Assembly (NCBI GenBank): GCA_012841375.1
Contig: DUUV01000155.1
Span: forward strand, 1 to 37,787
DNA: 37,787 nt
Source of the DNA: Candidatus Fermentithermobacillaceae bacterium
Lineage (GTDB): Bacteria > Bacillota > Sulfobacillia > Fermentithermobacillales > Fermentithermobacillaceae
Reading direction: 5' to 3'
A model generated the notes under the pieces. The model saw only the letters and a program-made list of their open reading frames with translations, was not told the origin of the DNA and searched no databases. The position numbers and the translations under genes were made by a program. Position 1 is the first letter of the stretch, and each line of letters begins with the position of its first letter. Positions 1-37,787 of the stretch are shown piece after piece.

Positions 1-1
1 A

Positions 2-2110
2 AACCTCACGATCGACAAGTCAGTTTCGCTGTATGGGGTTCAGTCCGGTATTGATGCCAGAAACCGCGAGGGCAAGGCTGAGTCTAGGATTACTGGTTCA
101 GAAAAGGTGCTGGAGATCAGAGCCAGTAAAGTGACAATAGACGGGTTCACTCTTGACTCAGCCGGATGGGATGGTCGCGTTAGTCCACAAGCGGACAACA
201 TAACTATCATGAACAACATCATCAAACGCACCATTTACGTGGCGACGGATATTTCGGATCTGAAGATTACCCAGAACTGGTTCGCGGAGACCGATGGTGG
301 GGCATCCGCTTTCAACTCGGAGCGCTCGATCACCGGTCTGCAGATCAAGAACAACTTGTTCACCGACATTCCGTACTCTGCAGTCATCCTCGGTGGTTCA
401 GTCACGTACGAGAATGCGCTTATCGCGGATAACGATATCTACAGGTGCGGTTATCAGGCAATCAACTTGTCCGGCGAACAATCGAACCTGTCCGTCAAGG
501 GCAACTACATCGAGAATGCTTACTTGGCGGTTGGCTCTGTGGGGGACCCAGATAGAGGCGGTATCCGCATCTACGGGTCAGCCTTCACTGGGCCGGCCAA
601 CATCACGGACAACACGGTGGTAGACTCGTATAATGGCTTTGCCGTGAAAGATGGACAGGATATTACAGGCAAGGAGATCAACGTAACCAACAATAAGTTC
701 CTGGGGAACTTCAACGCAGGCGTCTACCATGGTGGAACTGGGACACTAAACGCTACGCTGAACTACTGGGGTCCAGAAGGTCCTAAGGTAAAGGGGGCTG
801 GCGCCGGTCAGGTGGAACATGAGCCGTGGTACGTGAAGCTAACCTGCCAGGCCGGAGATGGCGGCAACCTGAAGGTGAACGGAACGGAATATGAGCGCGA
901 GATGTTCTACCAAAACGGAGATGAGGTGCAACTTTCTGCTCAGCCGATTTCTGGCTGGAGATTCTCCAAGTGGGAAGGCGACATCGGCGAAGCCAAAGCC
1001 ACCGCGCGTGAGATCACCATCCTTATGGACGGCAACAAGAGTGTCACGGCTGTATTCACCAAGATCTCTGTGATACCTGATCCCGGTCCAGGGACAGGCG
1101 GTCCCAGCGGGCCGGTTGAGCCTCCCGTCATCGCTCCGTCGGTCACGGAAACTGTAGAAGCCGAGGTCGGTGGAACAGTTGAACTCGAAGATGGAAGCGC
1201 AGCGGTGGAGCTGCCTCCAAACGCCGTTTCGGAAGACGTGACTGTGACCTTGGCTCCGGTGACCGAAGTCACCCAGCCTACCGCGGGCATGGTCATGATA
1301 GCTGGAAAGGTCTTCGAGATCACTGCGGAGACAGAGGACGGAGAGCTCGTCACCCAGTTCTCTGAGCCGATAACCCTCACGTTCAAACTGACTCAAGAGG
1401 AACTGGAGGAAGCCGAGATCGAGCTTGAGGACCTCAGGGTCTTCTACTGGGACGAGAAGGCAGGAGCGTGGATCGCTTTACCCACCAGGGTTGATCCCGA
1501 GACAGGAACCGTCACGGCTGTAACCGACCACTTCACGGTGTTTGCAGTTATGGCCAAGCCGGATATGCCCGCGCTCAGCGACATACTTGGTCACTGGGGC
1601 GAGAAGGACATCCTGAGGCTTGTAAGCCTTGGAGTTGTAGGCGGCTACGAAGACGGCACGTTCCGTCCCGAGGCCGGGATCACCAGGCAGGAGTTCGCCA
1701 AGATGGTTGTACTGGCGGCAGGCCTTGAGCCTGATGCCGAACCCGAACTTACCTTCGCGGATTCCGATGAGATCGCCGAGTGGGCCAAGGGGTATGTATC
1801 GGCTGCTGTGAAAGCCGGGATCATCACCGGAGTAGGAGACAACCGCTTCGCTCCGGCAGACCCGGTTACCAGGGCGCAGGCCGCCACGATGATAATGAGG
1901 TCTCTCGGTGAGATGGAGACATCTCTCGAACTGACCTTTGCCGATGCCGAGTCGATCCCTGAGTGGGCGCAGGCGGCAATCCTGGGCGCCGTAGAAAAAG
2001 GCATCATCACCGGGTTTGAGGATAACACCTTCAGGCCGGAGCTGAACGCCACGAGGGCTCAGGCCGCGAAGATGCTGTCAAAACTCACGGTGGTGAGATT
2101 CGAAGACTGA
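2..2110 (+). CDS. SLH-anchored surface protein with parallel beta-helix, 5'-truncated
   Basis: The reading frame is open from the window edge, so the start lies outside; 702 residues are visible. In local numbering, residues 1 to about 275 carry Asn-rich beta-helix repeats (NNI, NNLF, DNDIY patterns) ending in a NYWGPEGP motif as in NosD-like pectate-lyase folds. Residues about 279-354 form a small repeat domain with GWRFSKWEGD, as in InlB-type B repeats. After a Gly/Pro linker, residues about 380-516 resemble a ZU5-like domain (VELPPNAVSEDVTVTL). Three SLH domains follow at about 523-576, 583-635 and 643-699, each with a GxxD/NxxFxP-type core and an R-A/Q-E/A motif. SLH domains bind pyruvylated wall polymer, so the protein probably sits on the cell surface. 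Its ligand or substrate is unknown. An internal GTG at 107 is not the real start because the frame continues upstream. Confidence 0.9.
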   Translation, partial: NLTIDKSVSLYGVQSGIDARNREGKAESRITGSEKVLEIRASKVTIDGFTLDSAGWDGRVSPQADNITIMNNIIKRTIYVATDISDLKITQNWFAETDGGASAFNSERSITGLQIKNNLFTDIPYSAVILGGSVTYENALIADNDIYRCGYQAINLSGEQSNLSVKGNYIENAYLAVGSVGDPDRGGIRIYGSAFTGPANITDNTVVDSYNGFAVKDGQDITGKEINVTNNKFLGNFNAGVYHGGTGTLNATLNYWGPEGPKVKGAGAGQVEHEPWYVKLTCQAGDGGNLKVNGTEYEREMFYQNGDEVQLSAQPISGWRFSKWEGDIGEAKATAREITILMDGNKSVTAVFTKISVIPDPGPGTGGPSGPVEPPVIAPSVTETVEAEVGGTVELEDGSAAVELPPNAVSEDVTVTLAPVTEVTQPTAGMVMIAGKVFEITAETEDGELVTQFSEPITLTFKLTQEELEEAEIELEDLRVFYWDEKAGAWIALPTRVDPETGTVTAVTDHFTVFAVMAKPDMPALSDILGHWGEKDILRLVSLGVVGGYEDGTFRPEAGITRQEFAKMVVLAAGLEPDAEPELTFADSDEIAEWAKGYVSAAVKAGIITGVGDNRFAPADPVTRAQAATMIMRSLGEMETSLELTFADAESIPEWAQAAILGAVEKGIITGFEDNTFRPELNATRAQAAKMLSKLTVVRFED

Positions 2111-2145
2111 GACCGAACCTAGACGGTTTGAGCATAAACGCGATG

Positions 2146-2180
2146 CCTCAGGCGGGATACGTTCCGCCTGAGGCTTCTTT
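2146..2180 (+). terminator. Intrinsic terminator of the SLH protein gene
   Basis: A perfect 10-bp inverted repeat, CCTCAGGCGG and CCGCCTGAGG, is separated by an 8-nt loop and followed by CTTCTTT. It lies 36 nt after the SLH gene stop. The rest of the gap to 2508 holds no gene I can support. Confidence 0.85.
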
Positions 2181-2507
2181 CCGCGCCGGTATGAGCGCTG
2201 TTTCCAGGGGAAAGCTGCGAATGATGAAAGATGCACGGACCAGGCGGGTGCCGCAGCATGTGCAGCTGGCCTGACGCACGCCTTGGGGGAAAGCCCTCGC
2301 GAGGAGCACACAGGCGAGGCCTGCGCTAACCAAGAGCAAAGAGGCTACAGGCACGAAACGGCCATCAATATGCGCAGAGGTGATGGACAAGAAGGAAGAG
2401 GCGATTGGTGGGGATAACCGTTAAAAGAACAACTGGCCCAGGCAGCAAGCCCGAGACTGTTGCGAGAGCACAACCGGAGACCATGACATAGGCATAACCG
2501 GAGATAG

Positions 2508-3329
2508 ATGGTTCAACGGGAGAGAGGGGTGGTTCCTCTGCGGACGGCGCGCATGGAAACCGAAGCGCCGGAGAAGTCCCCTGGGCACCTTTTCCGATAT
2601 ACCGACCTCCACTGCCACATACTGCCCGGGATGGATGACGGCGTCTCCAGTTGGGACGAAGCCATCGCCATGGCCCGAAATGCGGTGAAGAGCGGCGCTT
2701 TTCGAGTTATCGCCACACCTCACGTGATGCGGGGCGTGTATGCGTCAACACCCGACGACATAAAGGCGAAGGTTGCCAAACTCAAGGCCCGCCTCCGCGA
2801 ATCGGGTATTCCCTTGGCCGTTGCGCCGGGGGCTGAAGTGTACCTTGCCTCGGGAACGGCCCGGGAGTACCGGGCGGGCAGGTTGCAGACTATCGGCGAC
2901 AGCGGCTACCTCTTGGTCGAACTCCCACCTCTACACTTGCCTGCATACGTGCGATCTGAACTCCGTGACCTCCGCGCCGCCGGCGCAGGAGTGATACTTG
3001 CCCATCCCGAGAGGAACCGGGAGATCTGCCGGAACCGAGACATCATCCTGGAGCTTCGAGATTCCGGCGTGCTCTTCCAGATCAACGCCGGGAGCCTTAT
3101 GGGCGTCTTCGGGAGGCAGGCACGGGACTGCGCCGAGTTTCTGCTGAAAGAGGGCCTCACGCATTTCATCGGCTCCGATGCCCATTCGGGCCAGCCTGCC
3201 GCAGTCTCCGATATCGGAGCGGACATCTCCGCCGCTCTCCGGCAGATAGTACGGCTTTCTCCTTCGGGAACCGGCTTCTTGGACCAGGTTGAGGCGAGAG
3301 TGTTGAGGCTCCTGTCAGGTAAACTGTGA
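2508..3329 (+). CDS. CpsB/YwqE-type PHP-fold tyrosine-protein phosphatase
   Basis: This 273-residue protein matches the manganese-dependent PHP phosphatases (CpsB, CapC, YwqE) that dephosphorylate bacterial tyrosine kinases controlling capsule or exopolysaccharide export. Metal-binding motifs are visible: DLHCHILPGMDDG at residues 33-45, then ATPHVM, HPERN and GSDAHS near the C-terminus, in the family order. Usual family length is about 240-260, so the extra residues are at the N-terminus. The ATG at 2508 has GGAG four bases upstream; an ATG at 2553 would remove the extra segment but has a poorer site. No tyrosine kinase or polysaccharide gene is adjacent, so the partner is not visible. The preceding 2181-2507 stretch holds no supported gene. 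Confidence 0.88.
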   Translation: MVQRERGVVPLRTARMETEAPEKSPGHLFRYTDLHCHILPGMDDGVSSWDEAIAMARNAVKSGAFRVIATPHVMRGVYASTPDDIKAKVAKLKARLRESGIPLAVAPGAEVYLASGTAREYRAGRLQTIGDSGYLLVELPPLHLPAYVRSELRDLRAAGAGVILAHPERNREICRNRDIILELRDSGVLFQINAGSLMGVFGRQARDCAEFLLKEGLTHFIGSDAHSGQPAAVSDIGADISAALRQIVRLSPSGTGFLDQVEARVLRLLSGKL

Positions 3330-3387
3330 CCGCGTTCCCCGATCCCCATGAGCTTTGAAGGATTAGGCAAAATCCGAGCGAGAAACT

Positions 3388-3415
3388 TAAATTCCCACCT
3401 TGCCCCTTTCGATAC
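3388..3415 (+). promoter_or_regulatory. Possible sigma-D (sigma-28) promoter for the chemotaxis operon
   Basis: TAAA at 3388-3391 is followed after 16 nt by TTCGATAC at 3408-3415, close to the motility sigma consensus TAAA-N15/16-GCCGATAA. It would start transcription about 20 nt before the cheW start. The match is by eye and the -10 element is imperfect. Confidence 0.45.
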
Positions 3416-3440
3416 ATAGGGAGCAAGGGGGAATTTGCTC

Positions 3441-3956
3441 ATGTCGATTGATGAGGCCAGAGTAGTCAACCGGTCCCCATCGGGTGGAGAGCGCCAGATC
3501 GTAGCCTTCTCCCTGGGGCAGGAGACATACGGTGTAGATATAGCGTCGGTGCGCGAGATCATCCCCGTTCAGAAAATAGTTCCCGTCCCACGCGCTCCTC
3601 AGTTCGTGGAAGGCATAATCAACCTCCGCGGGAGAGTTGTCCCGGTTCTCGATCTTCGCAAACAGTTCGGGTTTGAAGAGAGAAAGGATGACCCGACCCA
3701 GCGCATCATGCTCGTTGAGGTCGGCCAGGAGGGCATCGGCGTCATCGTCGACTCGGTTTCCTCGGTCCTAAGGATCGCCGAGGACTCAATCGAGGAGGCG
3801 GCGACCGTCGTTGTCGGCGATGAAATCGAGTACATCGAGGGTATCGCCAAGGTGGGAACGGAGCTCATAGTGCTTCTGGACCTAACCAGGATCATATCGG
3901 ACGCCGAGAAGCGGACTCTCCGAGAGGCCGATCTCCGCGCAGCCGTAGTGCAGTGA
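3441..3956 (+). CDS. cheW: Chemotaxis coupling protein CheW
   Basis: CheW is the cytoplasmic adaptor that links chemoreceptors to the kinase CheA. The 171-residue protein is a single CheW-like domain: AFSLGQETYGVDIASVREI near the N-terminus, then the family signature FVEGIINLRGRVVPVLDLR and a final VGTELIVLLDLTRI strand. I chose ATG 3441 because AAGGGGGA lies 8 nt upstream; an in-frame TTG at 3435 is too close to that site. It is the first gene of an eight-gene operon and is followed after 7 nt by cheA. Confidence 0.96.
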   Translation: MSIDEARVVNRSPSGGERQIVAFSLGQETYGVDIASVREIIPVQKIVPVPRAPQFVEGIINLRGRVVPVLDLRKQFGFEERKDDPTQRIMLVEVGQEGIGVIVDSVSSVLRIAEDSIEEAATVVVGDEIEYIEGIAKVGTELIVLLDLTRIISDAEKRTLREADLRAAVVQ

Positions 3957-3963
3957 GGGCGCG

Positions 3964-6015
3964 ATGAAAGACACTCGTGACGAGTTTGGGCAGGACCTGG
4001 ATCTTCTGCTGGCCGAGGTAGGCGAGCTCCTGGCAGTGACGGAAGAGAGCTTGGTTGAGCTCGAGAAGTCGCCGGAAGATGCCGCCCTTATCCAGGAAGT
4101 TTTCCGCGTCATGCACACGATCAAAGGTGGCGCCGCGACGCTGGGACTTCAGGAAGCCGTTGAAGTCAGTCACGGCATGGAGAACATCCTCGACCAGATC
4201 CGCTCAGGGGAACGGCCCCTTACCACTGCGCTCCTGAACGTGCTCTTTCAGGCTGTAGACTGGCTGAAAGAATGGAAGCTGGCCCTGACCGACAAACGGG
4301 CCGTACCGCCTAACGAAGACCTTGTGGAGACCATACGTCTCGCGGCTTCCGAGGTTCCGGAAAAAGGTATAGTCTCCGGCAAGGCTGAACCGGATGCCCT
4401 GCCGCCCGTGGAGATCCCTGATGACACGGTCCAGAAACTGGACTCCGCCGTGAACGAGGGTAAGAACGTATTTGTCCTCACCGTGAAATTCCATTCTGAT
4501 GCTCCTCTCCTCTCGGTGCGCTGCTTTCAGATCCTCACTTTCCTGGAAGACGTGGCCGAAGTTGTCGCGTCGGTGCCTTCAAGAGAGGAAATCGAGCAAG
4601 ACAGGGTGTCAGATACCCTCGTAGTGTACATAACCGCCGAGGACGGCGGGATGGGAGCAAAGGAACTTGCCGGGGCCAATCAAGACGTTTCAGAAGTGAC
4701 CGTGGAGAAATACCGTGCTCACGTCCAGGCGGAAAGCTCCGGGTTCGAAGGGTCCGAAACCGGAGACTCCAGGGACGAGGCTCCCAAACTCGAAGCCTCC
4801 AAGGTCGCCCAGCCGGCCCAGGACGCGCCCGCGCCCAGGAGGTCCGACCTTGGGAGGACGGTAAGAGTCGACGTCGGGCTCCTGGACTTCCTGATGAATA
4901 TGGTGGGTGAACTGGTCATCGACAGGACCAGGCTCTCTCAACTCGCCGCCCAACTCATGAGGAGCCCAGAGACTGCCGCGATCGGGAGTGAGATAAGCTC
5001 TCTTGCCGCCCACTTGCAGCGTACTTCTTCGGAACTGCAGGAGGGTATCATGCAGGCGAGGCTCTTGCCCGTGAAGAGCATCTTCTCCAAGTTTCCCAGG
5101 ATGATGAGGGACCTGAGCCTGAGGTGCGGGAAGCAGTTGGACTTCGAGATCCAGGGCGAAAATACTGAACTGGATAGGACCGTCCTGGAGGCTATCGATG
5201 ACCCCCTCATCCATATCCTCAGAAACTCGGTGGACCACGGGATCGAGCTTCCCGAGGCACGTGTAGCCGCCGGAAAGCCCCCAAGGGGACGGGTGATCCT
5301 CTCGGCGCAACACGAAGAGAACCAGGTTGTGGTAAAGGTTGAGGACGACGGTGGCGGCATTGACGCCGAGCGTGTGAAACGTTCGGCGGTCAAGAAGGGA
5401 CTCATCTCGGAGGAAGCCGCGCAGAGACTCTCGGAGAAGGAAGCCCTCGAGCTTATCTTCACGCCGGGATTCTCGACATCAGATACAGCGACTGAGGTGT
5501 CTGGACGCGGCGTCGGCATGGATGTTGTAAGGGCCAATCTCGAGAGGGTAAACGGCCAGATCGAGGTGCGGACAAAACTCGGTCAGGGCACCCTCGTGAC
5601 CTTGAGACTCCCCCTTACTCTCGCCATCATGAGGGCTCTCCTGGTCAGGTGCAAAGAAGAGGTCTTCGCTATCCCGACGTCGTCTGTGGAAGAAGTCTTG
5701 GCGATGGAGGACGTCACGGTCGGGAGCGTGCAGGGCAAGCCTGCCATGAATGTGAGGGGCAAGGTGGTCCCCCTCATTTCGCTGGACGGCGCGCTGAGGG
5801 ACGACCTCTGGTCAGATAATGGGCACAGATACGCGCTTCTCACCAGGTCCAATGACCGGCCGATGGCGTTGGGTGTAGACGGCCTTATCGGCGAAGAAGA
5901 GATAGTCGTCAAGGAGATGGGACACATACTGTCGCGGCTCAAGGGCATCGCCGGCGCTACGATTCTGGCGCAAGGCGATCCGGCGGTCATACTGGACGTC
6001 AATCGAGTTGTGTAG
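3964..6015 (+). CDS. cheA: Chemotaxis histidine kinase CheA
   Basis: CheA autophosphorylates and passes phosphate to CheY and CheB. The 683-residue protein has the standard order. An HPt domain carries the phospho-acceptor His51 in MHTIKGGAATLGL. A less conserved P2-like region lies at about 130-260, and a linker with Pro/Ala-rich sequence at about 255-295. The P3 dimerisation segment (GLLDFLMNMVGELVIDRTRL) starts near 305. The HATPase domain has the N box (ILRNSVDHGIE, near 420), G1 (VEDDGGGID) and G2 (GRGVGMDVV). A CheW-like P5 domain occupies about the last 140 residues. ATG 3964 has GAGGGCG just upstream. All catalytic motifs are intact, so an active kinase is expected. Confidence 0.97.
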   Translation: MKDTRDEFGQDLDLLLAEVGELLAVTEESLVELEKSPEDAALIQEVFRVMHTIKGGAATLGLQEAVEVSHGMENILDQIRSGERPLTTALLNVLFQAVDWLKEWKLALTDKRAVPPNEDLVETIRLAASEVPEKGIVSGKAEPDALPPVEIPDDTVQKLDSAVNEGKNVFVLTVKFHSDAPLLSVRCFQILTFLEDVAEVVASVPSREEIEQDRVSDTLVVYITAEDGGMGAKELAGANQDVSEVTVEKYRAHVQAESSGFEGSETGDSRDEAPKLEASKVAQPAQDAPAPRRSDLGRTVRVDVGLLDFLMNMVGELVIDRTRLSQLAAQLMRSPETAAIGSEISSLAAHLQRTSSELQEGIMQARLLPVKSIFSKFPRMMRDLSLRCGKQLDFEIQGENTELDRTVLEAIDDPLIHILRNSVDHGIELPEARVAAGKPPRGRVILSAQHEENQVVVKVEDDGGGIDAERVKRSAVKKGLISEEAAQRLSEKEALELIFTPGFSTSDTATEVSGRGVGMDVVRANLERVNGQIEVRTKLGQGTLVTLRLPLTLAIMRALLVRCKEEVFAIPTSSVEEVLAMEDVTVGSVQGKPAMNVRGKVVPLISLDGALRDDLWSDNGHRYALLTRSNDRPMALGVDGLIGEEEIVVKEMGHILSRLKGIAGATILAQGDPAVILDVNRVV

Positions 6016-6027
6016 AAGGGTTGAGCG

Positions 6028-6630
6028 ATGGGAGTAAGAGTACTGGACTACTTGCGGTTTCAAGAGGCGGCGATCCTCGGTTTGGAAAGCGCCCGGGCGG
6101 TCCTTTCGGCTTTCACCGGGAGGCCCCTGAGGCTTCAGGCAGTCCAAACCGATTACGTTGAGCTCACCGCGGTACCTCTCCTTTCGGGTCCGCCCGAAGA
6201 GGTGGTCCTCAGCTCTTACGTGACTTTCGCCGGAGACGTTGAGGGGCAGCTCTTGATCCTCTTCAGGCCCGATTCGGCGGAGAAATTGGCGGGCGTCTTG
6301 GCGCCCCATATCCTGGAGTCGGTTCCGGACCACGAGATACCTGCGCTCATGGATTCGCTCATTGGGGAGGTAGCCAACATAGTGGGTTCGTCGGTCCTGA
6401 ACAAAGTGGCCGATGGGTTCGACATAAAGATTCTCCCCATCCCTCCCGTCATGATCCGGGAGATGGCAGGTGCGGTCTTGGGTTCTGCCATGTCTTACGC
6501 GGGTTCAGACGGTGACGCGACGTACGTAGCATACATGAAGGTCACACTCGATGAAGAACAGGCGTCTTTTGACATCGTATTTCTGCCCAGGTTGGGCAGC
6601 TCGAAAGACGGATTCTGGAACACGGAGTAG
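6028..6630 (+). CDS. cheC: CheC-family CheY-P phosphatase
   Basis: CheC dephosphorylates CheY-P and binds CheD in Bacillus-type chemotaxis. The 200-residue protein carries one clear phosphatase motif of the form S-x3-E-x2-N-x22-P: S110, E114, N117 and P140 within MDSLIGEVANIVGSSVLNK. The first motif that two-site CheC proteins carry near the N-terminus is degenerate here (FQEAAILGLESARAVLS lacks the Asn). The gene lies between cheA and cheD, the usual CheC place. The ATG follows GGGTTGAGCG, a modest ribosome site. Confidence 0.9.
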   Translation: MGVRVLDYLRFQEAAILGLESARAVLSAFTGRPLRLQAVQTDYVELTAVPLLSGPPEEVVLSSYVTFAGDVEGQLLILFRPDSAEKLAGVLAPHILESVPDHEIPALMDSLIGEVANIVGSSVLNKVADGFDIKILPIPPVMIREMAGAVLGSAMSYAGSDGDATYVAYMKVTLDEEQASFDIVFLPRLGSSKDGFWNTE

Positions 6631-6635
6631 CCGGG

Positions 6636-7157
6636 ATGCCCAATCAGCTGGTTGTCGGTCTTGCCGAGGTTAAGTGGTCGGTTGTTCAGGAGGACGTGTT
6701 AGTGGCGTTCTCGCTCGGTTCATGTGTCGGAGTGGCGCTGTGGGATCCGGTCTTGAGGGCCGGGGCCCTTGCCCATGTCGTGTTGCCTTCGGCAAAGGGC
6801 CGGCCGTGGCAGGATGGACCCGGGCCATCAAGAGAGCCTCCCCGTCCTGAGAAGCCGGGCAAGTACGCCGCTACCGCCGTTTCGTATGCCGCTCGCTGCC
6901 TCACCCTTATCGGAGGCGATCCGGCGAGGATGCGGGTGTGGGTGGCAGGAGGGGCTCACGTGCTTCGAGGAGTCACCTTGCCGGGCGGAGATATCGGGGC
7001 GGCCAACGTCCGGGCGGTCAAGGAGGCTCTGAAGAGAGAGGGTTTCCCTCCACCAAGGGAGGATGTGGGCGAGGATTACGGCCGCACCATGAAGCTCTAT
7101 GTAGGCGAAGGAAAGGTTACCGTGTACTCGGTCTCGCGCGGCGAACGAGAGATATAG
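6636..7157 (+). CDS. cheD: Chemoreceptor glutamine deamidase CheD
   Basis: CheD deamidates glutamines of chemoreceptors and, in Bacillus, is controlled by CheC. The predicted nucleophile Cys30 (FSLGSCVGVALWD) and His47 (GALAHVVLP) are present, as is the C-terminal DVGEDYGRTM signature. At 173 residues it is of normal size, with a slightly enlarged Pro-rich loop at about 50-70. It begins 5 nt after cheC, which fits translational coupling of the interacting pair. No receptor gene, its substrate, occurs in the window. Confidence 0.93.
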   Translation: MPNQLVVGLAEVKWSVVQEDVLVAFSLGSCVGVALWDPVLRAGALAHVVLPSAKGRPWQDGPGPSREPPRPEKPGKYAATAVSYAARCLTLIGGDPARMRVWVAGGAHVLRGVTLPGGDIGAANVRAVKEALKREGFPPPREDVGEDYGRTMKLYVGEGKVTVYSVSRGEREI

Positions 7158-7200
7158 AAGACAGACAGTCTCGATGGGCATAGGAGGCCATCTCGAAAGG

Positions 7201-7572
7201 GTGAGGATCTTGCCAAAGGTTTTGGTTGTCGACGATGCCATGTTCATGCGCACCAAGGCCTCAAAACTGTTGACCCAGGAAGGCTACGAGGTGATTGAGG
7301 CTCCCAATGGGGCTGAAGCCGTTGAGGTGTACAAGGCTCAAAAGCCTGACCTGGTGCTCATGGACATCACCATGCCTGTCATGGACGGCATCGAGGCCGT
7401 GAAGGCCATCAAGAGCCACGACGGCGACGCCAAGGTGATCATGGTCACTGCTTTGGGGCAGAGGAGTATGGTTCTGGAGGCTATCCGGGCAGGCGCGAAA
7501 GACTTTGTCGTAAAGCCCTTTCAGCCCGATAAGCTCATCGAGGCAGTGAGACGACTGTGCCCGATCGCCTGA
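7201..7572 (+). CDS. cheY: Response regulator CheY
   Basis: This single receiver-domain protein has all phosphorylation residues: Asp11-Asp12, phospho-acceptor Asp55 in LVLMDITMP, Thr83 and Lys105 in FVVKPF. It has no output domain and sits in the che operon, so it should be the flagellar-motor regulator. The start is uncertain. GTG 7201 has AGGAGG 13 nt upstream, TTG 7210 (giving MPKVLVVDD) has GGTGAGG close upstream, and ATG 7174 lacks a ribosome site. Length is about 120 residues, as usual for CheY. The stop overlaps the cheB start. Confidence 0.94.
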   Translation: MRILPKVLVVDDAMFMRTKASKLLTQEGYEVIEAPNGAEAVEVYKAQKPDLVLMDITMPVMDGIEAVKAIKSHDGDAKVIMVTALGQRSMVLEAIRAGAKDFVVKPFQPDKLIEAVRRLCPIA

Positions 7573-8642
7573 GAGGAAGAGAACCCGGGACGGTAACCGT
7601 CCTAATCGCGGACGACTCTGTCTTCATGCGGCACATGCTGCGGCGGGCTCTGGGGCGGCATCCCCGGATAGAAGTGATCGCCGAAGCCCGGGATGGGTCG
7701 GAGGCGTTTCAGAAGAACCGGGAAGTAAAGCCTGATGTAATCGTTCTGGATGTTGAGATGCCGCGGATGGATGGGTTGTCGGCGCTCAAGGCGATAATGG
7801 CAGACAGGCCGGTCCCGGTCGTCATGTTTTCGTCGCTGACTCACACGGGAGCCCGGATCACGCTGGAAGCCCTCTCGTTGGGGGCCGTCGATTTCCTGCC
7901 GAAACCGAAATCCGGGTTTGAGTTGGATCGGGCTGCCGAAGAACTCTGCCAGAAGGTGTTGGCGTCGGCTTCGGCCAGACCCAGGGTAAGGACCGACCGT
8001 GGGGACGTCGGCGCAGATGGGGCAGGCGGCAGTCGCCCGGAGCCGCGCCATAGGGATTCCAGAGAAGCCGATTGGCTTGTCGTGATCGGCAGTTCGACCG
8101 GGGGTCCGCAGGCCCTGGATGACTTGATCCCCGACCTTCCAGGAGACTTACGCTCTGGCGTCATAGTCTGCCAGCACATGCCGGCAGGTTTCACCTCCTC
8201 AATGGCCAGGAGACTGGACGCCGAATCGGCGCTTACAGTCCGGGAAGCCGCCGCCGGAGAGGTGGTCGTGACCGGGGAAGTCCTTGTAGCCCCCGGGGGG
8301 TACCACCTGAGAGTGCTGCCGGACGGGAGCGGCCCTGCGGCCAAGGTGGCGAAAGACGAAGGTCCTCTGGTCCACGGAGTGAGGCCGGCGGTAGACGTGA
8401 CGCTGATGGACGCGGCTCCCATATTCGGGGACAAGCTCATGGTGGTCATCCTCTCAGGGATGGGGACGGATGGAGCCAAAGGAGCGAAAGTAGCCAAGGA
8501 TCACGGCGCCAAAGTGATAGTGCAGGATGAGAACACGTCGGTTGTGTGGGGCATGCCGAGAGCCTGCTATGAACTGGGGATCTGTGATAAGGTTTTGCCC
8601 CTTGGCCAAATCGCGGAAGAGATAGCGCATTTTCCGGTTTAG
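7557..8642 (+). CDS. cheB: Chemoreceptor methylesterase/deamidase CheB
   Basis: CheB removes methyl groups from receptors when phosphorylated. The N-terminal receiver domain has Asp19-Asp20 and phospho-acceptor Asp65 in VIVLDVEMP. After a charged Gly-rich linker (about 140-172), the esterase domain has the triad Ser180 (VIGSSTGG), His207 (CQHMPAGFT) and Asp305 (SGMGTDGAKG). It has 361 residues, normal for CheB. The GTG at 7557 lies inside the end of cheY and is the only reasonable start before the VTVLIADDS strand, implying translational coupling. Confidence 0.95.
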   Translation: MPDRLRGREPGTVTVLIADDSVFMRHMLRRALGRHPRIEVIAEARDGSEAFQKNREVKPDVIVLDVEMPRMDGLSALKAIMADRPVPVVMFSSLTHTGARITLEALSLGAVDFLPKPKSGFELDRAAEELCQKVLASASARPRVRTDRGDVGADGAGGSRPEPRHRDSREADWLVVIGSSTGGPQALDDLIPDLPGDLRSGVIVCQHMPAGFTSSMARRLDAESALTVREAAAGEVVVTGEVLVAPGGYHLRVLPDGSGPAAKVAKDEGPLVHGVRPAVDVTLMDAAPIFGDKLMVVILSGMGTDGAKGAKVAKDHGAKVIVQDENTSVVWGMPRACYELGICDKVLPLGQIAEEIAHFPV

Positions 8643-8670
8643 GTTTTCAGAAAGGAACGGGAAGAGGTAA

Positions 8671-9486
8671 GTGGCGAGGGAACTCATTGATGACTGGGAT
8701 GACATCCATGCGTACGGGGCTGATTACGTCCATCTGTGTATGAGACTCAAGAGGCTCACGGGGATCGACCTTTCCTCGTATAAGTCTCGACAGATGCACC
8801 GCCGCCTCCAAAACTACCGGAGCCGCCAAGGGTTCCCCGACTTCTACACCCTTTCGATTGCCATTCAGCGAGATGGCCGGCAACTCGATGCTTTGGTGGA
8901 CTTCCTTACGATCAACGTTTCCGAGTTCTTTAGAAACCCTGAGCACTGGAAGGTGCTTTCCGAGTCGATACTCCCCGGGTTGATCGCGTACCGCAACGGC
9001 CGAAAAGTCCGTATCTGGAGCGCCGGGTCATCGGGGGGGCAGGAGGCTTACTCCCTGGCCATTGCCGCGTTGGAGGCCGGGGGAACACCGGAAATCCTCG
9101 GGACCGACATTGACGAACCGAGCCTGGCGAAAGCCAAGGCCGGGGTCTATTCTGCCGATGAAGTCAAGGGAGTGAGCAGGGTGTACCTCGCGCGGTACTT
9201 TGAGCGGCGCGACGAAGGGTACCGTGTACGCGAGGTCCTGAGGTGGGCGGTTTCGTTTCGAAGAGGGAATCTACTGGTGGATGAGTATCCCCGGGATTTG
9301 GACCTCACCGTCTGCAGAAACGTGCTGATTTACTTCACAGAGCAGGGAAAACAGCGGGTCTTGACGGGCCTGGCCGGTTCCTTGAGGCGCGGGGGGGTTC
9401 TTTTCACCGGCGCCACCGAGGCGGTCTTCAACCCTTCATCTTATGGGCTAAGCCAGATCCATCCGTTTTTCTATCAGCGTCAATAG
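8671..9486 (+). CDS. cheR: Chemoreceptor methyltransferase CheR
   Basis: CheR methylates receptor glutamates using S-adenosylmethionine. The 271-residue protein has the N-terminal helical CheR domain (LKRLTGIDLSSYKSRQMHRR), FLTINVSEFFRNPEHW, the SAM-binding loop WSAGSSGGQEAYSLA, GTDIDEPSL, and CRNVLIYFTEQGKQRVL, in family order. The SAM loop more often reads GCSTGEEPYS; the variant here keeps the glycines. GTG 8671 follows GAAGAGGTAA. It lies 28 nt after cheB and 13 nt before the cheX-like gene. Confidence 0.95.
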   Translation: MARELIDDWDDIHAYGADYVHLCMRLKRLTGIDLSSYKSRQMHRRLQNYRSRQGFPDFYTLSIAIQRDGRQLDALVDFLTINVSEFFRNPEHWKVLSESILPGLIAYRNGRKVRIWSAGSSGGQEAYSLAIAALEAGGTPEILGTDIDEPSLAKAKAGVYSADEVKGVSRVYLARYFERRDEGYRVREVLRWAVSFRRGNLLVDEYPRDLDLTVCRNVLIYFTEQGKQRVLTGLAGSLRRGGVLFTGATEAVFNPSSYGLSQIHPFFYQRQ

Positions 9487-9499
9487 GAGGTAGTGTCTG

Positions 9500-9973
9500 A
9501 TGTTGAAAGCGGGATTGGTCAATCCTTTCGTTCAGTCGGCTTACACGTTCCTGCAGGATGAGATCAACATGGAGGTGACACGGGGACAACTGCGCTTGGA
9601 GTCGTCCAAGTCGACCTCAGGTGAGGTTAATGTCGCCGTGGGCGTTGCCGGGGATGCCGAAGGCATCGTCCTCTACAGCATGTCGGAGAAGACGGCGAAG
9701 GCCATCGCCGCGGCTCTACTCAACGAGGCCGTACCGGTCTTCAACCAGCTTGCCGAGTCGTCCATCGCCGAAATGGGGAACATCATCACGGGTCAAGCGG
9801 CTGCAGGGCTGGAGGAACACGGGTACGTCTGCAAACTCACTCCCCCGACCATCATCGGCGGGAAAGGCGTGATGATATCAACTGTCGATATACAGCGCCT
9901 GGTCATCCCAATAGAGCTGCCGGCCGGACTTATAGAGATCTCTGTAGCTTTACGCTACTACAGCAGGAAATAG
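9500..9973 (+). CDS. cheX: CheX-like CheY-P phosphatase
   Basis: The 157-residue protein resembles CheX, a dimeric CheY-P phosphatase of the CheC/FliY/CheX group. The ESSIAEMGNIITG segment gives the catalytic S-x3-E-x2-N pattern in the middle of the chain, with one copy only. It begins NPFVQSAYTFLQDEINMEV, a typical CheX opening helix. ATG 9500 has a strong AGGAGG 9 nt upstream. It closes the che operon, which therefore carries two CheY-P phosphatases, CheC and CheX. Confidence 0.88.
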   Translation: MLKAGLVNPFVQSAYTFLQDEINMEVTRGQLRLESSKSTSGEVNVAVGVAGDAEGIVLYSMSEKTAKAIAAALLNEAVPVFNQLAESSIAEMGNIITGQAAAGLEEHGYVCKLTPPTIIGGKGVMISTVDIQRLVIPIELPAGLIEISVALRYYSRK

Positions 9974-10069
9974 CGGAACAACGGCAGGTGTTTCTCCGTC
10001 AATTCGAGAAGGATTCCGACATAATACTTGTCTAGCAGGACAATTGGAGCCGGATGGGAGAAGCGACGG

Positions 10070-11773
10070 ATGCCCGGGAGAAGAACGCGGAGAGACCAGA
10101 GAGGACCTGTCGAGCAGCCTGTGTTGCTGGCTGCTCCGGAAGAGAAAGAGGAGCTCGGGAACGACCGGGCCTGCAACGAGCAGGCCGGTAATGACGAAGG
10201 CGGGCGTAGCAGGTCCTGGAGTAGCGAGGCTGCGAACAGGACAAGAGAAGATAGGGCTCTCAGGGATAAACCGGCGACGGGTGCGGCGGTCCGGCGCAGA
10301 TCCAGACGCAGAGCGAGCACCAGAGACCGGAGTGCGGCGAGAAAGGCTGCTGCCGAGGTTGCGGCCACCGCTTCGGCTCCTTCGGGGCTCACCCCGGCTC
10401 CTTCGAGACATACGAGGAAGAGGCCAGGTCCCAAATGGGGAAACCTGGTCGCTCTATTTCTGGTACTCGTACTGTCGAGTGTAGCCGCTTACAACCAAGG
10501 GTTATTGGATAGACCCATTGCTTGGGTAATGGGTACCGAGGTTGCCGGTCCCGACGAGACAGGGTCTACCGGAGGGACGGGTTCAGATCCAAGCGGGACC
10601 GAGGGGACTCAGGGGGAGCCCGGCCAGCCCGGTGGGTCCGGCCAGCCTGGTGGCCCCAGCCAACCCGGTGATCCCAACCAACCCGGTCAAGCCGGTGACC
10701 CAGGCGGTGAGCCCGGCAAGTCCGGTCATTCAGGGGAGCCATTAGGCTCTCTGGCCCCCATGGAAATGGCCCTCTCTGCCCGCGCGCTCTACCTGACTAT
10801 GGACACCGCGGGCACTCCGTCAAGGATGGCTTCGATAATGAAGTACATGAGAGCCCACAAGGGACTCAACTCGTTCGTCATCGATATCAAAGACAACAAC
10901 GGCCGCGTCCCCGCTAAACCTCCGGAGCACATCCCTGCCCGGGCCGGAAGCTACAGCCACCTTCCCGGACTCATTCAGATCCTTGCCGATCTGGACTACT
11001 ACATGATCGCACGCGTCGTGGCTTTTCAGGACCCCTACCGCGCACAGGAGGAACCTGAGCGGGCCATCCGCCGCGCCGACGGCAGCCTCTGGCGCGACCG
11101 CGATGGCCGGCTGTGGCTGAACCCTTATGACGAGAAGAACTGGGAGTTCGTGAGAGACGTCGCCCTCTGGGCTGTCGACATGGGCTTCCATGAGATTCAG
11201 CTCGACTATGTGAGGTTTCCCGACAGCGCGCGTGGCCTAGAGGGATCGGGAAACGTGCTGATGCCCGGGTCTGAGAACTACGAGACCCGGGGCGACTGTA
11301 TAGCTGCCTTCTTGGACTACATGAGCGAGGCTCTTGAGGGAAAAGCATACTTGGGGGCCGACATCTTTGGCTTTGCCACCATCGCAGCCGACGACATGGG
11401 CATCGGCCACAAGTGGGAACAGCTTGCGGATTCTGTCGACTTCATGTGCCCCATGGTTTATCCCTCTCACTACTACAATGCGGGCATCTACGGTTTTGAG
11501 GTGCCTGAGGCTCATCCATACGAGGTTGTGTACAAGGCCATGGCCGAGGCGCTGGAGAGGTCTGAGGGTCTGAGGAGCAAGACACGCCCCTGGCTGCAGG
11601 ATTTCTCCATGCGCATCAAGTACGGTTCCGAGGAAGTCTCGGGGCAGATCCGCGGTACCTTCGAACACGGTATCGAGACCTACATGCTGTGGAACCCCGC
11701 CAACAACTACACCGACGGCGTGGAGTATGTACCTGAGGTGGAGGTTGCTGCTGAGATTTCTGGTACTGAGTAG
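10070..11773 (+). CDS. Membrane-anchored DUF4015 putative glycoside hydrolase with collagen-like linker
   Basis: The 567-residue protein has a very basic, Arg-rich N-terminal region (1-123), one transmembrane segment at about 124-146 (LVALFLVLVLSSVAAY), and a Gly-Pro-rich collagen-like linker at about 164-224 with repeats such as GQPGGSGQPGGPSQPGDPNQ. A C-terminal DUF4015 domain covers about 237-557. Family landmarks are VIDIKDNNGRV, ARVVAFQDPY, LWLNPYDEKNWEFV and EIQLDYVRFP, the last probably catalytic. DUF4015 is a predicted TIM-barrel glycosidase group with no activity established that I know of. The order suggests a type II protein whose catalytic domain faces outward. ATG 10070 follows GGGAGAAG; a TTG at 10028 lacks a site. 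The gap 9974-10069 holds no gene. Confidence 0.85.
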   Translation: MPGRRTRRDQRGPVEQPVLLAAPEEKEELGNDRACNEQAGNDEGGRSRSWSSEAANRTREDRALRDKPATGAAVRRRSRRRASTRDRSAARKAAAEVAATASAPSGLTPAPSRHTRKRPGPKWGNLVALFLVLVLSSVAAYNQGLLDRPIAWVMGTEVAGPDETGSTGGTGSDPSGTEGTQGEPGQPGGSGQPGGPSQPGDPNQPGQAGDPGGEPGKSGHSGEPLGSLAPMEMALSARALYLTMDTAGTPSRMASIMKYMRAHKGLNSFVIDIKDNNGRVPAKPPEHIPARAGSYSHLPGLIQILADLDYYMIARVVAFQDPYRAQEEPERAIRRADGSLWRDRDGRLWLNPYDEKNWEFVRDVALWAVDMGFHEIQLDYVRFPDSARGLEGSGNVLMPGSENYETRGDCIAAFLDYMSEALEGKAYLGADIFGFATIAADDMGIGHKWEQLADSVDFMCPMVYPSHYYNAGIYGFEVPEAHPYEVVYKAMAEALERSEGLRSKTRPWLQDFSMRIKYGSEEVSGQIRGTFEHGIETYMLWNPANNYTDGVEYVPEVEVAAEISGTE

Positions 11774-11802
11774 CTCTTCTCGCCGGTGACAAGTGCGTCG
11801 GC

Positions 11803-11891
11803 TGGGATGCGTCCCGCCGGACGTGTGCTCCGGTCGGGACGTTCTGCGGGACATGTGCGCCAGTGGGGACATTTCCCGCAGGTTTGCCAAG
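11803..11891. repeat. Three degenerate ~31-bp tandem repeat units
   Basis: Units of 31, 30 and 28 bp start at 11803, 11834 and 11864. Each opens TGGG or TCGGG, contains a (C)GTCCC, GTTCT or TTTCCC element, and ends in a Gly-rich or GTGCGCCAG-like tail. They resemble the array at 19868-20022. The 11774-12004 gap holds nothing else obvious besides the sites before the Cys-rich gene. Confidence 0.5.
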
Positions 11892-11967
11892 TGCCCCACC
11901 ACAGACCATCGCATCGCCGAGCCCCCAACGATATTCCCCACGCTGTTAACATAACCTCCGGCCTCTA

Positions 11968-11975
11968 CATACCAT
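11968..11975 (+). promoter_or_regulatory. Possible sporulation-type (sigma-E-like) -10 element
   Basis: CATACCAT matches the sigma-E -10 consensus CATACAnT at most positions and lies 29 nt before the Cys-rich gene. The upstream ATA at 11951-11953 is not well placed for a -35 element, so this is only a hint. Confidence 0.25.
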
Positions 11976-12004
11976 GGATAGCACACTGAAAGGAGGTTAT
12001 TAGC

Positions 12005-12577
12005 GTGCTCAAGATCGGTTGCGCCTGCAAAGTACTGGAAAAGATCGAGAATATCCAAGACCTGCTCAAGAGCCCAAGATTCGGTTTGAGGGAGATCAAG
12101 GAAGAGATCAAGGACATAGAGGACGCTCTAGACAACCTGCTGCCCGGAAAAGGTCCTCTCAGCACCGGCCCGATCAACATCCACAACGGGCCCGACAGAG
12201 CCATCAAGGTCAGCGTTCAGAACGTGGGCAAGGGCTGTATTGATGCGGTTGTGAGGCTCTTCGACATCGAGTGCTGCCCGCCGAGACAGGTGGACTGCAA
12301 GGTTCTCAGGAACATCGGGCGTTGCTGCGCCGAAGACACAGTGCTCTGCGCCCATGAAGGGATTTTCGAGGTAGTCATCTGCCCGAAGCCCGACAAGGCA
12401 CCCATCAGGGCTTTTGCTACCGTTCATTGCGGAGGTTCGTCGAACTCAGACATCGACCTGGTTTTCAGAGCTACCGACTTCCTTCCCGTAGTCTGCCCGT
12501 TCTGCAAGAAGAAAAAGGACCGTGACTCCTGCGATCCTTGTAGGGACGAATGCAATTGCGACTTTGATTGCGGTTGA
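12005..12577 (+). CDS. Cysteine-rich protein of unknown function
   Basis: I do not recognise a named family. The 190-residue protein has 18 cysteines. An N-terminal Cys pair (IGCACKVLEKIENIQDLL) leads into a charged helical segment (about 10-46). A middle beta-rich part (TGPINIHNGPDRAIKVSVQN) with CC and C pairs follows, then a dense tail with CPFC, CDPC and CNCDFDCG. There is no signal peptide or membrane segment. GTG 12005 has AAAGGAGGT about 7 nt upstream, a strong site, so expression is likely. The composition recalls clostridial spore-coat or exosporium proteins, or a metal-binding protein. Both are inference, supported only weakly by the possible sigma-E-like -10 element upstream. It stands alone between the DUF4015 gene and a convergent guaB. 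Confidence 0.75.
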   Translation: MLKIGCACKVLEKIENIQDLLKSPRFGLREIKEEIKDIEDALDNLLPGKGPLSTGPINIHNGPDRAIKVSVQNVGKGCIDAVVRLFDIECCPPRQVDCKVLRNIGRCCAEDTVLCAHEGIFEVVICPKPDKAPIRAFATVHCGGSSNSDIDLVFRATDFLPVVCPFCKKKKDRDSCDPCRDECNCDFDCG

Positions 12578-12737
12578 TCCCGGAGATGTGAGACTGCTCG
12601 AGAATATGGTGGCTCGGACCGGAGATGATGTTTGACTGCCGGGATGTGGACGGCCTGAGAAGGGCGCGATCGCTGGCGGAGAGGCCGAAAGTGACCGGGT
12701 GGAGTGAGCGCTGGCCAAGGAGATGACAAAGACTCAC

Positions 12738-12776
12738 AGACTCCGCCTGCAGCCAACTTGGCCGCAAGCGGAGTCT
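12738..12776. terminator. Long imperfect hairpin between convergent genes
   Basis: AGACTCCGC (12738-12746) pairs with GCGGAGTCT (12768-12776). Inside, TGC/GCA and GCCA/TGGC continue the stem with two single mismatches, giving about 16 pairs. On the minus strand it is followed by GTGAGTCTTTGTC, a weak T-tract, so it may terminate guaB or act in both directions. The gap 12578-12890 holds nothing else I can support. Confidence 0.5.
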
Positions 12777-12890
12777 CACCCGTTCAGATCTGGTCCGCTC
12801 AATCATGAGTTAGTCGGGACTCCAGTCCCCGGCATCACTTGACGCACTCGCGATCGGGCTTCCAGCGAGCTCCCAAGTGAGCTCAGCGAC

Positions 12891-14363
<1,473 letters not shown>

Positions 14364-14382
14364 TCATCTGGGTATTTTACGG

Positions 14383-14411
14383 AGTATACCACTTGAGGAA
14401 TTGGTGATCAA
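14383..14411 (-). promoter_or_regulatory. Sigma-A promoter of guaB
   Basis: Read on the minus strand, TTGATC (14411-14406) and TATACT (14388-14383) are separated by exactly 17 nt, a good housekeeping promoter. Transcription would start about 30 nt before the guaB ATG, leaving no room for a long leader or attenuator. Confidence 0.75.
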
Positions 14412-14430
14412 TATGTAAATTGTGCGGTTA

Positions 14431-14460
14431 TTCCATACCGCCTGCCAAAGATTGTATACT
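14431..14460 (+). promoter_or_regulatory. Probable sigma-A promoter of the M20 amidohydrolase gene
   Basis: TATACT at 14455-14460 is preceded by TTCCAT at 14431-14436 (18-nt spacer). It points away from the guaB promoter 20 nt to its left and lies 32 nt before the GTG start. Confidence 0.55.
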
Positions 14461-14492
14461 GTCTGTGTCATCATGATCGGAGGTGCCGCAAA

Positions 14493-15686
14493 GTGAACGG
14501 GAACTCAAATGACAGAAAGGCTGCAATCGTATCGGCTGTTGACTCCCTACGACCTGTAATTGAAGACATTGCCGTTTCCCTCTACAAGCGCCCCGAGACC
14601 GGATTGAACGAAGTATTCGCCTCAGAGAAACTGAGAGGTATCTTGAGCGACAATGGATTTTCGGTGGAGGCGGGCGTGGCCGACCTCCCGACTTCATTTG
14701 TAGCCCGCGTAGGCAAGAAGAGGCCCAACATCGCTTTCATGGCCGAGTACGATGCCCTTCCCGGTATCGGTCACGGGTGCGGCCATAACCTCATGGCCGC
14801 AGTGGCCGTAGGCGCCGGCCTGGCCATGTCTCGTGTCTGCCCGCCCGACGAGTTGGGGGCTTCCTGGACAGTATTGGGCACTCCCGCAGAGGAGACCATC
14901 GGCGGAAAGGTTGTCATGGTTGAGAAGGGTGTGTTCGAGGATATTGACGCCGCGTTTATCGCTCACCCCGGCCAGCGGAACGGCGTTGGAGGGGGCGTCC
15001 GTTGGGCTTCTCATCCTCTGGAGATCACATTCCACGGCCGGACATCTCACGCGGGAGGAAACCCCGAAGGCGGTATCAACGCGCTGGACGCCTGTGTCGC
15101 CGCGTACATATCCATAAGGAACCTGAGGAATCACTTGAAGGATCCAGTTCGGATAGCCGGCATCATCGCCCACGGGGGGCATGCCCAGAACATCGTGCCT
15201 GACTTAGCGCAGATGAGGTTCACGCTGCGTTCCACCGACTGGAGATATCTAGAGAACGTCATCATCCCCAAAGTAAAGCAGTGCGCCGAAGGAGCGGCCC
15301 AGGCTGTCGGGTGCACCGTAGAGTTCCGGCACCATGAGATGCTGTTCAGAGACACTCTGGACTACCCCGTCCTCCAGGAGGTCTGCTCCAAGAACTTCGC
15401 GTATGTGGGGGCTGAACTTCCTCCTCGAGACGAGGGCTACGCCGGAGGAGGGGTCACCGACGTTGGCAGCGTCACTTGGGTGACTCCGGCAATTCAGATA
15501 GGTTTCAACTCGACTTCGGCCAGAGGTCACTCGGTTGAGATGGCAGATTCGACCGTTACGCCCCGCGGTATCGACGCCGCGGTGATGGCGGCCAAGGTCT
15601 TGGCCCTTTCGGCCTACGATATCGTGGTCGAACCTCACCTGCTCGCCGAGGCTAAGGCATACCTTAAGGAACGACTGAGCTCATAG
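14493..15686 (+). CDS. M20-family metallopeptidase / amidohydrolase
   Basis: The 397-residue protein belongs to the M20 group that includes AbgB and N-acyl-amino-acid amidohydrolases, two-zinc enzymes that cleave amide bonds of small acylated substrates. Visible motifs are AEYDALPGIGHGCGHNLM (metal-binding His and Cys/Asp region), GTPAEE with the catalytic and bridging glutamates, FHGRTSHAGGNPEGGINALD at the dimerisation domain, and GGVTDVGSVTWVTP near the end. YDALPxIGHGCGHN points to the AbgB-like subgroup. No signal peptide is present, so it acts in the cytoplasm. GTG 14493 has GGAGGT 9 nt upstream. No transporter or partner subunit is adjacent; the substrate is unknown. Confidence 0.9.
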   Translation: MNGNSNDRKAAIVSAVDSLRPVIEDIAVSLYKRPETGLNEVFASEKLRGILSDNGFSVEAGVADLPTSFVARVGKKRPNIAFMAEYDALPGIGHGCGHNLMAAVAVGAGLAMSRVCPPDELGASWTVLGTPAEETIGGKVVMVEKGVFEDIDAAFIAHPGQRNGVGGGVRWASHPLEITFHGRTSHAGGNPEGGINALDACVAAYISIRNLRNHLKDPVRIAGIIAHGGHAQNIVPDLAQMRFTLRSTDWRYLENVIIPKVKQCAEGAAQAVGCTVEFRHHEMLFRDTLDYPVLQEVCSKNFAYVGAELPPRDEGYAGGGVTDVGSVTWVTPAIQIGFNSTSARGHSVEMADSTVTPRGIDAAVMAAKVLALSAYDIVVEPHLLAEAKAYLKERLSS

Positions 15687-15772
15687 TCCCTTTGTGAGAC
15701 TGGAGGGAGGCGTGCTTCTTGGCCGGGTCTTTGGGCGAAATAGGCGTGTCCTTCATAGTCTCTTTGAGAGCC
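15681..15772. repeat. Spaced direct repeat after the amidohydrolase gene
   Basis: TCATAGTCCCTTTGTGAGAC at 15681-15700 recurs as TCATAGTCTCTTTGAGAGCC at 15753-15772, 17 of 20 positions matching, 72 nt apart. The first copy overlaps the gene's stop codon region. The 15687-15954 gap holds no supported gene. Confidence 0.55.
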
Positions 15773-15954
15773 CCGAGTGATGAGTGTCATGTAGGCGGAG
15801 CGGTTGGGCGTGAGTTCGTGTAACCCGGATTTCTCGGCCTTAAGAGAATGGGCTGAGCGGGCGGAAGGAGTATTTAGGTAGGCGAAGAACAAGGGACTGA
15901 GAGTTTTGGAGCACGGAAACGGAGATCTGACTACGTGCCTTGGGGGAGTTACGT

Positions 15955-16680
15955 TTGGATGAGCCCATTCTACGCACCGTGAACCTCCGGAAATCCTTCT
16001 TCTTGGGGCAGACGATTTACGCTGTCAACGATGTAAATCTGCAGGTCGATCAGGGTGAGTTCGTAGTGATCATGGGTCCGTCGGGGAGCGGCAAGAGTAC
16101 TCTGTTGGCGCTTCTCGGCGGGTTGGACCGCCCTCAATCGGGCGACGTGATCCTGGGAGGGGAGAGGTACTCCAAACTCTCGGAGAACGGGCTTGCCAGG
16201 ATCAGGCGGAACAAAGTGGGGTTTGTATTTCAGTTCTTCAACCTCATACCTCACCTTACAGCCCTTGAGAACGTCATGCTACCCATGAGATTTGGCGGTA
16301 AAGGCAAGCGCGAAATGGAGGAGCGGGCCAAGGAGCTGCTGGATATCGTCGGTTTAGGCGCCAGGAAAGATCACAAACCGCTCGAACTGTCGGGAGGGGA
16401 GCAACAGCGGGTGGCTATCGCCAGGGCCCTTGCCAACGAGCCCGACGTGGTCCTTGCCGACGAGCCTACGGGAAATTTGGACCGAAAGACTTCTTCGGAG
16501 ATCGGGGAGATATTCCACAATCTAAACAAGGAAAAAGGACAGACCTTCATTGTTGTCTCCCACGACCCATCCCTCGCTAAGTGGGCCCACAGGGTAGTGC
16601 ATATCCTGGACGGCCGGATCACGGAGATAACCGGGGGAGGCTTGGAAGGGGCGTCCCTCACCGCTCCGGCGAACCCATAG
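15955..16680 (+). CDS. MacB/LolD-type ABC transporter ATPase (first copy)
   Basis: This ATPase of about 241 residues has the Walker A motif GPSGSGKST, the Q-loop VFQFFNLIPHLTALENV, the signature LSGGEQQRVAIARAL, the Walker B motif VVLADEPTGNLD and the H-loop VVSHD, all intact. The FNLIPxLTAxENV and ADEPTGNLD patterns place it with MacB, LolD and FtsE-like ATPases that work with FtsX-fold permeases rather than with classical six-helix importers. TTG 15955 has GGGGGAG 6 nt upstream; TTG 15940 is an alternative. No permease adjoins it. The next genes are a MutL-like and a barrel-sandwich protein, and the permeases lie 3.6 kb downstream beside a second ATPase that is very similar in motif content. 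Confidence 0.93.
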   Translation: MDEPILRTVNLRKSFFLGQTIYAVNDVNLQVDQGEFVVIMGPSGSGKSTLLALLGGLDRPQSGDVILGGERYSKLSENGLARIRRNKVGFVFQFFNLIPHLTALENVMLPMRFGGKGKREMEERAKELLDIVGLGARKDHKPLELSGGEQQRVAIARALANEPDVVLADEPTGNLDRKTSSEIGEIFHNLNKEKGQTFIVVSHDPSLAKWAHRVVHILDGRITEITGGGLEGASLTAPANP

Positions 16681-16752
16681 GAAGGGCTGCGGCGGCAATT
16701 TCCGCGTTCGGGAGTAAGCGCGTCCGCAGGCCCAAATATCCGGGAGGTTAAT

Positions 16753-18474
16753 ATGGCCAACGACTACATCCACTTGGATATCGGGAGTACCGTTACCCAG
16801 GCCAAGGCATGGGAGAGGTCCGCCCAAGGGATCAACCTGGTCGGGTCCGCGACTGCTCCCACACCTCCGGCCCTGGGCAATACTGATTTGACCGGAGGCG
16901 CCCACTTGGCCTATTCGGAACTCAAGGACAAAGTGGAACGCTCGGGGAGAAGATTTGATCCGCAAGACATACTGGTGACCGTGAGCGCCGCGGGTGAGCC
17001 GAGGGTCGTGTGCGCCGGAGTCGTCAAGGGCATTTCCGGCGAATCGTCCAAGCGCGCGGCTCTGGCGGCGGGAGCCACTGTGACCGATCTTATTACCGTA
17101 GACGACGGCCGCCACGAGTACCAGCGAGTAACGGACCTTAGAAGGCAGGATATCTCCATGGTGGTCATGGCCGGAGGGGTTGACGAAGAGATCCTGGGAC
17201 AAGGCCGCCACCAGCTTTTCAACGTGGCAAAGGTAATAGCCGCAGGCCTGCCCGGGCGGCTGGGCGATGGGAAGAAGGTCCCGGTCGTCTACGCCGCGTC
17301 GCTGGAGGGCCGTGAGGAAGTGTCGAGGATCTTCGGCGATTCAGTGGAAGTGGTGTGGGCCGAGAATGTGCGTGCTCGCCTGGAAGAAGAGCACCTCGAT
17401 TCGGCTAGGGATGCCATAGTAGGTGTGTTCTCTTCCGGGATCCGCCACGACGCCAGGTTCTCGGGCCTCGGACGGTTCGGCGCCGCGACGGTTCTTCCCA
17501 CCGGACACTCTATAGGTTTGGAAGTCGTGAACATGGCGGGCTCCCTCGGTGAGGACGTGATGGTCATCTCGCTGGACGGAGACACGGTCCAAGTGTTTTC
17601 CCAGATTAGAGGGGTGTTCACTAGAACCGTGAGTTCCGTGGCGCGTTTAGAGGCCAAGGATGCCGCTGAGTGGCTTCCGTCCCGTCGACTGGCGGAACGT
17701 CTCGACGACATCCTCGCCAACTGGAAGCGGAACCCCGGAGTGCTCCCGAGGTCTTGGGATGATCTGGCTGTCTATCTTGCCATCCAGAAACAGGTTGTCC
17801 GCGAGGCCCTTGACGAGCACTCGCGAAGCGCCATAGAACTCCGGGGCATCCACAGGCAGCGCCAAGTTGGCGAGACCTTTACTGTGGGCGTTAAAGGAGG
17901 AGACACTCTGGTCAGGATGGAGCGCATAGGTTCGGTCTTCCTGACCGGGTTCCTCGCGGGAATTCTCTCGCCGGTAGCGCTCGTTTCCATCGCGACCGAC
18001 GCCTTAGGACTCCACGGCGTGACTAAACTTTACGCCGACAGAGACGGCATACTACCCTCCTTGGGAGTCTTCGGAGGAGATTTGGTGGCTGCTCCCGAGT
18101 CGTTCCTTACTCCCGCCGGCGTGATTCTGAGCCCCGGCAAGAACGAAGAACGTGTGAAGGACAGGTGGGCCGTAATGAGGACCGACTCCCGGCTCGAAGA
18201 GTTGCCCGTAACGAGCGGGGAGATTCGGGCCGTTGTGATTCCGGCTCCCGACTCTACCTGGCTCGAACTGCATCCATCTTCAAAAGGAGACGTAGGCGCC
18301 GGAGAAGGCCGGAGGCATGTGACTCCGGCGAAAGGTTTCCATTTCGCCTATGTCGATGCCAGGCTGCGCCACAGGAAGCCGCAAGACCCGTACCGCGAGA
18401 ACCGTAGGGGGTACAGGGCGCTCGGTGTGTTCCCTGACGGTGTCCTTGACGGATGGGAAAGGGGGATGGAGTGA
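16753..18474 (+). CDS. Glutamate mutase L (MutL/GlmL)-family ASKHA protein, divergent copy
   Basis: The 573-residue protein belongs to the MutL/GlmL group of the actin/Hsp70/sugar-kinase fold. Known members sit beside B12-dependent mutases and are thought to act as chaperone or reactivase ATPases. Phosphate loop 1 is DIGSTVTQ (residues 9-16), with Gln where the usual Lys follows Thr. The family SSAGG region reads SAAGEPR (78-84). The second phosphate loop, normally DIGGATTD, reads ISLDGDTVQVFS (272-283) and lacks the GG-A-T-T-D pattern, so ATP hydrolysis may be impaired. The C-terminal half still carries RQVGETFTVGVKGGDTLVRM, matching the paralogue at 23434. ATG 16753 follows GGGAGG. Its stop overlaps the next start by one base. 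No mutase gene is nearby. Confidence 0.82.
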   Translation: MANDYIHLDIGSTVTQAKAWERSAQGINLVGSATAPTPPALGNTDLTGGAHLAYSELKDKVERSGRRFDPQDILVTVSAAGEPRVVCAGVVKGISGESSKRAALAAGATVTDLITVDDGRHEYQRVTDLRRQDISMVVMAGGVDEEILGQGRHQLFNVAKVIAAGLPGRLGDGKKVPVVYAASLEGREEVSRIFGDSVEVVWAENVRARLEEEHLDSARDAIVGVFSSGIRHDARFSGLGRFGAATVLPTGHSIGLEVVNMAGSLGEDVMVISLDGDTVQVFSQIRGVFTRTVSSVARLEAKDAAEWLPSRRLAERLDDILANWKRNPGVLPRSWDDLAVYLAIQKQVVREALDEHSRSAIELRGIHRQRQVGETFTVGVKGGDTLVRMERIGSVFLTGFLAGILSPVALVSIATDALGLHGVTKLYADRDGILPSLGVFGGDLVAAPESFLTPAGVILSPGKNEERVKDRWAVMRTDSRLEELPVTSGEIRAVVIPAPDSTWLELHPSSKGDVGAGEGRRHVTPAKGFHFAYVDARLRHRKPQDPYRENRRGYRALGVFPDGVLDGWERGME

Positions 18475-19811
18475 TGGCCGTGTATGCTTTGATCCGGCCT
18501 CGGGTTATCAGGAATGCTTTGGTGAAGAGGCTCCGGGTCTTCCCGTCCGTCGGCGAGTCACTGGTTTCCCCCGGGGCAAAGGTTGATGCCGGCAGCATAC
18601 TCGGGAAGTACGCTTCCCGACAGCGTCTCAGGTTTGTAAGGATGGAGACGTCCGGCGAAAGGATTACCGCCACTGTACTGGTAGCCGAGGGTCAGAAGGT
18701 CAAGCGGGGGGAAGTCCTGGGTTATTACTCTTACCTGTTTGGCCTCGGTTACACTGAATACACGTCACCTTGCGACGGAGAGGTAGTGGCGATCAGCCAA
18801 GCGACGGGACGCGTGTCCATCAAAGAGGAGCCTTCCGCGCTGGCGAGCCATCTTCCTGGAACGGTCGAGCATGTAGACGAAGCCATCGGCGTGTGGGTAC
18901 GTTTCCGTGGGGACATTGTCCCCGGGGCCGCCGGAGCCGGCTTTGCCAGGTCGGGGACTCTCATAAGGAAAGTGGAAAGCCCGGACCAGCCGGTGTCTCC
19001 TCAGAAGATCGGTCCGGAGGATGCGGACCTCGTCCTCCTCGCAGGTTCCACAGTGAGTAAAGAACTCCTGGAGGCGTGCCTAAGGTACCGTGTGGCGGGG
19101 ATCATCGCGGGAAGCGCCGCCTCCAGTGTAATGAAGTGGTACGAAAGCCTTGCTCAAGACCTGGACTGGGACGAGTTCCTGGCAAGGTACTGGGCAAGGG
19201 AACTCAGAAAGAAAGACGCCGTCGTGCCGCGCCCCACCGAGATCGTGCCGGCCTTGGTGCTCACCGAAGGGTACGGAAACATGCCCATGTCGGGTGAAGC
19301 CTTCGAACTCCTGTCGTCTTGCGAGGGCGAACGGGTCTTTGTGGACGGCGCGAGCCTTGTAGGCGCCGCCTTGGGCAGAGGGGATGCCGGACCGTGTGCG
19401 ATCATTCCCTTTGCGGGCGCCGTCGACGGGGAAGTTACGGACGACGGTGTGGGGGGTGGCGCCGGTCGTGCTGCCGGTGCTGCGGCTGGTGCCGGTGCCG
19501 CTCGTGTTGGTGCCACCAGTGCCGGTGCTGCTGTTGGTGATGCTGCCGTTGGTGGTGCCGCCGGTATCGGTGCTGTCGTTGGTGGATTCGGCCATCCGGC
19601 CGGGCGGTCCGCGGCTCTCAGAGAGTTGGCGCCGGGTGTGAGGGTCTGCGTTTGTGGCCTCACTCAGGATCCTGTTGAAGGGACTGTTGAAGGTCTGGCC
19701 CAGGAGGATTCTGCCCTTCCGGTGGGCATCCCGGTGACTTCGGTTCGTGTCGTCACCCTCAGCGGAGAGCACCTGACGGTCCCGGCCTCAAATATCCGGC
19801 TCCTCGAATAG
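18474..19811 (+). CDS. Barrel-sandwich-hybrid (lipoyl-like) / KOW-like protein, first copy
   Basis: I know no characterised relative. The 445-residue protein has hybrid-barrel segments early on, including SPCDGEVVAI at 98-107 and VSPGAKVDAGSILGKY near the N-terminus. These resemble biotinyl/lipoyl or membrane-fusion-adaptor barrels but have no visible modified-lysine motif. A Rossmann-like part (about 175-305) contains TEGYGNMPMS around 264-273. A long Gly/Ala tract (about 323-374) leads into a C-terminal SH3/KOW-like segment. It is a paralogue of the protein at 25259: SPCDG, EG-Y/F-G-x-MPM and the C-terminal segment align. No signal peptide or membrane segment is visible. ATG 18474 overlaps the MutL-like stop (GTGATG) and has GGGGGATGGAG upstream. 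Confidence 0.75.
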   Translation: MAVYALIRPRVIRNALVKRLRVFPSVGESLVSPGAKVDAGSILGKYASRQRLRFVRMETSGERITATVLVAEGQKVKRGEVLGYYSYLFGLGYTEYTSPCDGEVVAISQATGRVSIKEEPSALASHLPGTVEHVDEAIGVWVRFRGDIVPGAAGAGFARSGTLIRKVESPDQPVSPQKIGPEDADLVLLAGSTVSKELLEACLRYRVAGIIAGSAASSVMKWYESLAQDLDWDEFLARYWARELRKKDAVVPRPTEIVPALVLTEGYGNMPMSGEAFELLSSCEGERVFVDGASLVGAALGRGDAGPCAIIPFAGAVDGEVTDDGVGGGAGRAAGAAAGAGAARVGATSAGAAVGDAAVGGAAGIGAVVGGFGHPAGRSAALRELAPGVRVCVCGLTQDPVEGTVEGLAQEDSALPVGIPVTSVRVVTLSGEHLTVPASNIRLLE

Positions 19812-19867
19812 CTCGGTGCTCGAGGCTGGGCCCGCTCAAGCAAGGCAAAGCTTCTTTGGTGTTAGGG

Positions 19868-20022
19868 TGGGGCTACGTCCTCATGCCTGCGCCTCCAATG
19901 GGCATGACGTCCCGGGTCGGCGCTTTCAGTGGGTATGACGCCCCATGTCGGCGCGTTTGATGGGTACCACATCCCGTGCAATCGGCCTTGGTGGGTACTA
20001 CGTCCCCATGCTATTTGGTCGA
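19868..20022. repeat. Five tandem copies of a degenerate 31-bp repeat
   Basis: Units start at 19868, 19899, 19930, 19961 and 19992, each exactly 31 bp. A shared core reads roughly TGGGTAyGACGTCCC followed by a variable part often containing TCGGCGC. There are no unique spacers, so it is not a CRISPR array. It lies in the 488-nt gap 19812-20299, which otherwise holds two short direct repeats, small hairpins and no supported gene. Confidence 0.8.
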
Positions 20023-20078
20023 GTCCCTGCCCTCCTACCCGGGGTTCGGAATTCGACATTCAGCCCAATCGCTTCAGT

Positions 20079-20108
20079 GATCATTAGGTCTCAAAGGGAT
20101 CATTAGGT
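20079..20108. repeat. Two 11-bp direct repeats, operator-like
   Basis: GATCATTAGGT occurs at 20079-20089 and again at 20098-20108, 19 nt apart start to start, about 190 nt before the permease gene. The helical spacing fits a regulator site, but no clear promoter could be recognised beside it. Confidence 0.4.
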
Positions 20109-20299
20109 TCCACAGGAGTCTGCACAAGGGAAGGTTTCCCTACGGTCAATACGGCTATGGCCAGGTCTCGATAAGACCAAATAGAATAATACTGAAAGAC
20201 CAGAAAGGTCAGCCGAGTGAGTGACCTAAGGCGGCCTGCGCCAAGAGCTGAGTCGCGCTACGTAACTCTCGAGAGACGAGAGACGGAGGGGGTGCCTCT

Positions 20300-21913
20300 A
20301 TGGACTTCGTCCGCCTGGCCGTGCGGGACGTAAGGAGGAACGGTTCGCGCACCGCTTTGGCCGTTGCCGCGACTGCCCTGGCCACCGCGATCCTGGTTCT
20401 CTCGAGGTTGGTTCCCCAAGGCTATATGAAATACCAGGCCTTCGCCGAGCGCTCCTTCGCAGGTGCCGATATCGTGGTGTGGAGCGCGCCGGCACATGTC
20501 TACTCAAAGGATGCTTCGCCTCTTGAGTGGAGGCCCTGGTCGGGCGAGGAGTGGCAGTCCTTCGCCGAGTACTTCATCCCCACGCTTCCGTCAGAGGGAT
20601 GCGTCTGTCCCGTAGACTCGCCCCAATGGGGGCCCCTTGAGGTTCAGTCGCTATCATCCCTGATATCTTCCGTGGAGGGCGTTCACAAGGTTTTTCCCTA
20701 CCTGTCTCTTCCGTGTAAGGTGAGAGTGGGGGACGTGTTAGTCGATGCAATCCTCCGCGGGAGGGAGTTCTCAGGACCGGACGAGCAGTTGTCCATGGCG
20801 TGGCAGGTCAAGAGAGGCAGACCCCTTGGGCCCGAAGATGAAGGAGAGTTCAACGCCCTGATCCCCCTGGCAAGCGAACCAAAGATACCTTATGCGCCCG
20901 GCTTTGAGCTGGAACTCAAACTACCGCGTCCGGCGGCCGGGATATCGAATGCGACAGGCACCTCCGGTGTGTCCGGCGCCGGAGGCACCTCTGCTGCGCC
21001 CGGGGCATCTGGGGCACCCGGTGCATCCGGTGCATCATCCATGTTCAGCGCACCAGGTGCTGTCGGTGTGTCTGGTCCGGCAGTGTTCTCTTGGGATGAT
21101 CCTGTGGAAGTGAAGCTCAATCAGGTCGGGGGATACATGGTGGAGTTGGGTACAGTGCCGCTCGATCACGGAGATACCGCCCTGGCACCTTCCGGGCTGT
21201 GGATGAGGCCCGAGATTTTGGTGAGCGAGAAGACATTCCTGGACCTCGTCATGAGAACCGTCCCGTCTTCCGGGGCCCCACCTGCCGGCACCCCCGGCGC
21301 CGCCACAGCCCCTCTTGACAGCGACCCCACCGGAGCTTCCGGCGGCACCCCCATACCTCCGGGGCTGCCCGTTTATCAGATGCTCGTAACCGTGTCTCGC
21401 CACTCAGAGACAAAGGCCGTGGTTGAGAGGCTCCGCCAAGCCGTGGGCCCGGGCTACACCGTGTACGCAATAGTCGAATTGGCAGCCATGAGAAGCGCGG
21501 GAGGGGGGCAACGGCTCATCGCCTCAGACATGTCCGCGCTGCTCAGATGGATGATTATCACAATGGCGGCGGGCATCGTAACGGCCTCGGTCTATGTTCT
21601 TCTGGCCCTCCAGACACGAAAGATCGGCCTACTCCGGGCCATCGGAGCGACATCGAAAGACATAGCCCTGTACGTCCTCTCGGCCGTGGCATACACAACC
21701 CTTACAGGTATAGCCATAGGTTTCATATCCGGAAAACTGGTCGCTCTCACCGTCATATCAGCCACCGATTTCACGGTCCTGGAATGGCTTGCGATGGCAG
21801 GCTATGACGCTCTCCTGTCCCTTTCGGGCATGGCGATACCTCTTGTCCTTGGACTCGCCGTCGCCGTTTGGGCTTCCAGAATCCCTTGCGCGGAGGTGCT
21901 TAGACGTGAGTGA
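20300..21913 (+). CDS. FtsX/MacB-fold ABC permease with large extracytoplasmic domain
   Basis: The 537-residue protein has one N-terminal membrane segment (ALAVAATALATAILVLSRLV, about 14-33), a long extracytoplasmic domain to about 410, and three C-terminal membrane segments holding the FtsX core with RKIGLLRAIGATSKDIALY. This is the topology of MacB and LolC/E permeases, which couple cytoplasmic ATP hydrolysis to movements of the outer domain. The outer domain contains SEGCVCPVDS and two low-complexity Ser/Gly/Ala/Pro insertions (about 213-256 and 321-356), probably flexible loops. ATG 20300 has GGAGGGGGTG upstream. Its end overlaps the next ATPase gene by 8 nt. Confidence 0.9.
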   Translation: MDFVRLAVRDVRRNGSRTALAVAATALATAILVLSRLVPQGYMKYQAFAERSFAGADIVVWSAPAHVYSKDASPLEWRPWSGEEWQSFAEYFIPTLPSEGCVCPVDSPQWGPLEVQSLSSLISSVEGVHKVFPYLSLPCKVRVGDVLVDAILRGREFSGPDEQLSMAWQVKRGRPLGPEDEGEFNALIPLASEPKIPYAPGFELELKLPRPAAGISNATGTSGVSGAGGTSAAPGASGAPGASGASSMFSAPGAVGVSGPAVFSWDDPVEVKLNQVGGYMVELGTVPLDHGDTALAPSGLWMRPEILVSEKTFLDLVMRTVPSSGAPPAGTPGAATAPLDSDPTGASGGTPIPPGLPVYQMLVTVSRHSETKAVVERLRQAVGPGYTVYAIVELAAMRSAGGGQRLIASDMSALLRWMIITMAAGIVTASVYVLLALQTRKIGLLRAIGATSKDIALYVLSAVAYTTLTGIAIGFISGKLVALTVISATDFTVLEWLAMAGYDALLSLSGMAIPLVLGLAVAVWASRIPCAEVLRRE

Positions 21914-22661
21914 GTGGCTTGGACCCATACTGCATTGCCACGAGGTCACAAAACTCTATGCCGTTGGAGACGGGCTGTTTGCCTTGGCCAACGTGGAGTT
22001 CGAGGTGGAAGAGGGGCAGTTCGTCGTCATAACCGGTCCGTCAGGGTCGGGCAAGACGACGCTCCTCAACATCCTGGGCGGCATCGACCGGCCGACTCAC
22101 GGCGAGGTGATCCTCAAGGGGCGCAAGTATTCGCGGATGTCCGAGGACGACCTGGCCCTACTCCGCAGGCGAGACCTGGGAATGGTGTTTCAGTTCTTCA
22201 ACCTTATACCGGAACTCACGGCCGCCGAGAACATAGGTTTCCCCATGAGGCTTCTTGGATGGGACGAAAAGAGGGTGTTGGAAAGGTTGGCGTTTCTCAT
22301 GGACGCCGTGGGGTTAGCCGACAGGGCAAACCACTATCCTCTGGAGCTCTCCGGCGGCGAGCAGCAGCGGGTGGCGATTGCCAGGTCGCTGGCGGTGAAG
22401 CCCTCGGTGGTCTTGGCTGACGAGCCGACCGGCAACCTTGACTCGGCGAAATCCAGGGAAGTCATGGAGCTCATGGCAAAGTTCAATAGGGAGGAACGAC
22501 AGACTTTCGTTGTGGTCACCCATGAGCGTGCGTTTGAGGACTATGCCGACGTCGTAGTCCGGCTCTCAGACGGCAAAGCGGTTGAGAGGAGGGTGATGGG
22601 TGGCGACAGTCGCCATGAAGCAGAGGACAGCCGTACCTCCTGTCCCGTTACACCTTCTTAG
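21906..22661 (+). CDS. MacB/LolD-type ABC transporter ATPase (second copy)
   Basis: The ATPase has about 251 residues with intact Walker A (GPSGSGKTT), Q-loop (VFQFFNLIPELTAAENI), signature (LSGGEQQRVAIARSL), Walker B (VVLADEPTGNLD) and H-loop (VVTHE) motifs. It is clearly paralogous to the ATPase at 15955 and sits between two FtsX-fold permease genes. GTG 21906 is preferred because GGAGGTG lies 7 nt upstream and the protein then starts just before HEVTKLY; a longer reading from 21789 would run through the permease gene. The 3' end overlaps the next permease by 62 nt, with that permease's ribosome site inside this gene. Confidence 0.93.
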   Translation: MSEWLGPILHCHEVTKLYAVGDGLFALANVEFEVEEGQFVVITGPSGSGKTTLLNILGGIDRPTHGEVILKGRKYSRMSEDDLALLRRRDLGMVFQFFNLIPELTAAENIGFPMRLLGWDEKRVLERLAFLMDAVGLADRANHYPLELSGGEQQRVAIARSLAVKPSVVLADEPTGNLDSAKSREVMELMAKFNREERQTFVVVTHERAFEDYADVVVRLSDGKAVERRVMGGDSRHEAEDSRTSCPVTPS

Positions 22662-23415
22662 GACCATTGCCGGGCGGAGAATCAAGGCCTCCAGGGCGGT
22701 GGCCGTTATGGTCTCCCTTTCGACGGCCTTGGCAGTCGCCGCGTCGTTCACGGTTACGGCGATGACAGAGACAATGATCTGGAAGGTAGAGGCAAGGGTA
22801 GTAGGCGGACCTAGCGCCGCTAATGAACGCGATTTAGCCGTCGACATCGGGGAGGCCGGTGACGTCGGTGAGGTCGGTGACGTTGGTGAGGCCGGTGACA
22901 TTGGTGAGGCCGGTGACGTTGGTGAGGCCGGTGAGAAGGGCGGTAGAGCGCTTGGAGCGGCCATGATCCGCCAAGCAGCTCGGGCGGCATTTCTGCCGTG
23001 GCATGTCGTATCGCTGGCCGCGGCTGTGATAGCGCTATCCGGCATATCGTGCGTGCTCTCGGTCGCCTTTGTAGGGAGGAAGAAGAGCCTGGGGGTCCTC
23101 AAGGCTTTGGGTGTCACCACAAGAGACCTGACCAGACTCCTCGCCCTGGAGGCTGTGTACATGGGCGCCTTTGGGCTGCCCGCAGGACTGGCAGGCGGCT
23201 CGGTCGTGACCTCTCTGTACCTTGGGACTCAGGCGATCAGTCTTTGGTGTTTCATATCCTCGACCATCTTCGGCGTCCTATCTCTTGCCTTCGGTGTATA
23301 TCTTCCGGTGTGCCTGGTTAGAAACGCAAGCTGTGCCCAGCTCCTGAACAACAGGCCGGTCTACGCGTTCTCAAACCCATCGTGCGCGCAGTGCGGCCTC
23401 TGCGGCGGATTCTGA
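22600..23415 (+). CDS. Reduced FtsX-fold ABC permease with GEAGDV repeats
   Basis: The 271-residue protein has four predicted membrane segments (about 33-54, 136-158, 182-208, 215-240) and the FtsX core RKKSLGVLKALGVTTRDL at 160-177. In place of the large outer domain of the partner permease it has a loop of about 80 residues, nearly half of it a hexapeptide repeat GEAGDV (84-112). The C-terminus is cytoplasmic by topology and ends in SCAQCGLCGGF, with Cys262, Cys265 and Cys268 in a CxxCxxC arrangement. GTG 22600 has AGGAGGG 6 nt upstream. Next to the full-size permease at 20300 it may form a heterodimer; this is inference. Confidence 0.85.
   Translation: MATVAMKQRTAVPPVPLHLLRTIAGRRIKASRAVAVMVSLSTALAVAASFTVTAMTETMIWKVEARVVGGPSAANERDLAVDIGEAGDVGEVGDVGEAGDIGEAGDVGEAGEKGGRALGAAMIRQAARAAFLPWHVVSLAAAVIALSGISCVLSVAFVGRKKSLGVLKALGVTTRDLTRLLALEAVYMGAFGLPAGLAGGSVVTSLYLGTQAISLWCFISSTIFGVLSLAFGVYLPVCLVRNASCAQLLNNRPVYAFSNPSCAQCGLCGGF
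22849..22935 (+). repeat. In-frame 18-bp minisatellite
   Basis: Nearly five units of GGTGAGGCCGGTGACGTT, at 22849, 22867, 22885, 22903 and a partial one at 22921, differ by only a few bases. They encode (GEAGDV/I)n in the permease loop. The high nucleotide identity points to recent expansion. Confidence 0.9.
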
Positions 23416-23433
23416 TTGTCGGGAGGGAGATAG

Positions 23434-25257
23434 ATGAAAAGGATTTTGGCGGCCGACGTGGGCAGTACCACCACGAAAGCAGCGTTGTTCGTGAAGGATG
23501 CCGGAGGCTGGAGACTGGCCGGAAAGATGGTCGCGCCAACCACTGTGGAGGCTCCCGACCTGGATGTCATGATCGGTCTCCGTAATGCCATAGCCAAACT
23601 CGAGAGGCGGATAGGGGTCAAGCTCCTGGACGGGTCACGGCTCCTCACTCCGGCCGCGGGCGCCGACGGAGCCGATATCATCGTGGCGACTTCCAGCGCC
23701 GGAGGCGGGCTGCAGATGATGGTAACGGGGTTGGTGGGCACCATGACGGCGGAATCAGCCCACCGGGCGGCCCTGGGAGCGGGTGCCGTGGTGTCGGATG
23801 TGGTGTCTCTGGACGACGACCGCACCCTGCTCGAACGGCTTGAGGCGATAAAGGCCGTGAAGCCCGACATGATCCTGCTCACAGGCGGTACCGACGGAGG
23901 AAACATGAGCGACGTCGCGGCCATAGCAGAGTATATCTCGATGGCACGGCCCGAACCCAGGTTTGGTCAGGATTTCCGCATCCCGGTGATCTACGCGGGC
24001 AACGTCCACGCCAGGGACATGGTGGACGAGGTCTTGAGGGAGTCCAACCCCGTCACATACACGGAGAACATCAGGCCGGTCCTGGAAAGCGAAGTCCTCG
24101 GTCCGGCGCGAGAGGAGATCAGCCGGATCTTCTTGGAGCACGTGATGATGAGGGCACCCGGCTACGAGACGCTTGTCGCGTGGGCGGGGGGCGCGGTGAG
24201 GCCTACGCCGATTGCGGTAGGTGAAGCGCTCAAGTACGCGGCGGCGTCTTTCGGTACAAACGTCCTGGCGGCCGACATAGGAGGCGCCACCACAGATGTC
24301 TTCTCAGTCATCGACGGCAGTTTGCACCGAACGGTGTCTGCCAACCTGGGCATGTCCTACAGTATGGCAAACGTCCTCAGCGAGGCCAAACCCGAAGCGA
24401 TCCTCAGATGGCTTCCGTGGGAGGCCGATGAGAACCTGGTCCGCAACTGGCAGTTCAACAAGATGGTGAGGCCGACCACGCTTCCCCAGACGATGGAGGA
24501 TCTCATGCTGGAGCAGGCCATGGCGACCGAAGCCTTACGGTTGTCTCTCGAATATCACAAATCCCTCATCAGGGGCCTCAAGGGAGTCCGCAAGAGACGG
24601 ACCGTCGGGGATGTATTCTTCCAGACCGGCACAGGCGAGACTCTGGTGCGGATGTTGGAGACGGGAGCGATCATCGGCTCAGGAGGAGCTCTTTCCCATG
24701 CGCCGCGCCGCGGCCAGGCGGCCTTCATCATGCTGAACGCCTTCCAGCCCGAAGGTGTGACCGAGCTGTGGGTAGACAACATGTTCCTGCTCCCACACTT
24801 GGGAGTATTGCTGGATACGGCGCAAGACGCAGCCGACGATGCGATCGGAGAGCTTTTCAGCCGTGAGACGCTGGTTCCCGTGGGGACCGCCATCTCGCCG
24901 GTGGGACCCGCTGCGCGCGAGGGGACGGTCATCGCCGACGTGAAGGCAGCGGAAGAGTGTCCCGGCGTGGTTGCGGGTGAGTTGACCGTCATTGGGGTAC
25001 CCGGCGGTGGGTGCGAGGTGGAAGTCCTCCCCAGGAAGGACTACGATGCCGGAAACGGTCCCGGGAAGGCGCTCAGGCACAGGGTCAGGCCGGGAATGCC
25101 GTTTCTCATCCTGGATGGGAGGTCAAGGCCGCTGGAGTTGCCCCGCGACTCCCGCAAGAGAATTGAGAAGGTCAGGAAGTGGCACAAGGCTTTGTCAGCG
25201 TACCCGGAAAGCCAAGACGCGCCCCCGGTCGCGGTTCTGGCCAAGGAGGTGAGCTGA
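23434..25257 (+). CDS. Glutamate mutase L (MutL/GlmL)-family ASKHA ATPase, canonical copy
   Basis: The 607-residue protein carries the full family motif set: phosphate loop 1 ADVGSTTTK (7-15), the ATSSAGGGLQM signature (85-95), ILLTGGTDGGN, PVIYAGNVHARD, phosphate loop 2 ADIGGATTDVFS (280-291), and GDVFFQTGTGETLVRMLE in the C-terminal part. GlmL proteins in clostridia are encoded between glutamate mutase subunits and are thought to reactivate or assemble the B12 enzyme. No mutase gene is present here; instead the gene follows an ABC permease and precedes a barrel-sandwich protein by one base. It is the paralogue of the gene at 16753 and, unlike it, keeps both nucleotide loops. ATG 23434 follows GGGAGGGAGAT. 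Confidence 0.9.
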   Translation: MKRILAADVGSTTTKAALFVKDAGGWRLAGKMVAPTTVEAPDLDVMIGLRNAIAKLERRIGVKLLDGSRLLTPAAGADGADIIVATSSAGGGLQMMVTGLVGTMTAESAHRAALGAGAVVSDVVSLDDDRTLLERLEAIKAVKPDMILLTGGTDGGNMSDVAAIAEYISMARPEPRFGQDFRIPVIYAGNVHARDMVDEVLRESNPVTYTENIRPVLESEVLGPAREEISRIFLEHVMMRAPGYETLVAWAGGAVRPTPIAVGEALKYAAASFGTNVLAADIGGATTDVFSVIDGSLHRTVSANLGMSYSMANVLSEAKPEAILRWLPWEADENLVRNWQFNKMVRPTTLPQTMEDLMLEQAMATEALRLSLEYHKSLIRGLKGVRKRRTVGDVFFQTGTGETLVRMLETGAIIGSGGALSHAPRRGQAAFIMLNAFQPEGVTELWVDNMFLLPHLGVLLDTAQDAADDAIGELFSRETLVPVGTAISPVGPAAREGTVIADVKAAEECPGVVAGELTVIGVPGGGCEVEVLPRKDYDAGNGPGKALRHRVRPGMPFLILDGRSRPLELPRDSRKRIEKVRKWHKALSAYPESQDAPPVAVLAKEVS

Positions 25258-25258
25258 G

Positions 25259-26662
25259 ATGGCGGTGAGCTCCAGTGTGAAGGTCCTGGAGAAGGCCTTT
25301 CTTAAGAAGACACGGAAACTGGCCGTGCCAGGCGAGGTACTGGTCTCCCGGGGACAGAGGGTAGGTCCTGACGACATAATCGCCAAGACCGACCTCGTGC
25401 CGGGTGGCCCAAGGGTTATAGACATCACCGCTGACCTGGGCATAAGGCTCACGCCCGAGCAGCTCGACAAGGTCCTCACCAAGAAGGTGGGCGACAAGGT
25501 GACGCGGAGAGAGGTGCTCGGGACGTATCAGAGATACTTCTGGGAGCCTTCGAGAAGTCTTTACTCTCCGTGTGACGGGACCATTGAGTACATCTCCAAG
25601 ACCCAGAGGCGGATTGTCATACGCGAAGACCCGCGTTCGGCCACCCCCGTCTCGGTAGTGGCCGTAGCCACCAAACTGTCCATCTGGCCTTGGACCATCA
25701 GGATGTACACGGCTGTCACTGAAGGGGATTCGGTCAACGCGGGACAGGTCTTGGCGTCGGCGATGAACATTGGACAGGTGGAGTATGTGTACTCGCCCAT
25801 GGCAGGGCTGGTCGAACGGATATGTCCCAAGACCGGTACCATAACCATAGTCCGACCGGTGAAACCGAGCCAGGTGAAAGCTCACATGGGTGGGGTGGTC
25901 ACCGAGGTCCTGCCCGAAACCGGAGCCGTAGTCGAGGCTACGGGCTCGTACATTGAGGGAGTCTTTGGGGTGGGGGGCGAGCGCTTCGGCGAGATCGTGC
26001 TCGCCACAGACGGTCCGGGGGGTGACCTGGGCGACGCGGGAGTGGACGTCGCCCATAAAGGCAAGGTTCTCGTCGCCGGACGGTCTGTCTCGCTGGAGGC
26101 CCTGAAGAAGGCAAGCATGATCGGCGTACGCGGCATTCTGACCGGCGGCATCAACAACCTGGACCTGGTCCAGTTCTTGGGCAAGGAGATCGTCGTAGGC
26201 ATCACGGGACAGGAAGACACCGACCTCACCATCATAGTGATGGAAGGGTTCGGTCCCATGCCGATGAATGAGAAAGCCTGGAACCTCTTGGCGTCAAGAG
26301 CAGGGAAGACTGCTTCCATAGACGGAACGACCCACATCCGGGCCGGAGCGGTGAGGCCTCAGGTCCTTTTGAGCGATGGAGTCTTGGAGCCGGACGCCTC
26401 TACGGCGCCCTGGCCGGTCGAGGACGTATCCGGGTCAGACCGCCCCCTCATAACGAACCTCACCGTAGGTGACAGGGTAAGGTGCATAAGGCAACCGTAC
26501 TTCGGGCTATGGGGGGTAGTTGAGGAACTGCCCAAGGACCCTGTGGAAGTCGAGTCGGGCTCCTTGATGGAAGTTGCTCTGGTACGGCTAGATGACGGCA
26601 GGGTGGTAACGGTGGCCGAAGCGAACCTGGAGGTCTTCCGGGAACTGGCATCTCCGGCTTAG
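25259..26662 (+). CDS. Barrel-sandwich-hybrid (lipoyl-like) / KOW-like protein, second copy
   Basis: This 467-residue soluble protein has at least two hybrid-barrel segments: YSPCDGTIEYI around 102-112 and YSPMAGLVERICPKTGTITI around 178-197, with VTEGDSVNAGQVLASA between. Such barrels occur in biotinyl/lipoyl carriers and membrane-fusion adaptors, but no MKM or DKA lysine motif is visible. A middle alpha/beta region contains MEGFGPMPMNEKAWNLL (328-344), and the C-terminus (DRVRCIRQPYFGLWGVVEEL) is SH3/KOW-like. It aligns with the protein at 18474 throughout but lacks that protein's Gly/Ala tract. ATG 25259 follows AAGGAGGTGA, one base after the MutL-like stop. Function unknown; the position suggests partnership with the MutL-like ATPase or the ABC complex. 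Confidence 0.8.
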   Translation: MAVSSSVKVLEKAFLKKTRKLAVPGEVLVSRGQRVGPDDIIAKTDLVPGGPRVIDITADLGIRLTPEQLDKVLTKKVGDKVTRREVLGTYQRYFWEPSRSLYSPCDGTIEYISKTQRRIVIREDPRSATPVSVVAVATKLSIWPWTIRMYTAVTEGDSVNAGQVLASAMNIGQVEYVYSPMAGLVERICPKTGTITIVRPVKPSQVKAHMGGVVTEVLPETGAVVEATGSYIEGVFGVGGERFGEIVLATDGPGGDLGDAGVDVAHKGKVLVAGRSVSLEALKKASMIGVRGILTGGINNLDLVQFLGKEIVVGITGQEDTDLTIIVMEGFGPMPMNEKAWNLLASRAGKTASIDGTTHIRAGAVRPQVLLSDGVLEPDASTAPWPVEDVSGSDRPLITNLTVGDRVRCIRQPYFGLWGVVEELPKDPVEVESGSLMEVALVRLDDGRVVTVAEANLEVFRELASPA

Positions 26663-26695
26663 GGCCGAGACGATACTCCTAGCACAGGATGTCAC

Positions 26696-26780
26696 TGAAC
26701 CGGCGCAGAGGGGCAGTCCGTCTGAATCACACGGGTGTCAGCGCTTGTCCCTCACGGTGGTACTGACCCGCGCCGGTTCA
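26696..26780. terminator. Large inverted repeat between convergent genes
   Basis: TGAACCGGCGC (26696-26706) and GCGCCGGTTCA (26770-26780) are perfect inverted copies. Just inside, GGGGCAGT and ACTGACCC extend the stem after a 3-nt bulge. No U-tract follows on either strand. It may be a bidirectional terminator or a structured RNA element. Confidence 0.45.
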
Positions 26781-26807
26781 CTTCGTAGTGGAAACATCCT
26801 CCGGGTT

Positions 26808-27002
26808 CTAGGCCGGAGCCTCGGGCATGATCACTGCCGCCACGAAGTAGAAGAGGATCCCGGGAAAGATGGCGGTGACCACTGAGAGAAATGCGACACC
26901 CAGCCTCACGATGGTCTCATCTACGTCGAAGTATTCGGCGATGCCTCCGCACACACCCGCGATCATCTTCTTGGTCCGCGAGCGATAGAGTCTCTTGTTC
27001 AT
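26808..27002 (-). CDS. PspC-domain small membrane protein
   Basis: The 64-residue protein is a stand-alone PspC domain: [32 protein letters not shown], then one hydrophobic membrane segment ([20 protein letters not shown]). PspC domains belong to the phage-shock envelope-stress response in proteobacteria, and small PspC proteins are common in Firmicutes, where their role is less clear. On the minus strand AGGAGG lies 8 nt before the ATG. It is a single gene divergent from the purine cluster. Confidence 0.9.
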
Positions 27003-27140
27003 CCATGTGTCCTCCTGCTTTGATTTTCTCTCGACACAGTTTCTCTAACGTCCAATCAACCATATGATACGCAGGCAAGCCTCTCCAGTAACAGAGCCCC
27101 CGGAGGATTCTTACTAGATCAAGTAGGATCAACGCCAACA

Positions 27141-27159
27141 TAAATTGTTACACAATTTA
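27141..27159. promoter_or_regulatory. Perfect palindromic operator-like site
   Basis: TAAATTGT-TAC-ACAATTTA is a perfect 8-bp inverted repeat with a 3-nt centre in the 237-nt space between divergent pspC and hpt. It is AT-rich against a GC-rich background, as regulator sites often are. The regulator is not identifiable, and no confident promoter overlaps it. Confidence 0.45.
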
Positions 27160-27239
27160 CCCGTGTTGATATCCTTCTTGCGTCTAGGGAATTGTGATGA
27201 TAAGTTGGAGCCAGAAGAATATTTGGCGAGGTGTAACCG

Positions 27240-27818
27240 ATGGCAGAGTCCCGCGAGAAGGTAAACGTCCTCATAAGCCAAGTTGAGCTTGAGAAGCGCA
27301 TCAAGGAGCTGGCTCAAGAGATAAGCAGGGATTACGCAGGAAGAGACCTGCTTCTCATAGGGGTCCTCAAGGGCAGTTTTATGTTCCTCGCCGATCTCTT
27401 GAGGCACCTGGGTCCTGAGACGGCAGTCGATTTCATGGGCACCTCCAGCTACGGCGCGTCGACCCAGTCGTCAGGCGAGGTGAGGATAACCAAGGACTTA
27501 GAGCATAGTCCCGCTGGCAGGCATGTGCTCTTGGTTGAAGACATCGTCGATACCGGTCTTACCCTCAGATACCTGGTGGATACCCTCCGGGCACGCCAAC
27601 CTGCCAGCCTGAAGGTATGCGCTCTCCTGGACAAGCCGGCCAGGCGCAGGGTCAGAATCGGGCTTGATTACTATGGATTCATCATCCCCAACGCTTTCGT
27701 GGTCGGCTACGGCTTGGACTATCAGGAAAGATATAGAGGCCTGCCTTTCGTCGGCGTCGTCGAGGAGATCAACGGGGCCGCGAGCAGCGCCGAGGATACC
27801 ACCGGGAGGGGGGGGTGA
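27240..27818 (+). CDS. hpt: Hypoxanthine phosphoribosyltransferase
   Basis: Hpt salvages hypoxanthine and guanine to IMP and GMP using PRPP. The 192-residue protein has LLLIGVLKGSFMFLADL, the PRPP-binding loop VLLVEDIVDTGLTL at about 98-111, and the C-terminal IPNAFVVGYGLDYQERYRGL region, all in normal positions. ATG 27240 follows GAGGTG. It heads the purine cluster, putting salvage and de novo genes together, 6 nt before purE. The 3' end includes a run of eight Gs that also serves as the purE ribosome site. Confidence 0.96.
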   Translation: MAESREKVNVLISQVELEKRIKELAQEISRDYAGRDLLLIGVLKGSFMFLADLLRHLGPETAVDFMGTSSYGASTQSSGEVRITKDLEHSPAGRHVLLVEDIVDTGLTLRYLVDTLRARQPASLKVCALLDKPARRRVRIGLDYYGFIIPNAFVVGYGLDYQERYRGLPFVGVVEEINGAASSAEDTTGRGG

Positions 27819-27824
27819 CCGTCT

Positions 27825-28370
27825 GTGAATACAGGCATGGAGAATGGGACCGTAGGAGCGCCCTTGGTCGGTGTGGTCCTCGGAAGCGCGTCGGACCTGG
27901 ATAAAGCCCGGCCGGTTTTTGACACCCTGGAGGAGTTCCGGGTCCCATACGATGTAGCCATCATCTCCGCGCACCGGACGCCAGACCTGGTAGAGGAGTA
28001 CGCCCGCAGTGTTTCCGGCCGGGGAGTCAAAGTTGTCATCGCTGCCGCCGGTCTCGCGGCTGCGCTCCCGGGAGCTATTGCCGCGTTGGTCGATATCCCG
28101 GTTATCGGCCTTCCCCTTGGCGGCGGGCCTGTAATGGGCGTTGACGCCCTTCTATCGATCACCGATATGCCCCCCGGAGTTCCCGTGGCCGGAGTAGGTA
28201 TAGGCGGGGCGAAAAACGCGGCGCTCCTGGCCGTACGGGTCCTGGCCGCATATGACCCCTGCCTCAAGGCCAAACTTGCGGCCTTCCGAGAGAAGATGTC
28301 CCTGGACGTGCGGGACAAGGCCGCTCTCATTCAAGAGAAGGGTCTCCCTGTCTGGCACCGAACGCGATAA
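27825..28370 (+). CDS. purE: PurE, N5-carboxyaminoimidazole ribonucleotide mutase
   Basis: PurE rearranges N5-CAIR to CAIR in purine synthesis. The 181-residue protein has GSASDLDKARPVFDTLEEF and the SAHRTP motif of class I enzymes, then GVDALLSITDMPPGVPVAGV and GGAKNAALLA. The loop normally reading GGAAHLPG is GLAAALPG here, so the usual His is Ala. The SxxLxG segment before GVDALL is also changed (GGGPVMG). It may be a divergent subgroup. GTG 27825 follows GGAGGGGGGGGTGA; an ATG at 27837 lacks a site. No purK gene is visible in the window. Confidence 0.9.
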   Translation: MNTGMENGTVGAPLVGVVLGSASDLDKARPVFDTLEEFRVPYDVAIISAHRTPDLVEEYARSVSGRGVKVVIAAAGLAAALPGAIAALVDIPVIGLPLGGGPVMGVDALLSITDMPPGVPVAGVGIGGAKNAALLAVRVLAAYDPCLKAKLAAFREKMSLDVRDKAALIQEKGLPVWHRTR

Positions 28371-28486
28371 CAATAGTCCAGACCGCGGAGCGTTTCCGGT
28401 CGGGGTTGGGTGTACGACAAGCCTTGTGCTCTACGAGTACATTTTGAACTCAAGACGTTAGGCTTTTCCGATTGGAGTTGAGAGGG

Positions 28487-29899
28487 ATGAGTGGGGAGGT
28501 CCGCGAGGAATGCGGCGTCTTCGCCGTGACGGGACACCCGCGCGCGGTTGAGCTCTGTTATTACGGCCTTTTCGCCCTTCAACACCGGGGGCAGGAATCT
28601 GCCGGGATAGCGTGGAGGCAAGGGTCACGACTTAGAGTGCACAAAGGCATGGGGTTGGTGTCGGATGTCTTTCCGCCTGAGCTCGTGACCTCCATGAAGG
28701 GTGACATGGCCCTGGGTCACGTGCGTTACAGCACTACGGGTGACAGCAGTATCGAGAACGCCCAACCTCTGGGTGTGAAGATGTGGAGGGGCCAGGTGGC
28801 TCTGGCTCATAACGGGAACCTGACAAACGCCGCTATCCTCAGGAGGGATTTGGAGCGCGAAGGCTCCATATTTCAGACGACCGCGGACACCGAGGTGATC
28901 CCCCACCTGGTGGCCAAGTCGGGCGAGAAGGATATGCTCGACGCGTTCCGTTCGGCCCTTGACGAAGTGCGCGGGGCCTACTCTCTTGTCGCGCTGACCC
29001 CGGAGAGCCTCATAGCCGCCAAAGATCCCATGGGGTTCCGACCTCTCTGCCTCGGCAAGCTCGACGGAGCTTACGTCATCTCGTCCGAGACGTGTGGTCT
29101 CGATGCCGTTGGAGCCGAGTTCGTGAGAGAAGTTGAACCGGGCGAGATGGTCGAGATAATGTTCCCGATTGAGAGCAAGGACAGACAACCGGCCCTCAGA
29201 ACGGTTCTCAGAGAGAAGAGCGACAGGCAGTATCTGTGCGCCTTTGAGTTCATCTATTTCGCCAGGCCGGACTCGGATATCTATGGCTTGAATGTCCACC
29301 GGGCCCGCAAACACCTGGGGCGGAGGCTTGCCCGGAAAGATCCCATTGAGGCCGATCTCGTCACAGGAGTGCCCGACTCATCGCTTTCGGCGGCGTCAGG
29401 CTTTGCCGAGGAGGCGGGAATTCCTTTCGAGACGGGGCTCGTTAAGAACCGGTACATCGGGCGCACGTTTATCTCGCCCGAGCAGTCGCTCCGGGAGCTC
29501 GCCGTGAAGATAAAACTCAACCCGCTGCGAAGCCTCTTGAAGGGCAAGAGGGTTGTACTAGTGGACGACTCCATTGTGAGGGGCACGACCTCCCGGTACA
29601 TCGTCGGCCTGTTGCGCAGCGCCGGCGCCAAAGAGGTCCACGTGAGGATCAGCTCGCCGCCCTACAGGTATCCCTGTTACTACGGTATTGACACGTCATC
29701 CAAGGGAGAGCTGGCCGCCGCGTCGATGACCGTCGAGGAAGTGAGAGAGGCCATCGGTGCCGACAGCCTTGTGTTCCTGGACTTGGACGATCTGTATGAG
29801 GTCCTCGGCACGGCCACTAACGGCCTCTGTTACTCCTGCTTCACGGGCGACTACCCCGTACCCATTGAGGGATGTCCCAAAGGAGGCTGCAAGCAATGA
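28487..29899 (+). CDS. purF: Amidophosphoribosyltransferase
   Basis: PurF makes phosphoribosylamine from PRPP and glutamine, the first committed purine step. The 470-residue protein starts MSGEVREECGVFAV, so Cys9 is the glutaminase nucleophile after removal of a short propeptide, as in Bacillus. LFALQHRGQESAGIAW, GHVRYSTTG and the PRPP loop VVLVDDSIVRGTTSRY are present. Cysteines in YLCAFEF, YPCYYG and CYSCFTG match the Fe-S ligands of the Bacillus-type enzyme. ATG 28487 has GGAG 9 nt upstream. It lies 116 nt after purE, a gap without a recognisable riboswitch, and overlaps purM by 4 nt. Confidence 0.97.
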   Translation: MSGEVREECGVFAVTGHPRAVELCYYGLFALQHRGQESAGIAWRQGSRLRVHKGMGLVSDVFPPELVTSMKGDMALGHVRYSTTGDSSIENAQPLGVKMWRGQVALAHNGNLTNAAILRRDLEREGSIFQTTADTEVIPHLVAKSGEKDMLDAFRSALDEVRGAYSLVALTPESLIAAKDPMGFRPLCLGKLDGAYVISSETCGLDAVGAEFVREVEPGEMVEIMFPIESKDRQPALRTVLREKSDRQYLCAFEFIYFARPDSDIYGLNVHRARKHLGRRLARKDPIEADLVTGVPDSSLSAASGFAEEAGIPFETGLVKNRYIGRTFISPEQSLRELAVKIKLNPLRSLLKGKRVVLVDDSIVRGTTSRYIVGLLRSAGAKEVHVRISSPPYRYPCYYGIDTSSKGELAAASMTVEEVREAIGADSLVFLDLDDLYEVLGTATNGLCYSCFTGDYPVPIEGCPKGGCKQ

Positions 29900-30876
29900 T
29901 CTATTCCAAGAAGCCCGGTGTGGATGTAAAGAGGATCGCAGGGATCGCCTCACGGTCATACGGACCGGGTGTAGTCTCGGGCGTCGGGGGGTTCTCGGGG
30001 CTCTTTGACCCTTCGGTCCTGGGTTTCAGAGAGTTGGTTCTGGCTGCCGGAGCCGACGGAGTCGGCACCAAGGTGAAGATAGCCCAGGCTCTGGATAAGC
30101 ACGATACGGTAGGTATTGACCTGGTCGCCATGAATGCCGACGATGTCGTAACGTGTGGCGCCCGGCCCCTTTTCTTCCTAGACTACATCGCAGTCGGCAA
30201 GGTGAGGCCGGGTGTGGTCGAGGAGATCGTGGAAGGGGTAGTAGAGGGCTGCCGGATGGCAGGTTGCGCCCTGCTTGGCGGTGAGACGGCCACGATGCCC
30301 GCCATGTATGAAGAAGGAGAATACGACCTGGCAGGTTTCTGTGTAGGGGGAGCCGAGCGGGGTGAGGTCATCGATGGCTCTACAATAGTCCCCGGCGATG
30401 TCGTTTTGGGTCTAGAGTCGTCCGGGATCCACTCCAACGGCTACACGACCGCCCGCAGGGTCTTGCTTGACGAAGGCAAGATGAGGCTGGAAGACCATGT
30501 CGCCGAGCTCGGCAGGACTCTAGGGGAAGAACTCCTGGAGCCTACCCGCATTTACTCGAAGGCGTTGGTAGAAGCGATGAAGCATGTCCGGCTGAAGGGT
30601 ATGGCCCACGTCACTGAAGGCGGGATCCCGGGAAACATCCGGAGAGTGCTGCCTCAGGGCACGGAGTTCCTGAAGACCGGGCGCTGGCCGGTCCCTCCGA
30701 TCTTCGATATCATCCGGAAGACCGGCAACCTGGATGACGAGGAGATGGACCGGGTTTTCAACATGGGTATCGGCATGGTCGTCGTCATGACCGGGGCCGA
30801 CGCCGGCAAGCTCCCGTCCCTGCTTGAGGAACACGGGATAAAGGCCCACCTCATCGGAGAGGTAGTGAAGGCATGA
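29896..30876 (+). CDS. purM: Phosphoribosylformylglycinamidine cyclo-ligase
   Basis: PurM closes the imidazole ring to form AIR using ATP. The 326-residue protein has GVDVKRIAGIASRSYG, GFSGLFDPS, ADGVGTKVKIAQALDKHDTVG, the ATP-site GGETATMPAMYEEGEYDLAG, SSGIHSNGYTTAR and HVTEGGIPGN. The N-terminal segment is somewhat shorter than in E. coli. ATG 29896 overlaps the purF stop (ATGA) and has AGGAGG 9 nt upstream, which fixes the start; the frame extends further upstream within purF but without better support. Confidence 0.97.
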   Translation: MIYSKKPGVDVKRIAGIASRSYGPGVVSGVGGFSGLFDPSVLGFRELVLAAGADGVGTKVKIAQALDKHDTVGIDLVAMNADDVVTCGARPLFFLDYIAVGKVRPGVVEEIVEGVVEGCRMAGCALLGGETATMPAMYEEGEYDLAGFCVGGAERGEVIDGSTIVPGDVVLGLESSGIHSNGYTTARRVLLDEGKMRLEDHVAELGRTLGEELLEPTRIYSKALVEAMKHVRLKGMAHVTEGGIPGNIRRVLPQGTEFLKTGRWPVPPIFDIIRKTGNLDDEEMDRVFNMGIGMVVVMTGADAGKLPSLLEEHGIKAHLIGEVVKA

Positions 30877-31535
30877 GCGCCGCCAAACTGAGGCTCGGGG
30901 TTCTCGTCTCCGGGCGGGGGACAAACCTTCAGGCGATATTGGACGGGTGCTCTGACGGACGGATTCCGGCTGAAGTGGCGGTCGTAGTGTCAAACCGGCC
31001 GGGGGTACCCGCGTTGGACCGCGCGAGAAGGCACGGCGTACCGGCCCTGACGGTGTCCCACGCAAGCTACGGCAAGTGGCCTCTCTGTAGAGCGGCCTAC
31101 GAGCGGGACCTGGTGCGAGCGCTCACTGAGTACGGCGTCGGGCTTGTCGTCTGCGCGGGATACGATCGCCTGGCCGGGGAGACTCTGATTGAGGCTTTTC
31201 GAGGCCGCATGATCAACATCCACCCTTCTCTATTGCCTTCATTTCCGGGCCTTCACGCCCAGGCGGACGCCTTGGCCTACGGCGCGAAAGTGACCGGCGC
31301 CACGGTCTTTTTCGTGGATGAATCTCTGGACGGCGGGCCGATCATAGTGCAGGAAGCGGTTCCGGTCGAGGAAGGAGATACGGTCGAGTCACTGGCGGCG
31401 AGGATACTCGTCGTGGAACACCGCCTCCTCCCCCGGGCCATCACCCTGATAGCCCAGGGGCGAACGGTCTTGGAGGGGCGACGGGTAAGGATCCTCGATA
31501 GAAGCGGAGGTGCATCGCAATGCGTCGGGCAATAA
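30873..31535 (+). CDS. purN: Phosphoribosylglycinamide formyltransferase
   Basis: PurN transfers a formyl group from 10-formyltetrahydrofolate to GAR. The 220-residue protein has the phosphate-binding VSGRGTNLQAILDG, the catalytic Asn/His in INIHPSLLPSFPGLHA, and VTGATVFFVDESLDGGPI with the catalytic Asp region. ATG 30873 overlaps the purM stop by four bases (ATGA), so the pair is translationally coupled. Its end overlaps the purH start by 16 nt. Confidence 0.96.
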   Translation: MSAAKLRLGVLVSGRGTNLQAILDGCSDGRIPAEVAVVVSNRPGVPALDRARRHGVPALTVSHASYGKWPLCRAAYERDLVRALTEYGVGLVVCAGYDRLAGETLIEAFRGRMINIHPSLLPSFPGLHAQADALAYGAKVTGATVFFVDESLDGGPIIVQEAVPVEEGDTVESLAARILVVEHRLLPRAITLIAQGRTVLEGRRVRILDRSGGASQCVGQ

Positions 31536-33076
31536 TGAGCGTGGCGGACAAGACCGGCTTGGTGGATTTCGCCGCCCAACTGGTCGAGATGGATTGGGAG
31601 ATCGTCTCGACGGGAGGAACGGCCCGCTCTCTGAAGGACGGAGGAGTGCCTGTCAGGGAAGTCCAGGACTTGACGGGGTTTCCGGAGATCCTGGGGGGAC
31701 GGGTAAAGACCCTTCATCCAAAGATTCACGGGGGTATCCTGGCCAGGCGGGACAAATCATCCGACATGGCAGAGCTCACGTCACACCATATCACTCCGGT
31801 AGATATGGTGGTCTGCAACCTGTATCCTTTCGTGGAGGCGGCCAGAAGGCCGTCGGCCACCCTTCAGGAAATCATCGAGGAGATCGACATCGGCGGTCCG
31901 ACGCTCCTCCGGGCCTCGGCAAAGAACTGGAACTGGGTGATCACCGTATGCAACCCATCGAGGTACAACGAGATCGCCAGACAAGTGAGGCTCACCGGTG
32001 ATGTAGACAAGCTTACCCGGCGCCAGTTGGCCGTCGAAGTTTTCAACCATACGGCTATGTACGACGCTGCGATAGCGTCTCACTTGGGGTCCCTATGGAA
32101 GGGTTGGCCCTTGGACTTCCCGGAAGAGCTGGCTTTCGGATACAAGAAGGTCTTCGCCTTGAGGTACGGAGAGAACCCGCACCAGAAGGCTGCGTTCTAC
32201 GAACCCGTCATGGGGAGCGATGTCCCTTCCCTTGCGGGGAGGCAGATCCAGGGGAAGGAGCTCTCATACAACAACATCCACGACGCCGACAACGCGTGGA
32301 GGACCGTTTGGGATTTCCCGTCTCCGGCATGCGTAGCGGTCAAGCACGCCACACCCTGTGGTGTAGCCATGGGCGCCACGGCAGCCGAAGCGTTCCAGCG
32401 CGCCTTTGATGCCGACCCCGTATCCATTTTCGGAGGAGTCGTGGCTTTCAACTGCCCGGTGGACCGAGAGGCGGCAGAGGCGATGAAGAAGGTGTTCTTG
32501 GAGATCCTGATGGCCCCCGAGTTCACAGAGGAGGCCTTGGATATCCTTCGAGGCAAGAAAGACCTCAGGGTAATACCCATCGCGCCCCTGCGCCCCGGGG
32601 GAGGCAATCCGGCGCCGGCCAGGTATTCCGTGCGATCTGCAATGGGCGGGCTCCTGGTACAGGAGCAGGACACCCTCTTGCCCAGCGAAGAGGAATGGCA
32701 GGTCGTCTCCAAACGATCGCCCACCGACCAAGAAATAAGAGACTTGCGCTTCGCCATGACTGTCTGCAAGCACGTGAAGTCAAACGCCATCGTCCTGGCC
32801 AAAGATGGCGCTACTGTAGCCATCGGCGGCGGCCAACCCAACAGGGTCGACTGCGTGAGGATCGCCGTTGAACGGGGAAGGGAAAAGGTGCGGGGGTCTG
32901 TCATGGCCTCGGACGCGTTCTTCCCGTTCCCTGATTCGGTGACTGAAGCGGTCAAGGCCGGAGTGTCGGCCATCGTCCACCCGGGAGGTTCCATACGGGA
33001 CGCAGAGTCCCTGGCCGTGGCGGACGCTCACAATGTAGCGATGGTCGTAAGCGGCAAGCGCCACTTCCTGCATTAG
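31520..33076 (+). CDS. purH: Bifunctional AICAR transformylase / IMP cyclohydrolase
   Basis: PurH performs the last two steps to IMP. The N-terminal MGS-like cyclohydrolase domain shows MSVADKTGLVDFA, STGGTARSL and GRVKTLHPKIHGGILARRD. The transformylase domain shows RYGENPHQKAAFYE, the catalytic KHATPCGVAMG and SDAFFPFPDSVTEAVKAGV. The length, 518 residues, is standard. ATG 31520 has GGAGGT 9 nt upstream, inside the purN end. Confidence 0.97.
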   Translation: MRRAIMSVADKTGLVDFAAQLVEMDWEIVSTGGTARSLKDGGVPVREVQDLTGFPEILGGRVKTLHPKIHGGILARRDKSSDMAELTSHHITPVDMVVCNLYPFVEAARRPSATLQEIIEEIDIGGPTLLRASAKNWNWVITVCNPSRYNEIARQVRLTGDVDKLTRRQLAVEVFNHTAMYDAAIASHLGSLWKGWPLDFPEELAFGYKKVFALRYGENPHQKAAFYEPVMGSDVPSLAGRQIQGKELSYNNIHDADNAWRTVWDFPSPACVAVKHATPCGVAMGATAAEAFQRAFDADPVSIFGGVVAFNCPVDREAAEAMKKVFLEILMAPEFTEEALDILRGKKDLRVIPIAPLRPGGGNPAPARYSVRSAMGGLLVQEQDTLLPSEEEWQVVSKRSPTDQEIRDLRFAMTVCKHVKSNAIVLAKDGATVAIGGGQPNRVDCVRIAVERGREKVRGSVMASDAFFPFPDSVTEAVKAGVSAIVHPGGSIRDAESLAVADAHNVAMVVSGKRHFLH

Positions 33077-33089
33077 GAGGGGGACGCCA

Positions 33090-34460
33090 ATGAACGTCCT
33101 GGTGACCGGCTCGGGTGCCAGAGAGCATGCCTTGGTCTGGCGGATCGCCCTGAGTCCTTCGGTAAAGCGGGTTTTCGCTGCCCCGGGTAACCCGGGGACC
33201 GCCGCTATGACGGATGTAGCGCGGAACGTACCACTGAACCCAAATCCGGAGGCTTTCGAGGAGACAGCCCGTTTCTGCCGCCAAAATGACATTGAACTCG
33301 TTGTTGTGGGCCCCGAAAACCATCTGGCGGCCGGGTTGGCCGACTATCTCAGGGATATGGGCATTCACGTGTTCGGGCCGGGTAAGCGAGGGACCATGCT
33401 TGAGGCCAGTAAGGCCTACGGGATGGATTTTGCCCGGCGCTATAGCATCCCTCATCCCCGGTTTGAGAGTTTTGAGACCTGTGACGCCGCGCTCCGGTAC
33501 GTGGAAAAGACGCAGGGTCCGTGGGTCATCAAGACCGACGGGCTTGCTCTGGGCAAGGGGGTCACCATCGCCAGAGACCGCGGCGAGGCCCTGAGGACCG
33601 TTCGCGAGTACATGGCTGAAGGCGCCTACGGTGAAGCAGGCCGCCGAATCGTGTTTCAGGAGTTCCTTGAGGGCAGAGAAGTCACCGCGATGGCCCTCAC
33701 CGACGGCGACTACATGATACCCCTGCCTCTCGCGAGAGACCATAAGCGGGTGGGCGAGGGCGACCTCGGGCCTATGACCGGCGGAATGGGGGCCTTTTCT
33801 CCGGTCGACCTCACCGGTGAAGGGTCAGGTCTGGAGGACCGCATTCGTGAGGAAGTGCTGGAGCGTGCCGTAGCCGGACTCAAATCAGAAGGAATTGACT
33901 TCAGGGGGCTCTTGTACGCAGGGCTTATGATCACAAAGGACGGTCCCAAGATACTGGAGTTCAACGTGAGGTTTGGCGACCCTGAGACCCAGTGCGTGCT
34001 GCCGAGGATCGAAGGCGACTTCGCCGGCGTCCTAATGGCGTGCGCCGGGGGAAGGCTGCGGCGCTATGTCGAAGAGTCCTCGTCTGCGGGCGGCGTCCCC
34101 CTCAGTGTCAGACGGGAAGCCTGCGTCACGGTGGTCATGGCGTCCGGAGGGTATCCGGGCGCTTACCGGAAAGGGATCCCAATATCCGGTCTGGATGACA
34201 CTGGTCTGGACATCCAAGGGGCCGTTTCAGGCCCGGAGGGCAGACGCCAAGGGGAGGACCGGCGCCAAGGGGAAGGAGAGGTTCTGGTCTTCCACGCCGG
34301 AACGAAGACTCAAGACGGCGCTCTCGTCACTTCGGGCGGGAGGGTCCTGAGCGTCACCGCCCTGGCTTCCTCTCTGGACGTCGCCCTGGGGCTTGCGTAC
34401 CGGAAGGTGGAGTCCATCCGGTTTGACGGAGCGTTCTACCGGAGGGATATAGGAAAGTAG
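33090..34460 (+). CDS. purD: Phosphoribosylamine-glycine ligase
   Basis: PurD is the ATP-grasp enzyme that makes GAR. The protein begins MNVLVTGSGAREHALVW and shows IELVVVGPENHLAAGLADYL, WVIKTDGLALGKGV, PMTGGMGAFSPV and EFNVRFGDPETQ. At 456 residues it is longer than the usual 420-430, partly because of a charged insertion around 384-396 with the near-repeat GRRQGEDRRQGEGE, likely a surface loop. ATG 33090 has TAGGAGGGGG about 7 nt upstream. It follows purH by 13 nt. Confidence 0.96.
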   Translation: MNVLVTGSGAREHALVWRIALSPSVKRVFAAPGNPGTAAMTDVARNVPLNPNPEAFEETARFCRQNDIELVVVGPENHLAAGLADYLRDMGIHVFGPGKRGTMLEASKAYGMDFARRYSIPHPRFESFETCDAALRYVEKTQGPWVIKTDGLALGKGVTIARDRGEALRTVREYMAEGAYGEAGRRIVFQEFLEGREVTAMALTDGDYMIPLPLARDHKRVGEGDLGPMTGGMGAFSPVDLTGEGSGLEDRIREEVLERAVAGLKSEGIDFRGLLYAGLMITKDGPKILEFNVRFGDPETQCVLPRIEGDFAGVLMACAGGRLRRYVEESSSAGGVPLSVRREACVTVVMASGGYPGAYRKGIPISGLDDTGLDIQGAVSGPEGRRQGEDRRQGEGEVLVFHAGTKTQDGALVTSGGRVLSVTALASSLDVALGLAYRKVESIRFDGAFYRRDIGK

Positions 34461-34468
34461 GTCGTCCG

Positions 34469-34969
34469 TTGTCCGTAAGGGAACTGGCAAGAATCTCGAT
34501 CTTCGCGGCGGTGTACGCCCTGCTCACCGTTCTGCCGCCGCTCAACGCGTTAGGATACGGGCCTCTGCAGGTCAGGGTCGCCGAAGCGTTGGCCGTTCTT
34601 CCCTTCATTTTCCCGTGGGCGCCGTGGGGGCTGTACCTCGGCTGCATTCTGGCCAACTTGGGGAGCCCGTTTCTGGCTTGGGACCTATCGCTTGGGGCTT
34701 TCGCGAGCCTGGCGGCAGCTTTCCTCACAAGGAGGATGCCCCGCCCAATACTGGCACCCCTTCCTCCGGTCATCGTGAACGCCGTCTTGGTCTCCATGTA
34801 CGTGGCGCCGCTTTCCGGGTTGCCCTACGTTTCGGTGGCTCTGTATATCGCAGCCGGTCAAGCGGTGGCTTGCTACGGTGTAGGGTACCCACTGCTTCTG
34901 TATCTCTTGAGAAACGATGGGGCGCGTAACGTTTTGGGCGGAGAGAGGAGCGAGGATCTCGCCGGGTGA
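34469..34969 (+). CDS. queT: QueT-family membrane protein, probable queuosine-precursor transporter
   Basis: The 166-residue protein has about five hydrophobic helices and the family pattern YALLTVLPPLNALGYGPLQV followed by RVAEALAVLPFIFP. QueT proteins are substrate-binding S components of energy-coupling-factor importers, predicted to take up queuine or related deazapurines. The start is TTG 34469 with only a weak ribosome site, 8 nt after purD, so it is probably read with the purine operon. No preQ1 riboswitch is recognisable upstream, and no ECF ATPase or T component lies in the window. Confidence 0.75.
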   Translation: MSVRELARISIFAAVYALLTVLPPLNALGYGPLQVRVAEALAVLPFIFPWAPWGLYLGCILANLGSPFLAWDLSLGAFASLAAAFLTRRMPRPILAPLPPVIVNAVLVSMYVAPLSGLPYVSVALYIAAGQAVACYGVGYPLLLYLLRNDGARNVLGGERSEDLAG

Positions 34970-34983
34970 CGCGCCGGCCCGGG

Positions 34984-35364
34984 CTACCGGATGATCGAGT
35001 CTATTTCCTCCCCCGACCCTTCCAATGTGATCGTCGTGTGATTGGGCACGCAGACTATTGACTGGCCAGGCCTGGAAATCCAGCCGGTTTTCCAGCATAT
35101 GCCGTTGGGGCAGACGTGGGTGGGAAGGGGAAGAATCCTGATTTTCCCCTGACCGAACTCGACGGTAGCGGTGCCGTTCAGGATCTCCACTTCTTTTCTC
35201 TCGACATCCGGGCCGTCTACCCTTACGCGGAGGGCTTCTTTCCCGTCTACGCGTACCACGGCCGAAAGGATACCGGCCTCACGCGGGAGAAACCTAAACC
35301 CCGCCCATATAAGGAGGGCAAGCCCCAGGGCAATCGCGATCACCGCCACGTCTCCTCTTGTCAT
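34984..35364 (-). CDS. NusG domain II-containing membrane-anchored protein
   Basis: The 126-residue protein has one N-terminal membrane segment (VAVIAIALGLALLIWAGF) followed by an outer beta-rich domain with the NusG-II family pattern: HVCPNGICWKTGWISRPGQS, then IVCVPNHTTI. Such small proteins are frequent in Clostridia, and their role is unknown to me. The start is ATG 35364 with AAAGGAG 7 nt upstream; a TTG at 35382 lies at the predicted transcription start and is excluded. It converges with the queT-like gene, whose stop is 14 nt away. Confidence 0.85.
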   Translation of the reverse strand: MTRGDVAVIAIALGLALLIWAGFRFLPREAGILSAVVRVDGKEALRVRVDGPDVERKEVEILNGTATVEFGQGKIRILPLPTHVCPNGICWKTGWISRPGQSIVCVPNHTTITLEGSGEEIDSIIR

Positions 35365-35387
35365 GCCGCGTCTCCTTTCCAAGGATG

Positions 35388-35396
35388 ATTATAGCA
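35388..35396 (-). promoter_or_regulatory. Extended -10 promoter of the NusG-II gene
   Basis: On the minus strand the sequence reads TGCTATAAT, a perfect extended -10 element, about 24 nt before the ATG. No good -35 hexamer is seen, as usual for extended -10 promoters. Confidence 0.6.
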
Positions 35397-35451
35397 GCTC
35401 TCGCGAAGCCCAATTTATGGCTATCCCCACCATAATCGGCTTCTTCAGCGG

Positions 35452-35481
35452 TTGAGGTAAGGCTCATACATAGGGTACAAT
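35452..35481 (+). promoter_or_regulatory. Probable sigma-A promoter of the DUF6754 cluster
   Basis: TTGAGG (35452-35457) and TACAAT (35476-35481) are 18 nt apart. Transcription would start near 35488, giving a leader of about 200 nt before the GTG at 35690. The leader contains the hairpin CTCCGG-ATGCA-CCGGAG (35567-35583) but no riboswitch class I recognise. Confidence 0.55.
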
Positions 35482-35689
35482 TAAAGTTTAGACTTACGTG
35501 CACCCATACGAGAAGGATTTACGCATACAAGGACGAATATGATTGCACCAAGGGCACGGAATGACTCTCCGGATGCACCGGAGCCAGACCTACGAACGCA
35601 GCCTAGACGCAACACCTCACTTTGTACTCCTTCGTGTGTTTCCATTTGCTTGCGCCGTGCTCGACCACACGGTTAGGAGGTGAAACAGA

Positions 35690-36523
35690 GTGTCAGAGTT
35701 TCTGCTTGCTGCTGCTGAAGAAGTCGTGGCTAGGCTAGGCATCTTCCGTCCTGTCGCCAACTGCATCTTCTCGATTCTCATCAGCATCGTCATGATCATC
35801 CTGGTCTACGTGATGATCAGCCGGGCCAGGCGGGGAGAGAAGATCCCGGAGATCCGAAAGATCCCCGGCATCGAAGCTTTCGAAGAGGCCATCGGCCGCG
35901 CCACCGAGATGGGCAAGCCGGTCCACATGACCGACTACAGCACCGCCCTCGGTTCTGACTCCACCTTCGCTTACTGGTCGTTCCTGGCATACATCGCCAA
36001 GCAGTGCGCCCAGTACGACACGAGGTTCATCGCGACCGACGCAAACTACCTGGTAAACGTCGTTAACCAGGAAATCGTGAAGCAGGCCTATTTGGAGGCC
36101 GGCAAACCCGATGCGTACAACCCTGACGATGTAAGGTTCATCGCGGGTTCCCAGTTCGCTTGGGCGATGGGTGTGGCCGGTCTGGTCGGACGTGAAAAAC
36201 CGGCGGCTCAGTTCCTGGTCGGTTACTTCTACGCTGAGTCTCTGATCCTCGCCGAGGCAGGAAACCTCGTAGGAGCCATCCAGGTCGCCGCTGCCAGCTC
36301 TCCGGCCCAGATCCCGTTCTTTGTCGCCGCTTGCGACTACACCATGATCGGTGAGGAGCTTTACGCAGGCGCGGCTTACGTCTCGAGAGACCCGGTCATC
36401 ATGGGTACCGTGGTAGCTCAGGACATCGTCCGAGTTTCGCTGTACGTGATCGTGCTTCTCGGCGGCATTGTCCAGTGGATGTCACCGGAGAACAACTTTA
36501 TCACGACGTTCATCAATTTCTAG
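35690..36523 (+). CDS. DUF6754-type membrane protein
   Basis: The 277-residue protein has a membrane segment near the N-terminus (about 22-44), a cytoplasmic-looking middle with IPGIEAFEEAIGRATEMGKP, typical of DUF6754 proteins, and hydrophobic segments later on, the last at about 245-265 (VSLYVIVLLGGIVQWM). Its function is unknown. GTG 35690 has AGGAGGTGA about 7 nt upstream. It starts a cluster of at least three genes behind its own promoter, so the products probably work together at the membrane. Confidence 0.8.
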   Translation: MSEFLLAAAEEVVARLGIFRPVANCIFSILISIVMIILVYVMISRARRGEKIPEIRKIPGIEAFEEAIGRATEMGKPVHMTDYSTALGSDSTFAYWSFLAYIAKQCAQYDTRFIATDANYLVNVVNQEIVKQAYLEAGKPDAYNPDDVRFIAGSQFAWAMGVAGLVGREKPAAQFLVGYFYAESLILAEAGNLVGAIQVAAASSPAQIPFFVAACDYTMIGEELYAGAAYVSRDPVIMGTVVAQDIVRVSLYVIVLLGGIVQWMSPENNFITTFINF

Positions 36524-36565
36524 CGTCTCCGACACGCGAGCCCTTGTCGGAAGGAGGTGCAGTCG

Positions 36566-37219
36566 GTGAGAAAGGAAGTCCCGTTCATCATAAGCTTGGT
36601 CTTCGCGGCGGTCAGGTTTGCCCTTGAGGCCTTCCATGGCGCATATGAGTACACCATGGCATCCGGTGACAAGCTTCTGAACGCGTTGTCTTGGGCGATG
36701 ACCTTCATGGCCATGGCCGCCATTTTCCTGGGGGCGCTAAACCTATTCAGGATACACGGCAACAACATCCGGAGGAAGAGGCCACACTGGCAGTTCAGCG
36801 TCTACCTCCTGGCCTTGCTTGCCTACCAGTCCATTATGGGCCTGGTGCAGAGCCATACGGGCACCATATATCTCTGGCCGTACAACGCGGTATACCTACC
36901 TCTGGACGCCACCATGTTCTCGATGCTGGCGTTCTATATCGCATCCGCGGCCTATCGAGCCTTCCGCATCAGAAACGTTGACGCCGCTGTCATGCTGTTG
37001 GCCGCGTTCATCGTGATGATGGGGAACGTTCCCATTGGCGAAGTTATCTGGGGCCCCGACTCATTCCTGGGCGGGTTCCAGGGCGTTAAGGAATGGATCC
37101 TGAGAGTACCTAACGCTGCGGGTAACAGAGCCATCACATTGGGCATTTTCTTGGGAGTCATGGCCACTCAGAGCCGAATACTTCTCGGCATCGAGAGGCG
37201 TCACCTTGGTCAAGATTAG
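36566..37219 (+). CDS. Polytopic membrane protein of unknown function
   Basis: The 217-residue protein has about six hydrophobic stretches (IISLVFAAVRFALEAF, AMTFMAMAAIFLGALNLF, FSVYLLALLAYQSIMGLV, ATMFSMLAFYIASAAY, AAVMLLAAFIVMMGNV, ITLGIFLGVMATQSRILLG). I do not recognise a family. GTG 36566 is chosen because AAGGAGGT lies 7 nt upstream; the GTG at 36557 overlaps that site. It follows the DUF6754 gene by 42 nt and precedes a further gene by 38 nt, so it is likely part of one transcript. Confidence 0.8.
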   Translation: MRKEVPFIISLVFAAVRFALEAFHGAYEYTMASGDKLLNALSWAMTFMAMAAIFLGALNLFRIHGNNIRRKRPHWQFSVYLLALLAYQSIMGLVQSHTGTIYLWPYNAVYLPLDATMFSMLAFYIASAAYRAFRIRNVDAAVMLLAAFIVMMGNVPIGEVIWGPDSFLGGFQGVKEWILRVPNAAGNRAITLGIFLGVMATQSRILLGIERRHLGQD

Positions 37220-37257
37220 CCTCGCTCTCACACGGTAGTGGAAAGGAGGGAATAGTT

Positions 37258-37787
37258 GTGAAGTTCCTGGAGAGGTTTGATCAGATAAACCCCCAGATCG
37301 TATATCTGATTATGGCAATTGCCTTGATAGGTCCCGTACTGAAGCCCATCGGCATGCCCATCAGCATTGACGAGGACCTTACGAGGCCCGTCTATAACTG
37401 GATCGAAAGCCTTAACCCGGGCGACATCGTCATCTTCGATGCCGCTTACTCCGGCGGTTCGTCTTCGGAGCTGGGTCCCCAGCTTAAGGCTTGGTTCACC
37501 CACTGCATGATGAAGGGTGTCAAGGTTATTGGGTTGGCACAGTGGGAGGCCGGAGCCACTCTGGCCTTTAACGACCTGAAGGCTTTGGCCCCGCAGCTTG
37601 AGGCTGAAGGCATCTCCTGCAAGTACGGCGAGGACTGGGTGTTCCCTGGGTACAAGGCAGGCGGCGGCCCCACTTGGCGCGCCATGCAGGACGACTTCTG
37701 GTCCGCTTGCGGAAACGTTGACTGGGAGAAGACGGATTTCAGCCAGCTCCCGCTCTTGCAGAGGGTCAAGAAGTGGACTCCCGAGAC
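37258..37787 (+). CDS. Third gene of the DUF6754 cluster, 3'-truncated by the window end
   Basis: From GTG 37258, with AAAGGAGGG about 7 nt upstream, the frame stays open to the window edge (176 codons). One hydrophobic segment lies near the N-terminus (IVYLIMAIALIGPVL, residues 14-28). A probable outer or cytoplasmic alpha/beta region follows, with NPGDIVIFDAAYSGGSSSEL and MMKGVKVIGLAQWEAGATL. I do not recognise a named family. Position and spacing tie it to the two preceding membrane proteins. Confidence 0.8.
   Translation, partial: MKFLERFDQINPQIVYLIMAIALIGPVLKPIGMPISIDEDLTRPVYNWIESLNPGDIVIFDAAYSGGSSSELGPQLKAWFTHCMMKGVKVIGLAQWEAGATLAFNDLKALAPQLEAEGISCKYGEDWVFPGYKAGGGPTWRAMQDDFWSACGNVDWEKTDFSQLPLLQRVKKWTPE

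Follow-up and report, generated by a model that had tools for sequence, protein, structure and literature searches.

A bacterial locus with candidate paralogous type VII ABC systems and MutL-Bar partners

Introduction

Type VII ABC systems such as LolCDE, MacAB, FtsEX and YbbAP-TesA combine LolD-type ATPases with FtsX-fold permeases that have four transmembrane (TM) helices and extracytoplasmic domains. Their work outside the membrane is done by mechanotransmission, and it is the partner proteins that define them and set their function (PMC12646458). They are understood mainly through partners on the extracytoplasmic side.

FtsA is an ASKHA protein. Its contact with FtsX is made via a cytosolic region of FtsX (PMC11627006). 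GlmL/MutL and Or-4 accessory proteins likewise have the ASKHA fold and belong to the Pfam family MutL (PF13941); GlmL is annotated as a glutamate mutase reactivating chaperone (PMC4682846).

Here we analyse a locus from a heat-loving, uncultured Firmicute, a Candidatus Fermentithermobacillaceae bacterium, in which genes of these two kinds stand together. Ca. Fermentithermobacillus carboniphilus comes from coal-fire vents and represents the class-level division DTU015 of Firmicutes (PMC10215811). The core machine of the locus is of a known kind; its partners are new. We found no description of a type VII ABC combined with a MutL-Bar pair (a MutL-family protein and the barrel-containing protein that we call Bar) in open-licence literature, in line with the first-pass annotation, which had known of no system of such composition.

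Results

Gene calls with Pfam and NCBIfam scans placed eight genes on the plus strand at 15940-26662 of the window, the whole stretch of 37,787 nucleotides that was analysed (table 1). Two encode ABC ATPases of the LolD/MacB type and two FtsX-fold permeases; the other four encode a pair of MutL/GlmL-family ASKHA proteins and a pair of Bar proteins. The eight are flanked by an M20 amidohydrolase gene upstream and a purine operon, HPRT first, downstream. As had been noted before, all eight lie on one strand with overlapping or adjacent starts within each half, the genes overlapping or standing 1-72 bp apart. In the first half, ABC1 and MutLa are separated by 72 bp, and MutLa and BarA overlap by 22 bp. 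In the second, PermA overlaps ABC2 by 8 bp and ABC2 overlaps PermB by 62 bp, followed by spacings of 18 bp (PermB-MutLb) and 1 bp (MutLb-BarB). The earlier count of exactly two of each component held for the ATPases, MutLs and Bars; the permeases make up a single pair, PermA and PermB being unlike subunits of one putative heterodimer.

Table 1. Features of the locus, in window coordinates.
Feature	Position	Strand	Evidence or remark
ABC1 (LolD/MacB-type ATPase, system A; no adjoining permease in window)	15940..16680	+	ABC_tran 125 bits
MutLa (type A MutL-family ASKHA protein)	16753..18474	+	PF13941 150.7 bits
BarA (type A Bar, MutLa partner)	18453..19811	+	Bar profile E 2e-100; no Pfam family match
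Gap between halves, 488 bp	19812..20299	+	stops in all six frames, no plausible gene
PermA (FtsX-fold permease, system B)	20300..21913	+	4 predicted TM, large extracytoplasmic domain
ABC2 (LolD/MacB-type ATPase, system B)	21906..22661	+	ABC_tran 116 bits; GTG start 8 bp inside PermA
PermB (second FtsX-fold permease subunit, system B)	22600..23415	+	short extracytoplasmic part with 18-bp repeat
PermB C-terminal tail CAQCGLCGGF, predicted cytosolic	23383..23412	+	motif CxxCGxCGG[FILV]
MutLb (type B MutL-family ASKHA protein)	23434..25257	+	MutL 375.4 bits
BarB (two barrel-sandwich domains, swivelling beta/beta/alpha domain, KOW domain)	25259..26662	+	predicted structure, profile search

At the place equivalent to the gap between the halves, the family members G002, G003 and G007 and order-mates carry an HTH+TPR regulator gene. 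This gene is absent in the window strain, and a search of its own genome returned a single 65-aa HTH match, located elsewhere. The regulator-less gap holds a 31-bp imperfect repeat (ATGGGTATGACGCCCCAGGTCGGCGCGTTTC) in 2.2 copies at 19898-19966.

The ATPases and permeases were then assigned by family. Walker A (GPSGSGKST), signature (LSGGEQQR) and Walker B motifs are readable in ABC1, copies of which are 81-92% identical in G007 and G003. The top NCBIfam matches of both ABC1 and ABC2 were LolD, MacB, YbbA and FtsE, identifying them as LolD/MacB-type ATPases as found in type VII systems, with scores below the equivalog cut-offs for LolD (254.6 and 230.4 bits versus 307.75) and FtsE (211.9 and 211.4 bits versus 264.85). 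The FtsX Pfam domain was found in PermB (35 bits, cut-off 25.5), while PermA scored just under the cut-off (24.3 bits) with a clear profile relation to PermB; in the permease pair of G001 that is of the type found on contig C38 of the window genome, the domain reached 55 and 35 bits. As in LolC/LolE, the permease would be heterodimeric; ATPase and permease are separate genes, unlike the one-chain architecture of MacB. The locus differs from described type VII systems in its putative cytosolic partners, MutL and Bar, and in the Cys-rich tail of PermB. None of LolA/LolB, MacA, EnvC or TesA was recognised in the window, and an HlyD-type adaptor was seen only in G028.

To examine the association we surveyed 121 genomes of the class, with an alignment threshold of 1e-20 for PermA. 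PermA was present in 38 genomes and Bar in 54. All 38 PermA genomes had Bar, compared with 16 of the 83 others (Fisher P 5e-19, not corrected for relatedness). When 62 PermA genes were read in context, 36 had a same-strand MutL or Bar gene no more than 4.5 kb away; a simple footprint estimate gives about 1 of 62 by chance, and since the genes are related the P value is only indicative. PermA is carried by 14 families, and every one of them has at least one copy linked to MutL-Bar. Gene order varied, from PermA-ABC-PermB-MutL-Bar (L049, L183, L186, L201, L205) and ABC-PermA-PermB-MutL-Bar (L066, L181, L184) to ABC-Bar-ABC-PermB-PermA-MutL-Bar, which indicates that the association is not simply frozen synteny. 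The association of PermA with MutL-Bar is thus beyond chance, real and conserved. The first-pass annotation had proposed such a link between a MacB/LolCDE-like ABC, cytosolic ASKHA proteins and barrel-sandwich proteins, to be doubted if the families were scattered among relatives or if MutL-barrel pairs always lay beside a mutase and near ABC genes by chance. The link was borne out across the 14 families: the pairs are not always mutase-linked and the ABC linkage is not incidental.

The linked systems fall into two types. In the PermA tree, a type A clade of 24 rows (97/96) separated from type B, within which the window PermA lay in a clade of 16 rows (100/100). MutL trees, built with a quick method, gave a type A group with MutLa (SH-aLRT 95), whose outline is less sure because of long branches; MutLb fell into a type B group (39 rows; 94). 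The remaining MutL-Bar pairs fell outside both types and were never ABC-linked in the loci examined. Taking together the observed composition, conservation, co-occurrence, A/B split and folds (below), we read the locus as a pair of paralogous ABC systems of type VII (MacB/LolCDE fold), in which each system would have its own cytosolic MutL-Bar pair in physical complex with it, and give this reading a probability of roughly 55%.

One point against this reading is the wider distribution of MutL-Bar. A collection scan retrieved 80 named loci with a MutLb-type alignment, and in 70 of them, from over 15 phyla, a Bar gene lay within the retrieved stretch. The taxa include Nitrospirota, Planctomycetota, Elusimicrobiota, Latescibacterota, WOR-3, Armatimonadota, Calditrichota, Zixibacteria, Neomarinimicrobiota and Eisenbacteria, as well as a Bdellovibrionales genome and an archaeon (Culexarchaeum), among others. 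The majority of the 80 loci had no LolD-type ABC, so that MutL-Bar without a PermA-type ABC is far commoner across phyla, and the ABC may be just one client. On the upstream side, a 123-aa protein was a frequent neighbour (44 loci). On the downstream side, 35 loci had a DUF6754 membrane protein, a family name that was checked for a single representative; a 5-TM protein was present in 30 loci, and a 280-aa two-TM protein and a 4-TM protein in 29 each. By similarity and TM counts, several loci also had Opp-type ABC pairs with SBP_bac_5-like proteins, and one (L086) had the order MutL, SBP-like, 5-TM, 5-TM, Bar. DUF6754 membrane proteins were often neighbours across phyla, as were MFS genes and ABC genes of the Opp type or type IV.

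Within the class, type B MutL-Bar pairs unlinked to PermA adjoined type IV ABC exporters (f170, G432) or SBP_bac_5 genes (G444, G454, G462, G284). Such neighbours fit a role in membrane transport and not one particular transporter. Judged from its distribution, MutL-Bar is an older module than its ABC-linked branch. A tentative extension, which we consider possible though well short of probable, is that MutL-Bar is an ancient, hitherto unrecognised ATP-driven cytosolic module, with an ASKHA motor and a barrel/KOW adaptor, that serves DUF6754, Opp-type, type IV or VII ABC and MFS machines in more than 15 phyla, the present locus being one specialised branch. We also considered SBP_bac_5 as a bridge, as these proteins occur both beside unlinked MutL-Bar and beside f170 permeases; they are only about 30% identical, which gives no evidence of a single shared partner. 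In four class genomes (L267, L268, L248, L246), type B MutL-Bar was directly followed by one or two exporter genes of the ABC_membrane type, a different ABC class.

We next turned to the half of the locus that has no permease. ABC1-MutLa-BarA occurs in five genomes of the family (G000, G001, G002, G003, G007), and the same five carry a second PermA-PermB pair without an adjoining LolD-type ATPase (L211, L255, L256, L257, L210). This pair was found in 5/5 genomes with MutLa-BarA, four of which are congeneric, versus 0/7 other family genomes tested, and it was placed in the type A permease clade. In G028 (L060), type A permeases with the HlyD-type adaptor lie next to ABC1-MutLa-BarA in divergent orientation. 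Co-occurrence, clade and the G028 layout suggest that the window holds the cytosolic part of system A and the whole of system B, and that the permeases of system A most likely correspond to the PermA2-PermB2 pair, which lies on another contig, C38. Some 11 kb from that pair is a LolD-like ATPase that was considered as its partner; this candidate was weakened by the presence of the same ATPase in G004, which lacks the pair. Separation of parts was also seen for type B: unlinked PermA-ABC-PermB sets with the PermB tail occurred in G445, G454, G455, G469 and G483, with type B MutL-Bar elsewhere in the genome. PermA-unlinked type B MutL-Bar was mostly found in genomes with a tailed PermA-ABC-PermB set elsewhere (these five, G444 and G462); the exceptions were G432, G029 and G284, the latter two, without PermA, counting against the two-system reading.

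The first-pass annotation had suggested a single heteromeric machine. In such a machine both ATPases, permeases, MutLs and Bars would assemble, the b subunits being catalytic and the a subunits degenerate. In the genus and in G007 all eight genes adjoin on a single strand, and G028, G444 and G462 have neighbouring type A and B sets; both points are in its favour, as is the phosphate-2 motif of MutLa, which is degenerate (SLDGDTVQV versus DIGGATTDV in type B) and resembles that of a pseudo-ATPase partner. This interpretation did not hold up well and now appears improbable: the PermA and MutL trees separately gave the same two types, type A has its own permeases while the type A half in the window has none, and five-gene sets of type A (L066, L063) or type B (L049, L183, L186) stand alone in other families.

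The PermB tail and the Bar fold bear on another alternative. The motif CxxCGxCGG[FILV] was found on the PermB adjoining 28 of the 62 PermA genes, always at the extreme C terminus, which from FtsX topology would be cytosolic. Tailed PermBs occur in seven families (f1, f2, f14, f157, f159, f170, f173), and the rest of the protein is often only about 25-40% identical. A DNA pattern for the Cys tail, run over 398 genomes of the phylum, matched in the own genus only; this set drew on about 16 class genomes and the pattern required a terminal F, while reading the loci in the class also gave I, L and V variants and other families.

The predicted BarB structure (pLDDT 90.6) contains a pair of barrel-sandwich domains, along with one swivelling beta/beta/alpha domain and one KOW domain. 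The first barrel domain aligned with RnfC/NqrA at Z about 8 and the other is DUF2118-like (Z 8.4). The swivelling domain came close (Z 9-9.7) to RraA, to the UPF0107/aconitase-X small subunit and to the mobile domain of rifampin phosphotransferase. The KOW domain, which a sequence profile also recovered, matched NusG/Spt5 (Z about 8). No solved chain listed in the structure comparison spans the whole protein. The earlier description of Bar as a barrel-sandwich or lipoyl-fold adaptor therefore fits two of its domains and covers only part of the modelled protein.

MutL-Bar could be an ATP-dependent cofactor or metal maturation factor that loads the PermB tail with metal or Fe-S and so makes the permease redox- or metal-controlled. 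This would be consistent with the confinement of the tail to type B systems (type A PermBs lack it), with the match of the MutLb fold to dehydratase activators and to diol dehydratase reactivase, and with the RnfC/NqrA likeness of Bar. We give it little weight: PermBs of f6, f9, f161 and f176 have no tail although their systems have a type B MutL, Bar has neither the Fe-S nor the flavin domain of RnfC/NqrA, and MutL-Bar occurs in many phyla without the tail.

The MutL proteins themselves form two kinds in the window genome. A Pfam search found six PF13941 copies. Five, including both window copies, are about 570-635 aa long with a Bar gene directly after each. The sixth, on contig C121, has no Bar gene, scored 619 bits against the Or-4 equivalog (cut-off 600), which makes it a positive control for that test, and lies directly after OraE, a subunit of the B12-dependent D-ornithine 4,5-aminomutase. 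One genome thus holds a classical B12-linked MutL and the MutL-Bar kind. Both window MutLs are clear members of the Pfam family (gathering score 27 bits) and fall below the GlmL and Or-4 equivalog cut-offs (475 and 600 bits), with 225 and 214 bits for MutLb and 86 and 82 bits for MutLa. Unlike GlmL and Or-4, they measure about 600 aa, with an extra C-terminal domain and an adjoining Bar gene, and have no mutase neighbour within the window. The absence of mutase, B12 and glutamate-fermentation genes noted before was confirmed for the window by the Pfam/NCBIfam scans; the genome does have B12 enzymes elsewhere, with eight B12-binding matches. That MutL-Bar is an independent B12-mutase helper, or another cytosolic enzyme module merely travelling with envelope genes, is the least probable alternative: GlmL is annotated as a mutase chaperone, the neighbours of the C38 permease pair include MeaB and B12-binding genes (with carboxyltransferase genes and DnaK), and B12-binding domains occur in 17/17 relatives checked, but the B12-linked MutL of the genome is a different protein, the window MutLs miss both equivalogs, and PermA linkage was seen in 14/14 families.

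MutLb belongs to the ASKHA proteins by its fold and its phosphate-binding motifs. Both motifs are intact, and D8, D281 and D288 are each also kept in 148/150 non-A MutLs; in most type A MutLs, at least one conserved phosphate-motif residue is lost. A sequence search of MutLb against solved structures gave no match at E 0.1. In the structure comparison, the MutLb model (pLDDT 88.4) had the ASKHA fold with FtsA at the top of the list (Z 15), followed by 2-hydroxyacyl-CoA dehydratase activators, PilM and acetone carboxylase (Z 13-14). These are too near FtsA to choose between them, so the top rank of FtsA for the model is not discriminating within ASKHA. The extra C-terminal domain of about 130 residues (about 480-590) was barely covered by structural matches.

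Discussion

Under our preferred reading of two paralogous systems, system B would be complete at the locus. PermA and PermB would form a heterodimer in the membrane, driven by two ABC2 subunits through mechanotransmission. MutLb and BarB would bind on the cytosolic side, probably near the Cys-rich tail of PermB. Acting through its own nucleotide cycle, MutL-Bar could regulate or couple the permease as a cytosolic switch or adaptor under ATP control, by analogy with FtsA and FtsX. System A would consist of ABC1, MutLa and BarA at the locus, most likely with PermA2-PermB2 from C38. The work would be done outside the membrane, on cargo that weak hints suggest may be lipid- or peptide-like, the direction likewise being conjectural.

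The proposed arrangement resembles FtsEX-FtsA in placing an ASKHA protein at the cytosolic side of an FtsX-fold permease. Unlike FtsA, MutL is encoded in the ABC operon and accompanied by Bar, and by sequence it is not FtsA; the likeness of the MutLb model to FtsA is one of fold alone. A conserved cytosolic pair, one member of which has an ASKHA ATPase fold, would add a layer of control to type VII ABCs. Since MutL-Bar recurs beside membrane transporters in many phyla, where no role has been described for it, it would also represent a new partner class for such transporters, and many proteins likely annotated as glutamate mutase L gain a different context. The role of MutL-Bar in these phyla becomes directly testable, with the paralogous systems of the window genome as a built-in specificity control.

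Additional observations

Gly/Ala/Ser-rich low-complexity inserts with short tandem repeats occur at 19468-19563 (BarA), 20900-21060 (PermA) and 22847-22935 (PermB). In sister species they are absent or shorter, the Gly/Ala-rich insert of BarA not being seen there. Upstream of the locus, at 3964-9486, the window holds a chemotaxis gene set (cheA, cheX-like, cheD, cheB, cheR).

In two further copies of the same genome (L009 10365-11531, L010 5906-7054), MutL-Bar is followed by a third gene, about 385 aa long and with no Pfam match. We found no mention of DUF6754 (PF20539) in open-licence literature. The family is strongly expanded in the Fermentithermobacillaceae, with seven copies in G000 and up to 14-15 in G004 and G008, compared with one each in G017 and G019 and none in 14 control genomes. 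One copy lies in the window at 35690-36523, followed by a homologue of the 5-TM protein (36557-37219) and, from 37258 onward, the start of the 280-aa two-TM protein. This block (35690-37787) is the one that follows MutL-Bar in many other phyla; here it lies about 9 kb downstream, past the purine operon.
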